64,000 bases of DNA from Tribonema minus (taxonomy: Eukaryota; Sar; Xanthophyceae; Tribonematales; Tribonemataceae): positions 434,001 through 498,000 of the forward strand of contig JAFCMP010000468.1 in NCBI GenBank assembly GCA_017506865.1, written 5' to 3'. The notes beneath the pieces were generated by a model. That model was given only the letters and a program-made list of their open reading frames with translations, did not search any database and was not told the DNA's origin. Position numbers and translations under genes: made by a program. Each line of letters starts with the position of its first letter. Position 1 is the stretch's first letter. Of the stretch, positions 1 to 64,000 are shown in pieces.

Positions 1-1159
1 AGCCGGCGGCGCACCTCTGAGGCGGCAGCGAGGGCGAGGCGGGAGCGCATATAGGCGGGGAGGGGGGGGGGGGGGGTCAGTGGGTGCTGCGGGTGAGGCC
101 ATCCTTCGCGCTTCATCACTGACTCATTGCACTTCAATGCGCACCCTCGCCAACCCTGCCCCGGCAGAAGTCAGGCGGCATACCACTGCTGGTGCTGTAG
201 CGTCTCGGCGCCGCCACGTCCTGCCGCGTAGGGGGGGGCAGTGCGTCCTGCTGGTTGTCAGGGCCTTGTGAAATGGCGAATCCTTTCAAGGGTGAGGCCC
301 CTGCCGTCCACAGCAGCGTGTGCAGCCGAGAGTTCACTTGGCCGTGGCCTTGCGCGGCAAAATCTCCCGAAAAACGTTCGGTTCGTCTACCACCCGTGCA
401 GGTGTCGGATACAGCCTAACCCCAACCCAAAATGAATGTCGTAACCCTCGTCATCTGTGGCTGGAGGGTGCACGCCATGTGCCGTTCCTCAAGAAGCCGA
501 ACGTTGTCGTTTGCATGCCTGCGGAGCCACGACCCCTTTCCTCCACTGCACGGCCCGCCCCAGGGGGGCGTGGCAGCGCTCGCGTTGCTGCGTGCTGTCA
601 GCGGGACAGCGGTGGCTACCTTTCAAGCCAGCGCGCTGGTGCGCAGGGAGGCTTGAAGCGATTGCGCCCTGATCCTGACCCCAGTAGCCCTTAACCTAAT
701 CCTGAGCGCGCCGGCCTAAGGTCCAGCTGTCGGTACGCCAAATTCACTGCTACTGCAATGTGGAACACCAACCTGCAGCTCTGTGATGCTGGCGCTGCTG
801 CCGACCCCTCACCCTCTCAAAACCTAGTTCTACTTGTCCTCGTCCGAACCTGTTCGGCATATTCCTTGGGGCGTCTGGACCTGTGCGTCTGTCTGCACGT
901 TCACCATCGCCGGGCAGGTCAGAGCACTGACCTGCAGTCCCCAGTAATCCTAACCCTAACCCTAACCCTGATCCTGAGCGCGTCCGTCCCAGGTCCAGCT
1001 GTCGTTATGCCAAATCGCACTGTTACTGGAGGGCAACGTGGGGCGCCAACCTGCAGTTCTGTGATGCTGGCGCTGCCGCCGCTGCCGCTGCCGCCCGACG
1101 CCTCTGCGACCATCACTAGGGTTAGGGTTAGGGTTAGGCGGGCAGGGCACAGCGCTGAC
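1..1159. other. No exon identified; decayed exon copies and telomere-like repeats
   Basis: This stretch should hold the 3' end of the EFHB gene, but I found no exon continuing the frame. It contains a G run at about 62-76, TTAGGG-type arrays at 950-969 and 1117-1138, and two partial copies of the last visible EFHB exon end (about 1050-1101 and 770-810). The open frames seen here are short and compositionally driven. Confidence 0.5.
950..1138. repeat. Interstitial TTAGGG arrays (two short blocks)
   Basis: Three or more tandem CCCTAA units at 950-969 and the reverse-oriented GGGTTA units at 1117-1138, in the presumed intron or 3' region of EFHB. The two blocks face opposite ways and flank a decayed copy of the EFHB exon end. 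Confidence 0.85.
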
Positions 1160-4100
1160 CTGCAGTTCTGTGATGCTGGCGCCGCCGCCGCCGCCGCCCG
1201 ACGCCTCTGCAAAGATGGCGTCGAACACGTCGTCGTCGTAGTGCGTGCCCACCGCCGCAAAGAGCTCCTTCAGCTCCTCCTGCGCGTGACGCGCCACAGG
1301 TTAGGGTTGGGGTTGAGGTTAGATCTTCCTCGCCATGTCAATGCGCCGTTTGGGGGGGGGGCGGGGGGTGGGGGGCGCCGACGGCTGTGTGCGTGAAGTT
1401 GGTGCACGCGAAGCCGCTGATGCATCTGGGTGAATCTGCGTGAGCTTCAGGGTCTGCGCGGCGCGGTCATGTGCGGCGGCAGTGGGCACAGCGCACACGA
1501 CAAGTGAATACTTCGAAGTACAATAAAGTGTCCTGTGTACACAGCCATTGTGGAGGGCTGCCGAACGAATCCGTGAAACCAGCTGCGTAGTCAAGTGTAC
1601 AAAGCCTAGGCCTGAAACACTGTAAAACCAGTCCATCCATTCCGCATCGCGTCACGGGCTCGCAGCGCAGCCGACAGCAGCGGCAGTGCACGCGCGAGTG
1701 CACTTGCCTTGGGCCTTGCGCAGAAGAACTCGTCGTCCTCCACGCCCAGCGAGCTGAACTGCAGAGGCGCGGCAGGGGGGGGGAGCGGGGGGGGGGGGGA
1801 AGCAGCGCACACGCCTCAGCACAAGCGACAGGAAAACAATACTCGGCAGTGCATATGAAGATGGGCAGGAAAAAGCGCTCGCATCCCATTGCGGGGCGCT
1901 GGAAATGTTGGAAGCATGTGACACTTGAGGCGCGAGCTCCAGCCTACGAGCAAGAGCTGGCGCGGAGCAGCAGCAGCGCGCACGCCTCAGCATACGCAAC
2001 AAGAGGATCATACTCATGTGCATTTGGGGGCTTGCTGCCGCCTGGGGGCATGCGAGGCAGGCAGCGACCGCAGGACTTCACACCCGCCGTTGCATCTCTA
2101 TGCAGAGATGTTGCCCGAGGTAGCGCGTGGGGACGTCCTCGCCGTTGCGTACCCTAACCTTTCGCTAGCCCTTCGCCGCTAGACGGCAGGGCTGTGCCCA
2201 AATGTAGTATATACCCTAACCCCACAAGGCTAATTGTATGCACTTGCCTGGCCGGGGTTGACGAGGTAGCGCGCGGGGACGCCGTCGCCGTAGTTCTGCG
2301 CGTCCGCGACGCTGCGCTGCGCGGGCGCCGGTATGTCGGTGCGGATGGCGGGCACGCCGAACGCGCGGTCCTGCGGCGGCGGCAGCAGCGCGGCGCAGCG
2401 CAGGCGGACGCGCACAATCAGCACCCACCGTGCAGTGACAATTTGCCAGCGTTTCCAAAACGAAAGATCCGTACAGCAGCGCGCTGATTTGTCCGTCGAT
2501 GGGCGAAGCCGCTGCAGATGGCGATCGCGCCGATTCTGCGGCAGCGCGGTGCGCACGGATCTTGTCGAAGTTGAGGCGCTGCACGCGTCCCCTACTGGAG
2601 TGAGTGTCTTAACGGAAAGTGACGTCGCAACCTGGAGCATCGCCCCTTACCTCCATGGTGACGTTGCGGAAGCCCGGCTTGATCGCCGTTTTGCTATCTC
2701 GCCAGAGCTTTGAACACGAGGCATTCATTCGCACAGCACCGCGTCGTCGCGTGCGTCGGTCGCGAAGGCCCGTCCCTCGCGCTCGACACAGCTCGGTGCT
2801 GCGGGCGCGCGCGAGCATCGCGATACCTACTTGAAGTAGCCACTTCAACAACCGCAACGCGGCGACGCACCTCTGTGGTGACGTTGCGGAAGCCCGGCGT
2901 GAGCGACTTGCCCAGGTCCGCGTCCGGCTGCTGCTGCGCGAATGTGTAGTCCCCCTCGACGCACGCGCGCGCGTCCCAGTCCCCCTGCGGCAAGGGCGAG
3001 GACGCCACGTGCGTCAGCATCGATCGGCTGCATGCACGCAGCTCCGACTGCTGCGCACAGAGTGGGGTGGGCGGGTGGTATCGCGCGCGGAGCAGTACAT
3101 CTACAACGCATCCACCCATAGACTTAACGTGTTTCAGGGAAACACGGATTTGACAATAAAGTTCCAGGGAAGCCATCCAGCGGCACTGGGCTGGGTGACA
3201 GAGTATTGGGGGAGGGGGGGGTGCAACGCTGTGATGCCTCATAATGATGCGTTGCTTGATAGGCTGTGCAAGCAGACGCATCCTCTGTAGTTGACGTGAC
3301 CTGCGCCTACGCAGCCTACGCGGCCTCTTGCGCTCCGCTCCCGTGCTCCCTCCCCCCCCCCCCCCCACCCCCATTGCCAGGAGGGGGCGAGCCATCGCGC
3401 CTGCACAAGCGGGCCCCGCAGCCTCAATGCCATGGAAATCCGTACTGGCATTGGCGGGGGCCATAGCGGCCGCCACATGAGCTTGCCGTGAGCGCGTCGC
3501 GTGCCCAAGCTCGCGCCCCCGCCCGATGACACTTCTCGGGTGGCACCGAGCAGCACGGGGACCGCGCGCCTCACAGCGCGCGCCGCCTGACAGGCACGCG
3601 CGTGCGGCAGACTCGAACTCAACATCGCTTGGAAAGCTTCAACTTCAAACTTGAAGTTGGTGAAGTTGGTGACAGGCGCGCCGCACTTCCTCGAGGGCGG
3701 CACGTCACGCGGCCTCAGAGTCGCGTCACCTGACGGGGCGCGGCGCGTGCGCGCGTCGCCATCTGAACTTCACAACTAAAAATCATACTTCAAATTGAAC
3801 TTCAAGTGTGGAACTCACCGCCGTGCGGCGCTGCGCGGGCTTGCCGTAGACGTGCGCGGCGTCGGCGGCGGCGCGCCGCGACGCGCCGTCCTGCGCCAGG
3901 TTGTGCGCGCGCCCGAGCGAGGCCTGCGGCGCGCGGCAACGGCGGCGGCGCGGTGAAGTTCCAGATCGAATGCCCCCCGCCAACGGCGGCGGCGCATCGG
4001 AGGTGCAGATTGAACGCGCGCCATTGTGGCGTGAGAAAGTGGGCAAGGGAGAGAGGCAGACATTCAAATTGCGCCGCGCGCCGTGCGAGAGTGAGAGGCA

Positions 4101-7100
4101 GAGATGCAAATGAAGATTGAATTTGCCCCAGGTGCGTTGTGCGCAAGTGACAGAGAGAGAGACTCTGGCAGAGATTATTTGAGACACGCGCGATGAGCTC
4201 GGGGTACATCAGCCCCAATCCCACCCCTCACCTCAACGCGCACGCAAGCGACCATGGCAGCGGCCACGGCGTAGTACCTCTACAATGCTACTGACACTTC
4301 CTTTTCGAGGAGCTACAGAGCAGAGGCGCGACTGGTAACGGAAGCGTGCCGCGGCCACATCCGCAGACTACAGGAATACGAACACTCATTGAAAGTACTG
4401 CAGAACAGAGGCACCAGTTGGTAGCAGAAGCACGCCGCGGCCGCACCTGCAGCTGCCTGAAGTCGTGCAGCTTCTTGGAGGTGACGCGCGCAGGCTCGCC
4501 GCCGTCGGCGCCGCCGGCCGTGAGCGCCGCGGCCACGTTCACGCTGCGAGACCGACGCAAGCACCGAGCGCAAGAGCCGCACGCGTCAGGACGCGTGTTA
4601 GAAGAAGCAGCGCGGAATGACTGCGTCGGTGATGGCGCATGCGCACTGCCAATGCGCATGTGGCCGGCCGTGAGTGCGGTGGCCACGTTCACACTGCGAG
4701 GTCAACAGCGAGACCAGGCGTCAGAGGTAGTACCGGGAAGCGGCTGAGTCATTGACAGCACACAGCTCAGCTCACGTTGAGGTTGGGTCCTGTTGGGCAC
4801 TGACGTGGCTGTTCGTGCCTGCCTCCTGGTTCTCAATGACCGCTTCTAGCAACACATGCGCTAGCCGTGACTCTCGTGCCTGCTTGGGTCCCTCTGTCGT
4901 CCATATCTGGCATGGAGGTGAGCTATACGCGCTCAGTCGGTGGCGGCGCATGCGCGCTGCCGATAAACACATGTGCACATGCGCCCGCGGCAAGAAAGCG
5001 GCGCGCATCTCGGCAGCACGCGCGGCCCCGGCAGCGGCCGTCTGCAGTGCGAGAGACGCTCCAGAATTTGAAGTGCACGCACGCGCTGCAGTCCAACTTG
5101 ACGGGCGCACGCCTGTCGAGCACGCCTGTACCTCCCACTTTCTCCCCAGTCACCAACTCATCGCGCAGTCCTACATACGCTGCACGCGGCAAAAGGCACT
5201 CTTGGTCGTCCCGGTTGCAACCGCTGGCGGTGCGCAGAGGCCGTCCCAGCATCTGCGCGCTCAGCGCACCCCATACCCCACGTCATACATACATACCTCG
5301 CGCCATTCAGCGCCTTGGCGCCGTTGCCGGGCCGCCCGAAAACGGTCTGCTTGGCGTCGACCGGCCAGTCGTACCCCCGCTTCACCTGCATTGCGACGCG
5401 GCGGCGCGAGGAGCGGTTACGTCTCGCGGCCAGCCAGTCACTGTGTACTTCAAGTTGAAGATGTTCATGATACATTCAATACAAAAATGCCGTAAGTCGT
5501 ATGCGCGCCTCGCCCGCAGTGCGGCCGGCTGCGTGCACAGCAGTGGCACATCGGTTCCACAGTGCTCTGCCAGTTGAGGACCGCGGTGAGGGCAACACTG
5601 CTAACGCCTTCTGCAGCGCAGCCACTTACACGTTGTACCTTGGTCAAGTACTGGCAGCTGCCCGTGCGCAGGGTCGAGTCATTGCGCATGCAGACACCTC
5701 CCCCCCCCCCCCCCCCCCCCAGTAATTCATTACAAGCGCAGCGACGCTGCGGGCCGTCTGCGTACGCCTCGACTGGCGCCGGACGCGCTTCGTGGGCGCC
5801 GACGTCACGGGCATGTGCAAGGCGGGCGTGGCTTGTGTTCCAGGATGTACAGGCTCGATGTTGCCGCTTGAGATGGTACATGGAGTCGCGCTTCCATGAT
5901 GGTGATGAGCCACGTCGCGTGGCGGCCCCGGCCGACCGTCTCGCGCAAGCCACGCACAGCACCATTCAAGTCGGCCACTAAGTCATATGGGTGTTCAGAG
6001 CAGTGCATATCGTTTTCTCCATGCGTCTCATGTGAGCACATTGCGCCGGAGCTCGTGCGCCCCTCGGCGCCTCACTCTCTGCAGACACATCAACGCATAC
6101 AAGCAGGTGCACGCCACATCAAACAAGGCGCCCCTCCCCCCCCTACACATCCCCGAGTGCCCCCCCCCCCCCCCCCCACACACACACACCTCAAGGCGTG
6201 ACATGCCGAGCGCATCGACGCGTTGCGCCCCTCTTGAAAGACGCCTACATACCCGTTCACACACCCACGTAGTGTGCATGTATAGCATCAATGTACATAC
6301 CGCTGCACGTCCACGACCGCGCCGCGTCAGCACCGATACAGCGCGCCCGTGCCAGCTGTCTCGGCCGCTATCGTACCGCGCGCCACGCCTCATACATCTT
6401 GGCACGCCGCTGCCGCATGCCGACGCGCCGGCGCGAGGCGGCGCGCGCCGCAGCGTGCCGACTTCAACTTCAACTTCAAGATAAAGTACACCGCAGACGG
6501 ACGCACCTGCTCGCCCGGCCCGTAGCTGTGGTGGCTCCGCTTGTACATGGCCTCGACCTCTTCATCCGCGGGCTGCGGCGGCGGGTACAGGACCCCCTGT
6601 TGGGACAATTGTGAAGGGGGGGGGGGGGGGGGGGGGGCAGGGGGATAGTCAGCGGAGCGGAGGCGGTGAAGGAGAATAAGCAAGCGAGAGCGCCCACCAC
6701 GTGCGGCGTGTCACAGCGCGACGGGCGCAGGCGATATTCATCGCTGCGATACAGCTCGGGGAATGCCAGCCCGCCGCATTTGACACTGATCAATACTGAT
6801 GTACATGGTCAACATAGAAAAGGCGTTGGCCAATGCGCTGTGTTTGCGCACCCACAAACACTCTGCTGACGTCCAAACTCGTCATTGTCGTGGTGCGATG
6901 CGACAGGCGTGAAGCTTCCATGTGGCCACTGCTGCGGCGGCGGCGACGGCAGCCGCAGCGCACAGAGTGAACGGCCAGCACGGCTCGAGGCAGTCAAGAA
7001 GCGCCCTCAGCGGTGGCCTGTGTCTGCTCCCCGGCGTCGGCCTGCCCGCTTCGGGTTACATAGGTGAGGGTTAGGGCTAGAGTTAAACCAGCACGCCCTC

Positions 7101-10100
7101 ACAGCACCGCCACTGAACGCAATGTTGCATGCCGCTCGCACGCCAACTGACACCAGCCCTCAGGCTCAGCCTGGGCCATTTCGTCTGCGCGCGTGTGCTT
7201 GTACTTCTCATTGCCAATTTCTTGCATGGGGTGCAAAAAGCCCAGATGGTTGATGCCCAGCTTGCAACCGAAATTCACATGTGTCTCGTGAAAACCTGAA
7301 AGCGTCTCAATGCGCAGTGACAACATCACTCCCAACCGACATCGCCAAATCGCATCCCCCCCCCCCCCCCCTCTAAGTCCTCGTGTCCATATGTCCCCCC
7401 CCCGTACCTCAACCCCCCGCGCGTCAGTGCTCACCTTGACGGCCTCGCTGGCGGTGCTGGTGACCCCGTACTTGAAGTCCTGCGCGCGGCGCACGCGGCA
7501 CACAGGGGGGTGGACACTGAGCTTCAAGTTGAAGTTTCACATGAACGGAGGGTCGCTTCGATGCGGTAGCAGCAGGCGCTCTCGCTCGATCGCCGGCCCC
7601 CGCAAGAAATGCGCCAGGTGCGCAGCGGCGGCGCGGCGTCTCTCGCAGGGCGCGCGCAGCGCACTGAAGCCGTCTATGTACTTCCATAACCCTAACTCTA
7701 ACCCTAACCCTAACCCTATCCTTAACATGTGACGCTCCGAGCGCGGCGCTGCCTGCCAGCGGGCCCTCGCGTGCGGCGCTGCCTGCCGGTGACCGGCTTC
7801 GTGCGCGGTGCTGCCTGCCTGTGAGGCGGCGGCGGCGGCGGCGGCGCGGCCCCTGTGCCGGCACCAAGCCGTGCGCGCGGCGACGGAGATCGCGCGCTGC
7901 ATGCAGCTGGGTGTCAACACACTTTGATAGAGTTGTCAGCCGACCACCGGCTAAGCCGGTCAGCTTCGGCTAGCCGGTGTAGCCGGTTAGCCGAGCTGAT
8001 CGATACCCCGGCTTTTTGTCGGCTTTTCTTAAAAAATGCGCAATGGCCAAGAGCAAGCAGGAGCTGCTGGAGTGACTTCAGGCACCCAAGGAGGCGGTTA
8101 GGTGCCTTCCATATGGCAACGGACCATGCAGCCTCTACGATGGTGCCTGCGCTCGTATAGGTATGCTCTGGGGGTGGCTGCCTGAGCAGCGTCGGTACTG
8201 CATCAGCCTTACAGTGTCAGATGAGTGCCAGTTTAGTTAAAACTGAGGCTCGTAAGGAGGCGAGGAGAGTGAAATGATCAACAACAAACGCAGCGGGGCG
8301 CGCCGACACCGTTAAAAGCCGGTCCAATCTCCTAAGCCGACCAAAAGCCAGTGGAAAGCCGACTAATATATCAAGCATCGGCTAGCCGGTGTAGCCGAGC
8401 CGACCGGGACCCCGTTGACGAAAAAGCCGACAAGAGGCATCGGCTGACAACTCTACACTTTGAAGTATCTGAGGTACATGCGTGCTTCGAGCAAGTACTG
8501 TACTTGTTCGCACTGCGAGGCTGCGCATCATTAGGCGCATGTACGTACTGTGAAGTACACGTTTCAAGTGTATATACTATGCTGGTACATGTGTACATAC
8601 ACAAACGAGGCTGCGGGTTGATTGCGAGCGTTGCAGCTCACCCAGCGCGCGCCTCGGGCGTGCCGCTCTGAGGAACACGCCACCGCCAACCATCACATCT
8701 CGGCATCACACCTGACCCGCCACCGAGATGTGGTGTCCTCACGAGACGGCGTATCGCGGTCCATCGATACGCGCGTACATACCTGCCCCGGTATTCTGTG
8801 CCCGCGCGTCTTGGACTTGCCCAGCGCTTCGTCCCTGCTGCTGCGGTACACCGCCTCCGACATGCCCAGCTTCAGCCGCGCCAGGCCGCCCTCTGCGCCC
8901 GGCTGCAGTCAACAAGTGAGTCAAAGGCAAGCAGTGAGTGAGTGGATGAGCAGCTAGGGGGGGAGGGGGGTCGTTCCTGCACTGGACATGCGTGACTTCA
9001 GCCGAGCCAAGCCGCCCTCTACGCCCGGCTGCACAATGCACAATACCCCTATGAGTGACTTGATCAGTGAGTGAGTGAGTGAGTGGGGGGGGGGGGGGGG
9101 CAGGCCGCCAACTGCGCCCGGCTGCAGTCCACAGTGCCCTCAGTGAGCGAATGAGTGAGTGAGCAAGTAAGTATGCGAGCGAGCGAGGGGGTGAGTGCCG
9201 AAGACATGCCCAGCTTCAACCGCGCAACGCCGCCCTCTGCCCTCCAGACTGCCGTGGGCGCGCCACCAAAAAGACCAACCTGAACAGCGTGCGCACCACG
9301 CGGGCATCCACCGTGCCAGCCTATGTGTATGTATGTATGTCGTTGACCGCCTCAGACTTCCCACGGGGGTGGTCTTGGCGACAGCACGCTACCGTGCGAC
9401 GGATCGGAATGTCAGGCACGCAATATGCCCCCCCCCCCCCCCCCCCCTCACAGAGTTGATTGCTGCTGATCAGCCGCACGCGCCACCGGCAGCGGTCCGA
9501 GGGCACAGCTCCCAGCACTGGCACGGCGGCGCTCGCCTGCTTCCGTGCGTCCGGCACACGGCCGCTGCCGCGCAGCGTGTGCACCCTCTCAACGCCGTGC
9601 ATGCATTTCTTGGAGCAAAAGTCACACGCAATGCCACAAGTATACAGATGCTAATGCGGGGGCGGCTGCGCGTTCGCGCCGTCCCGCGCTCGCCTGCTTC
9701 AAACACGCCTGGGACATGGTCGCTGCCGCGAAGCAAGCGCGTGCACCCTCTCAACGTCACGCTCGCGCTTTCTGGAGCAAACGACACATCATCATCGCAT
9801 GAGTCTAATCATGCCGAAGCGGCCGTGCGTCAGCGCTCGCCTGCTTCCAGACGCCCGGCACGCTGGCCGCTGCCGCGCAGCGCGCTCACCCTCTTGACGC
9901 CACGCGCGCATTTTTTGGAGCAAAAGCCACACACGATGACACAGAAGTGTGACGATGCTAGAGCAACTGCGTGTCGCTCGCCTGCTTCCAGACGTCCGGC
10001 ACGTGGTCGCTGCCCTTAACCTTGCACACGCCGTACACGGCCTTGGGGTCGAGGCGCTTGACGTCGTCGCGCAGCCCCGGGTGCTGCAGGCGCTCGCCCG

Positions 10101-12139
10101 GCGCCGTCTGCGAGCGGCGCCACTTCCTGCGCGCGCGAGTCATTGAGTGAATGAGTGAGTCAAGAGATCAAGTCACGGCCAGCATCTGCGAGCCGCGCTG
10201 GTAGCCGCGCGGACGGCGCGAGTCGCAGGCGAGTCATTCATCAAGTCAAGTCATGGGGGTGCTGTGGGCGCTCGCCCGGCGCCGTCTGCGAGCGGCGCCA
10301 CTTTCTGCGCACGCGCGCGTGTGCATCGTCGGCGAGGCGATCGAGTGCAGCAGAAAGTCGAGTCGTGGGCGCCGGCTGCGAGCTGCACCGTCACTCGCGT
10401 GGACGGCGCAAGGCACCGGCGAGTGAGTCATCCAGTCGAGGCGCGGGGGCGCTGCCGGTGCTTGCCCGGCAGCATATGCTGCCGGCGCCACTTACCGCGC
10501 GTACATCATTTGGGCATGGTGGCAAACAAGTGAGTCAACGAGTCAAGACTCACCGCTGGAGCGCATCCAGCGCTCAGCGCATGACTGGACCAGCATCGTT
10601 CAGCACGAGGGCCGTGCCAATATTGGAGCAGCGTGGCTCGGCTCTCAAGCCCTGCCTTTACTGGAGCAGCGTTGCTCAGCACTAAGGCCCTGGCGCAACT
10701 GAATCAGCATCGTTCGGCACGAGGACCCATGCCGAAACTGGAGCAGCGTCGCTCGGCTCTCAGGCCCTGCCTTCACTGGAGCAGCTTACTCAGGGCCTGG
10801 CGTAACTGAAACAGCTTCGCTCGGCTCGCGCTCTGCCAACGCTTAACCTGGAGCAGCAGTGCTCAGCACCATGGGCGCTGTAATGATGGCGCAGCATCGC
10901 TCGGCGCCTGAGCCCCCCCGCCGTTGCCGGAGCAGCGTTGCTCAGCATCCAGGCCCTGCCGTGATTGGAGCCGCATCGCTCAGCACCGTGGGCCTCCTGT
11001 AACTGGGCAGCGATGCTCGGCAGTTGGCTCCACCTATCGTATAATGCTGCTTGTCTCAACGCCGCAGCGTGCAGTCGTCCTGTCTCTTTCGTCGTCTGTA
11101 CCGCAAGGTGCTACATGATGATGAAACTAGGCCGCGCTACACTCGGGAAGACACAACAGTCGCGAGCCTTCAAAGGTCCGCTAATCACAAAACCTGCTCA
11201 AAGATCATGTCATGTTGAAGGCTGCAAGTCGCCTCCACTATGATAGAATCGCTATGGGGAAGTGAAATGTGCATCAGGGGGCTTCATGCCTGCCACCTCA
11301 AATCTTGCTCATCGATCACATTGAAGGCTGCAGCTCGACTGCATGACGATGGAATCGCTATTGGGCATGCGCATCAGGTGCTTCATGCCCGCCGCCCCGA
11401 GCTTGCGAGGCGTGAGTTGCTTTATTAAAGCCGTTCATTCACCCCTGGCTTTGATCTATCACCGCCACCATGACCCCAACCTCCACCCAAACTCTAATAT
11501 CACACACAAACAATAAGAGACCGCATGCCTTCAGACCGGCACGAAGCCCGCCTGACTTGGCGCGTCCGCTGAGAGAGCTCATTTCAAAAAAACTTCACAG
11601 TAAGCGGGGATCCTGATGGTGGCGCCTGCCTACACTCGGTGTGCTCACCAACAAGCGTGTTCACTGTCATCAACGCGCAAATCATCGCTCGTGAGCCTGC
11701 TGGCTTGCTCACCGTGATCACCCGCCCCTGCGTCGTGTTCATGGTTGAGACCATAGCACCGCTCGGGCAACGAGTCGCGTTCTTTGCTGGAGATGCCATC
11801 TACTTAGCTTAGCCATTTGCGACAGGCTCCTTGTTTACAATTCTATCCGACGCCCGCAGGCATTCACGCATTACACGCAGGAGCAAGCCAGCATATGCAT
11901 GCATGTGCATGGCAGAAAGTAATGCAGGAAAACTTGTGTTCCGAAGCCCTGCCCGGATGGTGCCTCACCTTATCTCAGGAGGCGTAGCGGGCCTCTCCCG
12001 GATGGTCAGGCAGTCCGCTGCGCTTCCCTCCGCCGCCCTCCGCGCCGTGCTGGCGGTGTACCCCGCAGCATTGACTCCACCCCTGCCATCCCTCAGCACG
12101 TCCACCACCATCGGGTCGGCCAGACCCTGTGCGCCGCTC
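1160..12139 (-). CDS. EFHB: EFHB/CFAP21-like ciliary doublet protein, 12 exons, 3' end not found
   Basis: Spliced minus-strand gene. Exons in gene order: 12139-11969, 10126-9982, 8902-8783, 7479-7435, 6596-6507, 5385-5297, 4543-4447, 3923-3819, 2984-2871, 2370-2248, 1758-1708, 1279-1160. All junction phases agree. Recalled EFHB landmarks appear in the right order: TPPEIRKWRR, SEAVYRSSRDEALGKS, YGVTS followed by YPPPQPADEEVEAMYKRSH, GPGEQ, SKKLHDFRQLQ, PDADLGKSLTPGFRN, FGVPAIRTDIPAP and QNYGDG. The last visible exon (EELKELFAAVGTHYDDDVFD) fits the C-terminal EF-hand-like region. In the family the protein sits inside axonemal doublet microtubules, so a flagellum is implied. The start is either the ATG at 12111 inside the first listed exon or an unseen upstream exon. 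Three introns use GC donors (after 9982, 2248 and 1708). The final exon was not found in 1-1159. Confidence 0.85.
7195..7355 (+). repeat. Dispersed ~130-bp repeat, copy A
   Basis: One of four related copies in the window (others near 27793, 37764 and 55053). Shared blocks are GCAAAAAGCCCAGATG, CAGCTTGCAACCGAAAT and GAAAGCGTCTCAATG. It lies in the EFHB intron between the exons ending at 7435 and starting at 6596. It has no recognised promoter box or coding capacity, so it resembles a SINE or other short non-autonomous element of unknown family. Confidence 0.7.
7685..7722. repeat. Interstitial CCCTAA array
   Basis: About six CCCTAA-type units with few variants, in the EFHB intron between the exons at 8783 and 7479. 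Confidence 0.85.
7928..8455. mobile_element. Non-autonomous hAT-type DNA transposon (MITE-like)
   Basis: A 528-bp element with perfect 16-bp terminal inverted repeats (TAGAGTTGTCAGCCGA at the left, its reverse complement at the right). It is flanked by a perfect 8-bp target duplication, CACTTTGA, at 7920-7927 and 8456-8463. An 8-bp duplication and a TAGAG-type end are hallmarks of the hAT superfamily. Subterminal regions are dense in AGCCGG/CCGGCT words, and GGCTAGCCGGTGTAGCCG occurs near both ends in the same orientation. There is no transposase frame, so it would need a partner in trans. It lies in an EFHB intron. The perfect ends suggest a recent insertion. Confidence 0.88.
8985..9260. repeat. 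Decayed copies of EFHB exon 8783-8902 acceptor side
   Basis: Three partial copies of the exon's first part with its acceptor, at about 8985-9040, 9101-9128 and 9203-9255, all upstream of the exon in gene direction. They share the words CCGCCCTCTGCGCCCGGCTG with small changes. GAGT-type simple repeats and a G run separate them. Reading frame is not kept across the copies, so they are most likely dead junction duplicates. Confidence 0.7.
9523..9905. repeat. Decayed copies of EFHB exon 9982-10126 donor side
   Basis: Three partial copies of the exon end (the segment coding VPDVWKQ with its GC donor) at about 9523-9600, 9686-9760 and 9829-9905, spaced about 140-160 bp. Copies of the same exon's other end lie at about 10262-10320 and 10446-10500, so both junctions were duplicated outward. 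Confidence 0.75.
10553..11032. repeat. Minisatellite, ~38-bp unit, about 13 copies
   Basis: Degenerate tandem units built on the words GAGCAGCGTTGCTCAGCAC and GGCCCTGCC, ending in AACTG or similar. Unit length is about 38 bp with small length variation. It lies in the EFHB intron between the exons at 11969 and 10126. Each unit contains a short palindrome (GAGCAGC...GCTC), so every unit could fold. No coding sense on either strand. Confidence 0.85.
11100..11900. other. EFHB intron sequence without a recognised feature
   Basis: Apart from the minisatellite end near 11030 I see no exon, repeat array or element with terminal repeats here. Two diverged direct copies of a 90-bp stretch (about 11195-11265 and 11300-11370, both with a GGCTGCA...ATGA/TGATAGAATCGCTAT pattern) suggest a local duplication. 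Confidence 0.4.
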
Positions 12140-12531
12140 CTGACAGTTGAGTGATTACTCTATGGCGTCTCCAACTTGTAGGTGAATGAAGTTGGACCAG
12201 ATTGCGGCAGGAGCCAGCAGTTCTGGCCAATACGTATCAAGAGCAGTATTTATTGCTGCTCCCGCCCCGGGCGTTGCCAGTGCAGTGCAGAATCAGTGTG
12301 CCAAATGGGGTAGTGCTGGGACCAAATCAGGCTGCACAGACTTCAAATATGCTTGCTTCCCTCCCTCGCGCCACAGCTCGTGCACCCCTCAATTCAGTAG
12401 CACCTAGCAAGCTGCAAAAATAGGGTCAAGAAGAACCGACAAACATCAACTTCCGGAAATCGGTTTCAAAGTAACCGTCCGTTTTGCCCTCTCCTTTGCT
12501 TTGCTGCGCTACTGCATCACCTGGCCGTAAG

Positions 12532-13269
12532 GAAGTATACTACACGAGCAAACCAGACATTGAGTCTGCGGTGGAGACGCGAGCACTGCTGAAACTCGAG
12601 CAGTGCTCGGTCACCGAGGGCAGACCAGCGCAAAGGTCGCGACTGCCAAGCGAGCGGACCGACAAGCGAGCGATGACAGAGGTCCTGAGCGGACTGCTGC
12701 CTGCTGAGGTTGAGGTAAGATGGATGTCAAATCATCACAAGTCAGCCTCACTCGCGACTGCAAGCGTGCAGATTAGCTGGTACAGTCACCAAACACAAAA
12801 TAGTGACATGCTTAAAACTTCAAGTGCCATATCCATGTGACCCTGTGCAACTGTTGTTGTATTGGCTCGGAGAAGAGCAGGCAGTGACTTACAAACTTTT
12901 TCATGCAGCGGGGGCACAAAAATCATGAAAACTTACAGCCCACACAGCCCTGCCACCGTGTGAGCTTCCTGGCACACATGTGCTGCAAGAATGCATTGAT
13001 GGCTGCGCCTTCTGAATGGTAGTGCTGTCAATGTGCGCGCTCAAAGACCCTGCAAAAATTCAATTCCAGGTACCCTATTTGTCCAATGCAATCTTTTGTG
13101 CGTGCAGTTGAATGCAAACGCCAGCGCACAACGAGTACTAGCTGGTAGCCCCTCTGAAGCACCAGCCGCAGTCTCCGCGGATGTTGTGTGCGAGCAGAGT
13201 CACCCCACCGATCAAGTGCGCATCACTCTGAGTCATGCGATTGGAATCCACCTTGGAGGCCACCACGAG
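12532..13269 (+). CDS. Candidate two-exon coding segment, unknown
   Basis: Two stretches read as exons on the plus strand: 12532-12714 (61 codons, between an AG and a GTAAGA donor) and 13108-13269 (54 codons, from TGCAG to GTCGCA). Both are phase 0 and join in frame. The composition is protein-like: charged, with words such as YYTSKPDIESAVETRALL in the first and SHPTDQVRITLSHAIG in the second. I do not recognise a family and could not extend it at either end. It may be a fragment of a transposable element or a separate small gene between EFHB and the ankyrin gene. Confidence 0.25.
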
Positions 13270-13786
13270 GTCGCAATGTGGACGTACGTACATACATGGC
13301 TATAATGTGAATGCTGATGACGCTTAGCGCAAGGCGCCGCCGCCCCGCCGCCCGCCTGGTGACCTGTTGCGAAGCGCGCTTCGCAGCAGGAAGCAGCCTT
13401 GATTGTGGACTTAGTGGAACTACTAATTGAATAGAATTTTGAGAAATCTTTGCATGATTATGCTTTTGAAAACATAAATGTACAAAGTCAAAGCTAGCAC
13501 CGCGGGCGGGGCCACGCGCGGAAAGCGGCGGTGGTGCCAAGCAATAAGCCCTAGCCCAAGGGCCGTGCCCTGCTGCTTCTCGCCGTGCAGCCACTGCTGG
13601 TTTCAGCGCCTGCCCCGCCTGCCCCATGCGCATGCACCAGACCGTACACTTGTTGAAGTACATTTGTCGCGGACGCTCGAGTCTTTCGGTCGGCGATGAC
13701 TTGTTGTGGCTGATACTGTGAGAAAAATGACTCAAGTCTTTGTAAAGTATGCAAGTAAATATGATCTCCTGGAACCAATCCTCCCG

Positions 13787-14225
13787 TCTACGCTGACGCC
13801 GGATGGTGCCGCAGACGGCGAGCCATCTTGACAGGCTTTCGTGGTTTCTACTGTGAAGTCATCTTCATACCTAATCTCATACAACGCCTCCCGCCTGGTG
13901 ACTCACAAATGCTTGTACGCGGGCAGGGCCCAAAATGCTATGGACAGCTACAGCCCACACAGCCCTGCCACCTTGTGAACTTCCTGGCACACGTGTGCTG
14001 CAATAATGTATTGAAGCGAGTGAGCGCGCATTCCCTTTTTGTTGATACATCTAGTTTTTTTCAGTTCTTTCCGTCGGCGATGGTGCAGGATGGCGCGGCG
14101 GACGGTGAGCCGCGCGAGGACCCGCAGGCGCTCGCGCAGCAGCTGTTGAAAACTTCTCGACAGGCTTTCGTGGTTTCTACCGTGAAGTCTTGACATCTAA
14201 CCTCATACAATGCCTCCCGTCGGCG
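13787..14225. repeat. Two decayed upstream copies of the ankyrin gene's first exon
   Basis: The first-exon sequence (GATGGCGCCGCGGACGGCGA and following) occurs at about 13800, again at about 14070-14160, and finally as the real exon from 14226. After the first two copies the sequence runs into a shared tail (GACAGGCTTTCGTGGTTTCT) and an ACCTCATACAA block. The middle copy has its own ATG and an intact frame for about 30 codons, so it could act as an alternative start. Confidence 0.75.
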
Positions 14226-17200
14226 ATGACGCAGGATGGCGCCGCGGACGGCGAGCCCCGCGAGGACCCGCAGGCGCTGGCGCAGCAGCTGTTCGACGCG
14301 TGCAGGGACAAGCGCGCGGAGGCCGCGAGGGCGCTGCTCAGCAAAGGAGGGCTGCCGCACCATACTGATGCGCAGACAGGTGCGCGGCGTGACGGCGTGC
14401 CTCAGTCTGACTGTGATTCACTGGCTCTGATTCACTCACGCTGACGCAGCACCGCCAGGGGAGTGCTGCCGCACCACAGTGACGCGGAGGCGGGTGCGCA
14501 GTGTGACTCTCCCCGACTCACTCACTCACTTTGACTCACTCACTCCCGTGGACAAAAGACGACTCGTTGGGGGCGGTGCCATGCACGCGGCGCGCGCACG
14601 TCCCGTGCAGGTTTGCGGCGCCAAAGGCAGCGCTGAGGAGTGTTGCAGTGCCGGTCACATGAGTGCAGAGACCGGGCAGTTTGGGTCGCGATCGGCTCTC
14701 CTGTACTTCAATGTACTTCAACTGTACAGTCCTGGGGGGCACCCGAGACGTCCCGCGCAAGCGCTCGAGATGCTCGCAGGCGCCAGTGGCCGCGTCTGAA
14801 CGCGGCCGCTGGTGCCAACGGCAGCAATAGCTCACTTGCGGGAGGCGCACACTGGGAGGCGTGCAGGCGGGCGGCGGAGCGCTTCTCCCCGGCGCGCCTG
14901 CTCACGCGGCGGGCGGGTTAGGGTTAGGGTTAGGGTTAGGGTTAGGCGGCACGCCGTCTAAAGCGCAGCGGCTTGAGCATCGTGCAGGCGGCGCTGCAAG
15001 TCCGCTCTTGGCGCGCTTAGGGTTAGGGTTAGGGTCGTCCTTAGGGTTAGGGTTAGTGTCGTCCTCGGTGCTTCTCGGCGCCCTCCACTCCTCGCTGTCC
15101 CCAGCGCGCTGTTGCTGCTGAGCTCGCTGCCGCATGGTGCGCACATGCCGTCATGCACGCGATGCCCGCACAGGGCGCGTGCCATCGTCGCCAATCTGCG
15201 GCTAGCGGCTGGACGGCCGAGACCCTCGCCCTAGCATTTTCTGGCAACAAGATCTGCCTTGCGCGTAGAACTACCGGTCTCTGTGAGCGGGCTCCCACAT
15301 GGGAACAATTACCCCTACGCACCAGCGCACATTCTTCAGTGCAACGCCCCTGAGCACTGCTTTGCGCCGTCCCGGGCCCTCTGTGCGCGCACGTCTCGCA
15401 GGGTGGTCGCCCCTGCACTGGGCCATCTTCCACGGCTGCACGGAGCTGGTGAAGGCGCTGCTGGACGGGGGGGCGGCGGAGCCCTACAAGCGAGCGCAGG
15501 TATGTATGTATGGCGGACCTGCTAATCCTAACCCTAGTTGTTGACCTACGTGGCTCTGCTGACCCAGCTGCTGGCTGTTGACGTGCCAGTATGGCAGAGC
15601 TGCTAACCCTACCTCTAGTTGTTGACCTGCGTGAGTTTCCTAACCCTGACTTTACTTGTTGACGTGAGTGGGCGCAGGTATATATGACGAACCTGCCATT
15701 TCTAGCCCTAATTGGCAACCTGCATGTCGCGCGTGTCTCAAGCACACACGCGCCGCGCGACTTCAGATGCACCTCTCATCTGGCCCTCACCCTAATTGTT
15801 GACCTCGATGCGATGCTCGTTCGGTGATTGCAACCAGCACATGCGCCCCTGCTGCCGCTAGACCCGGCTTCGGCAACGAGCGGGATGACTGTGCAGTTGG
15901 CTCATGGTCACAACCAGGTGAAAGGGTGTCCAGGACTCTCTGTGCCATTGCCGCGGTGGCAGCAGAATAGAGTGAGGGTCAGGGTTAGGGTTGAGGCTAG
16001 GGTTAAGGTTAGGGTTGGGATTAGATCCCACCAAAGGAGCACTCCGCCGTGCCTCGCGAGCACTGTGCGAACAGCAACTGGCGTGAGGCTCATGTGCCAT
16101 GTGCCCTGCGGCGGCACAGTCCCCCCTCTACATGTACTGTGGTGTGTGTCTGTATGGTGTGTGTGTGTGGGGGGGGGGGCAGCGGCTGGGAGACGAGCGA
16201 GAAAGCACCTGAGGGACACCAGCTGGCCCTAACCCTAATCCCACCCCTACTCCTGACCCTAACTTAGCCCTGCAAGTGCCCTCGCATGGGAAGCCCATCG
16301 CCTGTACCCTGAACCTGGCTCCCAAACCTGGATCCCAAACCTGGTGGCAATCCCAGCCCTAGTAGCCCTGGCCCCGTGCGGTGTGTTCACCTGCACACTG
16401 TCCCCTATTTTGCTTGTTATGTCAACACGTAGGCGGCCGCAGCGAGGGCCCCCATCGCGCAGGTGCGTGCCGCCAGGGATGGGGGGGGCAGGAGGGGGGT
16501 TGCGGCGGGGGGCGGGGGGGAGGGGGCGAGTCAGCGACCGACCGTTGCCGTCAACTCCCCCCTGCACTGGGCCGCCGCCAGGGGCGACCTGCCCGCTGTG
16601 TGGCTGCTGCTGCAGGTGAGGGCTGCGTGTGATTGAAACGGCGCCTGCAGCACTCATAGCACTGCAATAGTATTGAATTGTGACATCGAGCACTCATAGC
16701 ACTTCAGTGGTATTTAAGAAGCTTACCTGCCCGCTGTGTGGCTTCTGCTGCAGGTGAGGGCTGCATGTGATTTTTTTGGCGCCTACATCAAGCACTCATA
16801 AAACTTCAGTAGTATTTAAGTGCTTGACCTGCCCGCTACGTGGCTGCTACTGCAGGTGAAAGCTGCATGTGATTGCACTGCACCTACATCAAGCACTCAT
16901 AGCACTTCACTAGTATTAGTATTATTTTAAGTGCTCACCTCCCTGCTGTGTGGCTGCTGCTGCAGGCAAGGGGCGCATGTGATTGAATTGCACATGCATC
17001 GAGCACTCATAGCACTTGAGTAGTATTCTAAGTGCTTGCCTCCCCGACGTGTGCCTGCTGCTGCAGGTGAGGGCTGCATGTAAAATGGAATTGAACACAT
17101 CAAGCACTCGCAGTACTTCAGTCGTATCTCAAGTGCTGCCGAGCGGTCTTCAGTACGCGTCGTCAAAAAAACGACGCACCATCACGGCGGTGGCTGTTCT

Positions 17201-20200
17201 GCAGAGGAATAGCTGAGCGCCCTCTGCGGGTGCCGTGCGCTGTCGTGGTCACCCGGCCGCGCTTGTTGCAGCAGTCTGCGCTGCGCCGTGTACGTGCAAA
17301 ACCGCGCCTCGTTGCGCCGGAAGACGCTGTGGCGCGCGCTTGCGCTGTGCGCCAGAGCCTGGTAATAGACACTCTGCAGCGGCGGCGTGGCCGCATGCGT
17401 AGCGCGTCTTCGGCTGTGCTGCTATCACTGGATTCAATCTACAACAGGCTTTTTGTTGTAATCAGGGGCTGGGGTTTGAGTTGCGGCCGTCTGCCCAGCG
17501 CGTCTTCAGCTCTGCATCTGTCGTGGGCTTCTCTGGTTCAGTCGGGTTTCACTTGTGGTCAAGGTTGGGGTGTGAGATAGCATCAGGGTGTGGGTCGCTA
17601 CAGTTGCGCGCGCTGCACTTGGATCTACAACCAGGTTTCCTGATAGTGAGGGCTGCGCGCTGAGTCGCGGCCGCGTGCCCAGCGCTGTCTTCGGCTCTGT
17701 ATCCAACTTGCTTTTTTTGGATCCACCAGCTTTACTTGTGGTGATGGCTGCAGGTTAAGGTGACATCGGGTCACACGCCGCTGACGCGCGCGCTGCCTCC
17801 CCCCGCCCCCCCCTCTTTCCCCCCCGTTGCCTGTGCGCAGGAGGGCTACTCCCCCAACGACGTCGATGCTATGGGCAACACGCCCCTGCACACGGCCGCT
17901 TCAGGGGGCCACCTGGCAGGTACGGAGTGCACGTCGCCCCCAACTACATTCTTGCCTATGTTCCCCATGGCACACAACATGTGCTGTGCGCGCAAAGTTT
18001 TGGAAGCTCTCGTGCACGCGGACGTCCACCACCACAACGATGTATACCTACCCTAATCCTGAAGAGGTTCACATGGCGATGCGCTAAACTTAGGGGATGT
18101 AAAGTCAAGCGCCCAATGTTGAAGTCTATGTGCTGCGTGTGCGACAGTTCTGGAGGCACGCGTGCACTTTTGAGCGGACGGCGACCACAGTGACTTAAAA
18201 ACCACAATGATGCGAACCCCGCCTGCCTTGAAGCAGATGTAAATAAGGCCGCCAATGTTCAAGTTTCTGTGCCGTGCACGCGACAGTCCTGGAGGCGCTC
18301 GTGCACGACGGCGCGGACATCCGCGCTTCAACGGTGCATACCTACCCGCCTTGTAAGAGAAAATGTTTACAAAAACAAGAGCCAATGTTGAGGCTTATGC
18401 GCTGCGCGCGCGACCAGTCCCAGAAGCGCTCGTGCACGTAACTTTTATTAAAAATTTGTACAACAATGACAAATAGGAGATTGAGATAGACAACGCCCAC
18501 TGCTGCTGCCACGCATTGCTCCGCGGCGCGCGTGCAACAGTCCTGGAGGCGCTCGTGCATGACGGCGCGGACGTCCACCTGCGCAACCGCTTCAAGAACA
18601 CGGCCATGGAGGTGGCGACGTGCCCCAAGTGCAGGGCAGTGCTCAGGTGAGGCGCCGACCGTGACCTCGACTCTGCTGCTGTCACCGCTGGTGACCCCCC
18701 CCCCCCTGCCCTCCCAAAAGAAAAAGAAAATCAGGCGTGCGCATGTACAAGCGCCTTCTTGAACGCTTGAAGCTCTCTACTTCTATTTCCGACTGCCGCA
18801 AACTGCTCCGTCAGTTTCGACACGGCCATGCGGGGGCTGAACGAATGGCATCACGCCGCTGAGGAATATTGTATGCAGCACGCCGCCGCAATCTGACATG
18901 CACAGCGCTCCGCACCGCAACTAGCACTGTCCGCAGCGACGCGGCAGCGGGGTCCCCTGCGCCGCTAGCTTTGTGCGACACTTGAACGACGCTGCTGCCA
19001 CCACAACTGATTATTTCTCCATTGTGGTATTTGTCTGCGGACACGTCGAGGCGCGCGTTCGCTGCCGCCACTTTTGAAGCGCTCCCGAGCGCCGCGCAAA
19101 AATCCCAAGTATTTGTACTTTTTCGCCGCAGCACCAACAAGCCTCGAGTGCTCACTTCACCTTGCGCAAACATTGCCAAATGCACAGTTTCAGTGCAGTG
19201 CGAGTACGCGCAAATGTTCATTTTGCCGCGCGTGAGCATCACTGCCTGCTCAGCGAGATGTCATACTTCAACTGCCGGTGGGAACAACGTGCACGCTAGT
19301 AGGAAAGCAAGGCATCGCTAGTCTTTCCTTGAAGCCCTTTGGTATTGCGTATGACACAGCGTGGTGCCACAACCCAGGCCTGCACTCACAGTTTGCAGCT
19401 CTAATGTAACCCTCTTTATTTCTGCAACTTCAAATTGAACTGTGCAGGGAGGCATCGCTCAGGTCTGCCCCCGGTCCGGAGCAGCAGGCCAAGATGCACG
19501 CCGCCAACATGCACCACCTCACCGCAGCGGAGACGGCCCTGCGGGAGGCGCTGCAGAGGCGAGCACTGCTGCCGGAGCGTCACAACTTGAACTTGTGCAT
19601 TTCATGCTTGCCGTGCGGCGCGCCTATGAATGGTGTTTCTGAGCAATATGGTGCAGAGTGGTGTGTATGAACAGTGCTGCAGCGGGCGGCGGACGCAGCT
19701 GCAAAGCCTCAAACTGTCACCGTGTTAGTGTTTACGCGAAGAGCGTCTTCTAGAGGTGCAGTCACGCAGAGGCAACTCACTTGGCGCCCGCTATCAAGGA
19801 ACGTATTCAGCGAGAATAGTGAGTAGCAGCACCACGTGTGGCGACAACAAGTCTGCTCCTTGCGCATTTTCTAAGCACCTGCTGGCAGCCAACAGCAGTC
19901 TATCGCTCATTCAGTTCATCGCAGTCTATCGCACTTCCGCTCTGCAGTACTCAGCAATCCGGTACCAACTTCTGCACATGTTTCAGCGGGTGCTCGCACA
20001 TTTGCAAATCCTGCAACGGCGCCACTGCTCCCGTGGCACCTGCACACGTCGTCGAAAGACATCGCCGCGCAACAGTTGAAGTGCGGCAGTTAAAGTGCGG
20101 CCACCTTGAAGTTCTCACTTTGTCGACTGTGGCACTCGTTGTGTCTGCAGAGCGTCCATCGGTGGCGGCGCAATGCGCAGCAGCAGCAGCGCCGGCGCCC

Positions 20201-23200
20201 TTCCCCCAATAGACTCGGCACAGGACGCAAGGGACGACGCAGCAGCAGCAGCAGCAGCAGCGGCAGCAGCAGCGGACCCCCCTCTGCCTGGCTCAGAGCC
20301 AGCGGGGGGGCAACTGGCTCGGCAGGTGCAAACCGCCCAAATACACGTCTGCATGAAGTGGCTTGACTACGAGTCACCATGTACTTCTAAGAAAAATCAC
20401 GCTTTTGAAAGCAACAATTGAAATGAAATTAATCAATGTAGATTTTCAAAAAACTTCGAAGTATCTGTACGAAAGCATTTTATAATGAAAATCCATCAAA
20501 ATTATCTACAGAATGCTGTGATTTCTGTTGTATGAACAAATCAAATTTCACTCTGTTCACTCTTTCACAATAATAATTATTTGTAATATCACATAAAACC
20601 TCACTGTCTTTATAAATAAACTACTTCGAAGTATATGTTTACAAAATTAAAATTTTCTGCATTAAATTCTGTAAATTTATCAAACTATCCACTGAATGCT
20701 GTGGTTTCTGTTAATCAGACAAATTGAATAGAAGTGTTGTTTAAAAACCGCATAATATAACGTACAACCGCACTGTCGAGCTATGTGCTCCGGAGTCACA
20801 CTACAGATACGCACATGTTTGCGCAGCAGCGTGAATTGAGAGTATTGCGCTGTGGCATGTGGGGCCGCTTGCGTAGGAAATGTGTCTGCTGAAGCCACCA
20901 TGCCCCTGGCCCGGGGGCGGTCCAGGGCGTGAGATGGGGGGAGGTAGCTGGCAGCGCTGCTTTTGTCGTACTGCTCCTGCTGCGCACCAAAGCGTACAGT
21001 GTATACACCTCACTATCGCAGCACGCGTACGGCACCGAGCCTTGCATGAGCTCGCGGCCATCCTTTATTGACATGCTGCTCGCCCCGTGCGCGCGGCGCT
21101 CTTCAAGACCAGCTTGAGACACCCGCCTTGCGCCGCCGCGATGGGCGTCAGCAGCGCTCAACAAGAGAATGCTCAGCAGCAAACTGGGGGTCTCCTGTGG
21201 AGCGTTGATGTTGTTGCAGCCGGCTGAGTGCTTGTTGGGCCAGCGCCGCGCAGCCAGCAGCAGCAGTGACCCACCAATGGACAACGTACAAAAGCGTGCG
21301 CTTGCAATTGGCGCACTGCTGCTGTCCGCAGCATTGGCTCACTGCGCCTGTTATCGTAGCGAAAGTGTAGCTGTACACCATGCTAATAACTGGAGACCTG
21401 CGCTGGCTTGTGCACTGTTGCAGGCTGCCGACATCGAGGCGGCCATGGCGGAAGTGGCAGCACTCGGCTTGTGCCACGACCTCGTTGCGGAAGCCAAGGA
21501 AAGGTCAGCTGCAGCCTGAACTTGAAGTATGCTAGGGTTGAATTATTTTTTCAGTGTGCACTCCAGCAGAAGCAATGCATCACAGGCCGTACTGGTCGTG
21601 ACCTGATGTTACATACATTCGTAGTACCGCACTTCATGTATATCGTTGAAGTAGCAGCGCTTGGCTTGTGCCACGACCTTGTGGCCGAGCCAATGACAGA
21701 TCAGCTCTCCTGTCAAGTCCGTGTATGCAAGAGCTACTTCAGAACTTGGAATGTCAGCAAGGCCACAAGACCTGTCCCTCGGTCTCTCTACGCGCCGCCT
21801 CTTTTGCGGCCACTGCCATGTGGCACTGACCCGCATGGCGCTGCTAATGCCCTACCTAATTCTGACCCTAACCCTAACCTTAACTTCAGCTTGAACCCCT
21901 CCGTGGTCTCAAAGCGTAGACCCAACTAACCCTAGCACTCCCTGTCATCTGGGCCCTGGCCACCATGATCCAATGCTGACGCGCATTTTGCCGCGCCGCC
22001 TGTTCCGCGTGCAGGGTAGCGTGCCTGAGGCTGCAGGAGCACCTCGAGCTGCAGGTGAGCGCGCGGCACTGACTGGGAGTAGGGTATGTATCACATTCAG
22101 GGACGCGTATTAGGGTGTGAAGTCGGGGCGCGCTCCGCGTGCGTGTTCCTGCGCGCCGGCGGTGTGTGTGGCCCGGCTGTGTCGGGGGGGAGGGGCGCGC
22201 AGACAGCAGCGCTCCTTGGGTGTGTCAACGCCTGGCCATCGCGCCCAAGCTGCACGCGCGCGCGCCCTTTCGATGCGAAGTCACGATCTGCTGGGCTGGG
22301 GCGAGCACACGTGTCACCACCGGAGTACAATGAGAAATGCGTAGGCTACGTGACCAGCCACACGCATCTGATTGGAGGCAACTACATACCCCCTGCGTAC
22401 CCACGCCAGGTGGAGAGGGTGCGCGCCGCGAAGCCCGCCGTGAGGCAGACGACGTACGCGGCGCTGCTCATTGTTGCGTAATTACATCCCTACCTACCTG
22501 CACCAGCATAGGACATCAAACATGCATACCTTACATACCCACACCAGGTGGAGAGGGTGCGCGCCGCGGAGCCCGTCGTGACGCAGACGGCGTACGCGGT
22601 GCTGGTCATGTTGCATAATCACACCCGTAGCTATCTACCTCAGCTGAAAAAATAAGTGCATACGCCCTACGGACACGCCAGGTGGACAGGGTGCGCGCCG
22701 CAGAGCCTGTTGTGACGCAGACGGCATACGCGGCGTTTGTCACGTGCATGCTTCGCATCTCTACCTACCTACCCGGGCAGAAAAAAATGAACAACAATGC
22801 ATACCCTACATACCCACACCAGGTGGAGAGGGTGCGCGCCGCGGAGCCCGTGGTGACACAGACCGCGTACGCGGCACTGGTCAACCGCCTGTCGGCGCTG
22901 CTCGCGCGCGCCGCCGGCGGCAGCGCGGTGCCCGCCGCGCTCACGGAGCGCGCCAGCGGGCTCGTGGAGAAGTCGTTCAGGTGTTTTTCCAGCGCTGAAT
23001 TTCAAGGGTTGTTGAAATTGAAGTTCAAAGATGCGCTTCAAGATCAGAAACTGTGGATGGGCGGTGATGCAGCACCGCGGCGCTCACGGACCGCGCTAGC
23101 GGCCTTTCGGAAAAGTCATGGAGGTGAGCGCTCAGCGTTGAAATTGAAGTTTGATGGTTTGCTTTGAAGTTGAGAACCTGGAACGGGCGGCGTCCGGCGC

Positions 23201-26200
23201 GCTCACGGAGTGGGCCAGCGGCCCTGTGGACAAGGCCTTCGGGCGTGCTCGCCGCCGGGGAGTACGCCTCCGACCCAACGAGGCGAAAAAACTACAGTGC
23301 ACTCCATGATGCAGTGAACGCCGTGCTGTGAATGAGTCAGGCGGAGAAGTTAGGTGCGTGCCCAGACAGTGCACCCCTGAACTCTGTACTTCACATTGAA
23401 GTTCAGAAGGACCCACCCCGAGGGAAGGGAAGCTGGGTATTTTACTGGTTTTTTTTTGTTGTGCGGCATTTGAGTTACCACATTATGCAGCCCTGGTGCG
23501 TGACGCTTTGTGCTGTCATGCAGCTAATACAAGTGCTATCGGTGGAAGGCATTTAATTTGACGGCTAACCACACCTTGTCACCTAGAGCTCTACGATCTT
23601 TGAATGCGTTCCCACAAGTGCCAGTGGATTTAAAGGCAATACATTGCTGTAGGCAAAAGTGTTGCACGCGGAAGACGGTTTGGGTGATCCCTTTCACACC
23701 CTGGGTATCAGCCAGCACACAAGTCTGACACGCACATGGCACAGGCAGCAGTTCGCGCACTCCATGTCCACAGTGATTGTCAGCGCCAAACTGAAACCTC
23801 CAACTACGTGCCCTACCTAGGCGTAGGCAATGCGCTGCCTGGGACTTGGCACCGGTGCAGACTTCTTTCTGACGTTGTTCTGTGCATGGTGCCAAGGGGT
23901 ATTCTGTGCATGGTGCTAGGGGCACTGCTGCGCCTCGGCGCCCCTCCCCTTTACAACTGCTTCCCCATTGATTGCAGCGCCTCTGACACGCACGTTCCAC
24001 GCGCCTCTCTGATGATGCTCCGTCGCAGTTGATGAGCACTGTTGCGCATCGACGGTGCCCCCCCCCCCCCACTTCACACCTGCTCCTCCATCGGCTGCAG
24101 CGCCTCTGACTCTCTCTACCTATGCCCTTGCCTGTTGGTGCTGCGCCGCAGTGAGTACTGGCTCCAGGTAGCCACCCAGCACCTCAAAGACGTGGAGTGC
24201 GCCGATGAACAGGTGCGTGTGTACACCGTAACTGTAACTGTAACTGTAAATGTACCTGTGACCGTAACGCAGCCGTGACCCCCAAGCCCTGATGTGCACT
24301 GCAACTGTAGCCGTGACCACCGTAACTGCAGCCCAAGCCCTGACGTCACCCCCCCCCCAGCAGCAGCTGAGCAGACATCAGCTGAGAGCATGTTTGCACT
24401 GGCAGACATGGGCGAGCCCAGATTTTTTCTTGGTCCGCGGCAGTAAAGCGCATGTGAGGCCGCACCGTACCCGGCCGTCAGATGATGTCTGGCGTGCGTT
24501 CAACTAGCCCTTACCCTTAACCTGAGAGTCGACACACCATAGGCACGAGAGGCCCGCCCCATTGACTTTGTCGCTGTGCACAGCACCCGCGCCGCCCGCC
24601 GGCGGGCTCTCACAGTGCCCTCGCGTGAACAGGACTGAGATAACGCTTGATGCCTTCGCCCTCAATTCATGCCTGTTGACAATTTAACCCTCCGCACGCA
24701 CGCACATCCAGTGTCATGGTGACAACAGTTCCCCGTCACTGGCCGTTATAACTAACAGATACAATGCCCTGCGCGCTGCTCTCCGCAGCTCGTGCGCGAC
24801 GTGTTTAAGCTGGACGGCGCCATTCACGGCTCATGCCCACTGATGATTTCACCCTCCCCGCGCACGCACCCAGCATGACAGTGCCCGCTCACTGGCCGCC
24901 GTAACTGACAGCGAAACTGCCCTTGGTGAAAAACGTGTTGCTCTCCACAGCACGTGCGTGACGTGTCCAAGCTGGACGGCGCCATTCAGAAGGCGCGCGC
25001 GTGCCGCGCCTACGCGCCCCTCGTGGAGGGCTCCGCGGCCGTGCATGCGCGCCTGCTGGCGGAGCTCGAGGTACTCAATGTTGGCTTTTTAATGCCTTTC
25101 AGCGTGGAAGTATTCACTTAATGCAGCATATTGTTACCTGGGGGGGGTGTTAGGCTCTGAAGTACGTGTTGAGAAGGCGCGCGCGCGTGCCGCGCCTTCG
25201 CGCCCCTCGTGGAGGGCTCCGCGGCCGTGCACGCGCGTCTGCTGGCAGAGCTCGAGGTATCGAATGCCGGTTCTTTTCCAGAAGTTAGTCTGCCGATTCT
25301 CCCCTTGTTCAGCATATGGCTGTTCACTCACATGACGAGTCACATCATATGGCTGTTCACTCACCTGGTAACTGAAGAGTATCTTGTCCATTCAGCGAGC
25401 GTGTGTGTGTGTGTGTTGTACCTATCCCCCCCCCTCCTCCTCCCTCCCTTCGTAGAGCTCTGCGGCTGTCGATACCTGAGCTTGAGGTAGCACACAATGC
25501 CTCCTTCTGTGCTTTCACGCGACAATGCATTCACTTGAGTAGCTGGCAATTTAGCATGAATGGCGGCACTTGTTTTGGCATTTCTACCGTGGCAAAGGGC
25601 GAGACGGCAGCTGGCCGTGTGAACGCGCGCACGCAGTCAAATTTTAAGCAGCTCGACCAGCTGCAGGAGCAACGTGTGTGTACGCCCAGGTGTTGCCTAT
25701 GCAATTGCACTGCATATATATGCATGCGGAACGATGCGACTGCACGTATCTCAGTGCCTGTTCCGCAGTGCCTACCGAGGTGCATGCAATTGTACTGACG
25801 ACACCTGGACGTATGTACATGTGCGTACTGCAACGATATGCGCGCTCAGTGCTGCTAAACTTCAACTTCATACATCAACCTTCCACTTCAACTCCAGGTT
25901 CGCAAAGCGACGGCGGACATACCCTTCCGAGGTGCACACAATTGTACCGACAACACCTGAACATACATGTGTCCGTACTACATTTCATGCGCGCTCAGTG
26001 CTGCCGTACCTCAACCTCATACTCCAACTCATACTTCAACTCTTAATTCACCTTGTACTTCAACTCATACTTCAACTCCACGCGCGCAGGTCCGCAGAGC
26101 GACCGCGGACATACCCGTCGCGCGACTCCCTCCGGTCGTGGAGGCTGGGGCGAAGCCCCCTAAGGACTGGTGGCAGCTGGAGGACATGGGACGCGTGCAG

Positions 26201-28174
26201 GAGACGGAGGGCTTTCCCCTTCCGCCAAAGTGAGCAGCGGCGGCGGGGCTGCAGTGCTCTCAGCACCGTGGCCACGCTCGCACTCGATGCTTGTTTGATT
26301 TGAACTCATCTGGAGGACATGGGCCGCGTGCAGGAGACCGAGGGCTTCCCTCTTCCGCCAAAGTGAGCAGCGGCGCCGGGGCTGCAGTGCTCAGTGCTGT
26401 GGCCACGCTCGCACTCGATGGTCGCTTGCAGGCTGACCAGGTTCAAATGATTAAGAATTCTTTTGATTTGAACTCATCTGGAGGACATGGGGCGCGTGCA
26501 GGAGACGGAGGGCTTTCCGCTTCCGCCAAAGTGAGCAGCGGCGGCAGAAGAGCTGCAATGCTCAGCGCTGTGGCCGTGCTTGCAGGCGATGCTCGTGGGC
26601 ATGCTGACCAGATCGAACTAATTAAAGACGCTCGACAAGTCAGATAAATCAACAACTCATGCTGATCAGATTCAACTACTTCGAAGTAGTAATAATCTTC
26701 CCAGTTAAACCCGTTAGATGAATCATCCTAATACTCTCCACCGGTGCCTTTGTCGGCATCAGCTCGAATATACACTTGAAAGATTTTGGTACTTGAAGTA
26801 AGCGTGCTTGCAGTATTCAAATCTCTGCCGTAATTTTTGAATTATTTTTAATACAAGCAGAGGTTTCAATACTCAAAGTACATTGAAAGTCAGGCCTGAA
26901 TGGAGGCCAGCAATCTGGCGCATCATCGACAACAAATTGCAGCAGCAGCTTCGGCTGCGCCGCATTCCCTCTCGTTTATGCATTAGCCGTGCTGTACGCC
27001 CAGCCTTGCCGGCCTGCCCTCCGGTGTGTATGCCATGATGCCATCTGCGAACTTTGCAAGAACTGCGCACTTCAAAGTACTTAAGAAATACGCCAATCTT
27101 GAAGTTTCCCAATGGCCCAAGTGACTGACGGCGGCAGCACCGGAAGATGTGGGACGCATGCAGCGATCTGCAGGCCCTGTAATTTTATACGATCATCAGC
27201 GCTGCCTACTTCAAGCGGGTGACGTTCACGCCCCCATGCGCTGATCGATGCTGCAGGAACGAGGACGGCAGCGACGCGGACTACGTGTGGGTCCCCGCGC
27301 CGGCGCTGCAGAAGCTGCGAGCCGCGCACGGCAGGCTCGAGCTCGCCGTGCAGGCGGGGCACGCCGCGGCGGCAAACGAGGCGCTGCTGGCGCAGGTAAT
27401 GTGTGCAATCCGTGAGGATTGACCATGAAGCACCAATTTGCACGTGGAATTGGTCTATGTGGTTTGCTGAACTCTGACAACGGAAGCACAGAAGAGGCTG
27501 TCAGTTGAAAGGGCAGGTGCACCCGCATCGGCAACAGAAGTGTCGCTGGCGTGTTCAGCACGGTTGATGTGGTGGTCGTTCACACAATGGTGCGGGCGCA
27601 GGGTGTTCTGGCCGCCAGCGCCGGTAAGAGGGCGCTGCCAGCTGCAGTGCGCATGGCAGGCGCGAGCGGCAGCATGTGTGAGGCGGGGGCACCGCTCAAG
27701 CGGGACATGCACAACGCCACTGCGGCCATGCTCAGCACCTGTCGCTGCATGCGGGCGCTTGTGACCCGAAAAACCACGCTCAAAAAGCGTCCTGTGTGCT
27801 TTTTATTGATTCTCGTTCACATGGGGCGCAAAAAAGCCCAGATGGTAAATGTCCAGCTTGCAACCGGAATGTACATGCACTGAACCGGTCGCGACTGCGC
27901 CTGAAGCACAACGGATAAAGTGCACATTTATGAGACACGTGCCGTGCAGGTCGACATTGTCGTGTTCTGCTCATCATTTTGAGCCGCGCTGCTGGCACTG
28001 TGGTAACTGCAGGCGGCGGTAAAGCTTGCGGCCGCGGGGAAGGACCTGAAGGTGCTGCACGCGAAGGACGCCGAGGACCGCGACAAGCTGGTCGGCGCTG
28101 CCGTCAAAGCCGCCAAGAAGCTGCGCAAGGGCACCAAAAAGGCTGGCGGCAAGAAGGGGGGGAAGGGGAAGTGA
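14226..28174 (+). CDS. Ankyrin-repeat, coiled-coil, Lys-rich-tail protein (15 exons, 567 aa)
   Basis: Exons: 14226-14379, 15402-15499, 16535-16615, 17841-17919, 18541-18646, 19448-19558, 20151-20325, 21424-21503, 22015-22054, 22823-22980, 24152-24212, 24951-25070, 26090-26229, 27257-27395, 28013-28174. Every junction phase agrees and the sum is 568 codons with the stop. Residues about 20-175 hold four ankyrin repeats: SPLHWAIFHGCTELVKALL, SPLHWAAARGDLPAVWLLL, TPLHTAASGGH and LEALVHDGADVHLRN. Exon 7 adds a Ser/Ala-rich linker with an 11-Ala run. The rest is helical and charged, with a WWQLEDMGRVQ segment, and ends in KKAGGKKGGKGK. The donor after 19558 is GC. Many exons are accompanied by decayed copies of their own junctions. 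The exact orthologue is not recognised; ankyrin repeats imply protein binding. Confidence 0.85.
14918..15056. repeat. Interstitial TTAGGG arrays in ankyrin-gene intron 1
   Basis: Five tandem GGTTAG-type units at 14918-14946 and two shorter blocks at 15018-15056 separated by GTCGTCC. Further degenerate units follow at about 15520-15625 and 15715, and in intron 2 at 15973-16022 and 16224-16263. Confidence 0.85.
16590..17150. repeat. Tandem copies of exon-3 donor junction (about five)
   Basis: The end of exon 3 with its donor (coding LPAVWLLLQ then GTGAGGGCTGC) recurs at about 16730, 16830, 16940 and 17040, spaced about 100-140 bp. Each copy is followed by a shared block GAGCACTCATAGCACTTCAG. 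Only the first, 16535-16615, joins in phase to its neighbours. The later copies still keep a CTGCTGCAG|GTGAGG-like donor, so they could compete for splicing. Confidence 0.85.
17390..17745. repeat. Tandem intronic repeat, ~110-bp unit, about four copies
   Basis: Units contain the words GCGTCTTCGGCTGTGCTGCT, CTACAACAGG and GGGGCTGGGG. They lie in intron 3 of the ankyrin gene between the exon-3 donor copies and exon 4. I see no matching exon, so the source junction may have been lost. Confidence 0.7.
17995..18540. repeat. Four decayed copies of exon 5 start ahead of the real exon
   Basis: The acceptor and exon start (CGACAG|TCCTGGAGGCGCTCGTGCA, coding LEALVH) occurs at about 17998, 18148, 18285 and 18418, then as the real exon at 18541. 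Spacing is about 120-150 bp. Each decayed copy shares a CCAATGTTGAAGTCTATG-like block before its AG. Most copies soon hit stops, but the copy near 18285 stays close to the real sequence for about 14 codons. Confidence 0.85.
20390..20775. repeat. AT-rich island with two diverged tandem copies
   Basis: A sharply AT-rich block within ankyrin-gene intron 7, unlike the GC-rich surroundings. Two diverged copies of about 90 bp (near 20450-20540 and 20625-20730) share CTTCGAAGTAT and GAATGCTGTG(A/G)TTTCTGTT. TTCGAA palindromes recur elsewhere in the window (1513, 26688). No coding frame. It could be an old AT-rich mobile element or an attachment or replication-related region. Confidence 0.55.
21443..21715. 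repeat. Partial duplication of exon 8
   Basis: The exon-8 segment coding EVAALGLCHDLVAE is present in the real exon (21424-21503) and again at about 21645-21700, where it keeps the frame for 14 codons and then diverges. The second copy has no clear acceptor. Confidence 0.8.
22402..22980. repeat. Exon 10 preceded by three near-copies (four in total)
   Basis: The acceptor and exon start coding VERVRAA(E/K)P occurs at 22411, about 22550, about 22680 and 22823, at 130-145-bp spacing. Each copy is introduced by a CATACC...CACGCCAG or CACACCAG acceptor. All four keep an open frame for 19-23 codons. Only the fourth continues to the NRLSALLARAAGG part and to a donor. The exon's far end (coding LTERASGLVEKS) is also copied at about 23075 and 23200. 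Confidence 0.88.
23536..23790 (-). pseudogene. Cys-rich repeat-encoded fragment, family unknown
   Basis: The minus strand reads a Cys/His-rich stretch (words CACQTCVLADTQG and KDRRALGDKVWLAVKLNA). A second, shorter copy of its last 26 codons lies at about 32662-32740 in a NECAP intron, where it reads RALGDKV, a stop, then KLNAF. A protein-level repeat in two introns points to a mobile element fragment. Family not identified. Confidence 0.45.
24789..25260. repeat. Exon 12 with a partial copy on each side
   Basis: A 5' partial copy at about 24789-24830 (coding LVRDVFKLDGAIH) precedes the real exon 24951-25070. A 3' partial copy at 25171-25257 (coding YAPLVEGS-like then ARLLAELE with a GTATCG donor) follows it. 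The three copies overlap in sequence only partly, as expected from successive unequal duplications. Confidence 0.8.
25668..25832. mobile_element. Imperfect foldback element related to that at 62366
   Basis: The left end TGTGTACGCCCAGGTGTTG and the right end ACGACACCTGGACGTATGTA form an imperfect inverted repeat of about 40 bp, with ATGCAATTGCA matching further in. A further end-like word (GACAACACCTGAACATACAT) lies at about 25948. The CCTGGTGTTG core matches the arms of the foldback at 62366-62499, so these look like older members of one family. Confidence 0.5.
26150..26540. repeat. Exon 13 end plus two tandem copies
   Basis: The segment coding LEDMGRVQETEGFPLPPK with its AA|GTGAGCAGCGGCG donor appears in the real exon (ending 26229) and again at about 26311-26366 and 26474-26535. 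All three keep the frame and an identical donor. Only the first has the acceptor side. Confidence 0.88.
27793..27885 (+). repeat. Dispersed ~130-bp repeat, copy B (partial)
   Basis: Shares GCAAAAAAGCCCAGATGG and CCAGCTTGCAACCG with copy A at 7195. The 3' part seen in copies A, C and D is missing. It lies in the last intron of the ankyrin gene. Confidence 0.65.
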
Positions 28175-29895
28175 GTGTTGTGTGCTTATTCCACTCAATA
28201 CAATGGGAAAACAAACACAGCGCTGTTTTGATTGCTGCAGCGCCTTTTTATGGCATGGTGCTGTTTGAGAAGCCGCAATGTATGCCATGAGGTATCCATG
28301 CCACACTTTGCTGTGAAATGTAGAGTGCAATGTGGTGACTCTGCCCGCACAGAGCCCCTTGAAGCAGGAATTTTTCCCAGCAGCATTCATTGGATGACGC
28401 AGACCTGACTTTACATGACTGCGATGAACAAGTCGGAAGGTCTTGATGGCAACAGCGGTGCCGCAGAGCCTTCTAGCTCGCTTGCAAGGTCCACGTTGTT
28501 TGCAGGGAGCATCTTCATCAGGCAGTGCACACCAACCACTGCACACATGCGGTATGCGCACCAGAGGCATTCCCTGTACGAAGGTTACGGATGCCGTGGT
28601 GGTGTGGCGAATGAGCTCGAAGACGTTGCATGCATTGGCTTGCACCGGTAAAACAGGCACATGGTCATAAACAATAGCGGCTGGCCTCGGCGGCAACTCA
28701 AATTGACTCGGGGGTGTACGTAGATGCGCACAGGTTGTGAACTTGTCAGAGACTAGTTTTCCTGAGAGAACTGTGATGGTGTCAATACATGCCGGCAATA
28801 AGCTTCCTTCGCCACTCTCATGCCTTCAACTGATTCAAACTGTGCAGTATAATTCACATTTTTTGCCTTGCAATACATCCAGCCTGTCCAACCACCAGTA
28901 TGATGCGGTGAAAACAGCAGCGCGGTCATGTTTCACTGGGCGGTGCAGCTGCTGATGACAATGCGCGGAGTTGATCTGGTTGAAAGCCAATGTAAAGGGC
29001 AGCTTCCTGTGGACCTTCTCACAGAACTCATGGAGCAACAGTGATGAGCACTTGGCCTGCTGAGCCCATGGAGAAAATGACTTGCAGTAGTCAGTGAACA
29101 GAGGAAGAGCAAGCCAACGAGAAAGAAATACTCTTTTAAAGAGTAGTACATTTTGAAGCTTGAAAAAAAAATTAAGATAATCTGATTGCCAATAAATCCA
29201 GTCTAAAAGAAAAGCAAGCGTTGGCGAACCAAAAGGACGTCACACGCTGAGTGCGCCACATATGTGCCTCAGGCCTGAGGCAGCATCTTGCCTTCATTCA
29301 CGCAAGGAGGGAAGCTGAGATACACTATGCACATTGATGAGGCATCTGAATGGTTTTGATATTACTTTGACAGAAAATTCCAGAAGCTGATTTGCTTTCA
29401 TTCACTCTGCACTACTGGTTCCGTGCTCCACTTCTATGCCCATGGCAGCCACGCCCCAGCCTTCTGCATCTGTAAGGTGACGGCGCCCGGCGCACGGCTG
29501 CTTGCTCCTCCTCAGTGCCAATGCAAAATCATGAAACTTCAAAGTTGACTTTGCTGGCTCGTGTGCTAGCGCTTTCTAGTAGAAAAGTTTCTACTTAATT
29601 AGGAAGTAGTGCTTAGGATGTAGTGCCACGAACACTTCCATTACCGTGCGCTGACATGGTCGCTTGTTGTGCTCTTTACAGGATTACTTATATGAGCGAT
29701 TGAAGTCCAAGTTCGCGAAAGAGAGAAAAAAAAAAAGCTGAAATGTAAAATGTGATGAACTTCAACTCGAAGTTGGACACTTCAACTTGATCTTCCGAGA
29801 AATCAACTTTTGTTTTAAAGAAACTTTCGCACCTACAGCAACAAAAAGATCTGCCCTGCCGATATTACGATTCTTTGATCACGTCACGAAGAGAG
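28175..29895. other. Intergenic region between the ankyrin and NECAP genes
   Basis: Both flanking genes are on the plus strand. A minus-strand open frame at 27974-28798 has some protein-like composition (PPSQFELPPRPAAIVYDH, then a Cys-rich patch). It overlaps the last ankyrin exon on the opposite strand and has no family I can name; it may be an element remnant. The part from 29150 on is less GC-rich and would hold the NECAP promoter and 5' UTR. No clear TATA box. Confidence 0.4.
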
Positions 29896-32800
29896 ATGTC
29901 CACCCCGGCTGCGGCAGCTGACAAATCCCCCAGCGCAGCAACAACAACAGAAATTCCTGCAGCAGCACCAGCGGAGAAGCAGGATTCGGCAGCAGAGCAG
30001 GCAGACTCAGGCGATGGGGATGGCGAGCCGTCCCGCGTGGAGGTGCCTCTGCTGTATATCAAGGAGGTGTTTGTTTACAGGGTTCCGCCTGCCAAGGCTG
30101 CTTCTGGGCACAGGGCGGAGGAGTGGGGGCTGGAGAATCCTGCACTGACGGGCTTCATGAGGATCTCGCAGCTGGACGACCAGTGAGTGCGGTGCAGTGC
30201 ACTGCCTTTCAACTGACGCAAGCTGTCTGTTGTAATGCTGACCATTTTTGCCCTTAAGAATTCCAACTTTTTAGCTCAAGCGTCGGTTCTGTGATTACCA
30301 GGAGGAGGCTTCATCGCATGCACACGGGACACACGGCTGTCACATTTGCAAGAAGACAGTCAATCAACCAACGCAAGGCGCAGCAGGAGCGTGATCAACC
30401 TCAATGCGCAACATGAATTTGTGCGCTGCAACGGCGGCAGCACCATAAAATCCCGCATGACAACGAAGCTATCCCCTCGTGCGTTGTCAACATTCTGCCG
30501 TGTTGCTGAGTGTGCTAAGCATACGCAACCGAGCACAGGTCAACCCTCCGAGTGCGTTCGTGGCACTAGCCCTCTGACAGCATAGCTGAAGTCCACCCGA
30601 GTCCACTTGAGTACTCATGTGGACTTTACGTCAATGCGCGGCAGCACACCATCACCGCCACGGAAGTCGTGGCAGGCGGGTATAGGGAGGACGTCAAAGC
30701 TGCAGCTGCAGCCACACCGATGCACGACGCAAATTTACGAGGGCTTGTGTCCAGCAGCTTTCAACGCTTTGGGTTGGTGCTCGTTGCCATCGCTGCCGCT
30801 CGCGGAGCCAATATTGATGCGGTGACTAAGATGCGCTGACAGTGTAGTTTACTAGGATGTGCGGGAAGCTGCAGCACTCTTGCCCATCCGTCAACTACAG
30901 ATTGTTGAACTGACTGGCGCAGTTGTATTACGCGGTTTAATCTGTGCTGATCCGCGCGGCGTGCTGCCGCATCGTGCTTGCTGCTGCTATTGCTGCTGCC
31001 GCGGCGGCCATGCTTCGCGCTGCAGATCACTGGTGACGCTGGCCCTGACGCTAAAGGAGGCAGGAGCGGAATATGCTGTTCGCTGGTCGCACCCCATACT
31101 CCATCACATTAGAAAAATGAAACATCGTTCGCCGCGATGTTCAAGGGGTCGCTGAATTGCCCGTCGCCGCCGCTCACGCTTCAACCCCCCCCCCCCCCCC
31201 CCCTGCAGGTGCCTGGTGAAGATGTTTGTGCCGCCCAAGGAGGGCGACCTGGGGGCGGCCGCGCAGCTGTTTGCCACGTGCTGCATACGCGTGGGCGGGG
31301 GGCGCTTCCTGCAGCACTTTGTGGAGCACGTCATGGACTCCAGCCGCTACTTTGTGCTGCGGTGCGAGGTGAGCCCCTCGCGGCCGTCACGCCATTGCCA
31401 CGCAGCATGGCCGCATTCGCTGTAGGCCCGTTGATTACGGCGCACGCGTCGGGACGGCCATTACGCATTGCTACGCAACATAGCCGCAACCGCTGTAGGC
31501 CCGGTAATTTACGGCGCATGCGTCCCTACGCGCAACGTTTCGTCGCGCACGCGCATGCGGCTGCGCATGCCGCGCCTCGCAGGCACCGGCGCTGACGCTG
31601 CCCTGAGATCGATGCACTCATGTGGCACTGCCGCTGAATTGGCTGAATTACCATTCCCACTTCATGCACTTGTTGTACAAAATTTACATTGTATGGCCGT
31701 GGACCTCAATGAACATATGATCTGCTCCAATCAGTAACTCCAGTCAGTAGCTTGGCGCTGCGAGCAAAGGGGGCGCGGAGAGGCGTCCACTTTCACACGG
31801 GTACTACCGTGTACTACAGCTTGGGAATTTACATACAGTCGATTTCGCAGGCTTTGACGCAACTGAGACTTGTCATCATCTGCCCCCGCGGCGCGTGCGT
31901 TACAAAGAGTCTTGTGGTTCCTTATGACGGCGAGCCGTCTTGCGAAGGTGCCGCTTTAACCCATTGCGGGCGCGAACTTACGCGGGGTGATTGAGATAAG
32001 CGTTATTTATTCGTCGACATGAGTATACCCACTTGCATTGCCGCGCCCCAGCTACGAAAATGCAGCGCTCATCCCCGCCGCGCTACCTACCGTATGCCCT
32101 TCGCACAGGACCAGGCGGGGTCGGGGCGCGTGGCGTACGTGGGCGTGGGCTTCCGGGAGCGGAGCACTGCCTTTGACTTCAAGGCCGCCCTGGACGACTA
32201 CGTCAGGTACTGAACACTCACAAATTTAAGGGCATCATGCGTCAACTCTTGCGGTTTACAGTGATTCGATCAGCTGGCTGTGCCTCGCTTGCGGAATGTC
32301 ATACGGCCTTGAAGAGGGTCGCGTGACAGAAGGCGAAAGCAGCCCCATGTAGCCTGACTACGGCAGGTATCATGATGACATGGAAATAATGCACTGAGTC
32401 CTACGATTTACAGTGGTTCGATGAGCTGGCTGTGCTGAATATCCACAGAAATAATGCGCCGACTCGTGACTCACAGTGCTTCGATGAGCTTGCTGTGATG
32501 ATTCGATGAGCTTGCTGACTTCAAGGTCGCCCTGACCGGGTACTGAATAAACACAATGTGAAGCTATAAAGCTTGCACACACAAGCCCTTTGACTGCTGT
32601 GGATATGGTGGCACTGTCTGACTCGTGGCCAACTGCCGCAGCAGCGGCGACCCCGAGTATTGGAGGAAGGCATTTAATTTTATGGGTAACTACACCTTGT
32701 CACCTAGAGCTCTACAATCTTCTAATTCGTTTCCATGAAGAGTATAGTGCGCCAAGCCGTACGTTTTACAGCGCTACAATTTACGGTGACTCGACGGGCT

Positions 32801-34135
32801 GGCTGTGCGCCGCTTGAGTAATGTTAGACAGCCTTGAAGAGAGAGGTGCATGACGGAGGGCGCACATTGCCTTTACTGCCATACGCGGCGAGGAGGCGAA
32901 GTAACGGTGTAGGGTTAGGGTTAGGGTTGGTGTGGCGCTCTGCTCACTGCACACACTTCAGCTGTGCGTCCATAGCTGACTTTAAGTGCCCCCGAGTAAA
33001 GTTTTTAGTGCACTGCACTACTTGAGGTATGTGGCCCCCCACACTGAAGCAGCTGATCTGACGCGTTTGAGGGCGCTCTTTGCAATATGTTCAGGGCGGA
33101 GCGCTGCTGCTGATGTCAAAATTTGTCCAGAACCGCCGTGTTTGGAGTATACGGCAGTCCACACCTGCCGATGATGAAATAAAGACATGTACTCGGGAAA
33201 AGCTACAAATGCAAGTCAACAATAATAGCTAGAAATACAAGTCAACATAAAACGCAGCAGCACCCTGCTGCATGGCGTTTTGGAGGGAGGAGAAGCAACT
33301 TGGCTGAGTCTCATGTGGTATGCTACCCAGAGCGCAGCACCGCCGTTGATTGCCAGCCAGGCAATGGATGACTGCAGCGCCACTCATGTGTGCGCGTTCC
33401 GTTGAAATCATCACTCGTGCGCTTAAATAACAAAAGTGGCCATAAAATGTTTGAAAACCAAGGGGACCACAGCAGCGAGCCGTCACTTCCATGGGTTTGT
33501 GCTCCGTTGTGCGGCTGCGGGGCAGCGTCTTGACTGGAAGTTACCTGAAGTTTGACTTCAAGTGTGACACCCCGCCTTCCCTCCTCGCCGTCAGGTCCGT
33601 GCAGCGGCAGCAGCAGGCGGAGCGCCTGCGCGACCGCGCAAACTCAGTCGACGCCGCCGAGGACGGCAGCAGCGAGCAGCGCGCCCCCCTGCCCCCCGTG
33701 CCCGATCTCTCGCTGCACGCGGGCCAGAAGATACACCTGTCGCTGCCCGGCGGCGGCGGCAGCGGCGGTAGCGGCGGCGGCGGCAGCGGAGGCAGCAGCG
33801 CTCACAGGCGCCCGCAGCGCCGGACCACATGGGGGGAGGGCGCTGGGCTGGTGCCCCCGCCGCCCGGGGGGCTCGTTCCCCCTCCGCCGGGGGATCTGAC
33901 GATACCCGCACCCGCCGCCACGGCTGCTGCTGCCGCATCTGCAGGGCCGCTCACCCCCATGGAGATTGTGCGTGAGCCAGATGCCGGCGCCGGCGGTGGC
34001 GGCAGCGCCGCCGCTGCTGCTGCTGCTGATTCCGCTGCCATCGCCTCGGGGGAGGCTGCAGAGGGGGACGCGGCAGCGGTGGGGCGCGCTGCTGCCGCTG
34101 CTGCGGATGAGTGGGGCGATTTCGCATCCGCTTAG
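29896..34135 (+). CDS. NECAP: NECAP-like clathrin adaptor-associated protein (4 exons, 361 aa)
   Basis: Exons 29896-30182, 31209-31368, 32109-32206 and 33595-34135, all phase-consistent. An acidic, Ala-rich leader of about 50 residues precedes the PHear domain (about 50-180). Family-typical words are YIKEVFVYRVPP, AEEWGLENPALTG, MDSSRYFVLRCED, YVGVGFRERSTAFDF and ALDDYV. The C-terminal exon carries AGQKIHLSLP, PPPPGGLVPPPPGDLTIP and ends in EWGDFASA. In animals these correspond to the linker and the WxxF AP-2 ear-binding motif. The protein is expected at clathrin-coated pits, helping AP-2-dependent endocytosis. It is longer than animal NECAPs (about 275 aa) because of Gly- and Ala-rich low-complexity insertions. 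The ATG at 29896 is the first in frame. Confidence 0.93.
31372..31600. repeat. Tandem repeat in NECAP intron 2
   Basis: Two copies of about 75 bp (CGGCCGTCACGCCATTGCCACG..., GCTGTAGGCCCGTTGATTAC) immediately after the exon-2 donor. Nearby, the end of exon 3 (GACTTCAAGG(C/T)CGCCCTG... GGTACTGAA) recurs at about 32516-32550, and a GATTCGATGAGCT(G/T)GCTG word recurs at about 32268, 32416, 32478, 32500 and 32788. Confidence 0.7.
32911..32930. repeat. Interstitial TTAGGG array
   Basis: Three TTAGGG-type units in NECAP intron 3. Confidence 0.8.
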
Positions 34136-36379
34136 GCGGGGGGGGGACAGGCGCGATGGGGGGCTGCAAGGGGGCACCCAGAGCACAGCAGCAGCTGCCG
34201 TGGATCGCTTGCTGGCAGCAACGTTGCAGTGGATGCCGCTATCCGCGATGGCTGCGGTGCTGATGTTGACTGGTGTAGGGCGTGCACGAGTGACGGTCTG
34301 AGCTGTGATGGCACCCGCCGCCGCCGCCGCCGCAGCAGCAGCAGCAGCAGGCCTTGCCTGAGAGCAGCTCCAACAGTCGCGGCAACGGCGGCAGTAGCAC
34401 TTGGCGTGCACCATCCCCTGCGTCCCGGGGCCTGTGCTGCGTGCCACTGGCTTCTGCCTCAGCGGTACCGCGCCGTATGTCGCGTCTGCTGCGGTGGAAC
34501 GCTCAGCAGCGAGCATGGCTCATGCCTGACTGGACGGAGGCACAGGCGCCGCATCGATCTCATGCCAGCATTCACGCGGGGTGTAGACATGTGTGGACGC
34601 AGTCGCGCAGCGGAAACTACCACATGTTAGCCTGGCCTTAGGTGCTCCGGAGGACACAGCTGTGGCGCCACTCTGCACACAAGGAAGCGCTTCATGCGCC
34701 ATCCATGCGGCGCAGCGCAGCTCGACGGCAATGCGCAGTGCTCAGGTCATGGTAGTTCAGCAGTGCTCCGCGCACGGGAGCGCGGCCTTTGGGTCTCTGA
34801 GAGCGCAACATTTTGTGGGGCGGTGCGACGTAGGCTGCTGCTGGTGCTGCTGCCGCCATCGCCACCGCAGCTGCCGCCGCCGCCGTTGCAACAAACAGTT
34901 TCACATCGCGCAGCCACTGGGACGCGTCACGGGCAAGTGCCGCGACCCTGCCAGCCAGCCCTTTGTTGGCGTCACAAGGACGAGCCCCGTCAGCAGCGCG
35001 CACTGTACGGCAGTGTCGTGATGCTGTGCAGCTGGTGCTGCTGAAGTCGGCACCTGCGCGCGCCCCAACATGTGTGCCCCTCTGTCGCTCTGGGCCGTCA
35101 AGCATCAACTGTGCGCATCCTGCGGGCCGTGCTCATTGACTGCTGGCGTCCAAGGACCGTGGTCATGGCGACAGCCGATACTGCCATGCAGCTGCGCGCC
35201 GTGCGACACGGGCGGCTCTGCACGCACGTCATCGACGACTAGTCTCGGGGATCAACAGCGATCGACATGGCCATGCCACCAGCAGTACTCCACCGAGGAA
35301 AACCCTGCCGAGCAGGCGCTACGCACGCTTGCGGCAGCCGCATTGCACGCGTCTTGTGGCTCTACACAAGCGGAGGGTAAGCGCGGCTGGCCACGGAGCT
35401 GCGTGGCTATGCAGCGGGCGCCATGCAGCAACACGGCCTCAGGTGGTTGCAGCTGGTTGCAATTAATATGCGGCCTGCCACAAATGACATGCGCTTGCTG
35501 CCGCCACTCCCTGCTGCAGCTTTGATTGTGCCACTTTTTGTTCATTGTGACGCGCTCATGGCGTTGAGCGTGCTGGCTTATGTGCGAAGGGCTTTGTCGG
35601 AACGTAATGCACGTTGGCCATGGTTGCCTGATGTGTGCGCAGTGCTGGACTCAATACTACTTCAAGAGGGGCCAAGGTGTGATTGCACGATAGGGCCAAA
35701 TTATTTACAACAATGCTAGAGTATTGGTAGGAATGAACTTCAGTGCCGCATGCTGCTGTGTAGAGGCTTCATATTCCGCAACAGCATTGGTTCAGACGGA
35801 CATGGGCCATAGCTTGTAAGTAGTTCACAGAGCATCAAGTCAGTGTCCAATTGTGGCTGGGTTCTGTGCATGAGCGGACCGCCAGTGTATGTGCAAATTG
35901 AATGAGAATGATTCAGTCAATGACAGGATTTCTTTGCCCAAACGCAACGCAGAAGATTGAAAAAACAGAGGCAGTTGTGCTCTGTCAAGAAGCTGTTGAG
36001 TTCGACTAGCAAGTTGTTGGCCCCACGCATCTGCCGATTTAGGTGTTGTTGACTTGAAGCTAGCTTGAAGTTGAAGCTCAGATGGCACCATCAAACACGA
36101 CATCAGGATCAACATCAAAACTTCAAAGGTGAGTACTCAGCAAGGGCCGCTGACAAAGTTCCTAGTGCTACAATGTGACATGACCAAATCTCAATGATGC
36201 GTCCGCCCTGGCGACTTCACCACTGGACAATTAGTATACATACATACCTGTTGGCTTATGGCTCCCTGATTGCTTGGGCCAACAGGATCCTCGGCCAGGC
36301 ATTGTTTACGAAGGGAATATTTCTTCGAAACACAAATGATTGTGCAGCCTTGGTTAGTGTGCACCACAAAGCCTAGAAA

Positions 36380-37335
36380 AACACCCTACATACATCAAGA
36401 TGCGATCCTGGACCCGCACACTCCGTATACTCCGAAGTATGCCACTAAACCTAAGTAGAAGATGATTTGCTCATCAGCCAGAGTGCAGCTCACTGACATT
36501 ACTGCACACCTCCTCCACAGCGCTCAGCAGAAGCTGCCGCTCATAGCCGCCAGTGCCCGCACCAAGAAGTGCGCCGCCATTGCTGTGATGTGCTGCCGCG
36601 CGCCAGGCCGCTGCCATTGGTGCCGTTGCTGCCGCCGCACAGAATGCGTTGTTACTGCTGTGATGTCCTGCTGGCCGGCACCTCCACGCTGCTGCGCTTC
36701 TAGATAATGCCGTGTCGCCGGCACGCGGCACTGATGTGCCATTGCTGCACACGCGTCCCAAGCTACTGTTGCGCACCTGCTGGGTACTGCATTGCGACTC
36801 TGCAGCGGTATGGCTGCACGGTCCAGTGTGCTACCGCTGTGTACGCAATGAACATGTGCAATAAGTTTGCGCCTGCTGTAAGCCTTCAGCATGACCGCAA
36901 ATCTTGCCACGGTCCGTTACGCGGCACTGCAGATCGTCAGCTACACATGACATGTCCTTGCTGAGCTGCTGGCCCAGCACCACTACTTCAAGTTGGCGGT
37001 CACAGCGCATCCACCTTTGGCCTCCTGGCGCAGCAATTTAGAATGCAGTTTAAGAGTCTCAAGTTGCCGCCGCAGCCAATGTGCAGGCACTAGGGCTGCT
37101 GCCGCCACCAGTGTGAACGCATTCGCTGCGGCCGCAGGTAGCAGTTGCTATTTCTTCTTCAACATCAACGTGTGGAACAAAAGCTTCAAAGAATGCCACA
37201 AAAGATGTAGTGCGTTTTTCTCAAGAAAGCGGCTTGGGTGCCGCTGCTTGCAAAGCCTCTGCAAAGGGTCCAGCCTGATATGCTAGTTGATGAGCTCAAC
37301 AATTTGTGTCCCTGATTCTGTCCAGTTGACCCGTG
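36380..37335 (+). repeat. Dispersed repeat, copy 1 (partner at 47920-48510)
   Basis: Aligns in the same orientation with 47920-48510. Shared words include CAGCGCTCAGCAGAAGCTGCCGC, TGCTACCGCTGT and the stretch GCTC(A/G)ACAATnnnTG...TGTCCAGT(T/C)GAC near the end. This copy is longer by an insertion of about 350 bp before the last block. No coding potential recognised. Confidence 0.65.
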
Positions 37336-37763
37336 ACGCTGCAGCACGCCTGAGACTTGCCGACCGCCGCATCTAGTGTGGGAACCTGTGCTGCCGTGCT
37401 CGGCATCACATACCGCAGTGCCCACTTTTCTTGAGTGCGCACAGCGTGAACTTCTTGAAGTTATTAAGGTGGCGCACACCCCTGCACATCAGCTAGCACA
37501 ATGCTTTGCGTGGAAAAATGTGTCTCACAGGCTTCAAGTCTGCAACTGCTGTCAAATCGTCGTGCATGAGCGGCCGGAACACCCCTCTCAGGTGGTGGGC
37601 GTTTGCAGACGCACAGCCCAAACCGAAGCCGCTAGTCATGTCTGCCCCGCAAAGGCGTGATCTGCAACCAAAGTGTGCTCACCCATATGCTTCCGTCTGA
37701 ATTGAGCACAACTGGGCAGTTGCAGTCGCATTCTGTTGATGTTTGTTCAACTTGAAGTTGTTG

Positions 37764-37922
37764 TACCTTTTATAAATTAAATTCTCGCTCAGGGCGCGAA
37801 ATAGCCCAGATGAATGGCATCTAATTTGAAGCTTGCTGTACAGAGTCTACATGTCGTGTGACAGTCTGGAAGTGTCTCAACGACAACCACTCAAACGCCG
37901 CCGCCGCCAAATGGCATCTCGG
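37764..37922 (+). repeat. Dispersed ~130-bp repeat, copy C
   Basis: Closest to copy D at 55053: shares ATTCTCGCTCA, TTGAAGCTTGCTGTAC, GTGTCTCAA(C/T)GACAACC and the GCCGCCGCC end. Also shares CGCCAAAT(C/G)GCATC with copy A beyond that end. Confidence 0.75.
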
Positions 37923-38954
37923 GATGCTCCCCTATTAGTAGCATGCTATGAATTCGAGACCAGGCCTACAATAGGCGCGTGCTCTGACAAGCGGCCATCC
38001 AGCAGCAGTCGCGGCGCACACAACCATCAGTGTAGCTGTTGAATATTTAAAGTCGACAATTGCTGAAGGCGAGCAGTGAGTAATACCCGATGCCAAACGT
38101 CCACAGCATTTAAAAAAGATCCCATATTCATTCATGTTGTCGTAGAAAAACACTAGGCAGGGTATTGTCCACCCTGTGCTGTGGCAACAGCATTAGCTGC
38201 ATCGCATTGCACTGGTGCTAGGCCACTGACGTGTTCCGAAGAAGCAGCAGCCAGCCCATGTTGACAGAGTACTGAAAGTGGAAAACAGAAGATCTGAGTT
38301 TTCAGACTGTTGTGTGGTGCCATCTTACTGCCTAACATTATAGCGCTGAGACACGTCAAGCAGCGCATTGCCCGTCAGTGCGTGTCTCCTTGACTAATGG
38401 GCCAAAGGCTGATAGATGAACATCGAAGCTCTCGCCACTATTTGTATGTACAAAGTACTGCTTTTTTTCCGAAGCGGCTTTCTTGTATTTTTTTTCATCG
38501 ATAGTCATTCGATAGGGCGCAGCATCCGTCCCCGCGTTCAGCAGGTGTCAGCTCCCGCATCATACAGGTACCGACCAAGCAGCACCTCAAGTGCTTTCAT
38601 TCCACCTTCGTTTGCATGAACTTGCCTGAACGGCGATCGTTGCACCGCATGCCCTCAGACTGCTGTGAAAGCGCGCTGACCGGATGCACAGTTAGGGGTG
38701 TGGCTCGTGCATGCCTGTATTGCATGTCGTACTGCGCTGCGGCGTAAAATCCAAAACCACTCTCTGGATTCTTTCGCCAACTGCAACTTCAACCACGAAG
38801 GTGAGCAAGACATTTTACCGCCTGCTGCTCGACCTTGCGGCTGCATGCTCCGCGCTGCAGACATTACCGGTTAAGAGTGTACCGCCGTGTGTGCGGGCTG
38901 TCGCTTAGGATTCACAACCCACTTTAACACTTCCTACAGAGAGGACCCAGCAAC

Positions 38955-40503
38955 ATGTTCGCCATCGCTTCTCTACTCCTTGCTGCCGCGGTGACCGTCA
39001 ACGCCTGGCCGGGAGACCATGTCCTGGGCCAGCCTTTCTGCATCAAGCTCTACAACGACGTCGGCGACAACTGCTACTGGACGGTGAGTGCGAACACGAA
39101 CATCTTAGCAAAGAGTGTCGCGCGCTGCTCGAGCGAACAGATTTGTTCAGCGGACCGTTGCGTGCGGTCGAAAGCGCAACGGCTGCTGCGCGTGACAGCT
39201 GTAGGATTCGGTGCTCTGTGAATCACCTCTTGTACTGCCGAATGAAGTGCCACCTGATAAGTAATCTGCCAAGCCATATCTTTGCTGTTACTGCGAAGCC
39301 ATATCTTTGCTGTTACTGCGCGGGACACCGATAAAAGTGACCGCACAATGTCATGCAACCAGACGGCGAGCTGAAGCACGCGTCTCTACTAGCACGTGCG
39401 CACTGCAGATTCAACTGTCTCATCAGTTCAAGCGCTGTTGCTGGCACGTGTGCAAGCTCGTTGAGCTCGGGGCACTGGTGGCAGACATGCCGCATAATGT
39501 CATGTCCAGTTCCTTCTGTACTACCATAAAGAGTATTGTGATGTTTTGAATCACAGGAATACATTGTACATCCGGCCTACTCTGCAGCCTTCCTTACATA
39601 AACATGTTGCGCGCCAAAGAGTCCGTAACGCAGCATCCAGTACGACTAGTGTCAATGCAATGCATCTTGATACCTGATACGACACAAGTCGACGTGATCA
39701 CGGTGTCGCGCAGTGCACTGGCATGTTTCATGATGATAATTGTACAGGATCTGGTATCAAGATGTGGTAGGCATCCACAGTCAGGTATGCATATGCGCTA
39801 TATTGACAACACATGGCCGCAGAGTTGTACCTCAAGTACATGCTAAGTCACTGCTAAGAGCTCCATGCTTTTGATGCACCTCATAACAGCGACTCGGACT
39901 GGCAGGCCCTGCAGTCACTGACACGTGTACATATTATGTGCACATGTTCTTGATGACTCACTGACACTGGATGCTCAGCTGAATGATGCGCGCACTGTAG
40001 CAGCGCCCACTGGCAGGGACGTCACTGATTCTCACTATCACATGATAATGCTGCATTCATCATCAACACTGGACCCATCACCAACTTCAATTTATTGAAT
40101 GACATGACTCACCTTTGACCCACCGCCCCTTGCCATCACGGCTGCGCGCATTTGCGTGGTTGAAGTCCTCTCACAGGGTACCTTCCAGCTGAGCGGCGTG
40201 CCCTCCGAGTCAGCGCTCAGGGACATCATCAGCAGCCCCTTCACGGGCGTGCTTAAGCTGGACGACGGCACCGACACGGAGACCGTCTACGGTGCCGTCT
40301 CCTACAGCCCCCCCACCAATGACTTCGAGCTGACGTTAAGCATCATCGACCCCTTCGGCCGCATCGAGATCGACTTCGACAACCTCGCGATCGGCACCAA
40401 CGACCAGGCGGTGGACGGCCTGGAGCAGTGGTCGCTGCAGACGGACCTCGACACCAACGCCGCCAACGAGCTCCTGTGCTCCGCCACCATCGTGGAGTGT
40501 TAG
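38955..40503 (+). CDS. Small secreted protein, unknown family (2 exons, 151 aa)
   Basis: Exon 1 is 38955-39083 (43 codons) and exon 2 is 40177-40503, joined in phase 0 across a 1,093-bp GT-AG intron. Exon 1 starts with a clear signal peptide (MFAIASLLLAAAVTVNA, cleavage likely after VNA) followed by WPGDHVLGQPFC. The mature part is acidic, rich in Asp, Thr and Ser, with alternating hydrophobic stretches (FELTLSIIDPFGRIEIDFD) that suggest a beta-sheet fold. It has four Cys, two near each end (PFC, DNC; LLC, VEC-stop), which would allow two disulfides. No family recognised. A near-identical second copy of exon 2 lies inverted at 63062-63388, so this is a multicopy gene. Confidence 0.82.
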
Positions 40504-40689
40504 AAAGCGGGGCAGCCCACGACGGGCGCGCCGCGCTGCATGCACCTGCAACGGCTGCACCATCATCGGTGACTGATGCTGCATCATGGTACTACTAGTA
40601 CAGGCGTGTGCACTGCGATTCCGCAGCCCCCAGAATATACACGCGTGACTGTCACAGCTCCCATCCACCTGTGCAGCTGCTGCGACTGC
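39659..40689. repeat. Segmental inverted duplication, arm A
   Basis: Covers the later part of the intron, exon 2 and about 185 bp of 3' flank of the secreted-protein gene. Matches 62889-64000 in inverted orientation, with scattered substitutions and short indels. The partner runs off the window, so the true length is greater. The introns match nearly as well as the exon, so the copying was at DNA level rather than by retroposition. Confidence 0.9.
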
Positions 40690-40934
40690 CTTTCAAAAAC
40701 AGTACTGCGCCTTTAAGCTCCGCACACTCGTAGCATACCTGCCAGTGCTTGCCAGCTGCGGATGCACTCTGCGCGACCACAGATTTACAGGGTGCTTGCT
40801 GGCCTCAATGTTACACCATTCATGTAACTTCAAGATGGCAACACCGCCTGCATATTTTTAGAAAACACACACATCATTCAAACCCGACCTGAGGCTGTAC
40901 TGTTGCGATTTAATCGACAACCTCTTACCAAGTA

Positions 40935-43900
40935 GTACGTATGGACTTGTATTTATAAAGGCCCAAGGGAGGCCGGGTTGCCTATGCAATCGAAAAGCTT
41001 GCGTCAACGCAGCAGCCTAGTCTGCGCTGTGCCCTAGGAGTTTGGATACCGGCGCCGCAACACAGCCCAGCATTCGCGCTCCACGTGTGTATGCCATGAC
41101 GCGCTCCGCCAACTCCCGCGCCAGCGATATGCTCAGCTCAATGAGGATCTGACGCTGAGCTAACCCGGCCTTGCGTAACACATCTGCCTTCCCCCCCCCT
41201 GAGCACAGTGCTGAGTGCATTGCCAACTCCTTAACAAAAAGGCTTGTCTGCTTGCCCAGCCGTCCGTACGACTCCTGCACGAATGGCACAAAAGCCCAAG
41301 ATGACGTCAAGGTGCCGGTGTGGTGCTTGACCTTCGCGTCCTCCCCCACCCCAGCAGCATAGCCGTCCGTGTTCGAGGCATTTGTTTTGCCTGTCAGGTA
41401 CGAGCTCGCTGTGGGCGCGCGCACACTTGTGTCTAGCACTATTCCCTTGTTACGGTATGCACTGCTAAAGTGCAGACACCCTGGGTCAATGACTGTGTCC
41501 GCCCGATACCCCGGTACCTTGAAGACGCTAGCGTCCTCATTGCGGACAATAGAGACATGGTGCTGTCTCAAGATGCGCTGTAGGCACCGCTTTTGGGCAG
41601 TGTGTGTCGCGTTGTGCCCCCGTATGTGCTGGCTGGGGCAGCTGATCGCATGCGTGGAGGTGGGGCTCACGTCACTGCACCGCCATGGGCACACCTCGCC
41701 CTGTATGCCCCACCCGTCTATAAAGATCGCAACCATAATCATCGTGGCTGCTGCCATACTGGACATGGGCGCCGCACCCGGGCGGTCATTGGCAGCGGGT
41801 GGCGCGCTCATCCACGCCATTGCCCCGGACGCACGCTGGCTGCGCAGCTGCGCCAGGACCCGCGCGCTAGCCTGTTGGCGGCGGCGGCTGGTGTCACGCA
41901 AGTCACCAATAAGTGTAGCCTGCGTCGGCTTGCCCACGGCACCAGCCGAGGCAGCCTCTAGGTCCTCCACCAGGCAGTCCTCGTATTGACGTCGAAGAAC
42001 ATTTGAAAGGCGGGCTTGTAGTCCGTGCGTGAAGTGACCGCGCCGGCGGCGGGGCACTACCTTTCTGCAGATCTCGTCAGCATAGGCCTCCCAGTCGTCG
42101 TCGTCGTCCTCCTGCCCGCCGCTGCAGCTGCTTTCTTCCGCGCTAGTTTGTGTTTTAGCGGGCGTGGAAGAGGCAGCCGCGGCAGCGGCTTGAGGGCCAG
42201 GTACGGTCGCCGCCGCAGCGGCCGCCTCGGCGCCAGGCACAATGCCGTGGGTGTGTGGGGCTGGCTCAGTGGTCCCCGTCTCCGTGACGGCAGTTGCGGC
42301 GTAGATCGCTTGCACCGCAGTGGGGAGCGTCGACGCTGCGGCCGTTGTATCCGCTGCCCACCGTAGCAACGATGCTGGGAGCTGCTCGGCCACAGCTGTG
42401 CGTGATTTTTCGCCGCCATCAGCTGTCAGCGCTCGCGTAGAGCGTCGCACGGCCTCGATGATTGGCGGCAGTCCCTGGTCCTCGCGTATTGCGCATGAGT
42501 GCTGCGTGAACCAGGTGACTGCGCCGTGTTCGTCAGTGCCGAGCCTCAGGGCCCCTGCTGCCACAGTGGCATGAATTATTGCAGGCCGCAGTGTTGTGCA
42601 TGCCTGGGCCGTGTATGCGGCTGGTGCCAGTAGCCCCAAAAGCGGCATGCCCAGACCGCCTCGTCGCTCCGGCAACCGTGACGCCCGCAGTGGCACTGCG
42701 ATGTCCGTGAGTTCTGGCGGGCCCAAGCGCGGCAATACCAGCACGCTGCCACTGCTGGCTACCTCATTGTCACCAGCAGTGCAGGCGGCCAGCAGGTGTG
42801 ACTTCATGACTGCCGCGGTAGCGCAGCCGTGCAGGTGCAGCATGCGTTCAAGCGTCCATGCACAGAACCCGTCAAATGCGTGCAGCCATGTCTCACTCAA
42901 AGCCGTGTCAACGACCCGAGCTAAGAAGCCCATCCGCTTCGTCAGTGACCTGCGCAGAATGAACTGTGCTGCCTGTAGGTGATGCCGCGCCATCCCAGCT
43001 AGCTGCCACGACAATCGCCATGTCCCTGCGTCAACAAGATGCTTGCTCATGGCAGCATGCACATAGGCTGGGTGCCCTACCGGTACCCCGACCGACGTAA
43101 AGCCCTGACTGGATTCTGGCATGGTGGCGTCCACAAACGGTATGTCAAGGGCGCGCAGGCGTGCTCTGGCCGCTTCATCAAACACTGTGCCGCGCATGGC
43201 AATGGCCAGCGACTTGTCTGGTCGAACGCGTAGGCCCCCTGCCGCAAGCCGACGGATCACCTCTGCCACCCCAGCGGCCGCTGCATCGTCGAAGTAGGCA
43301 GCTTGCAGCACGTTGAGGTCATCCAGGAAAGCGCAGTGCGGGGCTGGCGGTTCCGCTGTGCTGTGGCCGTAGGCCGGCATACTGCCGGGCGTCGCATTCA
43401 CTCCATCAGGGTAGAAGAGTAGGAATGCCGCTGCCACTGCAAAGTACAGCGGCCCTAGAGGGTCCCCTTGCTGGCACCCTAGGTGGGAGCAGATAATGCG
43501 AGCTTCACCGTTCACCTTCACTCGCATCTCTGGGGCAGTGTCACCACAGTATACGGACTCAAAGTGCGGGAGCAGCTCCGGACAGAAGAGCATAAGTCCC
43601 CGCACAATGGCGGCGCGATCCACACTGTTAAATGCGTTCTCACAGTCCAGCTGGATTGTGGTGCCATACAGCTCGTGCCACACGCGCGCGCGCGCTGCCA
43701 CATGCTCGACGCCAGACCGGTATCCTACGCCAAACTGCGACATGGAGGCCAGCAGCCCCGATATTTTGCCCTTGACACCCCGTGCCGCTGTGGACCCGAG
43801 GAGTCTGCGCCAGACACTGGAGCAGGCGATCGGACGCCGCTTCTGTCCTATGCCTGAGAGGGCCGCGGCGCGGAGAAGCCGTTGCGATTGCTCCGGCAGC

Positions 43901-46503
43901 AGTTCGGGCTCAACAAGCAGCGTCGTGAACACCTTGGCCAGGTGATGGGCGAATGCCGGTTCCATCACATCCGATTCTGAATCACCAGCTAGTCCTGGCG
44001 AGGCACTGCCCACGGGGCGGGTGGCTGCTTTCACTGGTGCACCAGGCCCAGCGGCCATCAAGAGGTGTTCATAGCGTAGGCCGTCCAGCCCTCCTGCCTT
44101 CCCCGCCCCTGCTGCGGACAAGGTCGACAGTATGTCTGTCGCCTCCACCTCGAGGCGCCGTCCGGCTGCGCTGGCAGCATCCTCAGGCCTATCGCTGCGA
44201 TCATGCGCCTGACCCGATTCGAAGACGGGACTGCCGCTGCCAGCGGGCCCGGCGGTCGTTGCCACCCCTGCGCCGTGCAAGCAGTGCCGCCGGGCGTCGC
44301 GTACCAGGCCGCGCACTTGCTCCATTGGCGTATCGACTACCCCGGGCCGGGTGCCAGTTTCAGGGTGCTTTGCTGCCAGCACCTGTGCCGTGACCTCGTC
44401 TGCTGGGGCGCATGCTTCACGCGCCTCTAGTCGTGCGGCAGCCAGGCCTACCCCCCGTCGCTTGCCTGAGAGGGCAGCGCATGCTGTTTGCTGCCTGGAG
44501 TCAGCCTCCGTCCAGTCGGCATCGAAGTTCGTTTGTGCCGACGCCGTAGCTGCGTTGTTTGGTTTGGGGGCCCGCAGCGCCGCTGCTGCTGACAGCGTCT
44601 TTCTCAGTAGCTCCGCAAAGTCGCCAGACAGCAACGCTGCCAGCCGGGCCGCAGGCGGCATACCGGTTCCCTCCGGTTGCCTACCAAAGGCCATTGCTGC
44701 TAGCAGGTGCAGCAGCCTGTAGCCGCGCTGCACTAGAGTCTGAGAAACCTGATGAGCAAACGCCCCGGCACCATGGTGGAGGCGCACCCGTGCCGCCTCA
44801 CGTGCACTGTCTGTGGCGTCCGCCAGTAGTCGTGTGGCGTGCTCCACTAGCCGTGCCCACTGGGTGCACTGCAGCTGAGTGCGGAAGGGGTTGGCAGTCG
44901 TGGTGAACCGTAGCAGCAGTAGATCCGCCTCATTGGTCTGGTCAAGTGCGTGGACGACCGAGGGCGTCGAGAGGTCCCAAGCCAGGGATGCTCGTGACTG
45001 GGGCTTTGAGGGCCTGCCACTGGTGGTGGTGGTCGGGGGGGGCGGTGACGCGGCATCGTCCGGCGGGTCCAAGTCCATGTCCGCCCATCCCACGGCCGTC
45101 CCGTGGGGGGGGCTGCTGTCCTGCAGCCTTAGGCTGTTAGACTGAGTGCGGCTGCCGGCGCTGCCAGGCGGTGCCGCAGCAGCTGCCGTTCGGCGCCGGC
45201 GTTGCGCGCCGGTTGCCGTGGCCGCCGGGCGTTTCTTGCTGGACTTTGAGTTGGCAGCGCCACTAGCCGGCACCGCCGGTGGCTTTGGAGGTGTCGCTGC
45301 GGCAGCCCCCGCCGCCGCGGCCGCGCCGTCGCTACCCGCACCCCCGCCCTCGGACTGGCCCGGGGGTACTGCCGGGCGTGCGCGCGTGGGGGCGCTTCCA
45401 TTCCGTCGACACGTGTGGCATGGCGAGGTCAGCGCGCATTGCCTCTGCCCCGCGCTGGCTGACATATGGACCAGACCGCAGGCACCTGTGCATGCACTCA
45501 GCTTCCTTACCGCCCGTAGGAAGTCTTCTGCCGTGCAACCATACATGGTGCTCATCTCCTGCACACGCTTGGCATGGTGTGCCCCAGTGTTGCAGGTACT
45601 GCTGCCTGAAGGGGCACGGTCACCGGATGGGTCGTGATCAACCTGCTGCCGGATGCCCTTGGCGTATGCTGCCGCCAGATTTTGCTGACAGTGTGATGTG
45701 CTCGCCTCAGGGTTCAGCATCGACCTCGTGCAGCTACCACCGTTGAAGTGGGCCACTACCGGTGCCATGCGGCTCGCAGCTGACAGTTTGCCTCGCTGTT
45801 TGCTGTCCTCTTTCTGACCAAGCTGCCAAAATGCCAGTGTGCATAAAGGACACCTCAGTGGCTCATGCTGCTGTGGCAACTGTAGCGCAGTACGGGGCTG
45901 TGTCCGACTCGGAGCCGTGATGTGGGTGCTGTGAGCTTGAGTGGTCGCCGACGCTGTCATAGTGGTTGGCAAGGGCGGAGCTGCCGCAGGGGCGACAAGC
46001 AGTTCAAAGTGTCCCACATTTGTATATAGCCCAGGCGGCGTCCACAGCACATCCAGATGGCAGTCAGGCTGAGCTGGAGTTACCGGTGCGAATACCGCTG
46101 GCAGCCCCATCAGTTGTGCCAGCACCAGCCCTGTTGATTTTTGCGTGCTGCCAGTGGCCTGAGGCTCGGCCTGCCACACCGTCACCGAGACCGCGTAGAC
46201 CGCTGCAACAATGGCCCACACAGACAAACCGAGGGGCCGTCCCCACACGCCCTCTTCCTGTAGGCGTTGCAGCAGGAGCGTGTGCCCGCTGTCCGCGCTG
46301 TCCGTTTCATTTGTGCCGTACTCGATTGCGAGGCAGCGAGCGCGTGTCCCGTACGTGTCGAATTGTTCACGTGTACACGCAGGTTGGGCTGCTGCATGCG
46401 CGGTCAGTTGACGCATCGATGACATGCTGGCCCCTTGTTTGCCCGCCCCCTGCGTGACGTATGCCACCATCCCGTCCAGCAGTGCCTCTCGCATGGCAAT
46501 CAC
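40935..46503 (-). mobile_element. LINE with OTU-like, reverse transcriptase and restriction-like endonuclease domains
   Basis: One uninterrupted frame of 1,828 codons runs 46503-41017, followed by about 80 bp of 3' tail ending at 40935 with no poly-A. The N-terminus (residues about 85-169) resembles the second half of an OTU cysteine protease: WGRPLGLSVWAIVAAVYAVSV, then the His-bearing GHFELL. The Cys box expected before it is absent from the frame, which opens at a GTG with a stop 14 codons upstream. Cys/His clusters lie near 235-260 and 335-370. The RT core is at about 850-1120, with LDCENAFNSVD, GCQQGDPLGPLYF and FLDDL. A CCHC-like knuckle sits near 1615. A PD-(D/E)XK-like segment follows (YRADTVIDPG, then VLDTSVRAP, about 1665-1695). 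An intact long frame and near-identical tails elsewhere suggest recent activity. Confidence 0.88.
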
Positions 46504-48640
46504 CAGTGCTGGGGCCGGCAGTCCGAGTAGTACAAGCAGGCGTCACGGTGCCACTGGCAGTGGCGCACCAGCGGAGATGACGATGATGACCACAGCACAA
46601 TACCACAGACAGAATGACATACAATTTTTGTGCATGCATGCAAACCTATTTACCTGCGCGTGTTCTCTTTTGCCTGCCAGTGGTCTATAGTATATATACG
46701 CGTCTATATTCTGAGCTGCTGCATATAAAAGCCGCCATTCATTTCTCCGCATGTCATTCGCCCATGTACAGCCATCTCACCAACGCCAATGTTCCCCAAG
46801 TCACGCTGCGCTGGATTGTTTGTCACATGATGCATGACTGGCAGTGCCTGTGAATTGGAAGTGGTGGTGTGTTATAGCTATGGCTTTTTCAAATTCTGCT
46901 TTGTGTGTGTTGAAACGCAATGGCTGCTATGTACTAGTAAGTACGCCTGACTTTGGTTGACCATTCATAGTACGCTAGTTGAAATCTCTCAAACTGCAGC
47001 ATGCGGAGACCATGACATGCGCATTCATGCTAATTGCAGGCTGTGCTGCCCTTTGAAAAGCATCAGCTTGATTAGTTTAGCGCTCATCCAATAAAGTGGT
47101 GTTTTAAAAATTGTTGGTCGTTGATGGATTCGCTCCTATTAGTAAGTCTAGAACCGTTGTGGGGGCTAGAACCAGCCCCCGCCCCAACTTGTTGAACACA
47201 CAGGCAACAGCAAGTGTGCACACCAAGTACTAAAAGACTGATTTATAAATTGACAATTTGTGGCGTTGACAATTGCTGCTGGCCAGGGGAGACATGATTG
47301 TCAACGCTGTTACTTCTCCGTGCACCAACTGCCATATGGAAGCTGAGAATCTGCGCCTATACGTTGGATGGCCGCCGCATTAATGCACAACAGGTTCCGA
47401 GAGTCTGTGGAGGCTGAGAGAGACTCGTCTACAGATCCGCAGTCAATGGTTGATGCTAGTGCCGCAACGTCAGTCACAACACCAACTTGAAGCTGCTGTA
47501 GGTATGTGCCACCAGTGGCAACTACCAGCGCTTTTGCAGGCATATACATGTACTGCTTTTGTAACCTGGACGCACACTACTTGAGCTCCACATCAGCGCA
47601 GGCTTGAATGTTCTAGGTACCAGGGAACGGGTCATGACAGCAGAAGTATGCTGCAAGGATCTCGGGCAATTGCCAGCATGATGGTGATTTGACAGCATGC
47701 AGTTCTTGGCGCACTTTCTGGCAATCAGAGGCAAAGATCATGCAAGGCCTTTTCTTGCCTTTCTGAAGCTTTTACAAAGTTTTACGTCAGCATGGACAAC
47801 AGGTACGCTGCCACCGTGACCCCTGCGTAGCGGGCCTGATGGGAGCACCAAAGTTTTAACGATTTTTTCATGCAGCTGCTAGCTTATCGTGCACCTTGAA
47901 GCCTGAAAACACAGACTACAGTTAACATGATGCAATCCTGCAAACACACACTCCGCACATAGTGCATGACGCTAAACATATGTACTAATAGCTGAATGTG
48001 GTCAGTATCGCCGGCTCAACATGACCAGAGCGTCAGGGTGCTGAAAAACATTTTCTGCATTCTGCATACCTCCTCTACAGCGCTCAGCAGAAGCTGCCGC
48101 AGCCCACAGCAATCTGATGTGTGGCCAGGAAGCGCGCGACATCGCTTTGGTCCGCTCTTCTGCGCCAAGCTGCTGTCATAATCATTGGTGCCATTGCCGC
48201 AGCCGTTTTGACTGCTGTGCTCTGCTGGCCGGCCTCCTTGCAAGACCATGGAACACCGTCCCCAGAGTGTCTGACTGCGGCGCTGATATGCCATCGCTGC
48301 ACATCCGGTCAGTTCCACGCCATTGCCACGCATCTGCTGTTGCACCATGGTACTACCAGTATGCCTCCGCTGCACGGTCAGATGTGCTACCGCTGTACGT
48401 AATGCACATGTACACGTTCGTGCTGTCTTCGTAAAGTTAGGCCAGCCTGTTTTGCCAATTTACGAGCTCGACAATCCATGTTCCTGCTTGTGTCCAGTCG
48501 ACATGCTACGTAAACGACACGTTATGTATACAGCACACCTGAGAAGATTACAAGGGTAATGATCTACGACGTCGGGCGTCATACTATGAAAACCTAAGCC
48601 AAGTAGGGCAAGCCATGGCGAATGCGGCAATTGGGTGTGT
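46504..48640. other. Intergenic, repeats only
   Basis: Next to the LINE's 5' end is a less GC-rich region with TATATA and TATAAA words (46690-46730), possibly part of the element's 5' end. The stretch 47660-47745 is similar, in inverted orientation, to 62095-62190, both reading a conserved SPSCWQ peptide. Copy 2 of the dispersed repeat occupies 47920-48510. No host gene seen. Confidence 0.45.
47920..48510 (+). repeat. Dispersed repeat, copy 2 (partner at 36380-37335)
   Basis: Shares CAGCGCTCAGCAGAAGCTGC, GTGCTACCGCTGTACG and CGACAATCCATG...TGTCCAGTCGAC with the copy at 36380. The two are clearly diverged, so this is an older element. Confidence 0.65.
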
Positions 48641-48649
48641 AGATGAGTG

Positions 48650-49436
48650 GTCATAACCTACGGTCAATCAAGTAGGGATTGATGTCGGTTCTGCACCACC
48701 AGTGCCAAATCAGCAGGCGTGCAACACCCAGGACATCGCAGTCAAGCACAGGCAGGGCAGCATTGTGGTTTGTTGTGAAGGATACGGGCACTTTGAGAGC
48801 GTATGGCACAGCATGCTGCAGTGAGCAGGCCACGGCGGCACAGTGCAAAGCATCACAAGGCACACATTCATGTATGCAAAATCATTATGGTGGGGCAGAG
48901 ACTGAGCCATCTATTGCACTGCATTTAACATGGGCAGATGTCAGCATACGCATACTATGTAGTAGTTGTTCCAAATATGTGAGCTCGGACAGGTCAGGGG
49001 GACATGGTTCAAGGACCATATGATTTTGAACGCTGAAGACTGGTGGGCATAACAGCACTCGATGTGCGCAGTCGGTAGGCTTTGTACTACTGTACGGACC
49101 TATGCATTCGCTACAGATGAAAATTGCAGGTTGAACGAAATGAGCATTGCTGTGCATAGCTTGCTGACACACGTCATAGGTCTCTTGTGGCCAAGCTCCA
49201 TGACACACACGGCAAGACTTGACTTGGTAGGAATACAAACGGTTATAGAACTCCTCTGCCAACCCTAGAACATGAGGACTCTTGAGCAAATCTGCATGTA
49301 GAGGCAGCCCATCCGGTGATCCTCCTGTAGCTGGTTGCCCGTGTAGCAATTGCACATGCGCAATTTGAGGGTCCGCACGTGATAAATCACCAGGACTGAA
49401 TGCGTCATCGGGTGAGACATTCACCGATGAATTCAT
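48650..49436 (-). mobile_element. Helitron-type (DUF6570 region) remnant
   Basis: The minus-strand frame 49436-48885 has the spacing of the N-terminal zinc-binding region found ahead of the Rep/helicase in many Helitrons. It shows a CRVCHGAWPQET box, then CSEC, then SVQNHMVLEPCPPDLSELT and EQLLHSM. A second frame (48863-48651) continues with LLIWHWWCRTDINPYLID, which fits the next conserved block of the same region. The rest of a Helitron (HUH nuclease, helicase) is not recognisable, so this is a truncated, frame-broken copy. Confidence 0.55.
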
Positions 49437-50118
49437 GTCAGTTGTGCGCGTTTGTCCAAAACGTATTGTTCACTCTACGAGAAGCCACTCTGGCACTGTC
49501 TGCACCACGTCGCTGCTCACGTTGCTGCGGTATCTCTCGCGCATGAAAATCAGACTGCCCTAGCACGACGCGCAGCGGGGGGGTTTGCTCACGTTGCTCT
49601 GATGTTTCTCGCACAGACCGCCTAGCACGGTCAACAGCAGACCGTTGCTGACGTTGCGCTGTTGTTCCTCACATAGGCCGGGCCGCCTAGCACGGTCCAC
49701 AGCAACCCTGTTGCTCACGCTGCTCTATCGCGGTGGACACGACTAGCCACTCTTCGCTTGCGACCTTGCTGCTCTGATGCGACGGCCGATGAAGTACTAT
49801 TGCTGCACGTTGCGGCTGCTGTCACTGCTGCTGCGACTGTCGCCGACACTGCGCCCCGCCTCCTCTGTCGCCGACACTGCGCTCGTTTCTTGGGTTCAAA
49901 GTGGTTTCGGTTTCGAAATTCAACTTTTGCGGACACATGCTTGAACTTTAAACACCATCCCTTAGTCCCGCACACGAAGTAGAAGGCGTGCGCACGGCGC
50001 GCGCTCGCTTGCGCTCGCTCGCCGCCGTTGACGCCCGCCGACAACCGCCAACCGCTTCGTGCCTCCCTCAAACACTTCAACATCAACACGCTCAACGACC
50101 CGCGGCGAGACAACCAAG

Positions 50119-53100
50119 ATGCAGCGCTTCGCTCTCAACAACACGGCTCGGCGGACGTTGCTTGCGAGGTCACTGCCAGGGCCAGGTCGTGACTGTTTCA
50201 CCATTTTACGTACGAGATTGAAATTTGGAGCTCCTCCTGCCCAATTGACACACTGCCGGGGGCTGGCAACAGCGGCACAGCGTGAGCAGGCTGGCCGTTT
50301 TTTACTTGATCATGCAAATACAATTACAGCAGTATTCTTCGCTGCTTGCCTCGGTCTTCAGTTCTTTGGCACGGCGCAGAGTCCTTTGAAGATGGCCGAA
50401 GGAGCTGATGATGGACACGCCCCAGAGCCAAACCAGTGAGTGACTGCTCTTGCATCGGCGCAAAACTGAGGCTGCTGAAATTGACAGCGCTCTGCAGGTG
50501 TTTCGAATAAACCGACATGCTACAGCTTGCTATACTCACCACACCGGCTTTCCCACTAAAAATTTGCTGCGCACTCAAGCTGGATTGCTTGCAGAGTTGA
50601 TATGTTCGGGCATCGGCAGCGTACAAGGTGCAGATATTGTCAATGCATCATTGAATGCATCAAGCACTGTAGATTAAATTGCACTCCATGCTTCTTTGCA
50701 TGTACAGACATGCTTCTCTCGGTGGTCTAGAGCGTAGTAGCAGGTTGAGTTGGCGGCTCTTTTATGAATGTGCATGCTCGCAGCGGAGATGATCCGTGTT
50801 CATACCACCTATGGCAACTACAGATTGCTGATTTCGTCTGGCGTGTACGAGCCTGCCCAGCTGTTGGCAACAGCTGGGCAAGCTGCTGGGCAGGCTCACA
50901 CACACCAGAGGAAACCAGCAATCTTGATGACAGAACTAGTACAGCTGGGCACTGCCTAGGCTGGCGCTTTTTTATAAGACTGGCACGACACCATCTGAAC
51001 TCTCTATTGGCCATGGTTTCTGATTAGTCCTTGAAGGTGCAGTAGCTGATACGCTTAAGCAACTGTGGCAGGTTGGGTGTTGAGGCAGGGGCACTGCCAA
51101 CTGTACCAAAGGGTATGCGCACTATCTCTGATAAGACTTCCTCAACTAGATTGCCAATTGCCTCACATGCACCCCTCCACTCACATTGCGCTTAGGCTGT
51201 TTTCCAATTCGTCATGCGCTTATGTTTGTTCCGTGATACCATGACAGCTACAGCAGTGCAGGTTGCTGCAGCTGTGCGGGCCAGAGTTGTCCTTCGCATG
51301 CCCCAGCTGCAGGAGATCATGGCGTGCACGTTACAGCGCCACCGCAGCAGAAAAAGTGTTGCCATTGATTACTATGGCCCTCCACACATCAATGCTGCAG
51401 GCAGGGCCGGGCTGACAAGATTTCTGTTGTGTCTGCTATCAAGTACAATGCCCGCGGTACGTATGGACTTGTATTTATAAAGGCCCAAGGGAGGCCGGGT
51501 TGCCTATGCAATCGAAAAGCTTGCGTCAACGCAGCAGCCTAGTCTGCGCTGTGCCCTAGGAGCTTGGATACCGGCGCCGCAACACAGCCCAGCATTCGCG
51601 CTCCACGTGTGTACGCCATGACGCGCTCCGCCAACTCCCGCGCCAGCGATACGCTCAGCTCAATGAGGATCTGACGCTTAGCTAACCCGGCCTTGCGTAA
51701 CACATCTGCCTTCCCCCCCCCTGAGCACAGTGCTGAGTGCATTGCCAACTCCTGACCTCTGCTGGCATGTGGCAGATTGTTATTTCTGAGCCTGTGTGTG
51801 TATGCTGCTCTTGCTGGTGCGCGCAGGTATCCTGATGAGACGCTCTCGCGGCCGACAAATGGCGACACCACGGTGTACGTCATCGGAGTCGTTCAACTCA
51901 GGTGAGGCATTTGTAACATACTGCTGGACGTAGTGGTCAGTGACAGGGACTGGGCACGAAAGCAGCAACTGACCCCCTGGAACGGCAACCAGATAGCCTA
52001 CAGTGTCAGCCCGGCTCGGCCTGGTCAGAGCGCGTACGTACGTATGTTCGACGCTCCCGGGCTGTTCAAGCCTGTTGCCATGACATTCGATCAGGCGCTG
52101 CTGGGCACCAGTGGCACCACACCAGATTGGATGCGCTGGTTGCTGCGGGCCACCTATCTCCTCAACAGCCTTGGAGCTGCTATGCTGGCTGCAAAGGTAA
52201 AAGAGCTTGTATGTTTTCACGTAATTACACGCACTTAACGCATACATACCAAGTGTATCTGCCACGTCCTTGAACAAACACGTGGATAACAACAGCTCAC
52301 GGACTTCAAGAATTGCCATACGATGCGCGCGGGCTGATGAATGCGCACTTTGTGGTACGTCGAGATGCTGGTGCACGTGCTTTGGCTAACAGTGTGTGCC
52401 GTTGATGAACATCTTGCAAACTTCGTAGAGTGTCTGCCCTTCAAGCGGAATTAAATGAGTAAAATTTTAAATAATATCATCATAGAAGTGATAAATTTGT
52501 CTTGATTGCAATTGATTGTTGATTCAGATTTATCCTCCATCGAGTTCCTATGACACTTGCATACCTGGCTGCGTGCGTGGTGCGCGAAACTAGTGCAGTT
52601 TCACATTCCTACGTGCACGTGACAAACGGGCGGACAGACAGACAGAAAGACAGAAACACAAGCGCAAAGTGGCTACTTGTTAATTTATTTTTATTTTTTT
52701 AAAAATTGACTTTTTAAAACTTTAGCTGCATCTCATCAGCGATGCATATGCTCTTTCTTCCTAAATACCACATCAGGACAAACCAATTGTTTAAGTGTGC
52801 ACCCAATGCTCACAGAACTGGCTCAGCATCAAAGTTCCACTTGTGGGCACAGTCAGACCAGGACAACATGTTGGATTCGTCTACGAGAGTCATGAGTGCT
52901 TGGCCCAAGTCCAGGAATTGTTGAAATCAGTGCAAATCATTGCTGCCATCATGGACCTGCACTGATGGTCAGTCACTACAGTATCTCACTAGGATCTGGA
53001 CCGATACATTACATCGCGTATGACAAGCCAGTCTGAGATTGCAGAGTTGTCACTTTCATCGCAGCACCCTACGCTCAGACCAGATGTCATCCGTGCGTGC

Positions 53101-53767
53101 CCCCCCCCCCCCCTCCGCTTCTGCTCCCTCCTGCATACGTTGCCAGCCCCAAAACATCGTCGAGCCCAATTATTGGGATGAAAAGGTGAACAACTACAAC
53201 AGCTTTGCTCCCTTTGAGCTCCTAATTGAGTCGCTCTTCGAGGAACGCTTGCAGCTACGGGTGCCCGTAGTGATGGCAGGGCGGCCATATGGCGAGACGC
53301 GTCGCCGCATGTGCGCGGCAATATGCGCATCCCCCATCAGCATGTACGATGCGCTGCTGACGTACGACTGCATCGGCCAGCCACAGTGCGGCGTGCCCTT
53401 CATGGCAAGGTACAGTTCGATTGGTATGAGCAGTCCGGAGGCGGAGCGCTGGAAGGCGCGCGACGTGCTGCGGCGCGAGTACCACGACGTCTTCCGCGCG
53501 CGCAGCCCGCTGCTGTATGACGCGTTCATCACCGAGCAGGGCATGTACACGGCGGAGGCGCTGCAGCACTACGTGCACGAGTCGGGCGCAAACACGGTCG
53601 TGGTGGTGGTTGGCGTCGCCCACCAGGACGCCTTGGAGCGTCACCTGTGCGACGCGCACGGGTACCGCATGCGCCCCGTGGAGGACTCAGAGTTTGAGTC
53701 TGAGCAGCTCGCTCCGAATGTCTGGCAGCGTCTTGCGTACTGGGTGCCGCGGCGGTGGCGGCTGTGA
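50119..53767 (+). CDS. TraB-family protein with mitochondrial-type leader (4 exons, 399 aa)
   Basis: Exons 50119-50435, 51827-51901, 52010-52196 and 53147-53767; phases agree and total 400 codons with the stop. The first 70 residues are rich in Arg, Ser, Thr and Leu with few acids (MQRFALNNTARRTLLARSL), like a mitochondrial presequence. A hydrophobic segment follows (ITAVFFAACLGLQFF). TraB-type signals are VYVIGVVQLS, VPVVMAGRPYGETRRRM and, near the end, NTVVVVVGVAHQDALERHL. The usual VEL block after the first motif is not evident. Exon 3 rests on phase and open frame only and is the weakest part. Eukaryotic TraB proteins are often mitochondrial membrane proteins, which fits the leader. Confidence 0.75.
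51457..51753 (-). mobile_element. 5'-truncated LINE copy in TraB intron 1
   Basis: 297 bp nearly identical to the tail of the LINE at 40935, starting at the same 3' terminus (GTACGTATGGACTTG on the plus strand). It keeps the last ~78 codons of the frame open. It lies antisense to the host gene, 73 bp before the exon-2 acceptor. It shares with the copy at 57715 at least three variants not in the full-length copy (for example TACGCCATGAC and GACGCTTAGC). Confidence 0.93.
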
Positions 53768-54539
53768 TGCAAGCTCGCACTGCAACCACCGTTGCTGTAG
53801 GAGTGGAAGCTTTGCAGCAAGCACTGGGAGGGGACCCCCATGGCTGATGAGCATATTTTTGTCCTCTTGTCATTTACATCGTATATCGACTTCAAGTTGT
53901 GGTGCTCTCTATGACATGCATGCATTCAACGGACCGCAGAGTAGAAAAACGCCGTGTAACTGCCACTGCAGTGATGTCTCAGTGACACAAGCATACCTGC
54001 TGATCGGGCTGCCCTCCACTGCTCCAAGACCTGATAACCTTTGTCCTTTCCTAAGTATAAACATTGTCTGCTTAAATAGCGTGTGATTTTGTCAAAACCT
54101 CTTGTGCGCCGCCATATGCTTATGTAGCGTCATCAACATGCACTCTCAAAATGTTGACCAACAGCGCCACATGCAAGCCATGCGATTTGCATAAACCACA
54201 TCGCAAAAGGTCTGCCCTTGCACTCTTGATTGCAATGATGTGCGTCGGCATCATCATTCGCTCGACCTCAGATGGTAAGTTCATGAATATGTCAAAGTTC
54301 TCGGCAATTTTGGCACAAAATGAAGCCAAAAACCAGGAACCAGCAGGGGGCATGAGGAGGAGGGGGGTGATGGTCTTGGTGCCCAGTCACACGCGGCGCA
54401 GTCTCTGGCTGACATGCAGCAGTCACACCAACGTGGCCAAGGTGGCACGTGGAGCTTGCAGCCCAGGCGGAATAACGTGAAAAAACCAAGGTCCCGGGAT
54501 TGTTCTCCGGGAACCCGAAACGCGTGAGCCGAAGGCTTA

Positions 54540-57500
54540 ATGATGGCATTGATTGATGGCAACAAGCATGATGCAGGTGGCAGCGACGACCTTGCAAAGG
54601 CCAGCGTATTATCCTCCTGTGCCAGAACCACCGTGCTCGCTTGCTACAGGCCGGTTGCCACTCCGGGACAAGCTCAAGCAGCTGCAGAAGTACATCGAGG
54701 CCTTCGAGTGAGTGTGCGCTGTCGAGTCGTCGTGCTGTCAATGCCGACACGCATGATAGTGCTCAGTATAGTACCCTGGCTGCATTGCAAAGCGCCATTT
54801 CTTGTTGTGGTGCGTACTGCACTGATACGCCGACGTGTTCTCCACCGACAGTCCACGTACAGCTTGCCGTGTGTGCCTGCCTGCATTTTTGACCCTGAGC
54901 TGCACTGAACTTCCACGCAGGTACAACCACACCGGCAAATGCTACTATTCGACGAAGAAGTTCCGAGGCTTCGCGCATGTCGCCAACGTGGCGCAGGACA
55001 TCATGAGGGAGGCTTTGCCTATACAGTGTGTTGAGGTGAGGTGTACTTTTTATTAATTCTCGCTCACGGCGCGAAAAAGCCCTGATGAATGATATCTAAC
55101 TTGAAGCTTGCTGTACGCAATCTACGTTTCATGTGACAGTCTGAAAGTGTCTCAATGACAACCACTCAAACGACGCCGCCGCCAAGGTGTACTTTTATGG
55201 GAAGAGACGTTAGATCGTGCAAGGGTCCCGGGCAGCAACAGCCATGCGCAGCATGAGCATCCAAAGACATATGTTTTGACTGCAAGTATCCTGTAATGTC
55301 CACCACAACCTGGCTCACATTAATCCCCTCCGCACAGCCCTCCCCCCAGTGTACCTGAACATCAATGCTCGGGCTACCACTTATACGCTGCAGTAGCAGC
55401 TGCATCTGTGTTCAGACACAGAAGTATGCAGAAGCACTGCTCTCAGCATTGCGAGCGTCTTGACGTGGTCTCAAGAGCACCGGTCTGTGTTGCACCGTGC
55501 CCACCGCTGCAAAAAAAGTGCTTGTGCGCTGCACTCCAACATCGGCGAGCAGGCGCTCAAAGTGCGTCGCATGCATCCGGCTGCGCGGCCGGCCCCGACA
55601 TCGGTTTTCCTGTGAAAACGCCATGATGAGCTATGCGAGGTCGTACAAGGAAGACGGCGGTGCGGTGCGTTGGCATGAGGGCAATGCCACATTTTTACGC
55701 GAATGGCCCATACTTGAGTGCATTCGAAGTGCAATGGCCGGCCGTCTGCGCATACATGCGCGCCTTCAAATGGCGAGGTCGAGACACGCATGCACATGTT
55801 GGCGACTTCCAGCCCGTCACGCATGCTCCGCCAGCCACCGCGTCTAGGTGAAATCCTGTACGCGTGCCAGTTGGTGCACACTGGTTTTAATCTGCAGCAG
55901 GTGGAGGTTGTACACGGTTTGACTGAGGCTACGTTCGCATGCATGCTGTTGTGCCCCTCTTGCTTTTGCTGCTGCGGGTCCACAAGTGACCCAGCCACAG
56001 TGACGCTTGCAGTGGTGAGTCAGCTTTGATGAGCGCTGCTCTTGGTGCGTGCGTCGCAGCCACAAGGTCCCATCCACTAGTCACAATGTTTCTCAACGGC
56101 TCCGCCGACAGACAAAATCGTAGAAGTGGCAGACATACAAGTGTACAGCTGCGATGCCTAGCAGCGTGCTGTCACCAGGCCTCCTGAGGAGCTAGCCGTG
56201 CCAGCAGCAAGCACACAGTACCCAGTAAGATTATGGCTGTGCCTGCACTGTGCCACACGAGACCCATGCGGGCTCTCCTGCGAGCGTCCTGAGCCATGCA
56301 TTTTTGACAGTAGAGGAGCCGTGACGGGCGTGCCCGTACCCTTGCCATCAGCGTGCCCGGCACGCCCTGCGAGAGCGGCAAAAACCCACATCTCCTACTG
56401 TGATGACGACTCCGCGTGGCCCCCCGACACACTTCTGCCAGTATGCCCTGCCATCCTTCCAAACGTGTGATTTGCGTGATCCCAACCCAAACGCGTCTAT
56501 TGCACGCGTTAGTAGACTCACACCGCACGTTGGGAGACCCTGCGTACGGGCCATGAGACACAAGTGCATCGTGGTGACGCTCCTTCCGCCGCTTCTTCAA
56601 CTTGCAACTCCGTTCCGCCGCTTCTTCAACTTGCAATCCCTGATGCAGGCGACGTTCCTGGGGGCGTACCTGACGTGTGACCTGCGCGACGTCGAGCGCT
56701 ACCCCCTGAGCTTCAAGAGCGCGCTGGAGGGCCACGAGCACAGGCACATCGTTCTCGCGGTCACGAGTGGCGGCAAGTGGGGGGCGCTGGGCATCAGCAG
56801 AAGAGACTGGTGAGGTGTCAAGAAACTGACACTGCAAAGTACCCTTGTGTAAGAAAATCATCGGTTGTATCTGGCTCTCTCACATCAGGGGCCGCGAGGC
56901 ACATGAACATCGTACTGGCGGTCACGTGCAGCGGCTGGGGCGATGGGCATTAGCAGCAGGAGGCCCATTGAAATGTCAAGACACCATTTAGCAGACCTGC
57001 CGCTGTTGCCAAAACTGCCCAAGTTGTGCAGACTGCCGCCTGACATGTAAACCCAGCGTCACCGCTGACGCTCAGAGCTGGAGAAACGGTTACTCCATGA
57101 ACCTGCACCATGTCCTACACTATTGTACTTCTATTGCGTATGCAGCACATGCAGGCACTCGAGGCGCCTCACGTGAGCTTTTCTAGTTGCTGTGCCCGTA
57201 GCGGTCGATGACAAAGCCATCACTGACCGCAAAACCTCACGATGACCGCAGCCGACCATACTGTGCAGTATCACACTTTCATTGTTTTTCAATTATTTAA
57301 AAAAAAATTAAATATCTACAATTATAATCCCATTGTGATGTGATGCAGACCAAAAATGTGTACTTTGTGTTGCACGCTGTTTTGTAGCAAAGCATATGTG
57401 TCGGCAGTCACAGGCGGCACACCTCTTGCTCGGCATGTGCACCGCCTTCAGACACGATTGTCTACAGTCACAACAGCGGTGTCACACAGTCACGCAGGGC

Positions 57501-59315
57501 ATCGTTTGGTTATGATGAATAGTATGCTCTGAGGCACCTTGCTCAAACTCCGTGCTTTCCGTGGAGGCCTGCGCTGTAAGTTTTTTTTTCATGAAAGATG
57601 TGTGGGCTGAACTTCATACTTGCCGCGTCTGCTTCAAAAGTATGAATACTGTTGAAGCTGAAATCAACAGATATGCATTCCAGCACTCTGGCATTCAGGC
57701 AGACACCCTCATATGTACGTATGGACTTGTATTTATAAAGGCCCAAGGGAGGCCGGGTTGCCTATGCAATCGAAAAGCTTGCGTCAACGCAGCAGCCTAG
57801 TCTGCGCTGTGCCCTAGGAGCTTGGATACCGGCGCTGCAACACAGCCCAGCATTCGCGCTCCACGTGTGTACGCCATGACGCGCTCCGCCAACTCCCGCG
57901 CCAGCGATATGCTCAGCTCAATGAGGATCTGACGCTTAGCTAACCCGGCCTTGCGTAGCACATCTGCCTTCCCCCCCCCTGAGCACAGTGCTAAGTGCAT
58001 TGTACTGTGACGCTCTTGTGTTGCAGTTTGGCATACAAGGAGTTGAAGTACTCCTCCCTTGGGGCACTGGTGGCTGAATTTGCTGCGGCATACACGTCCT
58101 GCTGGCACCAGTTGCAAGCCATATATCTGGGATTGCCGCTGCCGAGGAACCCCTCATGTAATGCGCCCATCAGGTGGAAGGTGAGGTCCAAGCTTGAGCG
58201 GGCACCACAAGTATGAATCAATCCTCACAGCGTACGGACTGAAGATATTGGAGCACCTGATTTTATCGCATACAACATTTTCGTATACATTCATCAATCA
58301 CACCATTGGTAGAATTCATCAATATAGAAGTATCATTATCTCACTTGATTGTTTTGAATATCGTTTTTTGTCTAACAATTTTTTTTCACGGGTCCTTTTA
58401 TTGTTTTAGACCCCTTTTCCGTAGTCTGGCAGTTGCAAAATATTTGCTGAGGTTTTGAATGCATGCCGCAGTATCATGCCCAGCGCAAGCATAAACGCCG
58501 CCAATGCACGAACCTCCCTGGCGTGAGATCACGTTGCTTACTTCACCAGCTACACAGAAGTCAACAGAGTACTCAGAAGTAGTTGAATTTGTTGGGCACG
58601 CCGGGCGTAGCATATGCACAGTAGCAATTGTCATATGTCTGATGAAATCAGAGCTGTGTAGCCATCTGTGCATGTATGTGTGGGTGCATCATGAGCAGCA
58701 ATGCGTCACAGCGCAGCAGCAAGCCTGCTGGGATGCAGTGCAAAGCAAAAGGTGACTGCGTTCGCTATGCATGCGCAAAGCCAGCAGCCGTGTCCACATT
58801 GAGGAATCGTACATGTCCGCATGCGTCTTAAGTGAAGGCACTATGTGCTGCGAAGCAGAATGCACCACTGCAAAGCTAGGGTGATGCATCAGATGAATAT
58901 CATTGCAGTAAAGGTGCCTAATGCAGCTGGAAACCGGCATAGCTGTGGCTGGCGCAACTCAATTGCAGTCCGCATGCCATACATAGTGTGCCTCTCAGCC
59001 GCTCTCTCCCAAGAGCCCTGATGTAGAAGTATGTTGGTTCCACCATGCGCCTACAATGCCAGCTCACAAGTATTCGCACATCTGCGTGCCATCGGGCCGT
59101 CTCCCTTTGACGTTTTGTGTGTGAGGGCATGCGGCGCTCGCAAGGGGCTCATCAAGGCGGCTTTGCATGTGCACGCACTGATTTGTGCTGCACCGTGTGC
59201 GCAGGTGATGAAGGCAGAGCTCACGAGTGGCACGCTCCCGGAGGGCGTGCAGTCCAGAATAGACTCTTACGCGGCCGCCGCCCCCAGGCTGCTCGAGCAG
59301 GTGCTGAACACGTAA
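54540..59315 (+). CDS. VASH: Vasohibin-like tubulin carboxypeptidase (6 exons)
   Basis: Exons 54540-54576 (tentative), 54650-54707, 54921-55035, 56649-56809, 58027-58180 and 59205-59315, giving 211 aa with agreeing phases. Core words: LQKYIEAFEYNHTGKCYY, REALPIQCVE, ATFLGAYLTCDLRDVERYP, HRHIVLAV, GKWGALGISRRD, EFAAAYTSCWHQL. The catalytic Cys (QCVE), His (HRHIV) and Ser (GISRR) are all present. Their spacing of 35 and 17 residues matches human VASH1 Cys169, His204 and Ser221 as I recall them. The family removes the C-terminal Tyr of alpha-tubulin, in animals with the small partner SVBP. The product is short for the family; a donor at 59300 (CAG|GTGCTG) could instead splice in phase to a long tail exon at 59749. 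A decayed copy of the exon-4 end lies at about 56888-56985. Confidence 0.92.
55053..55184 (+). repeat. Dispersed ~130-bp repeat, copy D
   Basis: Begins 17 bp after the exon-3 donor of vasohibin. It is flanked by near-identical repeats AGGTGTACTTTTTA (55039-55052) and AGGTGTACTTTTA (55185-55197), which look like a 13-14-bp target duplication. That length fits LINE-mobilised retroposition. Internal sequence matches copy C closely. Confidence 0.75.
57715..58002 (-). mobile_element. 5'-truncated LINE copy in vasohibin intron
   Basis: 288 bp nearly identical to the LINE tail at 40935-41222, with the same 3' terminus as the other two copies. It is antisense to vasohibin and ends only 24 bp before the acceptor of exon 58027. 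Its C9 run (57971-57979) falls within the region that would act as the pyrimidine tract or branch region. Confidence 0.93.
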
Positions 59316-59748
59316 CCTTCAGAGTATCCATAGTATCCATCGTAAACGTACTGTAGCACCCATCTCTTGGAAGCATTTGAGGAAGCGTGACGGCATGTGA
59401 AGAGCTCTCCTGTCTGACCATGCGCAAGATGATGAGCTCTGTCGCAGCGTCCATGTGCGTGCAGCCGACGCCGCTGATCAGCGCACGTGCAGCCTCACTG
59501 ATCATTCAAATGCCTCACAAATGTCCCCATGCACTACTGCTTCGACGTTGCTGTAGCTGCTTCGTTGCCAGCGAGTAGACCACATATATCATGCACCTTG
59601 AGACGATGGAGTCATAAGAACCACAGCTTGCTGTGGTGACCCTCTAGCTTTACCACTGCGCTAAAATGTCTGTGGCGTGTAATGGCAATCACGCTCTGTG
59701 TTACTGAGCCCATTTTCCTCTGCTCTGATGCACTGTGTGCGTCCACAG

Positions 59749-60639
59749 TTTCAACTGCTGGGCCGCCTCCCTCAGCACCCCCTGCTCAACTATCACGCCG
59801 ACACACCCGCAGGGGACCCCCCTGACCAACCTCCACTAGCCGCATCGGCACCAACATCACCCCTACGGCCACGGCGCCCGGGGCGTCACAGCGCCGCCGC
59901 CGCCGCACCCGTTGCTGCCGGTAGCGCAGTGGCTGCTGCGGCAGCCGCAGTGGCGCGGCGGCAGCGCAGCAGGAGCGTCACTCCTGCTTCAACTTCAATC
60001 CTGGCCATTGCGGACGACAGTTCGGCTGTGGCTGCTGCCGCCGCCGCTGCTACTGCCGTTGCCAGCGCCGCCGGAGAGAGGCAGCGCAGCAAGAGTCTGG
60101 TGCCCATGGCACGGCTTCAGCGCGATGGCAGCAGCAGCGGCATCGCTGGCAGCACCGACGGCAGCAACGGCGGCGGCACCGGCAGCAGTACTCGCGGCAG
60201 TAACACCAGCGGTAACATCTGTAATGGCGGCAGCTATCAGATTGGCAACTGCACTGCGCTGCCGCGGTCGCCGCTTCACGCGGCGCGCCGGTCTCCATCG
60301 CGATCACCGCCGCGGCACTCCACATCAGCGCTCACAGCGCCAGGTTGCATTGGCATTGCAATCATGAGCGGCGGCGCAAACAGCTGCGGTCACGGTGGTG
60401 GCAGCAACGCCAGCGGCATTGGTCTCAGCAGAGGTGGCGGTTGTGCCGTCAGCGACAGCGGCGGTGGTGGCGGCAGCGCCAGCGGCAGTGGAGGCGGCAG
60501 TGCCAGCGGCAGCAGCGGCAGTGCCAGTGGCTGTGGCAGCAGCAACAGTTGTAGCGGTGGCGGCACTGTCAGCCTGTCTGGTGGTAGTCATGTAAGCGTA
60601 GTGGCAGGCTCAGCACGCGCTGCATTTTTGGGGGTCTAG
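59749..60639 (+). CDS. Low-complexity open frame, possible vasohibin C-terminal tail exon
   Basis: Open from a good acceptor (CCACAG|TTT at 59749) to a stop at 60637-60639. It reads FQLLGRLPQHPLLNYH, then Pro/Ala/Arg-rich sequence with two RQRS(R/K)S motifs, then a long Gly/Ser-rich stretch. Splicing from 59300 would join it in phase 0 to vasohibin, giving about 503 aa. Vasohibins do have basic disordered tails, but the composition here could also arise from GGC/AGC repeats. There is no independent evidence for translation. Confidence 0.35.
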   Translation, partial: FQLLGRLPQHPLLNYHADTPAGDPPDQPPLAASAPTSPLRPRRPGRHSAAAAAPVAAGSAVAAAAAAVARRQRSRSVTPASTSILAIADDSSAVAAAAAAATAVASAAGERQRSKSLVPMARLQRDGSSSGIAGSTDGSNGGGTGSSTRGSNTSGNICNGGSYQIGNCTALPRSPLHAARRSPSRSPPRHSTSALTAPGCIGIAIMSGGANSCGHGGGSNASGIGLSRGGGCAVSDSGGGGGSASGSGGGSASGSSGSASGCGSSNSCSGGGTVSLSGGSHVSVVAGSARAAFLGV

Positions 60640-60869
60640 GCTTGAGGTGCACGCAGGTGTGCCTCGCCCACGGAGGTAAACACGGTGCCTGCACAGCGGC
60701 AGGCGGCTGCTCAGGTGGAGCTTGACATGAGTATGAGCCATAAGCGCTGCTGCTGCTCTGATGAGCATGCATGTCAAGCTTTCAATGTGTTGTGGCCAGC
60801 AGCGCATCGGCTGTGCTGCAGCAGATGGTTCCTGCCTGAGTCATGGCATGCTACCAGCCAGCAATGGCG

Positions 60870-60965
60870 CAAGCAACAGCGGCAACAGTGGCAGCAGCAG
60901 CGGCAGCAGCAGCAGCAGCGGTGGCAGCAGCTGCAACAGCAGCGGCAGCAGCAGCAAAAGCAGCG
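60870..60965. repeat. CAG/GCA-rich microsatellite
   Basis: Imperfect AACAGCGGCAGCAGCAGC-type repeats. They create long Gln, Ser or Ala runs in all frames, so the open frames here (60685-61326 and others) are not supported as genes. The rest of 60640-62340 holds no recognised gene. Confidence 0.8.
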
Positions 60966-62365
60966 GGGCTGCACCAGCAGCAGCAGCATCGGAATGGCAA
61001 AAACACCATCAGTAGCATATGCTGCAGCCGTTGATGCAGCAGCGTTGGCGGCAGCGCCAGCGGAGGCACCTGCTCTGTCACACGGTACTGCAAGCACCAG
61101 GGGTACTACTAGTAGCACGCGTGACGCGCGCTGCACAGCAGCGCCGTTCGCGCACGCATCCAGCAGAGATTGCGGCGACGCCAGCAACAGCGCCAGTGGA
61201 TGTGCAGTCAGCGCCCGCCGCTTGCAGTTGTGGCCACCACAAGGGGGTCGACGCGCCTCAGCGCTGCCCGCGCCTCAGCCATCTGGCAGCAGCGGCAGCC
61301 GACCGCCCCTCCCGGCGCTGGGATAGCTTGATGCAACAGTTTTGGCAGCGCCACCAGGAGTTAAGTGCGTGCATGGTAGAGGCCGAGGGTGCAGCGTAGG
61401 CTTTATTTCTTTTGTCGCAGGTTGCTTCACACCGAGGGTGGCTTCTGCGCTCCACAGAGGTCTGAGGGTTTCCACTGGCGCAAAAACTTTGAACATGTGC
61501 ACTGGGGAGGCAGGTGGTGGCCGCTACATATATGATCATCAGCACCGCAGAAGTTGTTCAAAAATGCTTTGAGGCTACATCTTTTTGAGAAGTGCAGAGG
61601 CTACATGTAGTAGCGCCTGGCACTGATGCTTGATAAGTATGTGAATGAGAAGTATGTGAATCAAAATTGGACACAACCTGTGGCTAGCATTGGGAAAGCC
61701 TGGACAGTTCAGGTACATGACATACAGTATACACAAATATAACGGTGGGAGCAGGAAGCACGCCGTCGGCTGCCATCTGCTGCAGAACGTATTTGTATGC
61801 CGCGTGCCTGCTTGCGTAACATGTTACTCTGTCACCTATAGTATACCCTCGCCTCAGATAGGCTGCCACTGGCAAGCATCAACCTGAGAAACAACAACCT
61901 TGAACTTAGGGTTAAGCGGTATAATCATGTGGTGGGTTTCGGAGGATCAACATGCATGGTACAGCAAGGACATTGCTTTGCGTCACCAGTGCCAGGTTGT
62001 GCTTGTATTAATTGCATTTGCTAACCAGGGGGCCCTTCATTTGTGCTGATGGCGATTCGTTGAGCACTTGACACTTCAGGATTCACAGCATTGCAGGATG
62101 TTTGCATCTGATTGCCAGGTTGCACAAAAGTTTTCAACAAGAGGCTGAGCATGTTGTCCAATCACCATCATGCTGGCAACATCCTTGCGAGTTAACGATC
62201 CAGTCATGCTTGCAAATCGGCGAAGATACGGCTATGCTATACACCCTGTGGGCCAATGACATGCGCAGCATCATTGGCAGCGTTTACATACACTGCAAAT
62301 AAACAGCTGACAGGCAGAAGAACACGCAAGTGAAAGACTTCAAGTTAGTTAAATTGATTCAGAAG

Positions 62366-62499
62366 TGTGCGTCCTGGTGTTGTCGACACATGTGCCATGC
62401 ACGTCTCTCGGTACCTGTACGACATGATGTACGACATGATGTTCGTACAGGTACCGAGAGACGTGCATGGCACATGTGTCGACAACACCTGGACGCACA
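62366..62499. mobile_element. Foldback (giant palindrome) element, 134 bp
   Basis: Two 57-bp arms (62366-62422 and 62443-62499) are perfect inverted repeats except for one mismatch, with a 20-bp loop. The element is flanked by GAAG on both sides (62362-62365 and 62500-62503), a likely 4-bp target duplication. The loop and arm ends contain a doubled GTACGACATGAT. Transcribed, it would form a near-perfect 57-bp hairpin. Confidence 0.9.
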
Positions 62500-62888
62500 G
62501 AAGCACCAGGTTGCATGTGGTATCATAGGGCTGTGCTTCATTTAAGGCCATCACAACAGTTACTGTCCACGCTGATGTGCCGCAATGATCATGCCTATTC
62601 GTAAGCGGTTGTGAAATTATATCGCAATAGTACAGCCTCAGGCCGTGAATCTGTCATATTGAATCATGCTGAGCATGTATGTTCTGAAACCATCATGCAA
62701 GTTGAAGCGGTGTTGCCACCTAAGGCTCAGCTTATATGGATGAATATGGTGTGACTCACGGAGGCCGGCAACTTGAAGCGTCACCCCCCCTGTAAATCTG
62801 TGATCGGACGGAGTGCATCCGAGAGTCTGCAACTGGCAAGCAGGTATGCTACGACTGTGCGTAACTTAAAAGGGGCGGAAGGCAGACC

Positions 62889-64000
62889 GTTGCAGCAGCT
62901 GCATAGGCGGATGGGAGCTAGCTGTCGCGCGCGTATACTCTAAGTGCTGCGGAATCGGACACGCCTGTAGTGCCATGCAGCAACAGTCACCGATGATGGC
63001 GCAGCCGCTGCCGTTGCCGATGCATGCAGCGCGGCGCGCATGCCGTGCGCTGCCCTGCTCACTAGCACTCCACAATGGTAGCGGAGCACAGGAGCTCGTT
63101 GGCGGCGTTGGTGTCGAGGTCGGACTGCAGCGACCACTGCTCCAGGCCGTCAACCGCCTGGTCGCTGGTGCCGATCTTGAGGTCGTCGAAGTCGATCTCG
63201 ATGCGGCCGAAGGGATCGATGATGCTCAGCGTCAGCTCAAAGTCGTCCGTGGGGGGGCTGTAGGAGACGGCGCCGTAGACGGTCTCCGTGTCGGTGCCGT
63301 CGTCCAGCTTGAGCACGCCCGTGAAGGGGCTGCTGATGATGTCCCTGAGCGCTGACTCGGAGGGCACGCCGCTCAGCTGGAAGGTACCCTGTCAGAAGAG
63401 TTCCACGAGTGTGCACACCCGTGACAGCACGGGGCGGTGGGTCAAGGGTGAGTCAAGATACCCTGTCAGAAGAGTTCCACGAGCGTGCATACCCGTGACA
63501 GCACGGGGCGGTGGGTCAAGGGTGAGTCATGTCATTCAATAAATTGAAGTTGGTGGTGGGTCCAGTGTTGATGATGAATGCAGCAGTATCATGTGATAGT
63601 GAGAATCACTGACGTCCCTGCCAGTGGGCGCTGCTTCAGTGCGCGCGTCATTCAGCTGAGCATCCAGTGAGTCATCAAAAGCATGTGCACATAATATGAT
63701 ATTGTCAGTGACTGCAGGGCCTGAAGGGATCGCTGTGGTGCTGGTGGTGCATGAAAAGCATCGAGCTCTTAGCAGTGACTTAGCAAGTACTTCAGATACC
63801 AATCTGCGGCCAGGTGTTGTCAATATAGCGCATATCCATACCTGAATGTATATGACACTAGCACATCTTGATACTACTAGTAGTAGCAGATCCTGTACGA
63901 TTATCATCATGATACTAGAAACATGCCAGACTGAGTGCACTGCACGACACCGTGATCATGTCGACTTGTGTCGTATCACTGACAGGTATTAAGATGCATT
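62889..64000. repeat. Segmental inverted duplication, arm B (runs off window)
   Basis: Inverted partner of 39659-40689. Its intron part has an extra tandem duplication of about 70 bp, so the sequence around the exon-2 acceptor (GTCAGAAGAGTTCCACGAG on the plus strand) occurs twice, at about 63391 and 63459. Confidence 0.9.
63062..63388 (-). CDS. Second copy of the small secreted protein, exon 2 only in window
   Basis: The same 327-bp terminal exon as at 40177-40503, with acceptor ACAG before GGTACC and the same stop. The protein differs at five of 108 residues: N to D twice, A to K, N to S, T to S. The Cys and hydrophobic pattern are unchanged, so the copy is probably functional. Exon 1 would lie beyond position 64000. 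The acceptor region is duplicated upstream; use of the outer acceptor would reach a stop within seven codons. Confidence 0.85.
   Translation of the reverse strand, partial: GTFQLSGVPSESALRDIISSPFTGVLKLDDGTDTETVYGAVSYSPPTDDFELTLSIIDPFGRIEIDFDDLKIGTSDQAVDGLEQWSLQSDLDTNAANELLCSATIVEC

Follow-up and report, generated by a model that had tools for sequence, protein, structure and literature searches.

Human introns derived from tandem arrays have been the subject of earlier work. In the AGGT tandem-duplication model, duplication creates introns, and copies of exon ends come to lie at the opposite splice site by geometry (PMC3443670). Introners copy themselves into many genes (PMC9860276). In a further system, local head-to-tail duplication interacts with splice sites while the protein is left unchanged (PMC4974935). 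In the Tetrahymena LRR genes with 90-bp exons, unequal exchange duplicated exon and intron sequence within the gene, and whole exons were multiplied and kept (PMC6564038). Among the literature matches listed, none was recognisable by its title or the start of its abstract as dealing with intron growth through duplications that cross junctions, which does not show that the idea is absent from print.

Here we describe a 64,000-nucleotide stretch of the Tribonema minus genome (158 Mb, 554 contigs), called the window (C468:434001-498000), in which exons are flanked by serial copies of their own ends. We refer to these extra copies as decoys. The arrays share with the AGGT model a local, head-to-tail duplication: among eight untruncated repeat pairs of at least 93% identity, four were exactly head-to-tail (length/offset 0.97-1.02), and the other four were spaced or non-adjacent members. 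However, the AGGT model places the copy of an upstream exon end at the far splice site, whereas the decoy donor edges in the window lie inside introns (26362 and 26530, with the acceptor at 27257; 21699, with the acceptor at 22015). The system of PMC4974935 also joins local duplication to splice sites without altering the protein, but here no new intron arises: the unit extends across an exon-intron edge that is already there and lengthens that intron, and the decoy edges left behind carry their own intron flank. As in the Tetrahymena genes of PMC6564038, exon and intron sequence in the window was duplicated together within a gene, but exon ends were copied instead of whole exons, and most copies are unreadable. 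Whole exons duplicated in frame were not found among the copies examined, all of which were exon ends; only 4 of 50 passed for both frame and stop codons.

Like the introners of PMC9860276, the arrays are genome-wide and centred on introns; unlike them, the arrays searched were private to their locus and copied exon ends of the gene that hosts them. In a genome search that skips very common words, the exon-14 and exon-4 arrays of the ankyrin gene described below each gave a single match, their own locus, and the exon-1 stretch gave only one other match, 0.9 kb upstream. Thus, similar intron sequence at many loci was not found for the three stretches searched with common words skipped, and the self-matching of two arrays makes transposition unlikely and indicates that they are not introners.

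Exon-end copies in the ankyrin-repeat gene

We modelled by hand a predicted ankyrin-repeat gene of 16 exons on the forward strand (14226..28174), which remained in phase throughout. Its exons lie at 14226-14379, 15402-15499, 16433-16462, 16535-16615, 17841-17919, 18541-18646, 19448-19558, 20151-20325, 21424-21503, 22015-22054, 22823-22980, 24152-24212, 24951-25070, 26090-26229 (exon 14, in phase into exons 15 and 16), 27257-27395, and 28013-28174. All acceptors are AG, and all donors are GT save the GC donor of exon 7. Its ankyrin homologues were weak matches. Scanning X-stopped frames against Pfam and PDB helped to place exons only for EFHB, NECAP, and one vasohibin exon.

Exons 4, 9, 11, 13, and 14 were followed by one to four repeats of their donor edge and the intron next to it, and exons 6, 11, 13, and 14 were preceded by repeats of their acceptor edge. 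Exon 1 had copies on both its start side and its donor side. The true exon was the first copy at donors and the last at acceptors, and successive placed edges were 101-254 bp apart. An initial annotation, made from sequence alone, had listed such copies at seven ankyrin exons, numbered 1, 3, 5, 8, 10, 12, and 13, which correspond to exons 1, 4, 6, 9, 11, 13, and 14 of our model. Copies were present at all seven, on the same side wherever one had been given. The copies of the exon-11 donor and the exon-14 acceptor extend that list.

All of these arrays lie on the forward strand. The exon-1 start array (13776..14293) comprised two partial copies, 13776-13824 and 14071-14147, that precede the true start at 14226, and the donor of the same exon had one copy (14460-14507; array 14346..14507, score 40). 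The exon-4 donor array (16587..17137) had its true edge at 16615 and decoy edges at 16753, 16855, 16965, and 17066. Upstream of the exon-6 acceptor (array 18001..18576, true edge 18541), copies at 18001-18030, 18150-18186, and 18287-18322 scored 37, 34, and 64, the 34 being below the cut-off. Self-comparison and the exon-end search placed one copy (21648-21706) of the exon-9 donor (21503; array 21451..21706). Exon 11 had decoy acceptor edges at 22410, 22548, and 22682 before the true edge at 22823 (22385..22883), and decoy donor edges at 23123 and 23242 after the true edge at 22980 (22925..23246). For exon 13, self-comparison and aligned copies gave one upstream acceptor copy with its edge at 24789 (true edge 24951; 24667..24988) and one downstream donor copy with its edge at 25256 (true edge 25070; 24985..25259). 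Exon 14 had a decoy acceptor edge at 25898 (true edge 26090; 25771..26090) and decoy donor edges at 26362 and 26530 (true edge 26229; 26174..26625). In addition, a repeat confined to the intron began 8 bp past the exon-2 donor.

Other genes in the window

EFHB lies on the minus strand and matched CFAP21/EFHB chains (best E 9.7e-07, with weaker matches in other scans). The initial annotation had named six EFHB positions, and four of them proved to be donors with exon-end copies downstream: 1160, 2248 (a GC donor), 2871, and 9982 (GC). A template search found the copies of donor 1160 at 1051-1088 and 773-808 (773..1210), and those of donor 9982 at 9826-9872, 9687-9725, and 9530-9567 (9530..10014); the latter template ended at 9968 and contained the 9982 edge. 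Donors 2871 (copy 2651-2685) and 2248 (copy 2110-2142) lie within 2110..2905, their exons being identified through homologues. At the remaining two positions, 4447 and 8783, no exon-end copies were detected when these were tested as donors. BLAST pairs nearby (4513-4550/4663-4700 and 8859-9240) may represent acceptor-side copies of the same exons.

The copies named in two further genes were not confirmed. In NECAP, identified as PF07933, the copies ascribed to exon 3 were a two-copy tandem repeat (31381..31524, forward strand) that is wholly intronic, its first base lying some 12 bp beyond the donor. For vasohibin, where copies had been placed at exon 4 without coordinates, the one exon that could be placed (about 54919-55035) had no donor copy, with a best score of 17 against 15-20 in controls.

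Exon-end copies elsewhere in the genome

We then compared the terminal 45 bp of each exon with its adjoining intron by Smith-Waterman alignment, counting a score of at least 36 as a pass and using the reversed intron as a control. Exon-end copies were found at 28 of 94 edges and at none of the 94 controls. These comprised 10 of 28 ankyrin edges and 18 of 66 kinesin edges elsewhere in the genome, the latter at 9 of the 25 kinesin loci that had a tested edge. Exon-end copies are therefore not confined to the window. For the ankyrin gene, 28 of the 30 internal edges were tested, intron 3 (72 bp) being too short for a test of its two edges. The kinesin sample, drawn independently, covered the 58 of 132 kinesin hits that lay in fetched loci; its edges were selected by program close to HMM ends, and an error of a few bases is possible in some of them. 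Two decoy HMM hits (L048 1041 and L052 1908) were excluded from the edge list, and 30 kinase loci were used for repeat coverage and the pair table only. Exon matches to the light-harvesting family numbered 92 in this genome, in which ciliary genes were also found; together these make it very likely that the genome belongs to an alga with flagella.

Tandem repeats were far above chance. They covered 25% of 13.5-28.2 kb in the window, against 0 in a first-order Markov control. Over the two genes, coverage was 0.195 and 0.253, falling to 0-0.026 beyond 28.2 kb. In eight 8-kb loci placed regardless of content, coverage taken irrespective of exons was 0.042, 0.179, 0.341, 0.244, 0.381, 0.033, 0, and 0.124, reaching at least 10% in five of the eight, with first-order Markov controls at 0. 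These values, together with the kinesin edges, bear out the proposal of the initial annotation that the phenomenon is genome-wide.

Introns with exon-end copies were longer (median 978 bp, n = 18) than those without (622 bp, n = 16; P = 0.014), in line with the suggested intron growth, although part of this gap is expected in any case, because copies have more space to lie in where the intron is long. The claim that most introns carry such arrays was too strong: 18 of the 34 mapped introns did.

The true exon end and its decoys

True ends were compared with decoys in 50 pairs from 25 edges, after 5 of the 55 exon-half hits (score of at least 38) had been dropped for want of an edge position accurate to 6 bp. 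Codon positions were analysed in the 14 arrays with at least two decoys, a set to which two exon-6 copies were added manually. Substitutions that set the true copy apart from all of its decoys fell at codon positions 1:2:3 in the ratio 0:0:11, whereas those private to a decoy were distributed 34:34:51 (12:13:24 in the ankyrin gene alone). This contrast indicates that the true copy is the coding one, as had been proposed for the copy that joins in phase, and that the true exon is constrained by purifying selection. The decoys look free to drift, with no significant coding constraint: the unevenness of 34:34:51 was not significant (chi-square about 4.9 by hand, P about 0.09), and third codon positions are 91% G+C, which may by itself raise the third-position count. 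Raw real-decoy mismatches were distributed 36:41:109 overall and about 8:10:51 (hand sum) in the ankyrin gene. About 1:1:2 is predicted for neutral decoys if the true copy changes only at third positions, and the ankyrin gene leans further than this.

Decoy spacing was divisible by three in 17 of 50 cases, the chance level, and the frame extension was free of stop codons in 7 of 50. GT was kept in 21 of 27 donor decoys and AG in 20 of 23 acceptor decoys (41/50 in total), which by a hand estimate is about what neutral decay would leave.

Across the 25 arrays, true copies and decoys diverged by 0.128 over the exon half and by 0.313 over the intron half. When neutral decay was simulated with a single conserved copy and no indels, the values were 0.106-0.148 and 0.195-0.271, respectively; thus, the exon halves fit and the intron halves were somewhat higher. 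Decoys also differed less from one another in the exon half (0.159; range 0-25%) than in the intron half (0.300; range 3-61%), and the exon half was lower in 13 of 13 arrays, whereas the simulated decoy-decoy exon/intron ratio, again without indels, was 0.95-0.98. By reasoning, repeated birth from a conserved true copy could give ratios down to about 0.5. Intron halves were less diverged in decoys closer to the true copy (P = 0.025), an effect that was not significant for exon halves (P = 0.19).

Position of the arrays relative to exon edges

The initial annotation had proposed that exon junctions themselves are duplicated. The duplications crossed exon edges with varying shares of exon, so their ends are not set by those edges. 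Arrays containing an edge were nevertheless in excess: 23 of 32, against expected shares of 0.354, 0.491, and 0.440 in simulations of uniform duplication with one, two, and four events per intron (P = 3e-5, 0.008, and 0.001). In the same order, P was 0.0007, 0.021, and 0.007 for the kinesin loci alone (13/17) and 0.014, 0.135, and 0.066 for the ankyrin gene alone (10/15). Arrays lay on average 29 bp from an edge, compared with 115 bp for random placement within introns, a null that forbids edge crossing and so overstates the difference.

Other measures were weaker or null. Intron templates had a match in 126 of 573 cases overall and in 111 of 460 (24%) up to 400 bp from the exon, against 20 of 58 (34%) for exon ends in the same comparison. 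The intron-template rate was 0.21-0.29 out to 400 bp and 0.13 beyond (paired test, P = 0.056). Since intron templates were matched almost as frequently as exon ends, most of the pattern does not call for a dedicated process that duplicates junctions. Circular-shift coverage tests gave P = 0.27, 0.11, and 0.04 for edge zones of 100, 150, and 200 bp. BLAST pairs extending across an edge by 8 bp showed no enrichment in the ankyrin gene (5 of 30 edges; shift mean 6.5, P = 0.79), which we attribute to alignments often stopping where the diverged intron half begins; the corresponding values were 6 of 8 for C516 (P = 0.026) and 3 of 5 for L048 (P = 0.19). Exon-masked repeat coverage was 0.19 in the first 25 bp off an edge, 0.27-0.31 at 25-300 bp, 0.15 beyond 400 bp, and 0.09 beyond 600 bp, a gradient confounded by intron length. 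Taken together, a modest preference for edges is likely but falls short of proof. Of the junction-duplication proposal, the residual excess of edge-containing arrays remains.

Discussion

Tandem duplications across genic DNA, with the junction-crossing ones tolerated and kept recognisable by a selected true copy, probably account for these arrays. Head-to-tail duplications of roughly 75-250 bp would arise across genic DNA, and a unit running from exon into intron, or the reverse, would keep the whole exon and leave an extra exon end plus intron start in the intron. By geometry, such a unit leaves the first copy on the exon at donors and the last at acceptors. The protein would be unaltered provided that the splicing machinery keeps to the exon-proximal site, and recurrence of such tolerated events would lengthen introns. 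With the true copy under purifying selection and the extras decaying, junction-crossing duplications would stay recognisable longer than intron-only ones. We infer that splicing skips the decoys and that the conserved exon end is repeatedly the parent of new copies; the same holds for the molecular cause of duplication. Three observations weigh against this reading: the excess of edge-containing arrays over uniform duplication, the lower decoy-decoy divergence of exon halves than simulated, and the further third-position lean of mismatches in the ankyrin gene.

A stronger role for exon ends is possible, although we lean somewhat against it: the conserved end would seed repeated duplication, by unequal exchange or slippage with decoys, and arrays would nucleate and persist at junctions. 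The edge share, in the kinesin loci above all and less firmly in the ankyrin gene, the short array-to-edge gap, and the fall in repeat coverage far from edges favour it, as do the lower decoy-decoy divergence of exon halves and the less diverged intron halves of decoys near the true copy (exon halves giving no such signal). The nearly flat intron-template rate to 400 bp, with its paired test, and the circular-shift and ankyrin spanning tests speak against it. That exon ends act as conserved seeds re-copying into the neighbouring intron, with junctions emitting serial copies and introns ratcheting longer from their edges, is more doubtful still. The slower divergence of exon-derived halves, the retention of GT/AG, and the third-position lean of real-decoy differences in the ankyrin gene would also suit decoys that are functional alternative exon parts under selection, such as tandem alternative splice sites or mutually exclusive exons; with decoy-private changes not significantly uneven at third positions this rich in G+C, and so few decoys in frame without a stop, we regard this as improbable.

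That these introns are transposable elements, introners included, or go back to a Rogers-type tandem duplication of exonic AGGT is very unlikely. The genome-wide spread and the resemblance of the local duplications to tandem genomic duplication would fit, but the two searched arrays had one match each, and the decoys bring their own flanking intron, the placed copies lying inside introns instead of at the opposite splice site. Least credible of all is an assembly artefact; tandem repeats are a classic assembly problem, but most copies differ from one another, and assembly error would not place all 11 true-copy-specific changes at third positions.

The arrays make visible a datable mode of intron growth without a transposon. 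In this genome, the true exon can be separated from its copies by codon pattern alone. With GT or AG retained in 41 of 50 decoys, next to a nearly flawless exon end, the arrays also form a natural test of splice-site choice. The exon-proximal site, i.e. the first donor and the last acceptor, must win, as predicted by exon definition and not by simple first-acceptor scanning. If exon ends do act as seeds, the exon-definition machinery of this alga would have many near-perfect decoy splice sites to ignore.

Other features of the window and possible implications for gene prediction

GC donors appear to be in use at exon 7 of the ankyrin gene (19558 in the hand-built model) and at two exons of EFHB (2248 and 9982, minus strand). 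Interstitial TTAGGG/TAACCC-type runs were found at 7687–7726, 14915–14946, 15016–15065, 15508–15666 and 15975–16024, several of which lie within introns.

On the minus strand, 41020–46542 is one uninterrupted 1841-codon open frame, probably a retroelement, with a weak match to the reverse-transcriptase model PF00078 (E 9e-07; 29.2 bits, just under the cut-off of 29.6). Tandem-repeat coverage was zero across 41–47 kb of the window. In the window's open-frame list, similar peptides were encoded at 40339–40692 and 62869–63225 (both minus strand), a pair that perhaps represents a repeated gene fragment or the end of an element.

In two kinesin loci elsewhere in the genome, decoys, the copies of exon ends within adjoining introns, resemble exons closely enough that a Pfam kinesin model scored them as separate exons (L048, 1041–1109; L052, 1908–2039; positions within each locus). 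Automatic gene prediction in the Tribonema minus genome may therefore take in decoys as exons.
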